Below, piece by piece: positions 1-64,000 of a DNA stretch of 64,000 nt. The translations under genes and the position numbers were made by a program. The stretch's first letter is position 1. Every line of letters starts with the position of its first letter. The notes beneath the pieces were generated by a model. The model saw only the letters and a list, made by a program, of their open reading frames with translations, had not been told where the DNA came from and made no database searches. This stretch comes from Liolophura sinensis. Taxonomy: Eukaryota; Mollusca; Polyplacophora; Chitonida; Chitonidae. The stretch covers positions 11,837,386-11,901,385 of the forward strand of contig NC_088306.1 in the NCBI RefSeq assembly GCF_032854445.1. The letters run 5' to 3'.

Positions 1-111
1 TAACCAGACAAATGTGCCCACTGTGATACCTGTGCTGCTTAAGAAGGTGCCTAAAGGGTTGGTGCCCCCTAAAGAGGCCCTCACTCTCAACACAGCGGAC
101 AAAGACATCAG
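1..111 (+). CDS. Partial internal exon of an unrecognised gene
   Basis: The second frame is open from the window edge to a GTAGGG splice donor (ATC AG|gtaggg), while the other two frames contain stops. The 36 readable codons include PVLLKKVPKGLVPPKEAL, a Lys/Pro-rich stretch with normal codon usage. The exon ends in phase 2. I do not recognise the protein. Two downstream candidate acceptors (410 and 1683) continue the frame and then stop, so this is probably the penultimate exon of a gene that enters from the left. Confidence 0.5.
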
Positions 112-410
112 GTAGGGCTTACAGGGTACACCAGTGCAATTAATGCAGTTTCGTACAGGATTGGCCTCCAGATTGAAGGGTGCTGGGGCACCCCACACCC
201 ATGCTGGCAGTGAGAAGTCAAGAGACAGGGGAGACAACTCGTTTGCCATTCTTGTAAAAGTAAAATTGTGCGACAATGAAATTACCTTCTACCTGTTAAG
301 GACACTGTACAGTAAATCATCTATAATTCTGTGACACTTTTGTACCAGCTCACACATGAGTTTGTTATTGTTTTTTTTTTAATTTGTTGCATTCTTTTTT
401 CCTTTCCCAG

Positions 411-468
411 CTCAGAAAACATGGAATCAGCCATAACATCGAAAGTTTGTGATGCGAACACCAAATAA
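411..468 (+). CDS. Candidate terminal exon following exon 1-111
   Basis: A strong pyrimidine tract ending in TTTCCCAG precedes the exon. Its first base completes the phase-2 codon left by the exon at 1-111 (AG+C, Ser). It then reads SENMESAITSKVCDANTK and stops at TAA 466-468. Phase and acceptor agree, but the coding part is short, so chance is possible. It competes with the candidate at 1684. Confidence 0.35.
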
Positions 469-554
469 CTGAACCTCAGGGAAATTATTGGGTAATTTTT
501 ACATGAAGTACACTTGCATTTGCTATTTGTAACACAGTTTTCTTCTTTCTTCAT

Positions 555-810
555 GGGGTCCTCTGTGGCTCAGTTGGTTAGCATGCTAGCACAGCGTAAT
601 GACCTCTCTCCAATGCGGTTGCTGTGAGTTCAAGTCCAGCTCATGCTGGCTTCCTCTCCGGCTGTACATCGGAAGGTCCTCCAGCAACCTGTGGCTAGTC
701 ATGGGTGTCCCCGGGCTCTGCCCGGTTTCCTCCCACCATAATGCTGGCCATCGTCATATAAGTGAAATATTCTTGAGCACGGCATGAAACACCAGTCAAA
801 TAAATAAATG
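555..810 (+). mobile_element. Nin-DC-like tRNA-SINE (SINE-1), full length
   Basis: The head has a tRNA-like A box (TGGCTCAGTTGG) and B box (GAGTTCAAGTCC). The conserved core and an (AAAT)n tail follow. Scattered substitutions suggest moderate age. Confidence 0.9.
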
Positions 811-1206
811 TTTGTTCATGTTTCTGAATGCTTCATTTATCTTCCATTTGTCTCTGTATTGCTTTCTTTTGTCTCTGCAATTGTTTTCTTCATGTATTAT
901 TTAAAGGAAATTGGTTTGTACCTTAAAATATAATTTTGATGCTTTTCTCTGTACAAATTTTCTAGATTATGTGTTGTAAAAATATGAATTTGGTTTTCAA
1001 TTTTTATCTGACTTTGTTTTAGCCAGTTTTGAAAATGTCCATCTATTGGATTTGGGTGTGTATTATGTACTGATTCTAGGGTAAAAGGTGATCCTGCCAT
1101 AACATGGTTACAATATTGCTGCAGTGGTGTTAAGCCATAATCCGTCCTTCATTCATGGTTTGTGGTAGGATTTCTTGTCTCTCTGGTCTACCTTCATATG
1201 GACGGA

Positions 1207-1457
1207 GGGGCCTCTGGGCCTCAGTCAGTTAGCGCACGGAGTGACCCAGAAGCCACTCACCAATGCGGTCGCTGTGAGTTCAAGACCATCTTATGCTGGC
1301 TTCCTGTCCGCCCGTACGTGGGCAGGTCTGCCAGCAGCCTGCGGATGGTCGTGGGTATCCCCCAGGTTCTGCCTGGTTTAAACCCACCATAATGCTGGCC
1401 GCCGTCGTATAAGTGAAATATTCTTGAGTACGGCGTAAAACAGCAATCAATCAATCA
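1207..1457 (+). mobile_element. SINE-1 copy, diverged
   Basis: The order of head, core and tail matches the other SINE-1 copies. The head is mutated (GGGCCTCAGTCAG) and part of the A-box region is lost. Confidence 0.85.
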
Positions 1458-1683
1458 TATGGACAGATAAGTTGAGGAAAGCCTTTCCAGATCTGGAGCA
1501 TGACATTTAACTTTATCTCCTGTCATAATAACGTAGGCAAAATAAAGAATGAATGATTGTGACTCAAGGCCACTTTGGCAGTGTTGCAACCTTTTTATGG
1601 CAATTTATTCAAATAAAATATCTAGTGTTGAAATCACCTAAATTATTGTAATTTTATTCTTTTTTTTTTTTTTTTAATTTCAG

Positions 1684-1720
1684 ATCATCTTCTAACGGTG
1701 TTTTTCGAGATGTATACTGA
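1684..1720 (+). CDS. Alternative candidate terminal exon
   Basis: A long T tract and TTTCAG precede it. AG+A gives Arg, then SSSNGVFRDVY and a TGA stop at 1718-1720. It fits the phase-2 donor at 111 as well as the exon at 411 does, so the gene may have alternative last exons or one of the two may be spurious. Confidence 0.3.
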
Positions 1721-3193
1721 GGAGACCTAGCTGATTAAACACGTTCCACTATGGACTTGGCCGTGAACATTGGTGTGATTGGATATGAATGATGTGTCAA
1801 AGGTGACAGTCCATTCCATGTCATCATTCAGGGGTGTACAGTCAGCTAGTTTCTATTTGCTAAAACCTGAAGACTGTATTTACTTAGTATAATTTAAGCG
1901 TAGTTAACATAGTTTGTTTATTTATTACCAAGTTAATGTTGGCCGATTCAGTGTATAGCTGGGATAACTTTCCCTGGCATGTTAGCTGTTGTTGTTGAAG
2001 TAGCACAAATGGGAAGGGAGAAGCCAAAAAGAAGAAAATTCAATTTCTCTCACCACAAAATACTTCAGTGCCTAAATAATTTCAGCATGACACAGAACCA
2101 TGCATTGTTTACATCACCATGTTTATTTGTTCATTTCAAGGCCTGGAAGATTAATAAGAGTGATTTGATTAACATGGTGTTGAATGTGTGCCAGTAGTTA
2201 TGCTCTGTATGCAGAATGAGCTGTATTATTGTAATTTTATGCGTTGTGGTCATGTGATCTCTCCAGTGTGCATTTCCTCAAAGAGGCTTATCTAGAGTTA
2301 CCCGCCCCCCCCCCCACTTCTGTGATTTTTTTTCCCTGTCAGATATGCATGTGTCTATTTAGAAATTAGAAATGAGCAATAATACTGGAATTGTCCAGTT
2401 TTGATTGTTGTTGAAAATGTTGTTTTTTGTGTCACACAGTTGGGATCAGGGAAAGGCTATTAATCATGCACAATAGTACCAGAACAATCCTCTTAGATTA
2501 AATTTCTTCACATTTCATGATTCACAAGCTGCACGAGGTGTGTTTGTAGGTGCCAATGTTTGTCACACTGACAATTCATTATTGTGTGGTAGAAAATATT
2601 AGCAAGCTTAGTAATGGTTAGGCGACCAGTGTACCCTTCATTGGCCCAAAAGGAACATGATATGGTCAATTTAAAGAGTTATGATGGCTGAAAGAACTGT
2701 GTGAATTACTTTCTGGTTCTTTCTCAAAGGATTAAATTATTTTTTAGATCATGTCTTACTGTTACACTCCAGAATTGTCAGAACATTCAAAGAGAATCTG
2801 TGACTGCATATATTTCACACAGATGAAATTTTTTAGTCCAGTATTGAAAAATTTTCCCATCTGAACACATTTTCCTCACTAGTTCTGGGAGTGGTTTAAT
2901 GTAAGAGATTTTCCATGCCTTGTAAGTCCTTCTGAAAGAGGGTATTGGGGGATAGGCCCCAGAGAAATTGTTCAGTGTTTCAATGCTAAATATCATGTTG
3001 CGTTGTGTTCAAAATAGATGCATAAATCAGCAATCAAAGTGATACTCATTAATCTTCACTTGAGGATTTGTAGTGAAACTGAATGATTCCAGACCTGTGC
3101 TGAAAAACATAGGCTGTTAGGCCGTTTGAAAGTCCCAAAGCTTTCTATCGTTTTGTTCTTGTGTGTGGCTATTTGCACTATTTGTGACTCCAG
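1721..3193. other. No gene seen
   Basis: AT-rich sequence with a poly-C tract near 2306-2318. It may contain 3' UTR of the preceding gene and an intron of the next. No supported coding signal. Confidence 0.5.
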
Positions 3194-3282
3194 ATGAGTA
3201 TGATATCTATGCCCACGCAGTGCAGCGCAACTACATAGTCCAGTGTTTGTCTGCAGAGCTTGGCACAGACGATGTGGGCAGA
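3194..3282 (+). CDS. Isolated internal coding exon, unrecognised
   Basis: The acceptor is ...gtgactccag and the donor is AGA|gtaagc. The exon starts with two bases of a codon and then has 29 open codons, including EYDIYAHAVQRNYIVQCLSA. The composition is convincingly protein-like. It ends in phase 0. Its start phase does not match the phase-2 donor at 111, so it is either another gene or separated from exon 1-111 by a missed exon. No family recognised. Confidence 0.45.
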
Positions 3283-5139
3283 GTAAGCTTTTATCTCCCC
3301 CATAGAAAGTTTAAATCATTGATCTGTTAAATTAGAATACGGTAAATTTCACGAGAACAAAACTTCATTGCATTTTTTAGTGTTTAACATCTACTACGTT
3401 CACATCAATGTTTTTAGCTATGTTTTTTTTTTGTTAAGCCATGTAGATATATGTGTAAGCATTTGTGTATAAAAAAGCCTGTTAATAGTTTCATTAATTT
3501 GGCTAATTTATGATTTTATATTAAGATATTTTAATAGCTTGTGACTTTATTATTTTTTTTTGTTTTAATTCTCTTTTAAATACCTACACTTCTCTTCGTG
3601 ATTATCTCCAACATTTCCAGTCTGTTCAATTTGTCGTTAAAAATATAAGCACAATATTATTTAAAGGTTTATAAAATTAGAATGTTGCATGCATAAAGAA
3701 GTTAGACTTTGCACTATTACTGTTTAAGTATGTATTTCCATGCATTGCTCATATATTTTCCTATATTTCACTGCAATTCTGTACATCGGAAAGTGCAACA
3801 CTGTGTGTGAACCCTTTAAGAGGTATTGCACATTGACAGCTTTGGAAATCTGCTATTGTCGCCAACGTTCGTGCTAATTTACGACTCGTAGCAAAAACCA
3901 GAAACACCACAGGCAATGAGTGTGGTTCGGAAACGAGGAGCGACACTAGCGGCAAAGAACATAGGCTTGTAATAATCGAAGGGTACGTATAGACGTACAT
4001 GATAGAGGGTTGAATGAATCATGAGGGGAGTCCTGTGAACATCTGGGACGCCTGGGTCAAAAAAGGCATTCATTTCTGTCTGAGGCCTGAAAAGAGCAGA
4101 CGAAACCTTTATAACGTGCTTAAAGCTCTACGCAAGCCTGAAAGTAACGATACATTTACCGAACCATTTCTTTTCTGCACTCATCCAAGATACATTTGTT
4201 TACCTGGAAAAGATGACACTTATTTTCAATGTGCAGCTTTAAATTATTTGGTCACCTTTTTAGATAAATTGTTTTTCACAAATTTCTGTTGCAGTTTTAA
4301 TATTGATGGTTTTGTCTGGTGTTAAACACAAGTGCAATCATTAAAAACTGTACAACTTTATCCCACATTCATTTTAACGACTCTTAATTTTTTTTAGATG
4401 CGAAAGTTCTTTATTGGTCTTTGCAGAGACATTTTACGGCATTTTGTCAGAAATTCCCAGTCCCAGCCAATAGGTTGTCTTGACTAAAACACACTAAATA
4501 TGGGCGTGTGCAGTTTATTACATGGTTAATTATTGTACAGGTAGGTGACAGATAATCAGAAAATGGAAAAATTGAGGAATCTGTTATGGAACTCAATAAA
4601 TTTAACTTCTCATGTTAAACCATGTGTTCTCAGCGTTGATTTGCTTTCTTGTATCTCTTGCAGTACATATATACATGGTCTGGGTCTACTTTCACTACTA
4701 TAGTAAAGCGGTTTATCTTAACTTTTCTCCTAAATTAAGTTGCCTTAACCTTGGAATGACTAAGTATGTGATCAAACTGCATGCTAGCCCACAGTGTTTC
4801 AAGCCATCAAAGTTGGATTTCATGGCGACCTTCCAACCTCTGAAATTGCTTGCCATAAGCTACTACCGGTGCTACAGTCGTGGTCGTGAACCGTCTTGCT
4901 TTTGGACTGCTTAAGGCATTAGCGCACAAGAATTTTGTATGTGGGAGTTTTGGCGTGGTCTGGGATCCAAGTGCAACTTTCTCGAAACTGACCATTGGGC
5001 CAAGGTGAGAGATTCTGGTGTGTTCTAGGATACAGGTGTCACTTTTTCGAAAGTTTGTCTATGAGTTTTTCGTTTAAAATACGACGTATGACTATTAATG
5101 GGTAAGATCGTCCTTATCTCTTCGGCGGTTTGTATTACA
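3283..5139. other. No gene seen
   Basis: AT-rich single-copy-looking DNA. An open frame at 4014-4325 has no splice or codon support. Confidence 0.4.
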
Positions 5140-5398
5140 CATGGCTCAGCTGGTTAGTGCACTAGCGCAGCGTAATGACCCAGGAGTCTCTCACCAATGC
5201 GGTCGCTGTGAGTTCAAGTCCAGCTCATGCTGGCTTCCTCTCCTGCCGTACGTGGGAAGGTCTGACAGCAACCTGTTGATGGTCGTGGATTTCCACCGGG
5301 CTCTGCCCGGTTTCCATCCACTATAATGCTGGCCGCCGTCGTATAAGTGAAATATTCTTGAATACGGCGTAAAACGCCAATCAAATAAATAAATAAAT
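5140..5398 (+). mobile_element. SINE-1 copy, near full length
   Basis: tRNA-like head from ATGGCTCAGCTGG, intact core, and an AAATAAATAAAT tail. Confidence 0.9.
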
Positions 5399-5689
5399 TG
5401 TATTTTGGTCTTGGGGGTTATTGACCAGTAACGTTCATGTTGGCTGGTGGCTAGTATACGAATGTCTCTTTCGACGTCGCAAAGATTCAGTGATCCCAGC
5501 AATCCTATATTATTATAGGTTGCTATCAATATTTCCAGAAATATTAATATTTCCTATAAGTTTTCCTCTGTATGGTGCAACAGAAAATTACCGGGGGAGA
5601 AGTCTAGATTTAATCCTGTTTGGCTGAAAAGCCGACATGGATACAAGCTGTTGGGATGTTCGTTTCACTGTGTGTTGTTATTCTTCTTT

Positions 5690-5970
5690 TGTCTACCACC
5701 ATGTGATGTTTATTCCCCATTGTCTATCACACCATATCAGTTACATCCTTGCATTCTCCATCCAGCATCCCATTTCCAGTGCACTTTATTACTTATTCTC
5801 CATTGTCTGTCGTGCCATTTCAGTTGCACGATGTTGTTTTTGCTCCGTAGTCTATCACCCCAACTCAGTTATGCCCTTTGTATTCTCCATTGTCTGTCAC
5901 CAGTGTCCATTGCATTTTTTATTGTTTATTCGCCATTGTCTCTCACACTCCATCAATTACATTCATACAG
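5690..5970 (+). repeat. Diverged ~60-bp tandem repeat
   Basis: The motif CCATTGTCTGTCAC/CCATTGTCTATCAC with following CAGTT and ATTCTCCAT elements recurs four or more times. It keeps a long open frame that is a by-product of the repeat. Confidence 0.5.
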
Positions 5971-5975
5971 ACACA

Positions 5976-6110
5976 GGGCCCAGTTTCACGACGATGTCGT
6001 ACATGTACGATAATTCCGATACTATTACGATAAGTAATAGTGACGTACAAAATATCGCACGACAAATGTACAATAAGAAATGTCGTAAGCCGCTTTGTGA
6101 AACTGGCCCC
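5976..6110. mobile_element. Short inverted-repeat (MITE-like) element
   Basis: The ends are GGGCCCAGTTTCACGA and, inverted, TTTGTGAAACTGGCCCC. The centre is also partly self-complementary. The length of about 135 bp fits a non-autonomous DNA element; the superfamily is unknown. Confidence 0.55.
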
Positions 6111-6689
6111 TGATTGTCCAGTTTAGGACAGCTTAAATTTCTGAAAGGAAAAACAAATTATAGATAGAAGGTCGTGTTCATTTATTGATATCAAGAATGT
6201 TTCACTTGAAGGCGGTTAGGTTTTACGGATGGAGACAACTGGACTGAACCACCGCCCTTTGTTAGGTGGTAAAACTTTTTTTTGCTCCACAGATTTTTGC
6301 TCCACCCTGTATAGTGTCTAGAACTAGATCTGTAATGACGTGTATATACATGATCGTCCAGATGTTAGAGAGCGTCCCGCCTCGCACGAGTTACCTGAGA
6401 ACGAGTTATAAGCATGCTCAAATCGGGGGATATACTTAGGGTAAATTAACCCTTGTGTACCCAAGATGTTTGACGATGTCAGATCGGGATAACATCGGAA
6501 AAGATCGGGAAGACATCGGCGGTCAAATCAATAGTTTACAGTAGTAATAGATTGTTTCACTGTTAAAAGAGGACTCCGTGTGGAAAAGTCAAAACTTTGT
6601 CAAGGATTTTTTTTCCTTTTGATTGAATATTGGAATTTTACTCCCAGGCAATTTCTGTTGACGTGAAGGAGGCACAAGCAGTTAAATTG

Positions 6690-6816
6690 TATTTATATAT
6701 TTATCTGAGTGGTGTTTTACGCGTACGACCATAGACAGTTTTGCTAGCAGAACTTCCACACATGTATGACCGGAGAAGCCAGCATGAACTGGACTTGAAC
6801 TCACATCACTGGGTGA
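6690..6816 (-). mobile_element. SINE-1 remnant (copy 1)
   Basis: Minus-strand tail and parts of the core and B-box region remain (GGTGTTTTACG, CATGAACTGGACTTGAACTC). The middle is scrambled or deleted. The same remnant is at 18742-18868. Confidence 0.7.
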
Positions 6817-7569
6817 ATGCTGTACAAAATTAAGAATATAGAAGACTGCAGCATGGAGAGTAAAACCAGAGCATGGCAATGTTCACACTTAATGGGTAAA
6901 GTATGAAATTAAGCGTTTAAGCATCAAAGGAAATTTCTGATGACACTCGACACACATGCAACTGAAAGTTTTTCCTTCAGACAAGTCCAGTTTGCGTGTC
7001 TATCAACTGTGTTCATCTCACATTGTAAGTTGTACGAGGTTATCAGATGAAGCATTTCTTTGGAAAGTCTTTTAATATAAAAAAAAGTTCAACATAATGA
7101 AGGTAATAAAAATGGTCCATATAGCAAATATTCAACAAGAAACTTATAGTTAACTTAATAGCATTTGATCATGCCTCAAGTTAACCATACCTAGAACATA
7201 TTGCATACCAACATCTAATTAAAATTAGAAAGTTATACAGAGGGGACAGATTTCCAAAACAACCCTATTATCAGTTATACTACCAGTAAAATTAACACAG
7301 GTAAATCTTACAAAGTCTTAAAGATATTTATTTAACCTACAAAGCTCTTCATAAGAAATTCGCCATACCATGGCATCCAAACCTCATTTCCATATGATTT
7401 GAAATAAACCTATATGGTTTTGAATGTTGGCCCTGTAAAGATCCGCAAAACATTTTGGGACATTTTTTGGATTCCAGACAATTAAAGGCTTCATAAATTT
7501 TGCAATTAGAATTTCAGTCTCCAGGTTTTCAGATTTAACGTATATGTCATCCCTAAGAGCTGGGCCCCC

Positions 7570-7974
7570 TTACTCCTTCACTTTCCGTCTCTGCTGGCGT
7601 CTCTGCTTGCGTCTCTTCTGGTTTCTGTCTATTCTCTTATGTCTTCGGCCGTCTTTCTTTTTCCCTCTTAACTTGCGGTTCTTTCTCCGTGACCATTTCC
7701 TGCGCCATTGACCTTGGATTGACCTTGACCTGCCGATAGCAGGCTCGGCTCCCATACCGAAGAGAACTTTATTCACAGCTCTGTCCATTTTATGTTCGTT
7801 TATCACACACATCTTCTGACACTTTTCTGTCAGATTTGTCTTCTCTTCTGTTGACATCTGGTACCACGCAGCCCGTGACGTGTGAACGTTTTTGGCAATA
7901 GTGCGCTCAAGTCTCGCCATGCGGCGTGATAATCGCCTACAGTATTTCGAGGATAGCATTGTGCCAACACATTT
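7570..7974 (-). pseudogene. Exon F (terminal), copy 1
   Basis: The acceptor is ttttctcacag, so a Met at 8001 lies in the intron. There are 134 codons and a TAA. The last ~50 residues are extremely Arg/Lys rich (for example RRKNRKLRGKKKDGRRHKR). It differs from copy 2 at two neighbouring residues (AEPAIG here, ADPVIG in copy 2). Confidence 0.7.
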
Positions 7975-8121
7975 CTGTGAGAAAACAAAAGATGAAATCA
8001 ATAATTTTCAATGAAAAAAATATCGATTGTATATTTTGATTTCAACAAGTTGAGAATGAGGCTGGGTAACTAAACTGTCGAATGGGCAAAATGAGATTCT
8101 ACGAGACTACGTGATACTCAC

Positions 8122-8228
8122 CGCCTCCTTCACTTTTTCTCCTATCCTCATTACGTGATTCAGTTGTATTTCGCACAGGGTGACATTTTTCCATAACATC
8201 GTCTTCTTAGAGGCTCGATCCATCGCGG
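8122..8228 (-). pseudogene. Exon E, copy 1
   Basis: 107 bp, acceptor atatttcag, donor GCG|gtgagt. It includes KKTMLWKNVTLCEIQLNHV and is identical in copy 2. Confidence 0.7.
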
Positions 8229-8803
8229 CTGAAATATAAAAATAAACTGTGGTCGTTGTACTCAGTATTTTACTAGTATATGATAGTTTTCACATATAGT
8301 TGCGTTTTTCTAGAACATATAGCGTTAACCTTAGAGGCTCAATCTGTTAATTCTAGGAGAAAGTGCAAAAGTAATTTTACGCCATACTCAAGAATATTTC
8401 AAGTAAAAGATGTACCACTCAGAGGTAGCTAATCCATCTCTCCATCAAGCTATCAAAAAACAAAACAACTTATGATAACGAGAGCCGCCTAAGGGTTCTA
8501 CACCATTGATGTCTAATAAATTGCAATTAACATCACAACATCACATTGCTTTAACCTAATTCTGCTGAAGCCATGGTGCTAAAGCGGGGGTGGGTGGTGG
8601 GGGGGGAGGTCTGGGGTGGTATAATGTGCTAGTATGTTTTAAGCATTTACATGAACTTCTGGAATAAAATGCTTAGATAAATTGGCAAACGGTTGCGTTT
8701 CATCGATTACGTTGATCATTTGCAAAATTATCATGCACAGTCGTAGCTGCTCAGAGTTTACCCTCTGTGCTGTAAGTCTTTTATTATTGTTTACTTTACC
8801 CAC

Positions 8804-8999
8804 CCGGGGCGTCTCCTGTAAATGGCCACATGACATAGTTCATGTAGTAAGGATCCATGGCCAGCTTAGACAGTACCCTCTGTCTGACCTCTTCCATTTC
8901 ACTTTGCTCTGACTTCACCCTCTCTACAGAACCCGCGGCCAGGGCCTGGGGGAAATTCCAGCTGCGGTACTCTCGATCTGCTGTCGATAAGCGGATTAT
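8804..8999 (-). pseudogene. Exon D, copy 1
   Basis: 196 bp, acceptor ctgttgcag, donor CCG G|gtgggt. It encodes a charged helix-like stretch (VERVKSEQSEMEEVRQ) and then YYMNYVMWPFTGDAP. The phase joins exon E only with the gtgggt donor; the gtaaag a few bases on would give an early stop. Confidence 0.7.
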
Positions 9000-9039
9000 C
9001 TGCAACAGAAAAACGCGGAAAATTATGAGATTAAATGTT

Positions 9040-9640
9040 CAGTAAAGACAGAAGATTTGACAGGGAAAATGACTGAATGGTTTAAATGAGTAATAAAGGT
9101 GGATATTTTAGATGGAAAATGCGCGACGAACTGATCCAATCATAAAATGAGCATCAAAGACAGATGATTGAACAGGAAAAATGCGGGAAAGGATTTTGAA
9201 TGGTTAAATGGGTAATATACAGGGACGAGCGGGAAATGATCGAATAAAGTCGGGAAATGATCACATGGTTAAATGATAAAGGCGGATGATTTGAATGGGA
9301 ATTGTGGGAAATGAGCGAATGGTTGAAGGAGTAATAAATGCAGATGATTGGTAAGCAAAGCGGGGGGAAATGATCAAATGGTTACATGTGTAATAAAAGC
9401 GGATGATTTCAAAGTAATGAGAACAGCGGACATGATCGCATAAAGTACTGGAAATAATCTATTGGTTAAATGATAAATATATAGGCGGAAGGAATAAAAG
9501 GAAAAGATCGGGAAATGATCAAATGGAGTAATCAAAGAAGATTATTCGAAATGGAATGCGCCGGAAATGATCCAACAGAATATGAGTGGTGTAAATGGGA
9601 AAGAGGGATTCGCGAGGGAAAACGAAAGAAAATGACTCGA
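9040..9640. repeat. Irregular GGAAATGATC-type tandem repeat (copy 1)
   Basis: Short motifs such as GGGAAATGATC, AAATGGTTAAATG and GGCGGATGATT recur at uneven spacing in the intron between exons D and C. It is matched at about 21100-21700. Confidence 0.6.
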
Positions 9641-11029
9641 TAGAAGCAGATGTTCTTTCCCTCATGCTTTTGGTGAAGATTCAAACAAACCTGAAGGCTT
9701 ATTTGCCCATTACCCTGTTAGCAACAAAACCATTGAAATCTCGGATACGCGGAACTAGTCTGTAGACAGTAAAACGGTTTGACCATGTCTAGTGATTGGT
9801 GAAAGCGGCTTGTTTTGATTGGGTTAGGGTGAAAAGAGTTCATATTTCTAAAGGTCAGACTGTAATCTCTTGGTAGTTATTTTATGGAAACCCGAAACGC
9901 CCGATGGGTGCTTATATGTCTGGTCATTCGGAATAACCAACACGGTTCTAACTACAGCTGAGAGATAGACTCGCACATCTTAAACGAGATTTTGGCTTCT
10001 CGATCCTAGGCAGAAAGATGTTTGAGAGTTCAAATCGCAGTCATGTCGATGGGCTTATACTTTCTTATCTCCCTACGTGATATTTTATTCAGTGTATGTG
10101 TAGAATCGTTATCCCCGTTGATTTTTTTTCATGCAATGCTATTACAAATGATCAAATATTACATCTTAAATTATGTAATACGAAATATGTGCTATACCTG
10201 AAACTTTTGTCTGCGCAATCTTTCATTTTTGTATATTATTTTTGACTAGTGTATTTAATCGGATTTGAATCAGATAAATCAGTTACAAGGAGACAATTTT
10301 AAAGTACTCATCTATCGTGACCAAAAGTCAGGTACCTGAAAGCACCTGTTGCGTAATTTCAACAGTGCGTTTTCTTATTTAATCTTAGTTTAACATCTGT
10401 GTTACATACCACACTACCCCTAAGGTCGCGATTACATATACTTTTATGGAATATCTGTATACCACCCATATATACAAGTGACTGGTTGATTTAATTAGCC
10501 ATGCAATAATAAATATATACATTAGATTTTAGGACATCGACAAAATACAGATAACAATAAAGTCTAGAAAGATGTAATACATGGTGGAAATAAACCTCAG
10601 GTTGAGATTGTTCTATCCCATGTATCAGTAATAACAGTATTGGCGGTGTGAGGCTGACATTTTAGTTTGTGTCTAAATATTTTTTTCCCTAAATATATAT
10701 GTATTTATTGTGTCTCAACTATACCTTAACTGTGTAATGTTAGACTGAAGATTGCAGCATAGAAAGTAGAAAAGATTTTAATAAAGACTGAAAGTGCGAT
10801 TTAGAAGAAACTGATCTTAGTGTTAATTGAAGTTTATTTCATTCCCTCAGACCGGAAGTTCTGAATAAATAATATGATAGATTTGTTTTATACAATGGTT
10901 TGAGGAAGGCTGGATGTCTATCTCACGTGTGATACGGATTTAAAATTTCTTGCTTGATTAAACAGGACTTTAAACTTACAGGAATAGTGTCTATGGAATA
11001 AAAGTAAATATGAGTTTGTAACAGAGTAG

Positions 11030-11640
11030 AAAATAGAGATAGTTCGGCAAGGGGAAAGATTTTCCCCTTTTTTATGACAGAAATCACTTGAGTTGCGTCA
11101 TCGTTGGAGTAAATGCAACTTGCGTCATCTGCAAATACAGTAAGATCCAGGAGGTTTGATGCTCCACTGATGTCATTAATATAGAGTAGAAATAAAGTAA
11201 GATCCAGGAGGTTTGATGCTCTGGTGATGTCATTAAAGTAGAGTAGAAATAAAGTAAGTTCCAGGAGGTTTGATGCTACAGTGATGTAATTAAAATAGAG
11301 TAGAAATAAAGTAAGATCCAGGAGATTTGATGCTCTAGTGATGTCATTAAAATAGAGTAGAAGTAAAGGAAGATCCAGGAGGTTTGATGCTACGTTGATG
11401 TCATTAATATAGAGTAGAAATTAAGTCGGGTCGAGAATAGATCCCTGTGAGACACCACAAGTGATTGTAGCTGGATTAGATAGAGCGTTATTAAACTTCA
11501 CGTACAGTTGTCTGTCAGACAGATAGTTATTAAACCACTTATTTGGGCAGTTGCAAATACCATAATGAGAAAGTTTAAGAAGAAGGATATACAGTGTCAA
11601 ATGCCCACAAGTGAAAATGCTTACATACTAATACTTATTT
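11030..11640 (-). mobile_element. LINE reverse-transcriptase fragment with internal 57-bp repeats (copy 1)
   Basis: Read on the minus strand it shows non-LTR retrotransposon RT motifs in order: AFDTVYPSSKLSHYGI, WFNNYLSDRQLYVKFNNA, CGVSQGSILDP, LYINDI and FADDASCIYSNDD. The order and wording match the RT of Jockey/CR1/L2-type LINEs. The LYINDI segment is expanded as in-frame 57-bp repeats. Only part of the RT is present and there is at least one stop, so it is a dead fragment. It lies in the intron between exons D and C, in the same orientation as the host gene. Confidence 0.8.
11141..11425 (-). repeat. 57-bp coding minisatellite inside RT (copy 1)
   Basis: Five units start at 11141, 11198, 11255, 11312 and 11369, at exactly 57 bp. 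Each encodes 19 residues around LLYINDISGASNLLDL and keeps the RT frame, leading straight into FADD. Confidence 0.9.
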
Positions 11641-11737
11641 ATTTATTTGTGTACATCTTGCATCCTCAAGCAAAGGTTTCAAGAAATCACATACAATCGT
11701 GTATCGAGCGTGACGTCCCTGCGAGAACCACGCTTAC

Positions 11738-12052
11738 CTTGATAGTCTCCAGGTTATGAGAAGAAAACTGCAACAATGTCTCCAACTGATCCGACAGTTT
11801 GTCTGTACTGAACTCAATTTTCTTTGAGCTTTTCGCATCAGCCTCTGTCTTGTAAGTCAGAGAGACCAGGATCATCTCTTTTGACCCGTATGTGATGTAT
11901 TTTGGGTAAAAGTTTGGTTCTCCCTCTTGACCCGAAGCGCCGCCATTTTGGACTGAACTGGAACCGAGCAGCACCATCCCCCGTCGGTAAGTGCCAAAAA
12001 GCGCTCGATTGTAGGTAGCATCATCGAAGGCAATCGATTTGGCGATATCAAC
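11738..12052 (-). pseudogene. Exon C, copy 1
   Basis: 315 bp, phase 0-0, acceptor tatttcag, donor AAG|gtaagc. The sequence is the same as copy 2, including NRALFGTYRRGMVLLGSS and PKYITYGSKEMILVSL. Confidence 0.7.
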
Positions 12053-12553
12053 CTGAAATAAAATAAAAGAAAATCGTTATTTGAGTTGTCATATGATTTC
12101 TTCTTGTATTTTGTTTCGAATGCATCTTGGTATGGCTTCTTCAGAAGAACGGACGTTTTAACATTTGTTGATAGCAGAATTATGATACGCCCTATCATAA
12201 ACCCAGCCACGACGCAAACCTCGTGGTTGGGTGTAAGGGAGACGTGTAGCAGTGCTCATTCACAGCAGGAGAACGATGATGAATTCATTTGTCAGCGTAA
12301 ATAGTTAAAATTACGTGGAAAAAACCTTCACTTCTTCTTATTGATGGTCAATTCATCTTGGGTTCGAGTAAACAAAAGGCACCAATTAAAGTTACAAAAC
12401 GGTCCCAAGAGAACTTTCTAAGGACATACCATGGGCTAAAATGCTAACAGAGACAGAGCGGCTTTCAGTTCTCAAAGATGGCAGAAAGACTATAAGATCC
12501 ACATCTGGTCAGTATTTCCAGCCAGAATTCTATGCCCACGTTCAGTCACTTAC

Positions 12554-12715
12554 CGTGACACACTCGGAGTTGTAGAGTAGTCCGAGTCGAGAAACAGAGT
12601 TCCCGTCACATAGACCGAGGTGAGAGAAGAGATCTATAGGTGATTTCACCTCCACCACGCTCTCGTGGACGATTTCGCTAGCCTGGAAACTCTCTGGCCG
12701 TCTTTCTTAAGGTGG
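12554..12715 (-). pseudogene. Exon B, copy 1, with one-base deletion
   Basis: The splice sites match copy 2 (attacag acceptor, ACG|gtaagt donor), but one base is lost near 12696, about 20 bases into the exon. The rest (EIVHESVVEVKSPID onward) is intact in the shifted frame. Confidence 0.65.
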
Positions 12716-13329
12716 CTGTAATGACAGGTAAACGAAAGTCTAGGTTAAAAAAAAATCACAATGCCATGCAGAGATCTCTAACAAAATTCGCTTCCATTAT
12801 AGTTTTTAAAAAGTTCAATTCTACGTAGGGGCTCAATTTGTTATTTGTGTTTCATTAAGCTTTGTAAATCTGAAACATTATGGTCCACAGTCAACAAGGT
12901 TTAAACCGTGATCCCAATCCTGGTTAAACAACTGAAACATAATGTACTCAGTTGCAAGATTTATTAGATCACAATTCTGACCGAATTAGTAAACTGTGCA
13001 GAGTGACCACAATATATTTTTATTGCATCTATTGGCCTTTCACATCAGTCCGATTTCTCAGTAGTATTTAACGTTCTTTTTCAACAACTTTCATTTTTAC
13101 TTTTGGACCATATTTCATGCTCTGGCTGTATCGTGAGAAACACGTGGCCCCATTGCCTTTGTATGTTTCGTTGGATAATACGGAAACAAGATATCAACCA
13201 CAAAGAAGTGTTTCCCCGCCTCTTAGTAAGAAACATTTCAAGCCTAAAGTCATTCGGGTCCAGACTGTCTAGGGTATTGCTCCTTCCCGTTTTGCAAAGA
13301 CGATTTGCGGGCAAACTGGTACGTATTAC

Positions 13330-13455
13330 TTATTTATTTATTTATTTATTTATTTGATAGGTGTTTTACGCTGTACTCAAGAATATTTCACTTATACGAC
13401 GGCAGCCAGCATTATGGTGGGAGGAAACCGGGCAGACACCTGTGGAAAACCACGC
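13330..13455 (-). mobile_element. SINE-1, 5'-truncated (copy 1)
   Basis: Tail and core in minus orientation; the tRNA head is missing. Counterpart at 25390-25535. Confidence 0.8.
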
Positions 13456-13663
13456 ATGAGAAAAATCCGACTTGGGTCGGAGTTACCATTGTTAAGGAAA
13501 AGGTATACACCACTGAGTGATGGATAACTCGCTGTCTGAATATCATACCAGTTGAAAAAATGTCTTTATTTAAGGCAGCGAGTGCAAAATAATGTTTGGA
13601 TCAGTTATACGTCGTTTAGCAGCATACCGGTTTACACACTGGGGAAAGCTTAATGGTATGGGT

Positions 13664-13818
13664 CGTACGTGGGCAAGTCTGTCAGCAACCTGCGGATGGT
13701 TGTGTGTTTTCTCCTGGGCTGCGCCCGGTTTCCTCCCACCATAATGATGGCCGCCGTCATATAAGTGAAATATTCTTGAGTACAGCGTAAAACATAAATC
13801 AGATAAAGAAAATAAATT
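13664..13818 (+). mobile_element. SINE-1, 5'-truncated (copy 1)
   Basis: Starts within the unit at GTACGTGGGCAAGTCTG and runs through the core to an AATAAATT tail. Counterpart at 25756-25907. Confidence 0.85.
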
Positions 13819-14570
13819 AATGGGATGGGAGGAAACATGCCCCACGCATCGGGGTTGTCTCTGAGCTTGTTCAAATCAATTATGTTCAAATCAACGTCCG
13901 AATGTTTACTTGGACAGCTTTGACTTCACCGTTGATTACCTTAATTATCTTGTATATCTTGCAGCAAATCCTGGTAATGACACGTACTGACTATTAAAAT
14001 GACAATCATGGAAGTACGCATCATTTACCAAGAGGGAGCGGTGTAATATGATGTTGAATATGAGCTGATATATAATGTCATGTATTTGAAAAATCCAGTA
14101 TTTATTTTTCCAAGGGAAAAGTCCAACAGTTATGAGTAATAATCACATATTTGCGGCAGCTGCGGAAGAATTTTACATGTACTCCGGACTCATACATGCA
14201 ACATGCAATGATACAGTTTTGTATGCTTGGGTTGTACACCCAGTAGGCAAGCTGTCACGGCTCTTTGGGCAATTTCCGCTGACTTACGATCAAAAAGACA
14301 GAAAGAAATTGATATATACTTTACCTTATCTTCGTCTGTCTCCTGACCCACAGTGTTCTACATTTGTGATTTTGAATTAGGTGATGGAGATAGACTGAGG
14401 TAATAGTACGGCAGTTAAACAATTACAGAGGTGTTATATCATTTTGTTTTAATGTATCAAGTACGGTCCGCACACGTGATTGTGACGCTTGTGTAAATAT
14501 AAATCTTGACTCGTACTGTACGATTGGGTTCATTTGTTCAATAATGAAATTGAATTGTTGGTGAACAAAG

Positions 14571-14645
14571 AGAGATTCTGGTAAGCTGTGATTCTGGTAA
14601 GCTGTGATTCTGGTAAGCTTTGATTCTGATAGGCTGTGATTCAAA
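14571..14645 (+). repeat. 16-bp GATTCTGGTAAGCTGT minisatellite (copy 1)
   Basis: About four units, the last diverged. Counterpart at 26661-26735. Confidence 0.75.
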
Positions 14646-14751
14646 GCTGATACATTATTCAGAAAGTGTGATGTACGTCCACGAGGAAGATCAGCAAAGA
14701 TATACACAGTTTGACCGCTTTGCTTGGATTGTGAAAAATCTCGGTCCAATA

Positions 14752-14988
14752 CTTATTTATTTATTTCATTGGAGTTTTACGCCGTACTCAAGAATATTTC
14801 ACTTATACAATGGCGGCCAGCATTATGGTGGGTGGAAACCGGACACAGCCCGGGGGGAAACCCACGACCATCCGCAGGTTGCTGAAGACCTTTCCACGTA
14901 CGGCCGGAGAGGAAGCCAGCATGAGCGACCGCATTGGTGAGAGACTCCTGGGTCATTACGCTGCGCTAGCGCGCTAATCAACTGAGCC
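14752..14988 (-). mobile_element. SINE-1 with internal deletion (copy 1)
   Basis: The tail, core and A-box head are present, but the B-box segment between CCAGCATGAG and CGACCGCATTG is missing. The same deletion in copy 2 shows it predates the duplication. Confidence 0.9.
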
Positions 14989-15135
14989 TAATAATTTGGT
15001 ATTAGGAACGGATTAAGCTGCTATTAGGAGCGGATCAATCCATTATATGAACGAAAATGCATTCCGTCATCATTAACGGAAGACATGTTTGAGGATAGCT
15101 GTCTATACGTGTAAAATATAGCAATCAGGACTTAC

Positions 15136-15258
15136 CAATTCGCAGTCTTCGTAGATTTTCCACTGGCTGAAGGTCTGGATACATCTGCACATTCTCCAAG
15201 ATGAACGTAATGGCCGAACTTCCGGTAAAAATCAAAAGCCAAAATATCAAGTTGTTCC
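15136..15258 (-). pseudogene. Exon A, copy 1
   Basis: Acceptor tttttcag, donor TTG|gtaagt, 1+120+2 bases. The correct frame includes DFYRKFGHYVHLGE. The three substitutions relative to copy 2 are all synonymous in this frame and two or three change residues in the alternative frame. Confidence 0.7.
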
Positions 15259-15432
15259 CTGAAAAACATAAACCATAAAGTTCTAAATACACTTGCAAGA
15301 GTCTTACTAAAGATTGTGAAAACCTACGACAAGTTCCTGTACGTAAATTTGGAAAACTGCCGGCAGGAACAGAAAAGTTCTCTAAACGTTTGGTTATTTC
15401 CATTTATTAATGCTAATGTATATATTTGGACA

Positions 15433-15740
15433 GCGCCCTGTGGTGACTGAGAATTCGTCTCGTGTGCGGGAGAATCCGGGTTCAACACCGACTCAGGTCA
15501 CGGTATGGTCTTTAAAAGTCTTTGCGCTTCCCCGCTTAGCGCTCATGTAAAGGGAGATAGACCAGGCATTGGTCAGGCTGGTTATTGTTACTGACATATT
15601 GTTACTGAGTGATGCGTCATAGCGATAGTGTCTTAACACATAAATAGGTCGGTAATGGGACTGATTTACCACAAGAAAACACCTTCTTGATGTGACTGAA
15701 CAAATGTTGGAAGTATGAGTCAAGCCAAAAAAAAAAAAAA
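15433..15740 (+). mobile_element. tRNA-headed SINE with oligo-A end (copy 1)
   Basis: The head is tRNA-like (B-box-like GGGTTCAACACC). The 3' part (CTGAACAAATGTTGGAAGTA) resembles the SINE-2/3 tail, and an A tract follows. Different family from SINE-1. Confidence 0.55.
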
Positions 15741-16628
15741 ATCATTTATTTGCTTGGTGACTTAACGCCGCGCAATTCCAAGTTTTATGTACGCTGTAAG
15801 GGTGCAGAGAGCAAACCGGTCAGATACCGGAAGTGATCCCGCACCTTGGAGAGTGGGTCTATGTTTTTTATAAAGTGTTTTGGGGTGTTATTGTGGCCAT
15901 TGAACCGGATATGTACATGCCTTTAAGTTGACGTTCTTAGGGTTCTGTGGAGCTATATAAACATAAGCATATGTGATTACTACGCCGTGGTGAAGTTTCT
16001 GTCTTGGCAACTACATGTATAGGCATGTACATTGTATGGAAAATAGCCCTTGTTTTGACCATGTATTCACATATTTACACACTGATATCACTTAGTTCAT
16101 ATAAGTTTCCGTGCGGCCAGGATGTAATTCCGTTCCTGTTTGAATTAATTTCACAGCCCACCACTATCTTGGAATCCCATTGGTTGATATGATCGAGCAG
16201 ACAAGCCATTAGCCACGTAAGAAGACGTAGGAACACCCATCACTAAAGGTCATGGCTGACAGATAATAATTGCGTAACACTGTATCTCCCTCAAGGGCAA
16301 CGTTTGTGGTGTAGAGCCATCAGGCAACAACTCGAGCTTAATTTGTTTTAACCACCAATTCCCGCTAATTTGAATCACTGAATTTAACCGAAAGACGGAG
16401 ACACTCTATTTAAAATGGCCATCCAGAAAGTAAAAAAAAAAAAAACAAAAAAAGCTTGAAATTCTGTCCCATAGTCAGAGTTTTGTCCACAGGGAGAGAC
16501 AGAGAGGAGGGGAGGGGGGGTCTTTCACCTTTATCTTATTGCAAATAGGATTTGACGTTGGAGAAATATGGCCCATATATGCTTATACCAAGACTTACAC
16601 GATTAGGCCAATTTCCTCTACATCGAGG

Positions 16629-16765
16629 GGACAACCGCAACCTCCATGGACAACCGCAACCTCCATGGCCTACAACAACTTCCATGGTCAACCGCAACCT
16701 CCATGGCCTACAACAACTTCCACAGCCAACCGCAACCTTCACGGCCTACCACAACCTCCACGATA
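16629..16765 (+). repeat. 18/36-bp CAACCGCAACCTCCATGG minisatellite (copy 1)
   Basis: About seven alternating units. Copy 2 (about 28703-28815) has fewer units, so the array length changed after duplication. Confidence 0.85.
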
Positions 16766-16989
16766 TTATTGATGGAGTACAATTTCCAAGAGCAATTGTT
16801 CGTACGGTCAAGTTACAAATCTGACGTAGTTGCTCGACCTCATAATGTTGAAGTGAAATTTTACACGGTAATTCAAGCATTACAAGTGTGGCTATTGTGT
16901 AATGAAATTCGCAATAACAAAGTATTCTTGTTTCAATTTAAGGCTTTTCTAATCTTCAGTTTATATCTCCCGGTTTTCTCGTCCTGAAT

Positions 16990-18615
16990 GTAGGTAATCC
17001 TACACACATAAATGTGATGATTTAAAAGTTATGTGAACATTATTAATTTCATTAAAGTTCGTCTCCATGAGAGGCACACTAATGAAGAAGTGTCAGTAAA
17101 TTAAACTTGTCCGAAATGTCGATGAATGGATAGAAGCTGTCATAAAATAATGCTCTTTTTCCGTCAATGGGCAAGGTAAATAGCTTTATAGAATGCAGGA
17201 AGTAATGGAAAAGGACGGAAAACGACGAAAAATATCTTCACTGTTTAGAAAAACTTGTACGGCATTCTCGCTCACCATCAGAGTGCGGCAGGTATTTTTA
17301 CCTTCATGTGGTGTCTATATATTGCTCATGCAAGCTGGGCTATTGAAGAATATCGGTTCGAAGTAAACATGGTTTTAGTGCCTTTGGGAAATGAGTCGGT
17401 TATATATATATAGATTAACCCTCTTAGCCAAAGGATTTCGTTAATTTTCCATTCATGACCAAGCTAATTACAAGCTGGATTAACATTGTTCATTAAAGAA
17501 ATATTGTATTCAGGTCAAAAACACCATTCCATGCCAACAACAACACTTTAGTCGTATATACAAAATACTGTCACCAATTAATCCCTTATGCAGCGGATTA
17601 AATCACGCTAAACAGGCTTAGTAGTTCAGGGGATAGTCCGGAATGTAAACAATTCGGTCAAATGGATTAATGGAACCCGTCCTGTATTGTTTTGTTTTAT
17701 CTTACCATTAACTGGAACACGAGGGCTACATCTGAATGTTTATGCCCCCGTGCAATGTAGTAATGTTTTGATCTGATTTATATAGAGGTCAAAACACACA
17801 TATTTACAAACAATTCCTTTGAGTATTAAGTTCAACACAACTCAAATACATCAAATATGGTATTATGTGTGGAGCACAAAGATTTAAATGAGTGTAACAG
17901 CATCTGTGAAGTTGTAAAGCGGGTAGCAGCACCAGTTTTGTGTATCGACATCGGCACGATGTGGGTGAACGTTGACGAAGTGACGAAAATGGCTATAATC
18001 ACTCCTTCCGAACTGTAGAGCCTACAAACATATACAAGCGAGGTCAGAGTCCCTGTCGCCTCTACTATCCACGGGTTTATTATGTTGTATCAGAGGCTAT
18101 AGAGGATATCATTCCCACCCGAGACTCACATACATATAACTGTGTTATATTAGTCCCGGCTACCACCATAGAGTCCGCATAGAGGGTTATTTAAAGGGAA
18201 AAAATGAATCATACATCACGCAGATGAAAGACCATTAAACACTGTCTAGGAAAATAGTTTGATTCATTTCTTTTAGATTTTTCCAAACCGAATAAAATGC
18301 TTTTATTGTATGTGTCGGATCCTATGGTGGTCTCTTGGGGCCGAAAGGGTATCTCTGACTCCACATACATAGTGCTGACTTAAAATATTAAAATACAAGT
18401 AGTTCGTTTTAAGGCCCATTTGACACCACTATGTATGCGCATACGTTTTGAATGATACCAAGCTTAGAGTGAAAATCTGCATATCTTTCCTGTCAAAACT
18501 TGTCAAAAGTTTTGTGTGGTATTAAATAATATAATTATATGGTTACTAGATTTATTCTGTATTGGAGCATTGATACCGTAATTCATTACTTCACAAATTT
18601 CTATAACTTTTGCCC
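16990..18615. other. No gene seen (5' part of unit, copy 1)
   Basis: Intron-like or intergenic AT-rich sequence, matched by 29040-30708. No exon fits the phase between the signal exon and exon A. Confidence 0.4.
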
Positions 18616-18741
18616 TAAAACAGGACTCCGTGTGGAAAAGTCAAAACTTTGTCAAGGATTTTTTTTCCTTTTGATTGAATATTGGAATTTTACTTCCCAG
18701 GCAATTTCTGTTGACGTGAAGGAGGCACAAGCAGTTAAATT

Positions 18742-18868
18742 GTATTTATATATTTATCTGAGTGGTGTTTTACGCCGTACGACCATAGACAGTTTTGCTA
18801 GCAGAACTTCCACACATGTATGACCGGAGAAGCCAGCATGAACTGGACTTGAACTCACATCACTGGGT
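18742..18868 (-). mobile_element. SINE-1 remnant (copy 2)
   Basis: Duplicate of the remnant at 6690-6816, so it predates the 12-kb duplication. Confidence 0.7.
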
Positions 18869-19629
18869 GAATGCTGTACAAAATTAAGAATATAGAAGAC
18901 TGCAGCATGGAGAGTAAAACCAGAGCATGGCAAATGTTCACACTTAATGGGTAAAGTATGAAATTAAGCGTTTAAGCATCAAAGGAAATTTCTGATGACA
19001 CTCGACACACATGCAACTGAAAGTTTTTCCTTCAGACAAGTCCAGTTTGCGTGTCTATCAACTGTGTTCATCTCACATTGTAAGTTGTACGAGGTTATCA
19101 GATGAAGCATTTCTTTGGAAAGTCTTTTAATATAAAAAAAGTTCAACATAATGAAGGTAATAAAAATGGTTCGATATAGCAAATATTCAACAAGAAACTT
19201 ATAGTTAACTTAATAGCATTTGATCATGCCTCAAGTTAACCATACCTAGAACATGTTGCATACCAACATCTAATTAAAATTAGAAAGTTATACAGAGAGG
19301 ACAGATTTCCAAAACAACCCTATTATCAGTTATACTACCAGTAAAATTAACAAAGGTAAATCTTACAACAAAGTCTTAAAGATATTTATTTAACCTACAA
19401 AAAGCTCTTCATAAGAAATTCGCCATACCATGGCATCCAAACCTCATTTCCATATGATTTGAAATAAACCTATATGGTTTTGAATGTTGGCCCTGTAAAG
19501 ATCCGCAAAACATTTTGGGACATTTTTTGGATTCCAGACAATTAAAGGCTTCATTAATTTTGCAATTAGAATTTCAGTCTCCAGGTTTTCAGATTTAACG
19601 TATATGTCATCCCTAAGAGCTAGGCCCCC

Positions 19630-20034
19630 TTACTCCTTCACTTTCCGTCTCTGTTGGCGTCTCTGCTTGCGTCTCTTCTGGTTTCTGTCTATTCTCTTAT
19701 GTCTTCGACCGTCTTTCTTTTTCCCTCTTAACTTGCGGTTCTTTCTCCGTGACCATTTCCTGCGCCATTGACCTTGGATTGACCTTGACCTGCCGATAAC
19801 AGGGTCGGCTCCCATACCGAAGAGAACTTTATTCACAGCTCTGTCCATTTTATGTTCGTTTATCACACACATCTTCTGACACTTTTCTGTCAGATTTGTC
19901 TTCTCTTCTGTTGACATCTGGTACCACGCAGCCCGTGACGTGTGAACGTTTTTGGCAATAGTGCGCTCAAGTCTCGCCATGCGGCGTGATAATCGCCTAC
20001 AGTATTTCGAGGATAGCATTGTGCCAACACATTT
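19630..20034 (-). CDS. Exon F, terminal, copy 2
   Basis: 134 codons then TAA. Four Cys fall in the first half (KCVG, KYCRR, KCQKMC), and the C-terminal tail is of the RRKQRRQQRRKVKE type. The Met at 20061 is intronic and is not the start. Confidence 0.75.
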   Translation of the reverse strand, partial: KCVGTMLSSKYCRRLSRRMARLERTIAKNVHTSRAAWYQMSTEEKTNLTEKCQKMCVINEHKMDRAVNKVLFGMGADPVIGRSRSIQGQWRRKWSRRKNRKLRGKKKDGRRHKRIDRNQKRRKQRRQQRRKVKE

Positions 20035-23000
20035 CTGTGAGAAAACAAAAGATGAAATCAATAATTTTCAATGAAAAAAATATCGATTGTATATTTTGAT
20101 TTCAACAAGTTGAGAATGAGGCTGGGTAACTAAACTGTCGAATGGGCAAAATGAGATTCTACGAGACTACGTGATACTCACCGCCTCCTTCACTTTTTCT
20201 CCTATCCTCATTACGTGATTCAGTTGTATTTCGCACAGGGTGACATTTTTCCATAACATCGTCTTCTTAGAGGCTCGATCCATCGCGGCTGAAATATAAA
20301 AATAAACTGTGGTCGTTGTAAGTATTTTACTAGTATATGATAGTTTTCACATATAGTTGCGTTTTTCTAGAGCATATAGCGTTAACCTTAGAGGCTCGAT
20401 CTGTTAATTCTAGGAGAAAGTGCAAATGTAATTTTACGCCATACTCAAGAATATTTCAAGTAAAAGATGTACAACTCAGAGGTAGCTAATCCATCTCTCC
20501 AACAAGCTATCAAAAAAGAAAACAACTTATGATAACGACAGCCGTCTAAGGGTTCTACACCATTGATGTCTAATAAATTGCAATTAACATCACAACATCA
20601 CATTGCTTTAACCTAATTCTACTGAAGCCATGGTGCTGAAGCCGGGGTGGGTGTGGGGGGGGGGGAGGTCTGGGGTGGTATAATGTGCTAGTATGTTTAA
20701 AGCATTTACATGAACTTCTGGAATAAAATGCTTAGATAAATTGGCAAACAGTTGCGTTTCATCGGTTACGTTGATCATTTGCAAAATTATCATGCACAGT
20801 CGTAGCTGCTCAGAGTTTACCCTCTGTGCTGTAAGTCTTTTATTATTGTTTACTTTACCCACCCGGGGCGTCTCCTGTAAATGGCCACATGACATAGTTC
20901 ATGTAGTAAGGATCCATGGCCAGCTTAGACAGTACCCTCTGTCTGACCTCTTCCATTTCACTTTGCTCTGACTTCACCCTCTCTACAGAACCCGCGGCCA
21001 GGGCCTGGGGGAAATTCCAGCTGCGGTACTCTCGATCTGCTGTCGATAAGCGGATTATCTGCAACAGAAAAACGCGGAAAATTATGGGATTAAATGTTCA
21101 GTAAAGACAGAAGATTTGACAGGGAAAATGACTGAATGGTTAAATAAGTAATAAAGGTGGATATTTTGGATGGAAAAGCGCAACGAACTGATCCAATCAT
21201 TAAATGAGTATCAAAGACAGATGATTGAACAGGAAAAATGCGGGAAAGGATTTTGAATGGTTAAATGGGTAATATACAGGGACGAGCGGGAAATGATCGA
21301 ATAAAGTCGGGAAATGATCAAATGGTTAAATGATAAAGGCGGATGATTTGAATGGGAATTGTGGGAAATGAGCGAATGGTTGAAGGAGTAATAAATGCAG
21401 ATGATTGGTAAGCAAAGCGGGGGGAAATGATCAAATGGTTACATGTGTAATAAAAGCGGATGATTTCAAAGTAATGAGAACAGCGGACATGATCGCATAA
21501 AGTACTGGAAATAATCTATTGGTTAAATGATAAATATATAGGCGGAAGGAATAAAAGGAAAAGATCGGGAAATGATCAAATGGAGTAATCAAAGAAGATT
21601 ATTCGAAATGGAATGCGCCGGAAATGATCCAACAGAATATGAGTGGTGTAAATGGGAAAGAGGGATTCGCGAGGGAAAACGAAAGAAAATGACTCGATAG
21701 AAGCAGATGTTCTTTCCCTCATGCTTTTGGTGAAGATTCAAACAAACCTGAAGGCTTATTTGCCCATTACCCTGTTAGCAACAAAACCATTGAAATCTCG
21801 GATACGCGGAACTAGTCTGTAGACAGTAAAACGGTTTGACCATGTCTAGTGATTGGTGAAAGCGGCTTGTTTTGATTGGGTTAGGGTGAAAAGAGTTCAT
21901 ATTTCTAAAGGTCAGACTGTAATCTCTTGGTAGTTATTTTATGGAAACCCGAAACGCCCGATGGGTGCTTATATGTCTGGTCATTCGGAATAACCAACAC
22001 GGTTCTAACTACAGCTGAGAGATAGACTCGCACATCTTAAACGAGATTTTGGCTTCTCGATCCTAGGCAGAAAGATGTTTGAGAGTTCAAATCGCAGTCA
22101 TGTCGATGGGCTTATACTTTCTTATCTCCCTACGTGATATTTTATTCAGTGTATGTGTAGAATCGTTATCCCCGTTGATTTTTTTTCATGCAATGCTATT
22201 ACAAATGATCAAATATTACATCTTAAATTATGTAATACGAAATATGTGCTATACCTGAAACTTTTGTCTGCGCAATCTTTCATTTTTGTATATTATTTTT
22301 GACTAGTGTATTTAATCGGATTTGAATCAGATAAATCAGTTACAAGGAGACAATTTTAAAGTACTCATCTATCGTGACCAAAAGTCAGGTACCTGAAAGC
22401 ACCTGTTGCGTAATTTCAACAGTGCGTTTTCTTATTTAATCTTAGTTTAACATCTGTGTTACATACCACACTACCCCTAAGGTCGCGATTACATATACTT
22501 TTATGGAATATCTGTATACCACCCATATATACAAGTGACTGGTTGATTTAATTAGCCATGCAATAATAAATATATACATTAGATTTTAGGACATCGACAA
22601 AATACAGATAACAATAAAGTCTAGAAAGATATAATACATGGTGGAAATAAACCTCAGGTTGAGATTGTTCTATCCCATGTATCAGTAATAACAGTATTGG
22701 CGGTGTGAGGCTGACATTTTAGTTTGTGTCTAAATATTTTTTTCCCTAAATATATATGTATTTATTGTGTCTCAACTATACCTTAACTGTGTAATGTTAG
22801 ACTGAAGATTGCAGCATAGAAAGTAGAAAAGATTTTAATAAAGACTGAAAGTGCGATTTAGAAGAAACTGATCTTAGTGTTAATTGAAGTTTATTTCATT
22901 CTCTCAGACCGGAAGTTCTGAATAAATAATATGATAGATTTGTTTTATACAATGGTTTGAGGAAGGCTGGATGTCTATCTCACGTGTGATACGGATTTAA

Positions 23001-26000
23001 AATTTCTTGCTTGATTAAACAGGACTTTAAACTTACAGGAATAGTGTCTATGGAATAAAAGTAAATATGAGTTTGTAACAGAGTAGAAAATAGAGATAGT
23101 TCGGCAAGGGGAAAGATTTTCCCCTTTTTTATGACAGAAATCACTTGAGTTGCGTCATCGTTGGAGTAAATGCAACTTGCGTCATCTGCAAATACAGTAA
23201 GATCCAGGAGGTTTGATGCTCCACTGATGTCATTAATATAGAGTAGAAATAAAGTAAGATCCAGGAGGTTTGATGCTCTGGTGATGTCATTAAAGTAGAG
23301 TAGAAATAAAGTAAGTTCCAGGAGGTTTGATGCTACAGTGATGTAATTAAAATAGAGTAGAAATAAAGTAAGATCCAGGAGATTTGATGCTCTAGTGATG
23401 TCATTAAAATAGAGTAGAAGTAAAGGAAGATCCAGGAGGTTTGATGCTACGTTGATGTCATTAATATAGAGTAGAAATTAAGTCGGGTCGAGAATAGATC
23501 CCTGTGAGACACCACAAGTGATTGTAGCTGGATTAGATAGAGCGTTATTAAACTTCACATACAGTTGTCTGTCAGACAGATAGTTATTAAACCACTTATT
23601 TGGGCAGTTGCAAATACCATAATGAGAAAGTTTAAGAAGAAGGATATACAGTGTCAAATGCCCACAAGTGAAAATGCTTACATACTAATACTTATTTATT
23701 TATTTGTGTACATCTTGCATCCTCAAGCAAAGGTTTCAAGAAATCACATACAATCGTGTATCGAGCGTGACGTCCCTGCGAGAACCACGCTTACCTTGAT
23801 AGTCTCCAGGTTATGAGAAGAAAACTGCAACAATGTCTCCAACTGATCCGACAGTTTGTCTGTACTGAACTCAATTTTCTTTGAGCTTTTCGCATCAGCC
23901 TCTGTCTTGTAAGTCAGAGAGACCAGGATCATCTCTTTTGACCCGTATGTGATGTATTTTGGGTAAAAGTTTGGTTCTCCCTCTTGACCCGAAGCGCCGC
24001 CATTTTGGACTGAACTGGAACCGAGCAGCACCATCCCCCGTCGGTAAGTGCCAAAAAGCGCTCGATTGTAGGTAGCATCATCGAAGGCAATCGATTTGGC
24101 GATATCAACCTGAAATAAAATAAAAGAAAATCGTTATTTGAGTTGTCATATGATTTCTTCTTGTATTTTGTTTCGAATGCATCTTGGTATGGCTTCTTCA
24201 GAAGAACGGACGTTTTAACATTTGTTGATAGCAGAATTATGATACGCCCTATCATAAACCCAGCCACGACGCAAACCTCGTGGTTGGGTGTAAGGGAGAC
24301 GTGTAGCAGTGCTCATTCACAGCAGGAGAACGATGATGAATTCATTTGTCAGCGTAAATAGTTAAAATTACGTGGAAAAAACCTTCACTTCTTCTTATTG
24401 ATGGTCAATTCATCTTGGGTTCGAGTAAACAAAAGGCACCAATTAAAGTTACAAAACGGTCCCAAGAGAACTTTCTAAGGACATACCATGGGCTAAAATG
24501 CTAACAGAGACAGAGCGGCTTTCAGTTCTCAAAGATGGCAGAAAGACTATAAGATCCACATCTGGTCAGTATTTCCAGCCAGAATTCTATGCCCACGTTC
24601 AGTCACTTACCGTGACACACTCGGAGTTGTAGAGTAGTCCGAGTCGAGAAACAGAGTTCCCGTCACATAGACCGAGGTGAGAGAAGAGATCTATAGGTGA
24701 TTTCACCTCCACCACGCTCTCGTGGACGATTTCGCTAGCCTGGAAACTCTCTGTGCCGTCTTTCTTAAGGTGGCTGTAATGACAGGTAAACGAAAGTCTA
24801 GGTTAAAAAAAAATCACAATGCCATGCAGAGATCTCTAACAAAATTCGCTTCCATTATAGTTTTTAAAAAAGTTCAATTCTACGTAGGGGCTCAATTTGT
24901 TATTTGTGTTTAATTAAGCTTTGTAAACCTGAAACATTATGGTCCACAGTCAACAAGGTTTAAACCGTGATCCCAATCCTGGTGAAACGACTGAAACATA
25001 ATGTACGCAGTTGCACGATTTATTAGATCACTATTCTGACCGAATTAGTAAACTGTGCAGAGTGACCACAATATATTTTCATTGCATCGATTGGCCTTTC
25101 ACACCAGTCCGATTTCTCAGTAGTATTTAACGTTCTTTTTCAACAACTTTCATTTTTACTTTTGGACCATATTTCATGCTCTGGCTGTATCGTGAGAAAC
25201 ACGTGGCCCCATTGCCTTTGTATGTTTCGTTGGATAATACGTAAACAAGATATCAACCACAAAGAAGTGTTTCGATCCCGCCTCTTAGTAAGAAACATTT
25301 CACGACTAAAGTCATTCGGGTCCAGACTGTCTAGGGCATTGCTCCTTCTTGTTTTGCAATGAGGATTTGCGGGTAAACTGGTACGTATTATTTATTTATT
25401 TATTTATTTATTTGATTGGTGTTTTACGCTGTGCTCAAGAATATTTCACTTATACGACAGCGGCCAGCATTATGGTGGGAGAAAACCGGACAGAGACCGG
25501 TGGAAAACCACGACCATCGGCAGGTTGGTGGAAGACCCGTATTACTTATGTACTGGTATTTACATATTGGCATGAGAAAAATCCGGCTTGAGTCGGAGTC
25601 ACCATTGCAAAGGAAAAGGAATATACCACTGAGTGATGGATAACTCGCGGTCTGAATATCATACCAGTTGAAAAATATCTTTATTTAAGGCAGCGAGTGC
25701 AAAATAATGTTTGGATCAGTTATATGTCGTTTAGCAGCATACCGGTTTACACACTGTGGGAAAGTCTGTCAGTAACCTGCGGATGGTTGTGTGTTTTCTC
25801 CCGGGCTTTGCCCGGTTTCCTCCCACCATAATGATGGCCGCCGTCGTATAAGTGAAATATTCTTGAGTACAGCGTAAAACATAAATCAGATAAAGAAAAT
25901 AAATTAATGGGATGGGCGGAAACATGCCCCGCGCATCGGGGTTGTCTCTGAGCTTGTTCAAATCAATTATGTTCAAATCAACGTCCGAATGTTTACTTGG

Positions 26001-29000
26001 ACAGCTTTGACTTCACCGTTGATTACCTTAATTATCTTGTATATCTTGCAGCAAATCCTGGTAATGACACGTACTGACTATTAAAATGACAATCATGGAA
26101 GTACGCATCATTTACCAAGAGATAGCGGTGTAATATGATGTTGAATATGAGCTGATATATAATGTCATGTATTTGAAAAATCCAGTATTTATTTTTCCCA
26201 AGGTAAAAGTCCAACAGTTATGAGTAATAATCACATATTTACGGCAGCTGCGGAAGAATTTTACATGTACTCCGGCCTCATACATGCAACATGCAATGAT
26301 ACAGTTTCTGTATGCTTGGGTTGTTCACCCAGTAGGCAAGCTGTCACGGCTCTTTGGGCAATTTCCGCTGACTTACGATCAAAAAGACAGAAAGAAATTG
26401 ATATATACTTTACCTTATCTTCGTCTGTCTCCTGACCCACAGTGTTCTTACATTTGTGATTTTGAATTAGGTGATGGAGATAGACTGAGGTAATAGTACG
26501 GCAGTTAAACAATTACAGAGGTGTTATATCATTTTGTTTTAATGTATCAAGCACGATCTGCACACGTAATTGTGACGCTTGTGTAAATATAAATCTTGAC
26601 TCGTACTGTACGATTAGGTTCATTTGTTCAATAATGAAATTGAATTGTTGGTGAACAAAGAGAGATTCTGGTAAGCTGTGATTCTGGGAAGCTGTGATTC
26701 TGGTAAGCTTTGATTCTGATAGGCTGTGATTCAAAGCTGATACATTATTCAGAAAGTGTGATGTACGTCCACGAGGAAGATCAGCAAAGATATATACAGT
26801 TTGACCGCTTTGCTTGGATTGTGAAGAATCTCGGTCCAATACTTATTTATTTATTTGATTGGAGTTTTACGCCGTCCTCACGAACATTTCACTTATACGA
26901 CGGCGGCCAGCATTATGGTGGGTGGAAACCGGGCAGAGCCCGGGGGAAACCCACGACCATCCGCAGGTTGCTGAAGACCTTTCCACGTACGGCCGGAGAG
27001 GAAGCCAGCATGAGCGACCGCATTGGTGAGACTCCTGGGTCATTACGCTGCGCTAGCGCGCTAACCAACTGAACCTAATAATTTGGTATTAGGAGCGGAT
27101 TAAGCTGCTGTTAGGAGCGGATCAATCCATTATATGAACGAAAATGCATTCCGTCATCATTAACGGAAGACATGTTTGAGGATAGCTGTCTATACGTGTA
27201 AAATATAGCAATCATGACTTACCAATTCGCAGTCTTTGTAGATTTTCCACTGGCTGAAGGTCTGGACACATCTGCGCATTCTCCAAGATGAACGTAATGG
27301 CCGAACTTCCGGTAAAAATCAAAAGCCAAAATATCAAGTTGTTCCCTGAAAAACATAAACCATAAAGTTCTAAATACACTTGCAAGAGTCTTACTAAAGA
27401 TTGTGAAAACCTGCGACAAGTTCCTGTACGTAAATTTTGAAAACTGCCGGCAGGAACAGAAAAGTTCTCTAAACGTTTGGTTATTTCCATTTATTAATGC
27501 TAATGTATATATTTGGACAGCGCCCTGTGGTGACTGAGAATTCGTCTCGTATGCGGGAGAATCCGGGTTCAACACCGACTCAGGTCACGGTATGGTCTTT
27601 AAAAGTCTTTGCGCTTCCCCGCTTAGCGCTCATGTAAAGGGAGATAGACCAGGCATTGGTCAGGCTGGTATCGACATATTGTTACTGAGTGATGCGTCAT
27701 ACCGATAGTGTCTTAACACATAAATAGGTCGGTAATTTGACTGATTTACCACAAGAAAACACCTTCTTGATGTGACTGAACAAATGTTGGAAGTATGAGT
27801 CAAGCCAAAAAAAAAAAATCATTTATTTGCTTGGTGACTTAACGCCGCGCAATTCCAAGTTTTATGTACGCTGTAAGGGTGCAGGGAGCAAACCGGTCAG
27901 ATACCGGAAGTGATCCCGCACCTTGGAGAGTGGGTCTATGTTTTTTATAAAGTGTTTTGGGGTGTCATTGTGGCCATTGAACCGGATATGTACATGCCTT
28001 TAAGTTGACGTTCTTAGGGTTCTGTGGAGCTATATAAACATAAGCATATGTGATTACTACGCCGTGGTGAAGTTTCTTTCTTGGCAACTACATGTATAGG
28101 CATGTACATTGTATGGAAAGTAGCCCTTGTTTTGACCATGTACTCACACATTTACACACTGATATCACTTAGTTCATATAAGTTTCCGTGCGGCCAGGAT
28201 GTAATTCCGTTCCTGTTTGAATTAATTTCACAGCCCACCACTATCTTGGAATCCCATTGGTTGATATGATCGAGCAGACAAGCCATTAGCCACGTAAGAA
28301 GACGTAGGAACACCCATCACTAAAGGTCATGGCTGACAGATAATAATTGCGTAACACTGTATCTCCCTCAAGGGCAACGTTTGTGGTGTAGAGCCATCAG
28401 GCAACAACTCGAGCTTAATTTGTTTTAACCACCAATTCCCGCTAATTTGAATCACTGAATTTAACCGAAAGACGGAGACACTCTAATTAAAATGGCCATC
28501 CAGAAAGTAAGACAAAAAACAAAAAAAAGCTTGAAATTCTGTCCCATAGTCAGAGTTATGTCCACAGGGAGAGACAGAGAAGGGGGGGGGGGCTTTCACC
28601 TTTATCTTATTACAAATAGGATTTGACGTTGGAGAAATATGGTCCATATATGCTTATACCAAGACGTACACGATTAGGCCAATTTCCTCTACATCTAGGG
28701 GACAACCGCAACCTCCATGGACAACCGCAACCTCCATGGCCAACCGCAACCTCCATGGCCTACAACAACTTCCACAGCCAACCACAACCTTCACGGCCTA
28801 CCACAACCTCCACGATATTATTGATGGAGTACAATTTCCAAGAGCAATTGTTCGTACGGTCAAGTTACAAATCTGACGTAGTTGCTCGACCTCATAATGT
28901 TGACGTGAAATTTTACACGGTAATTCAAGCATTACAAGTGTGGCTATTGTGTAATGAAATTCGCAGTAACAAAGTATTCTTGTTTCAATTTAAGACTTTT

Positions 29001-31958
29001 CTAATCTTCAGTTTATATCTCCCGGTTTTCTCGTCCTGAATGTACGTAATCCTACACACATAAATGTGATGATTTAAAAGTTATGTGAACATTATTAATT
29101 TCATTAAAGTTCGTCTCCATGAGAGGCACACTAATGAAGAAGTGTCAGTAAATTAAACTTGTCCGAAATGTCGATGAATGGATAGAAGCTGTCATAAAAT
29201 AATGCTCTTTTTCCGTCAATGGGCAAGGTAAATAGCTTTATAGAATGCAGGAAGTAATGTTAAAAGTGGCGTTGTGATTGACCGCCAACCGACTGGAAAA
29301 GGACGGAAAACGACGAAAAATATCTTCACTGTTTAGAAAAACTTGTACGGCATTCTCGCTCACCATCAGAGTGCGGCAGGTATTTTCACCTTCATGTGGT
29401 GTCTATATATTGCTCATGCAAGCTGGGCTATTGAAGAATATCGGTTCGAAGTAAACATGGTTTTAGTGCCTTTGGGAAATGAGCCGGTTATATATATATA
29501 TAGATTAACCCTCTTAGCCAAAGGATTTCGCTAATTTTCCATTCATGACCACGCTAATTACGAGCTGGATTAACATTGTTCATTAAAGAAATATTGTATT
29601 CAGGTCAAAAACACCATTCCATGCCAACAACAACACTTTAGTCGTATATACAAAATACTGTCACCAATTAATCCCTTATGCAGCGGATTAAATCACGCTA
29701 AACAGGCTTAGTAGTTCAGGGGATAGTCTGGAATGTAAACAATTCGGTCAAATGGATTAATGGAACCTGTGCTATATTGTTTTGTTTTATCTTACCATTA
29801 ACTGGAACACGGGGGCTACATCTGAATGTTTATGCCCCCGTGCAACGTAGTAATGTTTTGATCTCATTTATATAGAGGTCAAAACACACATATTTACAAA
29901 CAATTCCTTTGAGTATTAAGTTCAACACAACTCAAATACATCAAATATGGTATTATGTGTGGAGCACAAAGAGTTAAATGAGTGTAACAGCATTTGTGAA
30001 GTTGTAAAGCGGGTAGCAGCACCAGTTTTGTGTATCGACATCGGCACGATGTGGGTGAACGTTGACGAAGTGACGAAAATGGCTATAATCACTCCTTCCG
30101 AACTGTAGAGCCTACAAACATATACAAGCGAGGTCAGGGTCCCTGTCGCCTCTACTATCCACGGGTTTATTATGTTGTATCAGAGGCTATAGAGGATATC
30201 ATTCCCACCTGAGACTCACATACATATAGCTGTGTTATATTAGTCCCGGCTACCACCATAGAGTCCGCATAGAGGGTTAATTAAAGGGAAAAAATGAATC
30301 ATATATCACGCAGATGAAAGACCATTAAACACTGTCTAGGAAAATAGTTTGATTCATTTCTTTTAGATTTTTCCAAACCGAATAAAATGCTTTTATTGTA
30401 TGTGTCGGATCCTATGGTGGTCTCTTGGGGCCGAGAGGGTATCTCTGACTCCACATACATAGTGCTGACTTAAAATATTAAAATACAAGTAGTTCGTTTT
30501 AAGGCCCACTTGACATCACTATGTATGCGCATACGTTTTGAATGATACCAAGCTTAGAGTGAAAATCTGCATATCTTTCCTGTCAAAAACTTGTCAAAAG
30601 TTTTGTATGGTATTAAATAATATAATTATATGGTTACCAGATTTATTCTGTATTGGAGCATTGATACCGTAATTCATTACTTCACAGATTTCTATAACTT
30701 TTGCCCTATATCTGGCACAGGTTAATCAGCCATGCTTGGTTGATGAAACAGCCAATACACCCTGAAAATCAAATCAAATATGGCGTCTGTTTGTGCAAAG
30801 ACACCACATCCGCAAACCAACAGAATAGTGTCATTCATTCCATAAATCCTAAATAATATAGCTTTGAAATATTAAATTCTGTAAATCACTAACCGCCGCC
30901 TTCATCGACGATTTAATGAAGTATACACAGTAATATATACATGTATATACGTGAATCGGTGACAACACCGACGTAAAACTAAAGCGGAGTGTACGTACAC
31001 GTCCGTACATGTATATCTGAGATACAGTAGGAACAAAACGTGCGTGTATACCACTGATTATATAAATACATGCAGCTACATGTATATATGTCATGAAATG
31101 TTGTATAAAATCTCAGACAGTATAACTGCGCGAAAGGAGCGTTTATTTTAATTCAAATATTTCCTTTTCCCCTTAAACGAACACGTGTGTTCATGCATGG
31201 GGTTATTAAGTACAATCTTAATTTATGGGTTTAACTTAGTCAATTAAGTGAATATGAAACCATATATATTCATTCTTCCTGCATTGCTTGTTTCTAGGAA
31301 ATATGGAATGTGTATGCCTGTATTGCCTTTAAGGGTGTCATCGGCGTTATAGAGGGTGCCCCAGAAGTCGCGCACCACCCAGAGCGGTGTGTTGCTCGAT
31401 CTCTTCCAAACATAAAAACCAATTCACTTCTTTCTTGTACTGTTAGTTTATTAGCCATAATTACCTCTGAAAGAGGAAAAAAATTAAAATCAGTATTAAA
31501 TATGAAACACAGAAAAAAACCCAGAAAATCAGGATGGTGCGCGACTTCTGGGACACCCTGTATATAGTTCTTACACAGATATACCGGCCACTTTTACCTA
31601 TATATTTAGATGTATGGTCCTACCTTGTCAATACCCTACGCGAATATACCTGGACTCTACAGTACAGTCAACATCTTGAGTCTGATGAAAAGTTTACAGA
31701 GCGTGAGTTGCAGAATATGACTGCTACCGGTACACGTTTTAGTGGCAGGCCTATGAGAAACATGTATTACCGAAATTCCAAATAATCTAGGCATAGAGGT
31801 ATATACTATACATTCATATATACCTCCATGGTCAAACACACGTTGATCTAAAAATGAACAATAAATATTTAGTAATTGTCTTGCTTTTACATATATACTT
31901 ACCCGAGTATAAGAGGATATATTCCACCAAGGCAGAGAAGTAACAGGACTTTATCCAT
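19630..31958 (-). CDS. Secreted protein of unknown family, intact copy (7 exons, ~454 aa)
   Basis: Seven minus-strand exons join with consistent phase: signal 31903-31958, A 27223-27345, B 24611-24773, C 23795-24109, D 20863-21058, E 20182-20288, F 19630-20034. The first exon begins MDKVLLLLCLGGIYPLIL, a typical short secretory signal, and ends phase 2; exon A supplies the completing base. The mature protein has a mixed N-terminal half (exons A-C), a charged helix-like stretch in D, and a strongly Arg/Lys-rich tail in F, about 50 residues, which could bind polyanions or act as a processing region. I do not recognise the family. The PKYITYGSKE stretch in exon C faintly recalls strand regions of MACPF/CDC-type pore-forming folds, but that is an impression only. 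Extra exons inside the ~4.6 kb first intron cannot be excluded. Exons D and C are separated by a LINE fragment. Confidence 0.65.
20182..20288 (-). CDS. Exon E, copy 2
   Basis: 107 bp, identical to copy 1; a basic helix-like segment with one Cys. Confidence 0.75.
20863..21058 (-). CDS. Exon D, copy 2
   Basis: 196 bp; acceptor ctgttgcag, donor CCG G|gtgggt. It encodes the same protein as copy 1. Confidence 0.75.
21100..21700. repeat. Irregular GGAAATGATC-type tandem repeat (copy 2)
   Basis: Duplicate of 9040-9640, nearly identical. Confidence 0.6.
23087..23697 (-). mobile_element. LINE reverse-transcriptase fragment with internal 57-bp repeats (copy 2)
   Basis: Near-identical duplicate of 11030-11640, including the same stop and the same number of repeat units. 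Confidence 0.8.
23198..23482 (-). repeat. 57-bp coding minisatellite inside RT (copy 2)
   Basis: Same five units as in copy 1, so the expansion predates the segmental duplication. Confidence 0.9.
23795..24109 (-). CDS. Exon C, copy 2
   Basis: 315 bp, phase 0-0. The largest conserved block. It has a Gly/Gln loop (QNGGASGQEGE) between two strand-like segments. Confidence 0.75.
24611..24773 (-). CDS. Exon B, copy 2
   Basis: 163 bp (1+162); acceptor cattacag, donor ACG|gtaagt. It encodes SPIDLFSHLGLCDGNSVSRL and ends YNSECVT in phase 0. Confidence 0.7.
25390..25535 (-). mobile_element. SINE-1, 5'-truncated (copy 2)
   Basis: Counterpart of 13330-13455, retaining slightly more of the core. Confidence 0.8.
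25756..25907 (+). mobile_element. SINE-1, 5'-truncated (copy 2)
   Basis: Counterpart of 13664-13818. Confidence 0.85.
26661..26735 (+). repeat. 16-bp minisatellite (copy 2)
   Basis: Counterpart of 14571-14645. Confidence 0.75.
26842..27075 (-). mobile_element. SINE-1 with internal deletion (copy 2)
   Basis: Counterpart of 14752-14988 with the same B-box deletion. Confidence 0.9.
27223..27345 (-). CDS. Exon A, copy 2
   Basis: 123 bp; acceptor tttttcag, donor TTG|gtaagt. The frame with DFYRKFGHYVHLGE is chosen because all three differences from copy 1 are synonymous in it and both neighbouring junctions agree in phase (GG+G and TG+C). Confidence 0.7.
27517..27817 (+). mobile_element. tRNA-headed SINE with oligo-A end (copy 2)
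   Basis: Counterpart of 15433-15740. Confidence 0.55.
28703..28815 (+). repeat. 18/36-bp minisatellite (copy 2), shorter
   Basis: Fewer units than copy 1 at 16629-16765; flanks align. Confidence 0.85.
30709..31349. other. No gene seen
   Basis: Unique-looking AT-rich DNA with TATATACATG motifs, part of the first intron of the minus-strand gene. Confidence 0.4.
31350..31562. mobile_element. Tc1/mariner-type MITE
   Basis: Inverted repeats of about 28 bp with two mismatches (left AGGGTGCCCCAGAAGTCGCG, right complement CAGGGTGTCCCAGAAGTCGC) are flanked by TA. The CAGGGTGTCCC start is typical of mariner-like ends. At 213 bp with no transposase it is non-autonomous. It lies in the first intron of the secreted-protein gene. 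Confidence 0.8.
31903..31958 (-). CDS. First coding exon: signal peptide
   Basis: The ATG is at 31956-31958, with 18 codons and two bases before CGG|gtaagt. The hydrophobic core is VLLLLCLGGIYPLIL. It lies about 1.2 kb beyond the duplicated block and so exists once. No clear TATA box was identified upstream. Confidence 0.65.
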
Positions 31959-32852
31959 CGTTGTTATTTTGCTAGTCACTGATATATAGATGTACAGACT
32001 ACATGTATATAGACCCAGCGAGCACGTGTTCTTGACAGCTTGTATGGGTGAAGGACTCAACTATGATTTGTCCGCTAAACTGCACCAAGCCTCTTTGACC
32101 TCGACAATAGTTGTATACTGAACGACGTTCTGGGGAAACTAAACAATTATGCCAGCTATCGTCATCTCCCAGAACGGGACATAAAACTGATAACCCTGTC
32201 ACAATGCGCGGGTCAATGAAACAGCGCTTTGCTATGCGCGCCCTGCGTGGAGGTTGATATATCAGTAACGCTCCATGGGGCGGGCATCAGGCCTAGTCAG
32301 CGGTTTGTTCAGAACACGGCCAATTACGGTTATCAAAGCACCGTTAAAATGTGTGAAGGCCCGCTGTGACTTTAATTAACGCTCACAAAAAAAAATGTTC
32401 TAAACTTGATAACAACAAATAGATACTTGACAATAGATCCTCATGTGGCCATGTGGGTTTATGTCCTCTGCATGACGATACAGTATAGGATGGGTATAAT
32501 TGCTCGACAGAGACTACATTGTATTAAGTATGTCACACAAGTTAGATTAGGAACTGCCTGTATAGAAACATGTCTAAACAAACATCTAATTGTTTAAAAC
32601 ATGTCTAAAGAAAGCAACGCAATTCATGTTGTCGTAGGAACAACCTCAACCCACTCACATGCAGCACTCTTCATAGATATACTGTCATTAAAAGAAAAGA
32701 ATTTTGATTTGTTTCGCTTTCCAGCCCGGAGCCTGTGGTTTTTTAAAAATTTTTTTATTCGTTTGCATGAGTTTTACGTCGCTCTCCACATTATGTTTGG
32801 ACATTTCACGAAAGTCTCTCCATTTCATATGCTAGTTCAAGATTGCTCTCAG
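31959..32852. other. Upstream region of the minus-strand gene, no gene seen
   Basis: It should contain the promoter and 5' UTR of the gene starting at 31958. I could not identify core promoter elements with confidence. Confidence 0.3.
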
Positions 32853-32940
32853 GTTAGGTTTGGCAAAAATTTGTTCTGCCAAGACCATCCTTGGATTGGG
32901 GCCATCCTTGGCCGAACAAAATTTGGCCAAACCTAACGTC
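32853..32940. mobile_element. Short palindromic hairpin element
   Basis: The arms GGTTAGGTTTGGC...TTTGTTC and GAACAAAATTTGGCCAAACC are inverted copies around CCATCCTTGG motifs. About 88 bp; MITE-like or a folded repeat. Confidence 0.6.
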
Positions 32941-33239
32941 AGAGGCCATCTCAATGTAATATCATTATCATTATACCCTGATGCTCAACGTGTCTACCTG
33001 GGACCCACGCGGGACAACTCCTGCTGGCGTTATCAGCGATCTCGTTATGATCAACCATTCTTTAACAGCATGGACAATAAGTATTGTTTCAATATATATA
33101 TATATATCAATGAAGGTGATACTTTGTTCGCTACTTGCATTCTGTGTTTTGATTTACGTCTGTCGAATATAATATAGTTCTATTCTCTATTCCTTTGACA
33201 TATACACAGGCTTGTGTTCTTGGACCTATAGAGGTGTGT

Positions 33240-33270
33240 GTCGGGGGGCAGGGGGGGGGGGGGGGCGGTA
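33240..33270 (+). repeat. Poly-G tract
   Basis: More than 20 G in a nearly unbroken run. Confidence 0.9.
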
Positions 33271-33494
33271 AGGCTTGTTTGAGGGCCAGATTATGTGCGA
33301 CGCATCATTGGTCAGAGAGTGACGAAGACCTTGTGCCTCAGGTTCAATAGGCAAGGTCGGTTGTAATGGCAAAAAGCCATTTGGCTCCACACGAATCTTT
33401 GGAGTATATGTTGTCACAATTTGCATTATTATTGCCCGCAATACCGAACGTCTGAAGTCCTATATGAAAACTAATCTTGAACCATAGTACTTTA

Positions 33495-33582
33495 TATTTA
33501 TTTATTTATTTATTGACTTATTAAATTGGTGTTTTACGCCGTATTCAAGAATATTTCACCTATACGACAGCCAGCATTATGG
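33495..33582 (-). mobile_element. SINE-1, 5'-truncated
   Basis: Tail and part of the core in minus orientation. Confidence 0.8.
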
Positions 33583-33800
33583 TCCATGCTCAATGTATGT
33601 ATCTCAGTTGAGCTTTTGTTACTGCTCCTATATCCAACGTGGCAATTTCAATTTCTAATTCAACACGATTCCCTCGGGCTATGCACGGTTTCCTCCAACC
33701 ACAATGCTGGACAATGAGTAGCCCAGACGGGACCCATACTCGAGCAAACACACTGCAAATGCTTCTGAACCCTACATGGGTAGCCCAGTTGTGGCAGTCT

Positions 33801-34045
33801 TGTGTTTGGCCTAATGCCTGTAGAGCGTTCGCCTCAAAATCGGGAAGACCGGGCCTGGTCATCACCAAGACTTTTAAAAACGATAGTTGTAGCTTCCATG
33901 GTTGGAATTCAGCACTGAGAGATAAGAGCAAGGAAACAGGACTGGTTGGCGCGGTTTCAGTGTAATGTGACTGGGTGAGGTGTCTGGTGTCGTCGGTATG
34001 ACACTTCAGTGACGGCAGCACTTTGGCGGCATGAATGAACAGCTG
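33801..34045 (+). mobile_element. SINE-3 (tRNA-headed), tail missing
   Basis: It shares AGCAAGGAAACA, GGTGTCAGTGTAATGTG-like, GTCTGGTGTC and CACTTCAGTGRCGGCAGCAC segments with 62872-63225 and the reverse of 52682-52918. Confidence 0.75.
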
Positions 34046-34088
34046 ACTACACACAGCTTAGTCACGATCCTCTACGCGGGAAAACCGG

Positions 34089-34450
34089 CCCCAGTAGCAC
34101 AGCTGGTAGAGCGTCTGCTTTGGGAGCGGTAGATCCAGGGTCAATCCTGGGTCGATCCTGGGTCGAGTCACACCTAAGACCTTAAGAGGAAATTGTAACT
34201 TCCTCGCTTGGCGTTCAACATGAAGGAGATAGTGCAACGACTGGTTGACCCATATCAGTATGATGGCCCGGGGTGGGCAACTTACTTGTCTTCGGTAAGT
34301 CGTCTCAGTGAAGCAGCACTAGATAAAAGAGCGGTGGAAATCCCTCCTGCAACAAGGAGGCACATTACATGTACTCTAAGGACTCCTTCGTCGTCATATG
34401 ACTGAAAAATTGATAACTACAACGTTAAACCCCAAGCACTCACTCACTCT
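34089..34450 (+). mobile_element. SINE-2 (tRNA-headed), full length
   Basis: The tRNA-like head is CCCCAGTAGCACAGCTGG...GGTCAATCCTGGGTCGAGTC. The body has GGTTGACCCATATCAGTATG and the tail has GTTAAACCCCAAGCACTCAC. The tail is shared with SINE-3. Confidence 0.8.
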
Positions 34451-35829
34451 AAGCAGGAAAGGTACTCCTGTATTTTTATCGCCTGTGGGGGAATCTGTGG
34501 ATTTACTCGCTCTTATGGTTCAAGCCTACACGCCACACGTGATACATTTCGTGAGTAGGTTCATAAAAGTCAGCGATTTATTTGAAAGTGTTATACAATC
34601 ACCCAATTTTTTGGAGTTTTATGTTCAACACATAGGTTTGGATGAAAATTCACATGGCGGAGTCTGAAGGCCGGGAAGTACAGATACCGACTCGGTATGA
34701 GTATACTGACACTGACATTTATGAAAATGAGAGCAGAAACAGGATGAGATGTCAGGAAATTCGTTTGTCCAGGAAAGTAAACTTCGTGGTCTGGTCTAAC
34801 CAATATTCCCCAAAACTCTTTCCATTTGACCTTGCATCAGTCGAACCCGAACCCGAAAATGCTCTTTACGATGACTGTTTAAGGGCAAATTGGTCACGTA
34901 ATACTCATTCGTTACAAGAGAATAATGATAATCAATCCAGCTTGGACCCGAGTAGTCATTTTGAGGAAAAGGGTGCCTCATTAAGACGTGATCACCGCTC
35001 CATCTTTATTAATTAATGAAACAGTCGTTACCTCACATTCGGAATGCGGTATATATGCCTATCTGGTGATCGGTAAAACTTTTCGCACGATACCTAACAC
35101 ACCTCTAACTGACTTAAGCTTCAGCCAAAAGAGCGAGAGCTGGATTCGAACGCGCGGCCTCACTGCATGGTCAAGGGCTGAACGTAGCTGAAACCAGCGC
35201 TTAAACCAGCTGAGCCACCCGTTAAACTAGCCGAGTCACTTTGTGAGTCAGTGGGGCAATTTCTGGTGACTGGGGAGTGGTGGGGATCTCCATGGCCTAT
35301 ATATATCCCGAGGGTATCCTTTCCCTTAAAGCTCACCGCGGTATGCCATATGTAAACTAGAAGACAAAACTTAACATAACATAAATGTGGGAAGGGTGAC
35401 CTGGGGGGGATGCACAAGTTTGCTTTGTGTCATAGTCGGAGTCAATAAGTTGAAAATTGTCAGCTAACAGACTGTCAAGCATCACCACCATTGTTTATTT
35501 TAACTCAGAACACTGTGATTAAAAGGTGAAAACTGGACCGTGTGCTATGTTGAAGATGTGAAATACTGTATGTGTCAGAGCACGGCTTAAAAAACATCAA
35601 AACACAAAGTTGTACCACGCAGAAGAATGACATTCATAGTTATCTCCCTTCTATGCATTTCGGTGTCCAGCTTCACCATCTTTGGGAAGTCTGCAAGTTG
35701 TTACTTCAATGATAATGATTATCATTTTAAAAACAGTCCAAGCACATGAAGGGCCTTTTCCATGTTTAAGACAACAACAGCTGTATGCCCTTCGACATTT
35801 ATTATCTTTTCTTCTTTGTAAATTACTTC
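34451..35829. other. No gene seen; weak tRNA-like head near 35125-35215
   Basis: A minus-strand tRNA-like stretch (GGATTCGAACGCGCGGCC, GCTGAGCCACCCG) at 35125-35215 is probably a SINE head. The open frame at 34642-35016 has no supporting splice or family evidence. Confidence 0.35.
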
Positions 35830-35988
35830 TACGGCCGTAAGTGGGAAGGTCTGGCTTCAGCCTGTCCATGGTCGTGGGTTTCCACCGGGCTCAACCCGGT
35901 TTCCCTCCACCATAATGCTGGCCCCCGTCGTATAAGTGAAATATTCTTGAGTACGGAGTAAAACACCAATCAAATAAATAAATAAATT
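35830..35988 (+). mobile_element. SINE-1, 5'-truncated
   Basis: Begins at ACGGCCGTAAGTGGGAAGG; core and (AAAT)n tail intact. Confidence 0.9.
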
Positions 35989-38719
35989 GTAAAGTACTTA
36001 CCTGGAAAGGTGAAAAATTCCCTCAGGGACTTACTACGAGTACCTTATTTTCTCCACCTATTAAACTAACCTCCATCCTGTAAGTGACAAATTTTTATGT
36101 ATTACATCATACAGCAATCGGACAAATCAATCAATAAATGACTAGAACCCATGGGTTTAAAAGGGGTCTTGCTAGTGTGCAATGCATTTACAGGATTATA
36201 CGGTATTAAACACAGGAATGTGGGTCAGCTGATCTACAACGATGCACGGACATACCGAGCAGTCCTGAACCACATCGACTAGTGGTATTAAACGATAGAT
36301 CCAACGGATCTGTGACTATGGGCTGAAAAACATAAGGTTTAAAACGATGTCATTGATAGATTTTTAGGACATACATTCACGATGTTAAAATGAATGTACT
36401 GTGACGTAGTGGATGAAATGAATTTTCGTATGACTCCGGCGAGAGCAAACCTGTAACACTGAACCTAATTTCGGTAAATCGGAGCAGTCCAGTGGATTTT
36501 GTTCGGCAATGTTTGTCTCCTGAAGAAAGAAATTCTCACATTTCCCGAAAAAAAATTGTGTCGGCCCGAAATTAGCGACTTCAACAAACATTTTTTTTTA
36601 AATCATGGCCTGGCCGAATCTCTGGAAATGCGACCATTTTGTATCATGTAGCCAAAGAGTGTGAACAAAGAGCACTAAATTTTAACTGTAAAAAAGACAA
36701 TTTGAACTAAATATTGTGCTTCACAATAACGATGTTCTAGACGGGGTTATATAGGCTACATACTGAAATAGAAGAAAACCTTACTGAGATGCTAAAACGC
36801 ATCGCAGTTAAGCACTCTAAAACTGGAAGTACTTCGGTAAATCCGTGGAAATTTTCACCACCTCAGAAATGCCTTCATACTATGGGGCTCTGTCCACTTC
36901 GTTTCCAGACCTGAAAAAGATGAAGATCATTTCTAAAGATATTTTGGATAGCTTGTTCTGCATGGAGTATTTGACCTTGATGTTCAAACGAACAAAACTG
37001 AATGAATGAATGATTATGGCTTAACGCCATATTGGCAATTTTCCAGCCAAATCGTGGCGAAGCAAAATCGAAGAGAATAAAGGCAACATATATGTGAGTT
37101 TAGTGGTCAAGATTCACATGACTGTAATTAAGCTGTTTTCATTATTTCAAGTTCAAGAAGTTTCAAGTTATTGCCTTAAACATCTAGTTTAATCTTTAAA
37201 AAATTCTTTAAAAAAGGCCGCAGAGAAAATCAACCATTTTTCCCTATTTAAAACCGTGTTAAATTGCCCGTGTAACTCATCCTGTAGAACCTTTGAACGG
37301 AATGAAATTGAACAGCTCTGTAAAAAAAAACTATTTAAATCTTTAAAATTGTTCGGAAGAGGAAATTGAGTTGAAATATGGTTAGCCACAAAGTTTCTCT
37401 TTTGTAATGTACATTGTATATGTTATATCACAGCAATATGGCATTTGTATGGCAACCTATGGAGCGTGAAATGAATTAGGAGAAAAAAACGGTCATATGT
37501 GCAGTATGGAACTCGGAAAATAAACAAGAAGTATGCATGAATTTAAAACATGGATCTCTTATGGTCACGGCATAGCTCTCCGCGTAAGAAATGATTGAAA
37601 TACAATTTTTTGGAATGCATCTGAAGATCTTTTCTTCCTCAACTACACGTGGATTTGCCCCCGGGCTCAGTTCGGTTTCCTATGTTCTTGAGTACAGCAT
37701 ATAACACCAAATGAAATGAACACGTGCGTTTGTTTTCACATCGAGAATCTGAACAGTGCGCAGACTCGTATTCGACCAATGAACAGTCGACTAACGTCCC
37801 CGCGCACGACATGTGCAGGCATTCCAAATCATGAAAATGTCAATAAGTTACAGTTACAGTTAACACATGCCTTATAATTCAGCTGTTGTACGGCTCCATG
37901 CAATAATCATCGGAATGATCACGCGATGACGGGTGACTGAATGCCCTGGATAGACTGACGGATGGTAAATAAAAATAGAGTTGAGCGCTATGGCTTGGCT
38001 CATGGGTCACATGACCACCTGTTGCACGCGACGTTTACAAGCGTGAAACACGCTGCCATGTTTACAGTTTCAAACGAGCGATACTGGCGAAGCTGGCTTA
38101 AGATTCTCGGAACGGAGGATTTACGCCTACCTCGGCGTGCAAACTCTAAGAGATTCACCAAAGGTATCTTTACCTGAGGCGTGCCTGGATTGTAACCAGG
38201 TAAGTGAACTGTCACTGAAATTGATAGGTGACATTTGAGCATGTTTTGACCGCTGGTTCTCTGTGTCTGAGCGATATTGATACACAGTATTGATCTCCAT
38301 GTTAAAGGGATAAGGCATGTTCAAATTTAAGCTTGATAGAAAAAATCTATACCAGTATGTGGCAGATTCATGTATCTGTGCATATATATTTAAACTAAAG
38401 GGGATGGTGGAGAGGGGATTGATACGGGGGCGGGGCGGGAGGGGACTTGTAAACTACTACAACAAGGCTATATTGTATATTAAATATAAATTTGACAAAA
38501 CCACAACGTGTAGTAAAGAATTATAAAAGTGAAATTCATTCGGAGTCAGTTAAATAAATGGAGGGGTGTGTGGGGGGGGGGGGGGCTATATGCATTGACA
38601 ATTTGTAACTGAGGACTTCATCAAGATTACCATAGTTTGTATTCATTTATAGGTGTCAAACATAGTGACATAGCGGTAATCCGTAAAGAGTTCCCTTCGC
38701 ATATGCAAGCAGACAATGT
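35989..38719. other. No gene seen; SINE scraps
   Basis: A degraded SINE-1 core lies at about 37655-37720. A SINE tail of another family (GAATGATTATGGCTTAACGCC) is at about 37005-37060. Otherwise AT-rich without coding support. Confidence 0.45.
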
Positions 38720-38730
38720 GGCGAATGATA

Positions 38731-38994
38731 TTTACTTATTTATTTGATTGGTGTTTTACGCCGCACTCAAGAATATTTCACTTATACGACGGCGGCCAGC
38801 ATTATGGTGAAAGGAAACTGGGCAGAACCCGGGGACACCCATGACTATCTGCAGGTTGCTGCAGACCTTCCCACGTACGGCTGGAGAGGAAGCTAGCATG
38901 AGCTGGACTTGAACTCACAGCGGCCACATTGGTGAGAGACTCCAGGGTCATTATGCTGCGCTAGCGCGCTAACCGACTGAGCCACGAAAGCTCC
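38731..38994 (-). mobile_element. SINE-1, full length, with perfect target-site duplication
   Basis: GGCGAATGATA flanks both ends (38720-38730 and 38995-39005). Head, core and tail are complete. Confidence 0.95.
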
Positions 38995-39005
38995 GGCGAA
39001 TGATA

Positions 39006-40577
39006 AGATGGGCACAGGTATCGGGGAAATGAACAACTTTGGATAATATTCTGAGAAATACGGCTGATAATAACCAGAAATTATAGTTGGTTAAACAACA
39101 GGAGGATCTGCACACCATATGTAAATTGTGAACAAAGCCTGGTTTCGGATTTATGAGACTGTGAAGCAGACTTTTGTATTAATTCCCAAGTTATTTAGAT
39201 GAATCAGGCGTGTTGGCACCAGTAAAGTGGCAAATGCCTGGATGTTCGCGGTTTGGAATACCTTTTTAATCCACTCTAAAAAGCCAGCACTTGTAACATG
39301 CCTGAGCCATGCTGCAGGAAGGTGCTGCAGGCATCAAACCAAAACCTACAAGGTACCTGTAACTGCTTGTATCAAAATTTTCATGTGCAAAAAAGTGATA
39401 TTTACTGTCCCTATCAAACACATATACCAGCAATGTAGAGGTGCAGTAAAATTCCAACTGTTGTGTAATTGCCGTGTAAAGTTAAGGGAGCAGCCAAACA
39501 ATGAACGACTATAACATCAAGAGATACACCAAAGGTTAGCTGTGGATTGAGCTGTCAGTTTTAGTAATTTTAATTCATGTTTTATTTATTTAATTTAATG
39601 CAAAATGCGAAGATTATGCTTATCGGCTTAAACATTTGACAGCAGGTAGATTTATGTCCAACCTCATTGATCAAGGTGGCAACAAAATAAAAGAGGACAC
39701 TTTTTCCAAGTGAGCCATTAGAGTGACCCTAACATCGTGGAATGTATGCAGACATGCACTTTTACCATAGGTAATGCATTTACTTAACATAGTAAACAAA
39801 GGAACTAAAGTTTAATAGAATGAAACTGTGGTGCATTACTTAAAGCTTTCATACCTTAGCTGTTGAGAAGCAACCTGCATTTTGCTTGTATCATCCATGT
39901 AGCGGTAAACTTTGGAATTCGATCAAATGTTAATTGTAGTGAAAACATTCTACATGTAGATATGTGTATGTATGTATGCCTACTGTTAGCAATCAGTAGG
40001 TCAGATTCCCTGATAAGCAGCTGTTATTCCAGGTTGATACACATTGCTTTATTCCAATAAACCTTATCTGGGATGATTGTTTATTTTAGGTCCAGATTTT
40101 ATGAGTATACGCAGGTGAAGTCAGTGAGGGCTATGCAGCAACACATACAGTAGGTCTACGTACCAAACCAGTAATCTTGTGCCTATACATGAACGTGTAG
40201 ATTTAACTCCTGCTCATGAATAGCACGCCTCTTCCTCATAAGACAAGCATTTTTAAATACATAAACCTAGTCACAAATTTGTGGCCAAAGTTTCCACACA
40301 AATCCAGACTTATTCATACCCTTTACAGGAAGTGCTTTGGGCCGCTGAGGATGTACTGGTTTCAGCTTGTCTGTCCGTCCATCTGTTTATCTTTCCCTTG
40401 TCCATGCCAGTTTTCTTCCTCCCCCCCCCCCCCCCCCCCCCGCAGCATCTTTATCCAGACTTGATAGATTGTTCCCAGATTTGGTATGGGAATCCCTTGT
40501 CCTGATCTCTTGCTTGGGATAACTTTTCATTTACCTTAATTGGCACACCTCTGTGCATATGATAGAGCAACTTTTGA
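39006..40577. other. No gene seen
   Basis: AT-rich; contains a pure C run at about 40419-40441. No splice-supported coding frame. Confidence 0.4.
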
Positions 40578-40760
40578 GACCAGTTTATGCACATTTATAA
40601 TTAGATTTTGAAGACAAAACTACATTGGTGGGATTGGCCAATTTCAAGGCTTCACAAAAAGTATAATTTTATTACATGTAGTTTACACAAAATAAAGCCT
40701 TCAGAATAAGCGGAAAAGGTTTAAGAATTACAGTAGGTTCATTCACCTTTCTGTCAGTTG
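40578..40760 (+). repeat. Unclassified ~190-bp interspersed repeat, copy 1
   Basis: The segment from CAGTTTATGCACATTTATAA through GGCTTCACAAAAAGTATAAT to GAATTACAGT aligns with 61583-61775 and, inverted, 41995-42215. Confidence 0.65.
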
Positions 40761-41859
40761 GTGCATGTATTTGTTCAGATTTCTACCCCTCATTATGTTC
40801 CTCAAACGTGACAGGTTGTTGTCATTCCTTGTCCTAACCATTTTTGACAAATTTGTACTATCATATACATTAAATGATCTCAAAACTTACTGATTAATGC
40901 TCATTTTGTCTTATTCCCAGAGAGTTCTACAGATCTTGGAAAGGTGCTTTCAAATTTGTTTGGAAGGCAGTTTACATATTATACTAAAGCATTGTCTTTT
41001 TCAGAAATTGGGTGTACCTCTAACAACATTTTTAGTGAAGTTTCAGTGAAGATTTAGTAGCTTGCAATTGTGCAGAAAGTCTAGGTTATGTCAGCCTTCA
41101 CTCGTCGACACCCATGGTATTACTTGCACTAATTTGGCCCAGAATTAACATCAACTGCCTTTTTTGCATGATATACTAATATGTAAGGATGTATATGTGC
41201 CAAAGGCTGTCCATTGACATTTATGCATACACTCTAACACCAATTGTATCAAAATGGTCAAAAATGTCTCCAACAGTTACGTTGTAATAAGGGAAATTTT
41301 TTATCATGTTTATCATTTAGCCCTGTAAAATTACTTTTTTATTTAAATTCAATTCAGCTGCCTTAACTTTCAGTTTTGATACTAATCTCTAATATTGATG
41401 GGAACACATTTTTCAAGTTAATTGTCTAGATTTGTTGTTGGCTTGCTGAGGGTTGTGGCGTACAAAGACACATTAATTGTCACCGTTATTACCTGATGGT
41501 TCCTGCCGTGAGCAATGTTAGATTTACAGTTTAATACCTTAAGGGTCTCTGTGGCTGTCACCATATCCAGTCATGGTATCTGTGAAGCTTTGGGAAATTT
41601 TGGACATTATAGACCAATCACAGTTGATTCCTTGTTTCCTGTTCTCCACCCACACATCAGATTACCCTCAATATTCAAAGACTGACAGGAAACTATTCAC
41701 AGGATTGAGTTGATAACATGGGATGAGAAAACTATTTCCACTCTTTAATAAGTGAAAAACTTGTGTTCAAGTTCATTCACAAAAAAGAACTGATCAACAG
41801 ACAGAAAATGTTAGGGCTCCTGAACTGTTGGGCGCCCAAACTTGTCAAATTCTATTAAA

Positions 41860-41990
41860 ACTGTCGAGTGAATTAAACAAAAATATGATGGTTTACCAAT
41901 AAAAAGTTGATTGAAATTTTTATACAAATTTCTTTGATTCACGGACTTAAGGCTCCCAGAAAGCATCATTTTGAGTTGTACATGTATTTC
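41860..41990 (+). repeat. Local direct repeat, unit 1
   Basis: ATGATGGTTTACCAATAAAA and the following ~100 bp recur, diverged, at 42490-42615. Confidence 0.6.
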
Positions 41991-41994
41991 ATTT

Positions 41995-42215
41995 AACTTT
42001 GCTGTAATTCTTCAACCCCTCCGCATGTTTGCAAAGTGTTTATTCATGCATATGCTGAAGGCATTATTCTGTGTTGACTGATAAAATTATATTATTTTAA
42101 ATATTATTTTTTTGAAGCCCTGAAATTGGCCAATCAAACCAATGTAGTTTTCTTTCCAAAATCAAATTACAAATGTACATAAACTGCACTGAATGTTGCT
42201 TTTTCATACATGTGA
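41995..42215 (-). repeat. Unclassified ~190-bp interspersed repeat, copy 2 (inverted)
   Basis: The reverse complement matches 40578-40760 and 61583-61775 from CAGTTTATGTACATTTGTAA to GTTGAAGAATTACAG. Confidence 0.65.
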
Positions 42216-42489
42216 AAAAGGTTGAGGAATTTAGGTATATATGGACAGTCAGAACATCACCTTTAAAGCTCGGGATCAGAACGTGTATGTTTTTTCTTCA
42301 TATGGCCCTGATGGAGACATTATAAGGATTTAGTTCTAAATCTTTTTTGGGATATACATTTGTGAAGCCAGGAATTGTTTCTGGTTAGGTACTGCAGTCA
42401 CTTCACCACTTACCAGTTACTTCCTCCAAATGTCACATGCAACCAGAGCCATATTTAGGGTCACTTCAGTTCTGAAAAACTTTAGTGTA

Positions 42490-42615
42490 TTAAAACTAAC
42501 AAGTAAATTAAACAAAAATTATGATGGTTTACCAATAAAACTTTATGTTTTCATACAATTTCTTTCATTAACAGACTTAAAAGGTCTTAGAAAGCAACTT
42601 TTTGAGTTGCCTTTT
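42490..42615 (+). repeat. Local direct repeat, unit 2
   Basis: Diverged copy of 41860-41990. Confidence 0.6.
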
Positions 42616-42999
42616 AAAATTTTCTTCATGCACAGTCACAATGCCACCATTAAATGTTTGGGATCAGAGCCTTTTATGTTTTTCTAGATATGGCCGTGGC
42701 AGCAGTAATGCATGCCGGCCAGACGTACATGTATGTAGAATGATTTAGAGGAGAAGTAATGTTCCATCTCAGTACAAAACGAGAGCGTTTGGTACATGTC
42801 TACATGTACATACATGTGCATATGGAGGCAGTTTAATTCTGAGCTCTTTTGTAGATAAGAATTGACAAAAAGGGCAAATCAGAAAACTGCGCAAGTGGAT
42901 TGATGGTAATTATTTTAACACCATGCAATTGCATTAAATGCTAATATGACATTTAAAGTACATGTATACGTATGATAGGCAACTACATTTACTAGAATT

Positions 43000-43155
43000 G
43001 TCTGCGGACGTTATGGGTTACCAGCAACCTGTGGATGGTTGTGGGTACCCCCCCTGAACCCCCCCACTGACACCCCCCCCCATTCTCTGCTCGCTTTCCT
43101 CCCACCATTATTATGATTATGCTGATTGAGTAAGGTGTAAAACTCCAATGAAAAA
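43000..43155 (+). mobile_element. Degraded SINE-1 with C-rich expansion
   Basis: CCAGCAACCTGTGGATGGTT and TTTCCTCCCACCAT remain around several runs of C; the end of the core is badly decayed. Confidence 0.7.
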
Positions 43156-43159
43156 AAAG

Positions 43160-44322
43160 AATTCAAATACTAAAACATGTACCCCATGTTTAGACTGTAG
43201 ATATCGTCAAAGCGGTGTCTGTGAACATAGACTTCTACTTACATTTTATTTCTGTTTAAATTGTTCAGTGATGGAAGCATTGTTAGTCTTACTTCAGCAG
43301 TTTAATGACATCAGCTGTTACAATGCATGAGGCTGTGGGTTGACAGTTGGTGAACACAGCCAGTGAACACAGGCGTTAAGGATACAAAGCAACATATGGT
43401 AGGGTTGGGGTTATGACCCATATACTATAGAGAAACTGCTGCTTGCCACACGCCGCCTCCCTTAGACAGAGTTACTGCTAGGCCAGATTGGAGGCATTCA
43501 ATGTGCGTATTAATAAATATATATATAGTATATACGTCTGAATATCCCATTGTCAAATCCTCACCCTTGGTTTTATTCAGCAGGTTCACAGAGCATGAAT
43601 TCATGGTGGACATGTGAGGCACATGGAGCTAGCTGCCAGTGTGTTCATAAAATGATCAATCTACTAGTTACACACGTACAGTGTGTTCAGTGGATCCACA
43701 GGGTCTGCTAGGGGACGAGTCAGGTGTACTTTTGTAGCTCCTGATAAAGTGAGTCGGCCCATCTGCAAAAGGTAAAACTATAACTCAGTGGCTTAACAAA
43801 TATTGGTCACACAAGGTGCATACCGCTCTGTAACAGTGAGTCGTTCAAAGCTGAATGGTTTAACTCATTGAACTTTTGTATATATATTTTTATATATAAA
43901 CATTTTAAACTTTAAAAGGCTTTTAAAAGGCCTTAAAATTAAATTAAAATTAAAAATTTTAAAAGGCTCTTTAAAGAATCACTCCGTGAATAAGTATACT
44001 AAATGTTAAAGCATATACTCTAATTTGTAGGTCTACATTTCATGTAAATTTATGCTGCTTTCAAGCACTTTCAGTAGATGCCATAAGCCTGTAACTTAGC
44101 CAGTATTTTTGCATATAAATAAGGAAAACCTAGAGATAAGCTTCAGGGCATTGGTTTCATTTATTTAGAAGATGCTCGTATAGTGGTACATTCGTCAGGT
44201 AATTAAATTTTACAGCTGTTTTACATACTGTAAGTTTAGCTGTAGTAATGCGGACTGCTGTATTAAAGTGACATACAGATTTTAAAAAAGATTGAAATAT
44301 ACATTAAAAAAGAACTTTAGAA

Positions 44323-44325
<3 letters not shown>
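43160..44325. other. No gene seen
   Basis: AT-rich; a purine/pyrimidine TTTTAAAAGGC-type repetitive stretch lies at 43900-43975. Confidence 0.4.

Positions 44326-44363
<38 letters not shown>
44326..44363. repeat. (TA)n microsatellite
   Basis: Uninterrupted TA repeat. A second run lies at 44411-44432. Confidence 0.95.
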
Positions 44364-44369
<6 letters not shown>

Positions 44370-44377
44370 TCATTTTT

Positions 44378-44485
44378 AATTATAGAAAAAAAATAAATGA
44401 CTAACAAATTAATATATATATATATATATATACACAAAATGTATTAATTTGTTACTCATTTATTTATTAATTTTTTTCTAGAATT
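44378..44485. mobile_element. AT-rich palindromic element around a (TA)n core
   Basis: The left arm AATTATAGAAAAAAAATAAA...AACAAATTAAT and right arm ATTAATTTGTTACTCATTTA...TCTAGAATT are inverted copies. A (TA)n sits in the loop. Could be a decayed MITE. Confidence 0.5.
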
Positions 44486-45380
44486 AAAAAACCTCTGAAG
44501 TGCTTCTATGTTTAGTGATGATATGACAACCTTCATGTATGTGATACTGCCATTCTTGGGCTTGGCATGAAACACTGATCAGTGCCATCCCATAAATGTG
44601 TAGATGAATGTATGTTACGTATTCCTGTCTGTAATTACAGGAGTGCATATCATGAAATTATTGTTCTGTCTACAGTGGGAAAATTTTACTTTCTGTGAAT
44701 CAAGCCTACATAGTACAGTCATGCAGAGTGTCACAGTACAGTGATACAGCATCATAATGCAGTGATATACAGTGTCACAGTAGAGTGATACATTGTCACA
44801 ATACAGTCATGCAGAGTGTCACAGTGCAGTGATACAGCATCATAATGCAGTGATATACAGTGTCACAGTAGAGTGATACATTGTCACAATACAGTCATGC
44901 AGAGTGTCACAGTGCAGTGATACAGCATCATAATGCAGTGATATACAGTGTCACAGTAGAGTGATACATTGTCACAATACAGTCATGCAGAGTGTCACAG
45001 TGCAGTGATACAGTGTCATAATGCAGTGATATACAGTGTCACAGTAGAGTGATACATTGTCACAATACAGTCATGCAGAGTGTCACAGTGCAGTGATACA
45101 GTGTCATAATGCAGTGATATACAGTGTCACAGTAGAGTGATACATTGTCATAATACAGTCATGCAGAGTGTCACAGTGCAGTGATACAGTGCATAATGCA
45201 GTGATATACAGTGTCACAGTAGAGTGATACATTGTCATAATACAGTCATGCAGATACATTGATACAGGATCATAATGCAGTGATGCACAGTGTCACAATA
45301 GAGTGATACAAAGTGTCACAGTACGGTGATACATTGTCATAAAGCAGTGATGCACAGTGTCACAATACATTCATGCAGAG

Positions 45381-45651
45381 GGGCCTCTGTGGCTCAGTCG
45401 GTTAGCGCGCTAGCGCAGCGTAATGACCCAGGAGCCTCTCACCAATGCGGTCGCTGTGAGTTCAAGTCCAGCTCATGCTGGCTTCCTCTCCGGCCGTAAG
45501 TGGGAAGGTCTGCCAGCAACCTGCGGATGGTCGTGGGTTTCCCCCGGGCTTTGCCCGGTTTCCACCCACCATAATGCTGGCCGCCGTCGTATAAGCGAAA
45601 TATTCTTGAGTACGGCGTAAAACACCAATCAAAAAAAAAAAAAAGAAAAAT
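45381..45651 (+). mobile_element. Young full-length SINE-1 in the satellite
   Basis: The best-preserved SINE-1 head, core and tail. A perfect 13-bp duplication CATTCATGCAGAG flanks it (45368-45380, 45652-45664). It ends in oligo-A rather than (AAAT)n. Confidence 0.95.
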
Positions 45652-46705
45652 CATTCATGCAGAGTGTCACAGTACATTGATACAGCGTCATAATGCAGTG
45701 ATGCACAGTGTCACAATATAGTGATACAAAGTGTCACAGTACATTGATACAGCGTCATAATGCAGTGATGCACAGTGTCACAATATAGTGATACAAAGTG
45801 TCACAGTACATTGATACAGCGTCATAATGCAGTGATGCACAGTGTCACAATATAGTGATACAAAGTGTCACAGTACAGTGATACATTGTCATAAAGCAGT
45901 GATGCACCATGTCACAATTCAGTGATACAAAGTGTCACATTGCAGTGATATAGTGTCATAAAGTAGTGATGCACAGTGTCACACTGCAGTGATGCATAGG
46001 TCACAAAACTGTGATGCACAGTGTCACAGTACGGTGATGCACTGTGTCCTAATGCTGTTATGCACAGTGTCATAATCAGGTGATACACAGTGTCATAATA
46101 GAGTGATGCAGTGTCACAATGCAGTGTCACAATGCAGTGATACACAGTGTTACAGTACTGTGATGCACAGTGTCACAATACTGTGATGCACAGTGTCACA
46201 CTACTGTGATGCACAGTGTCACAATGCAGTGATGTACATTTTTCACAATACAGTGATGCACAGTGTCATAATTCAGTTATGCACAGTGTCACAATTCAGT
46301 AATGCACAGTGTCACAATATGGTGATGCTCAGTGTCACAATACAATGATGCAAAGTGTGACAATATGTTGATGCACAATGTCACAATACAGTCATGCAGA
46401 GTGTCACAGTGCAGTGATACAGTGTCATAAAGCAGTGATGCACCGTGTCACAATACAGTGATACAAAGAGTCACAGTGCAGTGATATAGCGTCATAAAGC
46501 AGTGATGCACAGTGTCACAATACTGTGATGCACAGTGTCACAGTACGGTGATGCAGAGTGTCATAATTCAATTATGCACAGTGTCATAATCAAGTGATGT
46601 ACAGTGTTGCAATGCAGTGATGCAGTGTCATAATTCAGTTATGCACAGTGTCATAATCAAGTGATGTACAGTGTTACAATACTGTGATGCACAGTGCATC
46701 AAGTG

Positions 46706-46810
46706 GTACTTGCTGCGGCTGTACACATACTAAAATTGGAATGATACTGAGAAGATTAGTATGGCCCCTGAGCAAGGATGACGCGAAAATTCGTGAAGTG
46801 TTCCGTATAT
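46706..46810 (+). pseudogene. U6 snRNA-derived sequence
   Basis: Nearly full-length U6: ACTAAAATTGGAATGATACT, GAGAAGATTAGTATGGCCCC, GCAAGGATGACGCG and AAATTCGTGAAGTGTTCC match conserved U6 blocks. Changes at usually invariant sites and the missing terminal T tract point to a retro-copy, here joined to a SINE. No flanking U6 promoter elements were sought beyond the satellite. Confidence 0.85.
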
Positions 46811-47052
46811 AACCCCGATAGCACATTTGGTAGAGCGTCTGCTTCGAGAGCGGTAGATCCAGGGTCAATCCTGGGTCGAGTCACACCTAAGAGGAAGTTG
46901 TAACTTCCTTGCTTGGGGTTCAGTATGAAGGGGATAGTGCAATGACTGGTTGACCCGTATCAGTATAATGGCTCAGGTGGGGCGGCTGAGTTACCTTCGG
47001 TAAGTCGTCTCAATGAAGCTGCTCTAGATAAAAGTGCGGTGCAACAAGGACA
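46811..47052 (+). mobile_element. SINE-2 fused to the U6 copy, 3' end truncated
   Basis: It begins directly after the U6 3' end at AACCCCGATAGCACATTTGG and matches 34089-34340, including GGTTGACCCGTATCAGTATA and GGTAAGTCGTCTCAATGAAG. The common SINE-2 tail is missing. Confidence 0.85.
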
Positions 47053-47270
47053 ATGATGCACAGTGTCACAATGCAGTGATACAGTGTCACAATATACTCA
47101 TCTATAGAATTTTCTGCAATGTCAACCTTTCCGTGTCATCATTGTGTTCACCATCATCATGAGAAGGTCTGAGAGATTATCCAGCAACACTGATAGCACA
47201 TGATTCAAGGTGCCGTCAACCTAATACCTAGAAAGTAAATTTAGCTCAGCTCCCTTTCGTACTAATTGTA

Positions 47271-47552
47271 CGGGGGTCTCCATGGCCAGGGTGGTTAGCA
47301 TGCTAGTACAGCGAAATTACTCAGGAGCCTGTCACCAATGCAGTCGCTGTGAGTTCAAGTCCAGCTCATGCTGGCTCCCTCTTCGGCTATACAGGGAAAG
47401 GTCAGGCAGCAACCTGCGAGTGGTCTTCAGTGATTCCCGGTTTCCCGCGGGTTCTGCCGTTTCCTCCCACCATAATGCTGACTGTCGTCGTATAAGTGAA
47501 ATATTATTAAATGCGGTGTAAAATACCAGTCAAATAAATCAATTAAATAAAT
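47271..47552 (+). mobile_element. SINE-1, full length with target-site duplication
   Basis: ACTAATTGTA flanks both ends (47261-47270 and 47553-47562). The core is somewhat diverged. Confidence 0.9.
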
Positions 47553-47727
47553 ACTAATTGTAAATATATGATCCCAATCACATGCATCCATAATGTATTA
47601 ATTAATGTATTTCATTGGTAAGCATGCCTTAGTCATGTGACTATTCTAGTGATGGTAATATATCATAATATATAATAGTGATGGATGCACTACATATACA
47701 GTATTCAAACTTTCGTATTTGTTTCAG

Positions 47728-47844
47728 AAGCTAGCAACATGGGAACTCACTTCTACTCTGGCATTTGGGGTCGACAGAGCGCATCACCGATCGATAAAAA
47801 ATTGAAGGTTGATCAACCAGACAGAAGTCCTGGAGAAGATGAAG
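47728..47844 (+). CDS. Repeat exon 1 (type A)
   Basis: 117 bp; tttcag acceptor, GAAG|gtgaag donor. Core THFYSGIWGRQSASPIDKK. The most diverged A-type exon and the leftmost one I can see. Confidence 0.65.
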
Positions 47845-50800
47845 GTGAAGTATGATTCTTGATGTTGTGGATTAAGTATGTTTTTGTTCCCATGCAGTTC
47901 TGTTAACTACATGTAGATGTAGTTTTCAAGAAAATTACAGCAAGACAAAGGAAGGCGACTATTGATCGTGTTTAAAGTGATGCTTCCCTTTACTTGAATG
48001 CTTAATACATCATTTGATCAAAGGCTGATTTCAGCACTTTTTGAGAGTATGGTTCTTGTATTTTTGATACATACATTTACATATGCTTTTACTAAAATTT
48101 GAAGTGTTGAAGGATTAGTGTCCAGATTTATTATTCATTCCTAATTAGCTACCCCTGTATGTGTTAGTAAAATGTACATTAGCCTGACTAATATTGCACT
48201 TAAAATCACTAGATAGTGAGGCTGGCTTTATGCATTGTTTCTGCTGACACTCTGTAGTCTCCCCCAGTTATATCATACAAGTTAACCTTTAGAGCTGTCA
48301 GAGCCGTGCTATTTAGTTCAGTGTGCAAAAAGCTGAAAGAGTGACAAAATGGTTAGCTTTTCTGTATACAGTTGCAAAAAATTGGGTGGTCAAAGAACAC
48401 TGGAGTTAAAGAACACTGCACACAGCATTCATAAAATACGTCCACATCTTACATGCATGTATGTTGTTTGCTGTTATATCCCCATAAAGACATAAGCTAT
48501 TCGAAATGCCCGTTGAATTGGTCGTTGTTGTCGAGTATAGGTATGAATTCAGAATCCATCGGGAATAGAATGATATTTAGTGTGAAGCGGACAGAGGGAA
48601 TGAATAGTAAATAAATATTAAATCTTAGGATAAACACACGAAATATAGAGTGTAGTACAAGATTAAGCTATAACTTACCAGTAGTTATTGTTAGTGCGGT
48701 TTGAAATGCCTGGACAATTTCAAGGTCTGAAAACTCAGAATCTGAAGTCTGGCCAGAGATGCCAGTGTCGTAAATTTTAACTTTAGCTTCGTCGACTATG
48801 GGTGCAGATTGGTAAGGTAGTTTATTTACTTGTGCGTAGCCAGATTCCATCACGAATATGGTATCGTTTTGATACGAATTCCCAGGTTCCTAGGCCAGTT
48901 AGACTTGGGTTGTCAATCTATCAGATCCGTTCCGCGCGGTCGGGTGGATATTGGCAAGGGCAGTAAATCTATTGTTTTTGCTGGATTAAAAGGCCTTATT
49001 ACATTTCACAGAAGCCCTCCTGGTAATATACTGTTCAAACAGGTGATAATCTTTGTAATTAGGAAAGGGAGGTAACTCTGGACACTAATCCTTTAATGGT
49101 GGAAGACCTACACCAACATGTAGGTGCCAGAACTGTATATTATTTGCAATTAGACTCCCTGTCAGATTTAGTATCATTTCACTGCGTGGCAGTTTCACGA
49201 ACAGTGTTTTATCTTCAGTAAAAAGCATCATGCACTGTTTCATGACTTTGATTGTTACCAGCACTTTGAGCTGATTTTTGCCAGTCAAATGGGTATTCAG
49301 CTATAAGTTATGCATATTTATAAATGGCTTGCAGATGCATGTTTGCAGTTTGCAAGTTGGCCAACTAGTGAGGAATGGAAAACCTGGTTTGGGTGATGGC
49401 GGGTGCGAGTGGGTTTTATGTATAAAGCGGGAGTTGTGTGGGGGATGGTTGGGTGGGGATGGTTGGGTGGGGGATGGTTGTGTGGGGATTGGTTGTGTAG
49501 GACATGGTTGGGTGGGTAATGGTTGGGCAGGTGGTGGCTGGGTGGGTGATGGTTGGGAGTTGTGGGGTTGATGGTTGGGGGGTGATGGTTGTGTGGTTGA
49601 TGGTTGTGTGGGAGTGAGTGAGGTGGAGATTGTGTGGGTGATGGGCAGGTGGGTGATAGGTGTGTGAATGATGGTTGGGTAGGTGATAGTTGGGTGTTGT
49701 GTGGGTGTGAGTGAGGTAGGGATTGTGTGGGTGATGGTTGTGGGTGTGAGTGGGTTGTGGGTTGTGTATCTTTTGAAGATATGGGATTAATCCCATTTCA
49801 TAATGACAAAATTTCTTATGTCAGTTGTTGAAGTTCCTATTAGTTTTCCTATAAATTACATTGACTCTTGATGTTATAATCTAGACAACGTCATTACCAA
49901 ATCAAAGTCACAAGGAATTGTATTGCCAAAGGCGGGTGAAAGTGTGCTTAGGATACTGACACGGCTATAAGACCTGGGTACAGAAGTGGGAAATACGTGT
50001 CTATATGGCCTGGGAGCGAGCCCTGTGGTTTAGTGGTTAGAGGCGCTTTCCTTCCCTTTGCTATGGGACACAAGGTGCAGGTTCAAACCTGGTCTTGGAT
50101 AGGGAATTTGTAGATTCCCCCATTTTCACTGCTTGTGAGACCTTGGTGACAAACTGTTAACAACATTTTGGTGACCATTTGATCAGTCATTGAAAAGTCT
50201 CGAAGACGACTTGTCTTTCATATGTATGTCACATGTAGGAATGTTCGTTTACAAAGTGCAGTTTCTTTCAATTTTTCACACTCCTGTTCTGTGAACAATT
50301 CTTCAGTATGGCTTTAAACGACAGTCATTCAATCAATCTGTCAGTCAAATGATTTGGTGTAAAAGTGATAATAAACAATTACATTACACATTTCAGACAT
50401 CTTTTGTTTCGGGGGCCTCCGTGGCTCAGTTGGTTAGCGCACTAGCGCAGCGTAATGACCCAGGAGTCTCTCACCAGTGCGGTTTCTGTGAGTTCAAGTC
50501 CAGCTCATGCTGTCTTCCTCTCCGGCCGTAAGTGGGAAGGTCTGTCAGCAACGTGCGGATGGTTGTGGGTTTCCACTCACCATAATGCTGGCCACTGTCG
50601 TATAAGTGAAATATTCTTGAGTACGGCATAAAACGCCAATCATATAAATAAATGAATCATCTTTTGTTTCAGAAGCCACCAGTGTGGGATCCAGTCCTGA
50701 TAACCCAACTGTCTCTGGGGTTGATAACTTGGAGAGATCAGACAAGAATGCGGACAAATCAGAACCCAACCAGGGAGAAATTATAAGTGGTTAGTGTCCA

Positions 50801-53800
50801 GATCAGCGATTTAATGGAATCTGAATATTAGGCTGGTCAGTGGGTTGTGAGTTTGATTCAGATTGACATCAGCACATTAGGCCATTATAACCTGTTACAG
50901 AGCTGATAATACAACAGTATGTGTAAAACAGGGGGCCTCTGTGGCTCAGTCGGTTAGCGCGCTAGCGTGAACTCTGGCCTTGTGGTAGCAAATACTCTTT
51001 TAGTTCTCTTGGAGATTCCTTCTCCATGTCCTGAGTCTTTCATTCTAGTCTTGTCATGGTGGCATCCACTATATTACTGAAAAGTTTCCATGAAATTTCA
51101 GTGGCTAAGATGGTTAGCGCGCTAGCACAGCGTAATGAGCCTGGAGCCTGGTCTGTCAACAACCTGCGGATGGTCGTGGGTTTCCCCCGGGCTCTGCCGG
51201 GTTTCCACCCACCATAATGCTGGTTGCCGTTGTATACGTGAAATACTCTTGAGTATGGCATAAAACACCACTCAAATAAATCAAATAAAAAAATGAAATT
51301 TCATATATTTATTGACAGATTTTGGTCAGAGTGATGTACATGAACTAACTGATTTTCTATTAAAGGTCACAGTTAATATTTATTTTTGCGTGCATCTCTT
51401 CTGGCCCTCTCCAATATCATGCATCAGGCTTACTGATATGTGCATGGTACAGCATATATATGCTATACATACAAGTGGGGATATTATTTTAACGTACATT
51501 TTAACCAAGGCTGTGCAGATGAGGACAACTTTTGTGACAAGTTAACTATGTGCACCTTCATGTTTACTGACTGTTTAAGGTTTTACTGCAAAGATTGGTG
51601 TTAAGGAAATTAAGCTGTGTACTGAATTAACGTTGCCATGGATACCAGATATTGTTATGTTATACTCTTTAATGGCTCATCTTGATTATTTATTTCTTAA
51701 TTTATTTATTTATTTGATTGGTGTTTTTACGCCGTACTCAAGAATATTTCACTCATACAACGGCGGCCAGCATTATGGTGTATTTTTCAATTAATCATAA
51801 GGTTTGAATAACCAGGAGCCGCTTGTACAAAGGGATGGTAAACCTAAGTTGACTGTAAATCACTAAGATCTTGATCATAGCCTTAGCCTACAATCCACAC
51901 CCTCTTTCACAAACGGATTTTAAGCTACGATATTTGTAACTTACAATCAGAAATTACAGTCAGGTCGACCCTGTTGTAAATATTTATGATCGCGCCAGAA
52001 TTAGATGCTTGGTACAAATACTTGCCTTAGGTAGACTGTTAGTAGTTTTTCAACTTGGTTTGTAACGATATGTAATGTAATTATTGTCATACATTATTAT
52101 TATGTTATTTAATGATAAATTATGTCATTCTTTGTCTGATGACAAAGATTTAATGACAAAGTGTGTTATTCGAGCTTGCATTAGGATCAAAATTTCCTAA
52201 TTTCTGGATTGACCTATCTGCTAAGTACATGAAAGGAGTTTATCCTGGCAGCTAGAATTTTAATGTATCAACAGTTTAGAATTAACTTATCCTATTTCAG
52301 AAGATGACAGCACAGGATATCGCTGGTACTCCAGTATCTGGAGCAGACAGAAAGCCACAGATAGAACAGTTAAGGCTGATCAGTCAGACACAAGTCAGGC
52401 ACAAGGTAAAGGTGAGTTTTGATTGCTCATGTTAAGCCACCCTTAAAACATTCTATTTTGTGCGCATGGCCCGAACCTGATTTAGGAAAAAAGTTTGGTT
52501 GAGAGGAAATTTTTCTGTTTTTATTGTGGCTATTAAGATATTAATACTGTCAGAAAAGTAAAAAAAAGTTCAGTCAAAATCCCAATTAAGATTTCAGAAT
52601 AGGGCCCTTCTGTGGAGTGTGTATGTATGTATGCATGCTTCGGGTTTGACATCATACTTATGACAATGAGGAACTATTACGTGCCACCAAAGTACTGCCG
52701 CCACTGAAGTTTCATGCCGAAGACACCAGACATGTCACCCCACACATTATACTGACACTGTGCCAACCGGTCATGTTACCTTGCTCTAACTTCTCACTGC
52801 TGGGGACCAAATGAGTCAGAAGCAAGAACCATTTTTAGCCTTTGGTATGACCCGGCCCGGGTTTGATCCCGGGGTCTCCCGACTTTGAAGCAGATGTTCT
52901 AACCATTAGGCCACCACAGTGGTCCCTTCTTTGAAAGGTCGGCTGGTTTATGCCCAATGAACATATTTGTATTGATGGCCTTTAATATGGAAGGTGGATA
53001 ATGATGTTATCCAGGCGTCGATAAAAATGAATGAATGAAGATTTTAGTTCAATGAGCTAAAAAACACCAAAAAAAAAAAAAACAGACAAAAAACGCTTTT
53101 TTTCATACATGTACTTGAATCTAATATAAAATTAAGTTTTACATGTGCTTCCAGAAAAAGAAATCCATTTGGTAGAATGACTGGCTCGAAAACAGGAACT
53201 GAATAAAGATGTGAATGTATGCTTTGCACTTTGGAAAGTGTTAAAACGTCTTATAGTTTGAACTATCACATGCGGTTAGCTCTTCAAGTTCACTGTAGGC
53301 TAAAATTGAAGTACATGCACGTGTACTGTATTTATTCTGGCATATTTGTTACCTCAGAATGTAAAAGCTCCGGATCAGTGCCATGGAGTATAAGCAATTC
53401 ACGTGGACAGACCTTACCATCAAGAGATGAAACTGTGGAGGATAGGCCGGCTCTTCCAGTTAGGCAGGGAGAAAGTAAAGGTAAGTCAGGGTTATTGATT
53501 AACGTTGTGCATGTCAAATGCTTCACTTACGTTTAGCTTTGGGAGAAACTTGTGACCATGAATAAAGGCACGCTTTTTCAAGAGACTGAGAGATATCTAA
53601 GCTCAACAATAACAAAACCCACGACCATCCACAGGTTGCAGGCAGACCTTCCAACATACGACCAGAGAGGAATCCAGCATGAGCTGGACTTGAACTCACA
53701 GCGACCGCATTGGTTAGAGGCTTCCAGGTCATAACGCTGCACTAGCGCGCTAACCAACTGAGCCACAGAGGTCCCTCAAATGCCATATACATGTAATAAA

Positions 53801-56800
53801 TATTTTAGAAACATGGGGACTTTTTGCTGAACACATGCACATGCGGGTAAAAATTCAGATGGTAGAAGATTTTGAAAATGGTGTCTCATGTTGTCTCAGA
53901 AACAGACAGTACAGAATATCGCTGGTACCCACGGGTGTGGAGCAGACAGAATGTACACACTGAACAAGCCACAGACAGTACCGTTAACCCTTTCCATGCC
54001 TAATTCCATATTACATAACATATAGCCCTTGCGTAATTAATTACGGCTTTTTTGATCAAATTGCTATCCTTGCTTTTGCTATGGTTTTTATAGAGTCAAG
54101 TGTATAATTTTAGCCAAGAACTGAGAGGGAATTAATTATCCTCTATTTCTCTTTTTTTGAAACACCAACAGTGCGGTACCCATTCACAGGGATGCCCATT
54201 GGGAAGGGCAAAAAGGGCACTATATGCTACGCAGATATGAATTTTCAAAAAAACAATGTATATATAGCCACAAAAATCCACAAAAAATAAAACTGATGGT
54301 GATGAAATCTCATTTATTTATGAATCCTATGAATTCCAGGGTCTATTCGGCACTAGTAATTTTTTTTAGTGTGGTACAAGCCAAAACAGGGGGCTGGGTG
54401 GAGGGCTGGGTGGGAGCCTACCCGCCCCCCTCCTGCGCCTGTTATTCCCCTGGTCACCTCGAACCGGCGGTCTGTCACGAGTAGGCCTACGTGCATGTAG
54501 CCTTGCTCTACCCCTGGGCCTTCCCCTCGCACCACCAGCCTGTGTTTCCATAACGGTATTATCGTCGGCATTGTCACCAGAACTGTTGTGAGACCCATTA
54601 TCAGTCGTGTGTTCGCCAAAACTTGTGTTGTTGTCTGCATCTGACTCGTCACTTGAGAACTGTCACCGCCCGAATGATCGTCATCAAACTGGTCTTCTAC
54701 TTCAAAATCACTTCCGTGATCACTATTTGCACTGTCATTGCTTCCTAGGCTATCTTCCGAATCATATTCGTCATCGTCCAACCAGTCACTGATAATGCTA
54801 CAAGCTTGTTCAGCGGAATATCGCTGACGTTTTCTTCCCTCACATGCGGCTTGCATGGGCTCCGCCATTTTGTTGGCCTCTCGCCTTGTAAACAAAGTCT
54901 GACCTAGTTTTACCCAACAGTCCTAGTCGGGATAAATGAAAACGACGCTAGATCGCTCTAAATTTAGGCTTTAGTTAAGGGGGAATCCCTTACAGGTCAC
55001 CAGAATAGCCTAGCCTCGTTCTCAGAAAAACTACGTCACGGAACTCCCTACCTGCATAAATCACGCGTTTACGCGTCTAACGCAAGCTGATGTGGTCTAC
55101 AGAAAACGCGTATACGTGTCAAACGCATGGAAAGGGTTAAGACTGATTTACCAACCCTAAACCAGGGAGAAATTAAAGGTGGGTTTTCATACTTTTGAGC
55201 ACTAAATGTAAATGCTGTTTTTCATATCTGATTGTCAGTTTTACTTCTAAGATTAGCTTTTACACGATTGTAGGGTTGCACTTTGGAAATACTAACCTTT
55301 CTGATATTAAGGTGAACTTTCAGATGCTTTTGTAGCACTGAAAAATTGGTTCTCCAAGTAGACCAGAACTGACATTCATGTATAATATATTTTGGTTAAT
55401 CTGTTCCTCTCTTCAGAATCTGTTAGCTCAGCATCAAGACCATGGGACAAAAACAACTCAAGTAGACAAAACTTACCAGTAACAGATACGGCAGTAGAAA
55501 GTTGTAGAGCAGAACGAAGGAATACAGAAGCTAACGGTCAGTATATCAAATGCTTTTCATTTCTCAGCTAATCACTGTGTTGTTAAACATCCAAAGAAAA
55601 ATTGCACTGTCTTTAAAATTGAAGGTGGAAAGTGTGTTAATATACTTTCACATGCAGCGAAGTAGTTTCAGATGGCAAGAAATGAAATATAGCATCTTGC
55701 ATTTTACTTTGTTCCAGAAGCTGTCAGTATGGGATCCCCCTGGTACTCCAGCATCTGGAGCAGACAGAATGTACCAGCCACAGATAGGACACTTAAGTTT
55801 GATCAACCAGGCCCAAGTGAAGGAGAAATCGGAGGTGGGTTTTGAATGTTTGTGGGTAATTAAAATAAATGCTGTTTTGTCATATCTATGTGCAGATTTT
55901 GATTACTTCATTAATTAATTGTGACTGGCTTGAATACAAGGTGCTGGCTTCCTCTCTGGCAGGAAGTGGAAAGGTCTTTCAGTAACCTGCGGATGGTCGT
56001 GGGTTTCCCCCAGGGCTCTGCCCGGTTCCCTCCTGCCTTAATGAAATATTATTGAGCATGGGGTAAAACACTAATCAAATAAATCAAACATAAAATAAAT
56101 TGAATGCAATGAACTGGAGAAAGACTTAGATGTGTTAATGGCAGTTTCAAAGTATACCCTTGAACATAATTTGAATTTTCACGTGCAACAAAAAGTATAC
56201 AAGAACTGAAATATGTGTTTATGCTGACATATTTGTTACATTCAGAATCGCTAAGCTTGGTATCAGCACCTTGGAACAAAAACAACTCAGGTGGACGGTA
56301 CTCACAAGTAATAGATAAGGCTGTGGAGGCTAGTCCAGCAATCCCAAGACAGGGGGAAAGTAAAGGTCAGTCTGGGTTAACTGGATTAATGCTTCAAGTG
56401 TTCAGGTGCTCATCTCTTCTCGGCCAGCCCAATGGAAAAATGATTCAAAGAAAAATTAACAAGATAATAATTAATAATAATTAATTAATTAATAATTAAT
56501 AAATTTGTTAATTTAAAAATTAACAAAATATTTGTTCTTGAAATATTAACTTTAAATTGATCTGAAGTATTTGCATTTAGATATTAATAATTTTTGTCTA
56601 AACTAATCAGTTTGAGATAGACGTTGATTGGGAAATAACATATTTACATGTAACTTGTATAAGTTCCATTTGTTTTGTAGCAGACACAGTCAGTGTGGGG
56701 TCCACTGAGTGTAACACAGGTGTGTTGGGCAGACAAAGCTTACAGGTGATGGAGGGAACAGCTAATGTTGGTCAACCTGGCCCAAAGCTGAGAGAACGTA

Positions 56801-59800
56801 AAGGTTAGTTTGGGTTATGAATTAATGTCATGGTCAAGTGTGATTAAGTGTTGAACACTGGCATATCGGTGTTTGTTGTGTAACGCGATACCCCTGAACC
56901 TGTTGTGTAACCCGATATCCCGTACAAAAATAACATTCTGCAGCATCGGGTTACACAACAAACACCAAGATGAAGGTGTTAAAGTCTATTCTACCCCCAA
57001 AATTGAAGGAAATGTGGCAAAAACTGTATATGACATGCTGCCATTCTATTTTACTCCCTCCATAGAGATCATGCATTTTGGACCAATCAACGGCAATCTT
57101 ATGCCATGGCAGTTGACATAGATACGCCAGTGCTGCGTAGGTATAACGTTGTGTTGTATTGTTGCGCGACGTAGAAATGTAAAAGCTTACTGTCCATGGA
57201 TTAAGACGTCATACCGCTGAGCTCAGATTGGAACATCATGGTGCCTGTTTGTGTAAAATAAAACATGTAAAAACAAAAACAATATCTATAAACTGTGCGA
57301 AATAAAACTTTTATCATGGAAGGAAATTCCGAAAATGAACAGCGGGGTAGGCTAATGTACATTTATATGCACTGAAGTGTTTTCTAGTACAGTATAGACA
57401 AGAATTGAAAACTAGTACTTTTAAGCCCGATTTTACTTGATCTAGAAACAGACAATGCAGGATATCACTGGTACCCACGGGCCTGGAGCAGACAAAATGT
57501 ACACACTGCACCAGCCACAGATAGGACTGTTAAGGTTGATCAGCCAGGCCCAAATCAGGGAGAAAGTGAAGGTGAGTTTTGATGGCTGTAGATGAGGGAG
57601 AAAGTGAAGGTGAGTTTTGTTGGCTGTGGATGAGGGAGAAAGTGAAGGTGAGTTTTGATGGCTGTGGATGAAGGAGAAAGTGAAGGTGAGTTTTGATGGC
57701 TGTGGATGAGGGAGAAAGTGAAGGTGAGCTTTGATGGTTGTGGATGAGGGAGAAAGTGAAGGTGAGCTTTGATGGCTGTGGATGAGGGAGAAAGTGAAGG
57801 TGAGTTTTGATGGCTGTGGATGAGGGAGAAAATGAAGGTGAGTTTTGATGGCTGTGGATGAGGGAGAAAGTGAAGGTGAGTTTTGTTGGCTGTGGATGAG
57901 GGAGAAAGTGAAGGTGAGTTTTGATGGCTGTGGATGAAGGAGAAAGTGAAGGTGAGTTTTGATGGCTGTGGATGAAGGAGAAAGTGAAGGTGAGTTTTGA
58001 TGGCTGTGGATGAAGGAGAAAGTGAAGGTGAGTTTTAATGGTTGTGGATGAGGGAGAAAGTGAAGGTGAGCTTTGATGGTTGTGGATGAGGGAGAAAGTG
58101 AAGGTGAGCTTTGATGGTTGTGGATGAGGGAGAAAGTGAAGGTGAGTTTTGATGGCTGTGGATGAGGGAGAAAATGAAGGTGAGTTTTGATGGCTGTGGA
58201 TGAGGGAGAAAGTGAAGATGAGTTTTGATGGTTGTGGATGAGGGAGAAAGTGAAGGTGAGTTTTGATAGTTGTGGATGAGGGAGACAGTGAAGGTGAGTT
58301 TATCACATACTTTTTTATCACTCCAGGGCAGAAATTAATGCACAGTTGAACTGCTTCAGGGATGTGACTCAACGCAACCCAATGAAGGGAGATAACCTAC
58401 TGAGCAGACACATTTGACGTCGTCTGCACAATTCAAGAATATATTTGTATCCCATGTAACCGTTGTTGTCCAGTGACAAGCATAGTATTTTGTCTGATGC
58501 TGGATAAATGAAGATATGAATGTTTGCCCATGTACAGCAGAATTAATACATGTGTATACACTGACATATTTGCTACTTTAGGACCTGTGATCTCAGGGTC
58601 CACACCATGCTATAAAACCAAGGTATCAGGTGGACAGACCTCACCACTAACAGATAGGACAGGTGAGACTGGTCAAGCTGTCCAGAGGCCAGGAGAAAGT
58701 AAAGGTCAGTCTGGGTTAATAATTGCATCACCGCTATGAATTAGGACACATTTTCTTTCCTCGGCTAATGAGGCTGGTTGTTAAATATCTGTATGTTGTT
58801 AGATATCTGAAGAAAAATATTCGAGATTTGAAGTCTTTCTTCCTCTGTGAAAAAGAAAGTTGAGATGTCAAGTTTTTCAAGTTAATTTGAAATCATGGTC
58901 AGTTTTGGATATTAATTAACTGGTAGCTCTTTGTAAAACAAAGATTGGAGCTTTGCTTTTTTGAGTGAAATATTGATTGGAAAATGACATGTACGTTTTA
59001 TTATTAGAAACTGTCAGTGTGGGGTCCTCCCAGTGTAACACACCTGTGTGGGGCAGACAGGGCCTACAGGTGATGGAGGGAACAATTAGTGTTAGTCAAA
59101 AAGACCCAAAGCTGACAGCCAGCAAATGTTAGTTTGGGGTGTGTTGGGGTGTGAGATGTGTTTTGAAGACCATGTACAGTTACATGTCTGTTTTGAGTTG
59201 ACAAGAATTGATGTATTTGAACATTTTTACATGCGATTTTTTATTCGTTTCAGAAACAGACAAGGGATATGGCTGGTACCCACGGGTCTGGAGCAGACAG
59301 AATTTACACACTGGACAAGTCACAGATAGAACAGCCAAGGATGCTCAGTTAAGCATAAGGAAGGGAGAGGTTAAAGGTGAGGTTGGATTTTTATGGATGT
59401 TGTAGAAAGTGTGTTAAGTTGATAAAGTATATTGCACAGTGAAGGTTGAATACCATATCAATATTTATGATCTATATAAATATGTTATAGGTTATCATTT
59501 CCACCTGTCATGAGAACAATATTTATGGTACTCAACCGTCACTGTGCAATATTCTGTTTCATATGTATATTTTGGGTGCCTCTATGGCTCAGTTGGTTAG
59601 GGCGCTAGCACAGTGTAATGACCCAGGAGTCTCACTAATGCGGTCGCTGTGAGTTCAAGTCCATTTCATTTTGGCTCCCTCTCCGGCCGTAAGTAGGAAG
59701 GTCTGTCAGCAACCAGCGGATGGTCGTGGGTTTCCCCCGGGCTCTGCCCGGTTTCCTCCCACCACAACGCACACCGCTGTCGTATAAGTGAAATATTCTT

Positions 59801-62800
59801 GAGTACGGCGTAAAACACCAATCAAATAAATAAATAAATATATTTTGAAAATATCATGATTTTGCCAACTTGAAAAATTTTTAGCAATGTTTGTAGACCT
59901 TCACAGTCTTGTGTGTATAGCATGATGTCATACATTGTGTCTTACTACTGGATTAAATTAATGTTGTCAGTCAAATGCTTTGCTCTTGCCAGCTGATCAG
60001 GGCAGTGTGTTGATAAAATGTACAAACATAAAAATTATATTATGTTATCTTGAAGTTGATCCTACTTAAGTTTGGATATTGAATAATTTGTGACAGATTA
60101 GAACCAGTCAGAACAAGGTGTATTTCCTATGTTTGTTGCCATTTATTTCGTAGCAGACACTGTGAGTGCGGGGTCCACTGAGTGTAACACAGGTGTGTTG
60201 GGCAGACAGAGCTTACAGGTGATAGAGGGAACAGTTAATGTTGGTCAACCAAACTCAAAGCTGAGAGAAAGCAAAGGTTAGTTTGGGTTATTTCATGTTG
60301 ACTCGTTTTGAAAACCCATTGCAGTTAGGTTTTGAGGATGACAAGAGTTGAAGTATAACACTTCTGATTTGTGTTGTATTCAGTTCCAGAAGCTGTCAGT
60401 ATAGGATCCCCCTGGTACTCCAGCATCTGGAGCAGACAGAATGTACCAGCCACAGATCGGACAAGTAAGGCAGATCAGCCAGGCCCCTGTCAGACAGAAG
60501 TTAAAGGTAGTTGTGAGAGTAATGTATGGCTGAGAATGGTTAATAATGCTCATATATTTCCGGTGACATTCTCCCAACTTCCAGGGCTTGTGGGTGGAGG
60601 AAGGCCTGATTATAGAAGGGCTGGGACTGAAAATAATTCTTGCTTTTCCTATCTGATATTTGATTTTTGCTTTATAAAATTTCCCCATTAATTGGGGAAT
60701 GCAAGGAATGGAATAAAGATATGGATGTATTATTGTCAGTTTGGAAAGTATACCCTTTAAACATAAAGTGAACTTTATATTTTGTGAAATACTTTTCTGT
60801 ACATTAATTGGCCTGTGACCATACATAACATATCTGTGACCATACATAATATATCTGTGACCATACATAATATATCTGTGACCATACATAATATATCTGT
60901 GACCATACATAATATATCTGTGACCATACATAATATATCTGTGACCATACATAATATATCTGTTGCCTCAGAATGTGTTAACTCGACATCAGCACAGTGG
61001 AACAACAATAGCTCAGGCGGACAGAACGTGAAAGAAATCGATAAAACAGTGGAGACTAGTCAAGCAGTACTGAGACAGGGAGAAAGTAAAGGTCAGCCCG
61101 GGCTAACTGGATTACATTAATGTAATAAATCAGATACTTGTCTGTTTTCAGCCAATCAGGGCAGTGTGTGGTAAAGCATTTAGTGAAGAGAAATACACAG
61201 TCTCTAAAATCTTTGGTGTTGTTAGCCAGAGAAATAAAAATTGAATTGTAAAGTTTAAGTTTCTGTTAAGGTTTAGTTATGTGTATGTAATATGAATAAT
61301 CTGTTGCACCCAGGGAAGCGTTGCCCTTTTGGGGACGTGTATAGACATCGATCGCGAATTCATACTTACATATTGCAATTTATTTTGTAGCAGACACTGT
61401 CAGTGTGGGGCCCACTGAGTGTAGCACAGGTGTGTTGGGCAGGCAGAGCTTACAGGTGATGGAGGGAACAGCTAATGTTGGTCAACCGGACACAAAGCTG
61501 AGAGAAAGCAAAGGTTGGTTCAGGTTAATATGAATGCTGTGGTGGATGCTGTGTTAATATATATTTGCCTGCGGCTTGTCAGTGCAGTTTATGCACCCTT
61601 TTTAATTTGATTTTGAAGAAAAAAACTTGGTTGGCCAACTTCCAGGCTTCACAAAAAGTATAATTGTATAAGTCTGTACAGAATAACGCCTTCAGAATTG
61701 CTTGAATAAACACCTTTATAAGCAAGCAAACATTGCACAGCTTTGCAAAAAAAGTTGAAGAATTACAGTCGCTGTTCTGTATGACCTAATTGTTGGCATT
61801 TTCATTTTCAGTTTTACCTTAAAGTTTTTATTTTTTTGCTGATTAGACAATAACATTTTATAAGAAGAGAATTAAAAGTCAAATAAGTGGGTATTTATTT
61901 TGTGTGACAACAGACATAGTGGGATACAAAGTAATTCAGGCATATTCAGTGGGTATAAGTTGCGAGAAATCTAGATAACAGATATTGTCAGTAATCTCAA
62001 CCTAAGAAAAATTAAAGGTAGAGAAATTAAAGGTACATGGTTTGATTATCCATGTTGAAAAAGGTTTGGTAAAAACATGCATGATAATAACTTTGAATAG
62101 ATCTAGTGAAACCGCTGAAGTGCAGTTCGTACATTTCCGGTAGAAGTCTTCTTCTCAGAAGGTAGCGAACAGTACAGTTCGTTTTCCGCTTGACGATCAG
62201 GAAACCAGAATGTTGGACGTAGGTTCCGAGTTTACATGAACAAGCCGGCAGTTTTAACAACTCTCACTGGCTGAGAGGCAACAATCCCCTGCCCCCAGCA
62301 TAAATTACAGGGTGGTAAAGATGGAGAATGTGATGAACTCAGCGATTTATGCCAGCTTTGTCGTTTTCAGGCTTTTCGTGTTTGGCGGGGAAAAATCGTA
62401 AAATTATGCAGGAGGCACCACCAGATAGAAAAAAATGTGCTTTTTTCATCCCAGAATGTCATTTTTTAAAGTTTTCTTTTCTTCTAAAAATAATAACAGG
62501 TGAAAAATTTTAGCATTCTTTAATTTGACTTATTCTGTTTGTAGAAGATGGCAGTACAGGATCCCACTGGTACTCCAGCATCTGGAGCAGACAAAATGTA
62601 CCCACTGTACAATCCACAGATAGAACAGTTAAGACTGATCAGTCAGGTCCAAGTCAGGCAGATGTTAAAGGTAAAGTTTTAAGAGTAATGAATAGTTAAT
62701 AATACTCATATATTTCCCGTGACATTTCCCCATTTTCCACGGCTTGTGGAGTGAGGAAGGGCTAATTGTAGAAGGGCTGGTTAGGTCCAAGTCAGGCAGA

Positions 62801-63566
62801 TGGTGGGTTTTCATAATTATATGTCATTAAAGCTTGTCATATTTCCAATCAGGTACATCCTTCATTTTTTGACCGCTTTGGTAGTCCAATGATTTGAGTG
62901 TCCGTCTCGAAGTTGAGAGACCCTGGGATCAAACCCGGGCCGGGTCATAGCAAAGACTTTAAAAATGGTAATTCCTGCTGCTTTGAGTGGCAGGAAGTTA
63001 GAGCAAGGAAACATGACTGATTGGTCCGGTGTCAGTGTAATGTGGCTGGGTGGGGCGTCATGTCTGGTGTCTTCGGCATGATACTTCAGTGGCGGCAGCA
63101 CTTAGGAGGCATGGCACAAGAGGGCACAGTATATATACACACGCCTAATGACTCCTTGTCATCATATGACTGAAAAAATGTCAAGTACGACTTTAAACCC
63201 CAAGCGTACATACATACATGTACATCCATCATTTTCTTGGCAAACAACAAGGAATTTAGTTTTCAAAGTTCAAAGGACAAGTGTAACATGTTTTAATCAC
63301 ATGCTGTTCATTTTGTTTGGATTTCTGATATTTTGTTTTATATGCATATATGGATATTTAATACAGAAGAGCATGAAAAATTCTCCAGTATGCTGTTAAG
63401 ACAACTTTCAAATAATTAAATAAAGTGGCTTTTTCCTTTGTTTTAGAATCTGGCAGTATGGGACCTACTCGGTGTAATCCAGGTATGGTGGGTGGGCAGA
63501 ATTTACAAGTGAAAGATGAAACTGTTGATAGTTGTCAACAGGGCCCAAGGCAGGAGGAAATTAAAG
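47728..63566 (+). CDS. Repeat-exon gene: at least 19 duplicated phase-1 exons, unknown protein
   Basis: Exons of 111-126 bp, almost all multiples of 3, begin with two bases (AA, CA or GA) after AG and end with one G before GT, so splice phase is 1-1 throughout. Each encodes a 37-42 residue repeat. The consensus begins E/A-x-x-S-x-G, has a central [SGV]-[RG]-[QG] core (WSRQ in type A, GGQ in B, LGRQ in C) and ends x-Q-G-E-x-K-G at the junction. The repeats are hydrophilic, rich in S, G, T, Q and D, with no signal or membrane segment; they look extended or disordered. No start or stop exon was identified, so 5' exons may lie left of 47728 and the gene probably continues past 64000. I recognise no family. 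Alternative exon use is likely because every intact exon is frame-neutral. Exons 5, 12 and one near 61914 are damaged. Confidence 0.75.
48677..48853 (-). CDS. Possible first exon or transposon-derived fragment
   Basis: An ATG opens 58-59 codons (MESGYAQVNKLPYQSAPIVD onward, then an acidic SDSEFSDLEIVQAF) up to ACTG|gtaagt on the minus strand. Codon usage looks protein-like, but no downstream exon was found, so it may be a decayed element inside the intron. Confidence 0.25.
49436..49760 (+). repeat. GATGGTTGGGTGGG minisatellite
   Basis: Variable 11-16 bp G/T-rich units. It yields a proline/histidine frame on the minus strand that is not a gene. Confidence 0.9.
50019..50335 (+). mobile_element. 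SINE-4, tRNA-headed
   Basis: The head is CCCTGTGGTTTAGTGGTTAG...GGTTCAAACCTGGTC. The 3' end has GGCTTTAAACGACAGTCATT with ATTCAATCAATC repeats. Confidence 0.6.
50411..50657 (+). mobile_element. SINE-1 inserted at the exon 2 acceptor
   Basis: The 13-bp duplication CATCTTTTGTTTC flanks it (50398-50410 and 50658-50670). The right copy is followed directly by AG and exon 2, so the insertion point was two bases before the exon boundary. The duplication restored the pyrimidine tract. Confidence 0.9.
50673..50789 (+). CDS. Repeat exon 2 (diverged, B-like)
   Basis: 117 bp; tttcag acceptor regenerated by the SINE duplication, AGTG|gttagt donor. Reads SVGSSPDNPTVSGVDNLERS and ends QGEIIS. Confidence 0.65.
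50931..50967 (+). mobile_element. SINE-1 head fragment
   Basis: GGGGGCCTCTGTGGCTCAGT and the A box only, ending after GCTAGCG. Confidence 0.8.
51101..51292 (+). mobile_element. SINE-1 with internal deletion and duplication ATGAAATTTCA
   Basis: Flanked by ATGAAATTTCA at 51090-51100 and 51293-51303. The B-box region is lost between GAGCCTGGAG and CCTGGTCTG. Confidence 0.9.
51700..51780 (-). mobile_element. SINE-1, 5'-truncated
   Basis: Tail and first part of the core only. Confidence 0.85.
52301..52411 (+). CDS. Repeat exon 3 (type A)
   Basis: 111 bp; cctatttcag acceptor, AAAG|gtgagt donor. Core RWYSSIWSRQKATDRTVKAD; the shortest member. Confidence 0.75.
52682..52918 (-). mobile_element. SINE-3, minus orientation
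   Basis: The reverse complement carries the tRNA-like head (GGTTAGAACATCTGCTTC, B box GGGATCAAACCCGGG) and the SINE-3 body. Confidence 0.8.
53358..53480 (+). CDS. Repeat exon 4 (type B)
   Basis: 123 bp; gttacctcag acceptor, AAAG|gtaagt donor. Reads SVPWSISNSRGQTLPSRDET and ends RQGESK. Confidence 0.75.
53614..53775 (-). mobile_element. SINE-1 head half, tail missing
   Basis: Minus-strand copy carrying A and B boxes and the start of the core, but no tail. Confidence 0.85.
53900..53987 (+). pseudogene. Repeat exon 5 (type A), 5' half before the piggyBac insertion
   Basis: The acceptor gtctcag and frame are intact: YRWYPRVWSRQNVHTEQATD. The TTAA of codons GTT AAG is the target of the element; reading on meets a stop (TAA) within 20 bases of the insertion. 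The 3' half is at 55137-55179. Confidence 0.8.
53988..55136 (-). mobile_element. piggyBac-type element, internally deleted, in exon 5
   Basis: 1149 bp bounded by the inverted repeat CCCTTTCCATGC and by duplicated TTAA (53984-53987, 55137-55140), the hallmark of piggyBac. The minus strand encodes only an N-terminal transposase-like part. Outside the 12-bp repeat the two ends differ. Probably non-autonomous. Confidence 0.9.
54353..54895 (-). pseudogene. piggyBac transposase N-terminal remnant
   Basis: After the start the frame reads RQRYSAEQACSIISDWLDDD, then a long Asp/Glu/Ser region (EYDSEDSLGSNDSANSD), typical of the acidic N-termini of piggyBac transposases. The catalytic DDD region is absent; after about residue 105 the frame runs into unrelated sequence and ends at 180 residues. 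Confidence 0.6.
55137..55179 (+). pseudogene. Repeat exon 5, 3' half after the piggyBac insertion
   Basis: Starts with the second TTAA, continues TDLPTLNQGEIK in the family frame and ends AAAG|gtgggt. The split point corresponds exactly to the first half. Confidence 0.8.
55417..55536 (+). CDS. Repeat exon 6 (type B)
   Basis: 120 bp; tctcttcag acceptor, AACG|gtcagt donor. Core SRPWDKNNSSRQNLPVTDTA. The end (RRNTEAN) departs from QGESK. Confidence 0.75.
55718..55834 (+). CDS. Repeat exon 7 (type A)
   Basis: 117 bp; gttccag acceptor, GGAG|gtgggt donor. Core SPWYSSIWSRQNVPATDRT, almost identical to exon 15. Confidence 0.8.
55945..56093 (+). mobile_element. SINE-1, 5'-truncated, core partly deleted
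   Basis: Begins at GGCTTCCTCTCTGGC; part of the core (ATGCTGGCCGCCGTCG) is missing before the tail. Confidence 0.85.
56246..56365 (+). CDS. Repeat exon 8 (type B)
   Basis: 120 bp; ttacattcag acceptor, AAAG|gtcagt donor. Core SAPWNKNNSGGRYSQVIDKA, ending RQGESK. Confidence 0.8.
56681..56803 (+). CDS. Repeat exon 9 (type C)
   Basis: 123 bp; ttttgtag acceptor, AAAG|gttagt donor. Core STECNTGVLGRQSLQVMEGT; closest to exons 14 and 17. Confidence 0.8.
56869..56966. mobile_element. Small inverted-repeat element in intron 9
   Basis: Arms GGTGTTTGTTGTGTAACGCG and, inverted, CGGGTTACACAACAAACACC; 98 bp. A shortened arm copy (TGTTGTGTAACCCGATA) lies inside. Confidence 0.65.
57446..57571 (+). CDS. Repeat exon 10 (type A)
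   Basis: 126 bp; tgatctag acceptor, GAAG|gtgagt donor. Core YHWYPRAWSRQNVHTAPATD, ending NQGESE. Its donor region is the seed of the minisatellite that follows. Confidence 0.75.
57553..58298 (+). repeat. 38-bp minisatellite made from the exon 10 donor
   Basis: About 19-20 units of GGAGAAAGTGAAGGTGAGTT plus TTGATGGCTGTGGATGAG, at an exact 38-bp period (for example 57591, 57629, 57667). Every unit contains the end of exon 10 and a GAAG|gtgagt-like donor. The minus-strand open frame is only a repeat by-product. Confidence 0.95.
58582..58704 (+). CDS. Repeat exon 11 (type B)
   Basis: 123 bp; gctactttag acceptor, AAAG|gtcagt donor. Core STPCYKTKVSGGQTSPLTDR; the usual Trp is Cys here. Confidence 0.75.
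59008..59126 (+). pseudogene. Repeat exon 12 (type C), frameshifted
   Basis: 119 bp instead of 120-123. SSQCNTPVWGRQGLQVMEGT is intact, but one base is missing around 59100 relative to exons 9, 14 and 17, giving an in-exon TGA. The base before the donor is T (AAAT|gttagt) where all intact members have G. Confidence 0.7.
59254..59376 (+). CDS. Repeat exon 13 (type A)
   Basis: 123 bp; ttcgtttcag acceptor, AAAG|gtgagg donor. Core GYGWYPRVWSRQNLHTGQVT, ending RKGEVK. Confidence 0.75.
59575..59838 (+). mobile_element. SINE-1, full length, duplication TATATTTTG
   Basis: Flanked by TATATTTTG at 59566-59574 and 59839-59847. It lies in the intron where a type B exon would be expected. Confidence 0.9.
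60154..60276 (+). CDS. Repeat exon 14 (type C)
   Basis: 123 bp; atttcgtag acceptor, AAAG|gttagt donor. Core STECNTGVLGRQSLQVIEGT. Confidence 0.8.
60390..60506 (+). CDS. Repeat exon 15 (type A)
   Basis: 117 bp; cagttccag acceptor, AAAG|gtagtt donor (weaker than its sisters). Core SPWYSSIWSRQNVPATDRT as in exon 7. Confidence 0.75.
60815..60960 (+). repeat. 21-bp minisatellite at the exon 16 acceptor
   Basis: Seven units of CATATCTGTGACCATACATAA/T at a 21-bp period, ending about 11 bases before exon 16. Open frames on both strands are repeat by-products. Confidence 0.95.
60972..61091 (+). CDS. Repeat exon 16 (type B)
   Basis: 120 bp; gttgcctcag acceptor, AAAG|gtcagc donor. Core SAQWNNNSSGGQNVKEIDKT, ending RQGESK. 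Confidence 0.8.
61391..61513 (+). CDS. Repeat exon 17 (type C)
   Basis: 123 bp; ttttgtag acceptor, AAAG|gttggt donor. Core PTECSTGVLGRQSLQVMEGT. Confidence 0.8.
61583..61775 (+). repeat. Unclassified ~190-bp interspersed repeat, copy 3
   Basis: Matches 40578-40760 and the reverse of 41995-42215. Confidence 0.65.
61914..62017 (+). pseudogene. Decayed repeat exon between 17 and 18
   Basis: An acceptor (acaacag), GGCATATTCAGTGGG-like core and AAAAATTAAAG|gtagag end resemble the family, but the 104-bp length breaks phase and an early TAG/TAA stop appears. A second AAAG|gt follows at 62032. Confidence 0.4.
62545..62670 (+). CDS. Repeat exon 18 (type A)
   Basis: 126 bp; gtttgtag acceptor, AAAG|gtaaag donor. 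Core SHWYSSIWSRQNVPTVQSTD. Confidence 0.8.
62872..63225 (+). mobile_element. SINE-3, full length
   Basis: tRNA-like head with B box GGGATCAAACCCGGG, the body shared with 33801-34045 and 52682-52918, and the tail CTTTAAACCCCAAGCGTAC with CATA repeats. Confidence 0.8.
63447..63566 (+). CDS. Repeat exon 19 (C/B intermediate)
   Basis: 120 bp; tgttttag acceptor, AAAG|gtaagt donor. Reads MGPTRCNPGMVGGQNLQVKD, combining the C-type Cys with the B-type GGQ. Confidence 0.75.
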
Positions 63567-63925
63567 GTAAGTCTTAATGATGTGGGATGTAAGGTTGCTG
63601 TGTGTCAGATATGCCCTGTGCTTTCCGGGTAATAGTGCAACACAGGCTTGTTTTTTTTTTTTTTAAATTAAAAAAATTATTGTTGAGAGTAACGTTGCTC
63701 TACCACAAAAGTAAGGTGGGTTTGTAGAGAATTTTTAAAACATTGTGGCTTATGAAAAAGAATTGGATTTGAAATAAATTAACATTTATGGAGAAATCAA
63801 GGAACTATTTTTTTTATGATTGAATCGGGTTACGCCAACAAAAATATTTGTTAAAGTTGCCTGGTACAATGATTGAAGTGCCAACCCACCTGTTCTCTTT
63901 TACAGTTTTAATATAATTTTGCTTA

Positions 63926-64000
63926 CGTGGAAAGGTCTGGCAGCAACCTGTGGATATTCGTGGGTTTCCCCCGGGCTTTACCTGGTTTCCTCCCACCATA
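63926..64000 (+). mobile_element. SINE-1 running off the window
   Basis: Starts at TACGTGGAAAGGTCTGG; the core continues to the window end. Confidence 0.85.

Follow-up and report, generated by a model that had tools for sequence, protein, structure and literature searches.

A chiton array of about sixty phase-symmetric repeat exons probably forming the 5' coding region of a double-FYVE gene

Introduction

Phase-symmetric exon arrays are a known route to adjustable repeat proteins and occur mostly in muscle, matrix and cell-surface genes. In the PEVK region of titin, many short symmetric exons encode related, probably unfolded segments whose number can be adjusted, and both Dscam and titin PEVK provide cases of exon choice from arrays. 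FYVE domains are a type of module acting in the cytosol; R(R/K)HHCRxCG, RVC and an N-terminal WxxD are the motifs of canonical PI3P-binding FYVE. In DFCP1 (ZFYVE1), an NTPase region forms the N-terminal part and the FYVE domains lie at the end of the protein.

The present study concerns an exon array that sits on a FYVE-type protein and encodes a repeat unmatched in the libraries searched. It was first noticed in a window of 64,000 nucleotides (contig NC_088306.1, positions 11,837,386 to 11,901,385), from whose first nucleotide all positions below are numbered. The original prediction, made from the letters alone, was of at least 19 tandem repeat exons of no known domain family, coding perhaps for a structural, secreted or recognition protein. 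The array, of molluscan origin as a suggested search of molluscan proteomes had implied, belongs to the chiton Liolophura sinensis.

Results

Nineteen repeat copies lie inside 47728-63566. They are given here with the minisatellite that adjoins one of them.

47728..47844, + strand, repeat exon 1, W-type, start of the array; AG/GT, phase 1-1, open
50673..50789, + strand, repeat exon, spacer type D
52301..52411, + strand, repeat exon, W-type
53358..53480, + strand, repeat exon, spacer type B
53900..55178, + strand, W-type repeat exon with inserted element; both halves match the repeat DNA profile
55417..55536, + strand, repeat exon, spacer type B
55718..55834, + strand, repeat exon, W-type
56246..56365, + strand, repeat exon, spacer type B, weak acceptor (score 3.2)
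56681..56803, + strand, repeat exon, spacer type C
57446..57571, + strand, W-type repeat exon, donor region amplified into a 38-bp minisatellite
57557..58301, + strand, 38-bp minisatellite, 19.6 copies
58582..58704, + strand, repeat exon, spacer type B
59008..59127, + strand, repeat exon, spacer type C, T-ending
59254..59376, + strand, repeat exon, W-type
60154..60276, + strand, repeat exon, spacer type C
60390..60506, + strand, repeat exon, W-type
60972..61091, + strand, repeat exon, spacer type B; opens a six-exon block whose duplication spans the window end and extends past it
61391..61513, + strand, repeat exon, spacer type C
62545..62670, + strand, repeat exon, W-type
63447..63566, + strand, repeat exon, spacer type D, the window's final copy

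The array is real: 18 of the 19 copies have an AG acceptor, a GT donor, no internal stop, a length that is a multiple of three and phase 1-1 (18/18), and the nineteenth, at 53900-55178, is split by a TTAA-flanked insertion. The inserted element (1.15 kb, 53988-55136) has TTAA on both sides and ends in a 16-nt perfect inverted repeat that includes it; by its TTAA and terminal repeats, a piggyBac signature, it might be piggyBac-like. Its longest open reading frame has no Pfam match. At the minisatellite, the donor-like AAGGTGAG occurs 19 times in 57540-58320.

The window holds under one third of the copies. Across the 284 kb of L. sinensis examined we count 61 between 47728 and 125706, about three times the number first proposed, with the 3' end beyond the window; 60 are full-length and one is the split copy at 53900-55178. 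The main array, belonging to gene A, ends at 107056, and a single further copy (125581-125706) belongs to gene B. Every full-length copy has a length divisible by three and is free of internal stops (60/60 each), and 59 of 60 are phase 1-1 with AG/GT, the exception being 67113, where AC replaces AG. The pattern exceeds chance: a repeat profile applied to open segments bounded by splice sites retained 58 on the plus strand, and none of 78 candidates on the minus strand scored above 1.8 bits. Scanning with a DNA profile that does not require an open frame gave 66 hits and no additional full-length broken copy.

Of the 59 AG/GT exons, 42 have AA or AG as their first two bases, and in 56 the last base is G. 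The junction codon, formed by the last base of one exon and two of the next, is therefore usually Glu, as it is at repeat junctions in the NCBI-predicted protein; the K-G of the x-G-E-x-K-G junction first described turns out to be one codon of intron read-through. Phase 1-1 together with nearly universal G-ending means that most exon sets join without frameshift or stop, and 57 of the 58 main-array AG/GT exons join open to the downstream core. The idea that any subset would be open fails at the T-ending C-type exon 59008-59127, which forms a stop at its junction with an AA-starting exon: random subsets of 58 exons contain a stop in 847 of 2000 cases, and in 0 of 2000 once this exon is left out. 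The exons might also serve as alternatives, each transcript taking one or a few of them and many arm isoforms resulting, as with Dscam or titin PEVK. Exon phase would permit such splicing, and the stop-free subsets and G-ending exons agree with it; the sole database model, however, joins 10 consecutive repeats, and we consider this arrangement rather unlikely. It would in any case be a special form of the explanation preferred below, and the two are not mutually exclusive.

A WY[S/P]xxWxRQ-like motif marks 23 of the 60 full-length copies (W-type). These are set apart by one or two other exons, with a regularity equalled in 0 of 10000 shuffles, and in a tree of 58 of the 60 copies they form one clade (support 98/93). 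A six-exon block at 60.7-66 kb is repeated at 66.8-73 kb with about 90-97% identity, a recent duplication. The repeat of the sister gene pairs weakly with 74753 (84/75) and not with the FYVE-proximal exon, a position that does not favour growth from the FYVE-proximal end. Several upstream copies sit on long branches, indicating that not all copies are recent.

No Pfam family reached its cut-off with 14 concatenated repeats (best Thaumatin, 13 bits vs 27.4), and the PDB yielded no convincing repeat relative (one chain at E 0.98), which upholds the view that the repeat belongs to no known domain family. A repeat-only search of proteins of about 760-2418 aa sharing 5-residue words found no match, and a search with a mixed repeat-plus-core alignment (417-1328 aa) matched only two proteins, both from L. 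sinensis; neither size range yielded a further array-bearing protein. Genome-wide, matches at E up to 0.001 numbered at least 17 for W-type, at least 10 for C-type and at least 21 for the gene B protein P0001 (lower bounds, the best candidates alone being scored), and all fell at the array locus. The repeat thus far appears to be chiton-only, not having been met in any other species in the searches made.

Minisatellites fill the region and one repeat copy carries a TTAA-flanked insertion, which might suggest that a non-coding repeat family, transposon-derived or other, has been taken for exons. Against this, whole-genome protein and DNA matches are confined to the array locus and to one strand, splice sites, phase and open frames are preserved, and a predicted protein uses 10 of the copies. 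With no dispersed copies among the matches scored, no Pfam family for the 14 concatenated repeats and no match to a transposon protein, we reject this origin as very improbable.

Phase 1 is common to the 3' end of the last main-array repeat (106937-107056) and to the start of an exon 0.5 kb downstream that encodes a FYVE-type zinc finger (107577-107682); eight exons of the core continue in frame with AG/GT sites. According to the NCBI model LOC135479700 (gene A, P0002, 759 aa), the last 10 main-array repeats are joined to this double-FYVE core, so that the original prediction is not contradicted on this count: a database gene model joins several repeats, all of them copies beyond the window. 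The tandem sister LOC135479265 (gene B, P0001, 588 aa) has one repeat exon followed by a sister core, and its protein is identical to our spliced join as far as the join extends. Pfam FYVE (PF01363) matches the double-FYVE core at E 9.5e-24 and 2.9e-22. Including two uncharacterised coral proteins, P0003 of Oculina patagonica and P0004 of Acropora digitifera (574 aa), the FYVE scores for P0001-P0004 are 83.7, 79, 98.8 and 94.3 bits (cut-off 27.8), with two stretches in each. The first finger reads RPHHCRRCG and KPHHCRRCG in the chiton, with Pro at the usual R/K position, and RKHHCRRCG in the corals; RVC is present in the first finger of all four proteins. The second finger is without HHCR in 4/4, and WLSS, WVNA, WVES and WVEA are found in place of WxxD. 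Lacking WxxD, these proteins are FYVE-type by profile and not canonical PI3P-binding FYVE; the missing WxxD and the second finger without HHCR make PI3P binding uncertain. At gene A we found neither a signal peptide nor a first exon (one poor candidate in 36000-47700), and the regions before gene B and before the array gave no convincing common first exon (best E 0.007). Since the exons lead in phase into a double-FYVE protein, FYVE being a type of module that acts in the cytosol, a structural, secreted or recognition protein is not supported; the product looks like a FYVE-type protein with an expanded N-terminal arm.

Cores A and B are identical at 233 of 374 residues, with dN 0.24 and dS 1.30, indicating a core under selection. 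The repeats are under little amino-acid constraint: over 57 of 60 exons and 1512 of 1596 pairs, dN/dS is 1.18, 0.88, 0.94 and 0.79 in pS bins up to 0.55, and 0.47 above. In the recent six-exon block, pN is 0.027, pS 0.064 and intron divergence 0.038; compared with introns, neither N nor S differs significantly (p 0.25 and 0.13). Neither comparison shows the repeats to be under purifying selection.

These values bear on the possibility that the FYVE-proximal part alone works, with about 10 repeats, and that the window exons are surplus copies with little or no expression, now decaying. The NCBI model begins in exon 94950 and contains none of the window exons; no protein with upstream exons appeared in the searches over about 760-2418 and 417-1328 aa. 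Moreover, the damaged copies (3/61: insertion at 53900, junction stop at 59008, acceptor lost at 67113) all lie upstream of the 10 repeats in the model, and the near-neutral dN/dS among repeats and the recent block without significant constraint also speak for it. Nevertheless, 57 of 58 AG/GT main-array exons are open into the core, and upstream copies include long branches, yet internal stops and frameshifts are absent from all 60 full-length copies. Base differences from the type consensus, if placed at random, would put an internal stop into 13.7 of the 23 W-type exons and 2.1 of the 10 exons of C-type, an estimate covering 33 of 60 copies and substitutions only; none was observed in either type, the stop of C-type exon 59008 arising at its junction. 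We regard the surplus-copy scenario as possible, on the doubtful side.

Discussion

We favor the interpretation, at a probability of roughly 60%, that the array supplies the 5' coding region of gene A and that its product is a long-armed FYVE-type protein. An exon preceding the first FYVE exon would have been duplicated many times, partly as multi-exon blocks. The arm at the N-terminus would be long, hydrophilic and probably unfolded, with a W-Y-[S/P]-x-x-W-x-R-Q-like motif returning at every second or third exon. The FYVE core might anchor the protein on PI3P-rich endosomal membranes while the arm recruits a partner via the repeated motif, valency being set by the number of exons included. 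It is tempting to go further and speculate that a new and so far chiton-only repeat with a Trp/Tyr motif, amplified one exon at a time to some 60 copies, has made a scaffold about 2600 residues long out of an ancient double-FYVE membrane protein, with splicing setting the number of binding motifs. This is a highly tentative proposal; if it were true, one gene would yield a graded series of membrane-bound scaffolds. The array gene and its one-copy sister offer a natural case for how exon arrays grow, and whether splicing tunes the valency of a membrane-bound protein is a question directly testable in one animal.

Comparison with described proteins places the core among FYVE proteins and sets the arm apart. 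WDFY3, RUFY1, EEA1 and HRS are among the nearest PDB chains to the first finger (E 5e-13 to 1.7e-7), and like them this finger has eight Cys, HHCR and RVC, though with Pro before HHCR in the chiton where R/K is usual; it differs in a C-x4-C first Cys pair and in having no WxxD. These matches cover FYVE alone, the repeat arm and C-terminal part of the chiton protein being without counterpart there, and the second FYVE exon, taken by itself, had no PDB match within an E-value limit of 0.001. DFCP1 shares the two tandem FYVE-type fingers, whereas the chiton protein has a repeat arm before them and a conserved part after them. Pfam detected no NTPase, and in the gene models as predicted the first FYVE stretch is preceded by fewer than 45 residues in P0001 and by repeats only in P0002.

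The two coral proteins share the double-FYVE core and the C-terminal part at 30-33% identity; their first FYVE is preceded by about 45 residues in which no repeat can be recognised. An origin of the repeat in this coral N-terminus, suggested by its position and a loose likeness, is not supported: neither coral protein is among the repeat-profile matches up to E 100, and shuffled coral N-termini equal or exceed the real scores in 21 and 92 out of 200 trials when the best of all exons is taken, and in 54 and 335 of 500 against 125581.

For the arm, a parallel is titin PEVK, with which it shares symmetric exons, all 60 of lengths divisible by three and 59 of 60 in phase 1-1 with AG/GT. Core protein and motif differ, and the likeness is one of exon architecture.

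The repeat array and its probable gene

The region analysed was the window extended upstream by 20 kb and downstream by 200 kb; coordinates above 64000 continue the window numbering, and repeat exons are named by their start. In a repeat profile search, the splice-bounded copies all lay on the plus strand. The 19 tandem repeat exons of the original prediction (47728-63566) were recovered as 18 intact exons and one interrupted copy, within an array that totals 61 copies and reaches 125706. All 60 full-length copies have a length that is a multiple of three and no internal stop, and the 59 with AG/GT sites measure 84-129 nt. A frame-independent DNA profile scan returned 66 matches, including 57 listed exons and both halves of the split copy. 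It added two intact exons (64369 and 70118) and an 84-nt exon (78813); the remainder were one half-copy, two short fragments and one chance match.

The start phase of the next coding exon after the main array (107577-107682) matches the end phase of the last repeat, and this exon encodes the N-terminal half of a FYVE finger. Eight core exons continue in frame, with AG/GT sites; between them they encode FYVE, a linker, another FYVE-type finger and a portion of a conserved C-terminal stretch. We consider this anatomy of a double-FYVE gene (gene A, LOC135479700), with the exons of the window as part of it, somewhat probable (about 0.6). The NCBI-predicted protein of gene A, P0002 (759 aa), begins at a Met in exon 94950 and comprises the last 10 main-array repeats followed by the core. 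It agrees with our exon translations in 8 of the 10 repeat exons, end residues being left out of the comparison; it follows exon 94950 from the start Met, and at exon 99711 it reads as though the donor lay 6 bases earlier.

A tandem sister, gene B (LOC135479265), has the same order from 125581 with one repeat exon, and its spliced exon join equals the start of the NCBI-predicted protein P0001 (588 aa) over the join's full length. Pfam FYVE matches P0001 with E 9.5e-24 and P0002 with 2.9e-22. The two cores are identical at 233 of 374 residues (dN 0.24, dS 1.30), and P0001 as query against the whole genome gave at least 21 matches, every one at this locus. In the region 118.6-139 kb, beyond the window, gene B carries a C-terminal part common to corals and absent from the NCBI model of gene A; P0002 stops short of this part, which is present in P0001. 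A counterpart of the gene B exon at 138964 was sought near gene A and not found, so gene A may have lost its C-terminal part.

Uncharacterised proteins (574 aa) of the corals Oculina patagonica and Acropora digitifera carry the core. A repeat-only search (1382-aa query, best 7999 candidates scored) gave no match at E up to 10 among proteins of about 760-2418 aa, a range that P0002 narrowly escapes. With a 759-aa mixed alignment of repeats and core, only P0001 and P0002 emerged among 7999 candidates scored; its repeat columns are filled in one of four rows, so that it probes mainly the core. Both searches need shared 5-residue words and could therefore miss distant relatives. Among the matches listed from open-licence literature on chiton or molluscan FYVE proteins, exon duplication, tandem or symmetric exons and tandem FYVE, none described this gene.

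Junction codons and damaged copies

Each spliced junction codon combines an exon's last base with the first two of the next, most commonly as G|AA or G|AG (Glu), and P0002 reads it in the same way. The K-G repeat ending proposed earlier was not borne out, as it arises from read-through past the donor. The last base is G in 56 of the 59 AG/GT exons; because a terminal G cannot begin a stop codon, this, together with the common phase, keeps exon subsets open. In random sampling, the proposal that any subset gives an open protein held once exon 59008 was set aside (stops in 0 of 2000 random ordered subsets joined to the core) and failed when it was kept among the 58 exons (847 of 2000). Exon 59008 ends in T, whereas the related C-type exons compared with it end in G, and it therefore creates TAA at a junction with an AA-starting exon.

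Features in and next to the array include:

53988-55136: TTAA-flanked element (about 1.15 kb) splitting W-type repeat exon 53900-55178; 16-nt perfect inverted repeat termini, TTAA counted in
57557-58301: 38-bp minisatellite, 19.6 copies, amplifying the 3' end of repeat exon 57446 together with its splice donor
46706-46812: U6 spliceosomal RNA gene, 87.7 bits

The element is presumably piggyBac-like, going by its TTAA and terminal-repeat signature; its longest ORF gave no Pfam match. Exon 57446 meets an in-frame stop soon past its first donor, and AAGGTGAG is present 19 times within 57540-58320. Exon 67113, unlike its near-copy 60972, no longer has an acceptor AG, and splice sites are weak in a few further exons (e.g. 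56246, 85264, 89094, 95606).

The U6 gene precedes the array by about 1 kb and adjoins a minisatellite with 23/44-bp periods. Large minisatellites also occupy array introns beyond the window (64.8-66.3, 70.6-72.8, 79.7-80.6, 82.4-83.2 and 95.7-97.8 kb). Elsewhere in the window, a stretch of about 12 kb is duplicated in tandem (6564-18617 and 18616-30708) at 96-99% identity; two minus-strand ORFs within it gave no Pfam match.

History of the array

W-type exons, which carry a Trp/Tyr motif, account for 23 of the 60 full-length copies; all 23 have [WF]Y[SP]xx[WL][SG][RL]Q and 20 the strict WY[SP]xxW[SG]RQ. They form one clade (support 98/93) in a tree built from 58 of these copies, on a short alignment that leaves many other forks poorly supported. 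Leaving out the split copy, also W-type, successive W-type exons are separated by one other exon in 7 cases and by two in 15, with one adjacent pair, a spacing equally regular in 0 of 10000 shuffles.

The blocks at 60.7-66 and 66.8-73 kb have six exons in common at about 90-97% identity, which indicates block copying. The tree pairs 88527/94950 (97/78), 89094/95606 (88/89) and 91790/99004 (100/97) look as if they belonged to a second copied block. The array may have grown from an exon beside the FYVE exon; exon 106937, which has that position, is the first branch among the W-types. The single repeat of gene B has 106937 as its best pairwise match, tied with 77321; in the tree, however, it groups weakly with 74753 (84/75) and not with 106937. 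Growth from a FYVE-adjacent exon is thus something we infer, and the evidence on it points both ways.

The proposed arm and constraint on its repeats

Joined without exon 59008, 57 repeats would give an arm of 2234 residues (2609 with the core exons used), with GRAVY -0.94, 73% S/T/Q/G/P/E/N/K/D/R and 48 Trp. This composition suggests an unfolded arm with aromatic motifs at regular spacing. Of the two fingers, the first has HHCR and RVC but no WxxD, and HHCR is missing from the second; membrane binding is therefore plausible for the first and doubtful for the second. One could envision the arm as a multivalent tether attached to a core that binds membranes, although a binding role for it is a guess.

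Chance would place internal stops in 13.7 of 23 W-type and 2.1 of 10 C-type exons, the 33 of 60 full-length copies that were simulated; none was seen. Amino-acid constraint on the repeats is weak: across 57 exons (1512 of 1596 pairs, the others being saturated or outside the bins), mean dN/dS was 1.18, 0.88, 0.94 and 0.79 in rising pS bins up to 0.55, and 0.47 above that value, where dS approaches saturation. In the recent block, pN (0.027), pS (0.064) and intron divergence (0.038, from four of five introns, the minisatellite intron being left out) did not differ significantly. The absence of stops under weak constraint would thus mean either that the copies are young or decaying, or that the frames stay open while the sequence drifts, as in disordered repeats.
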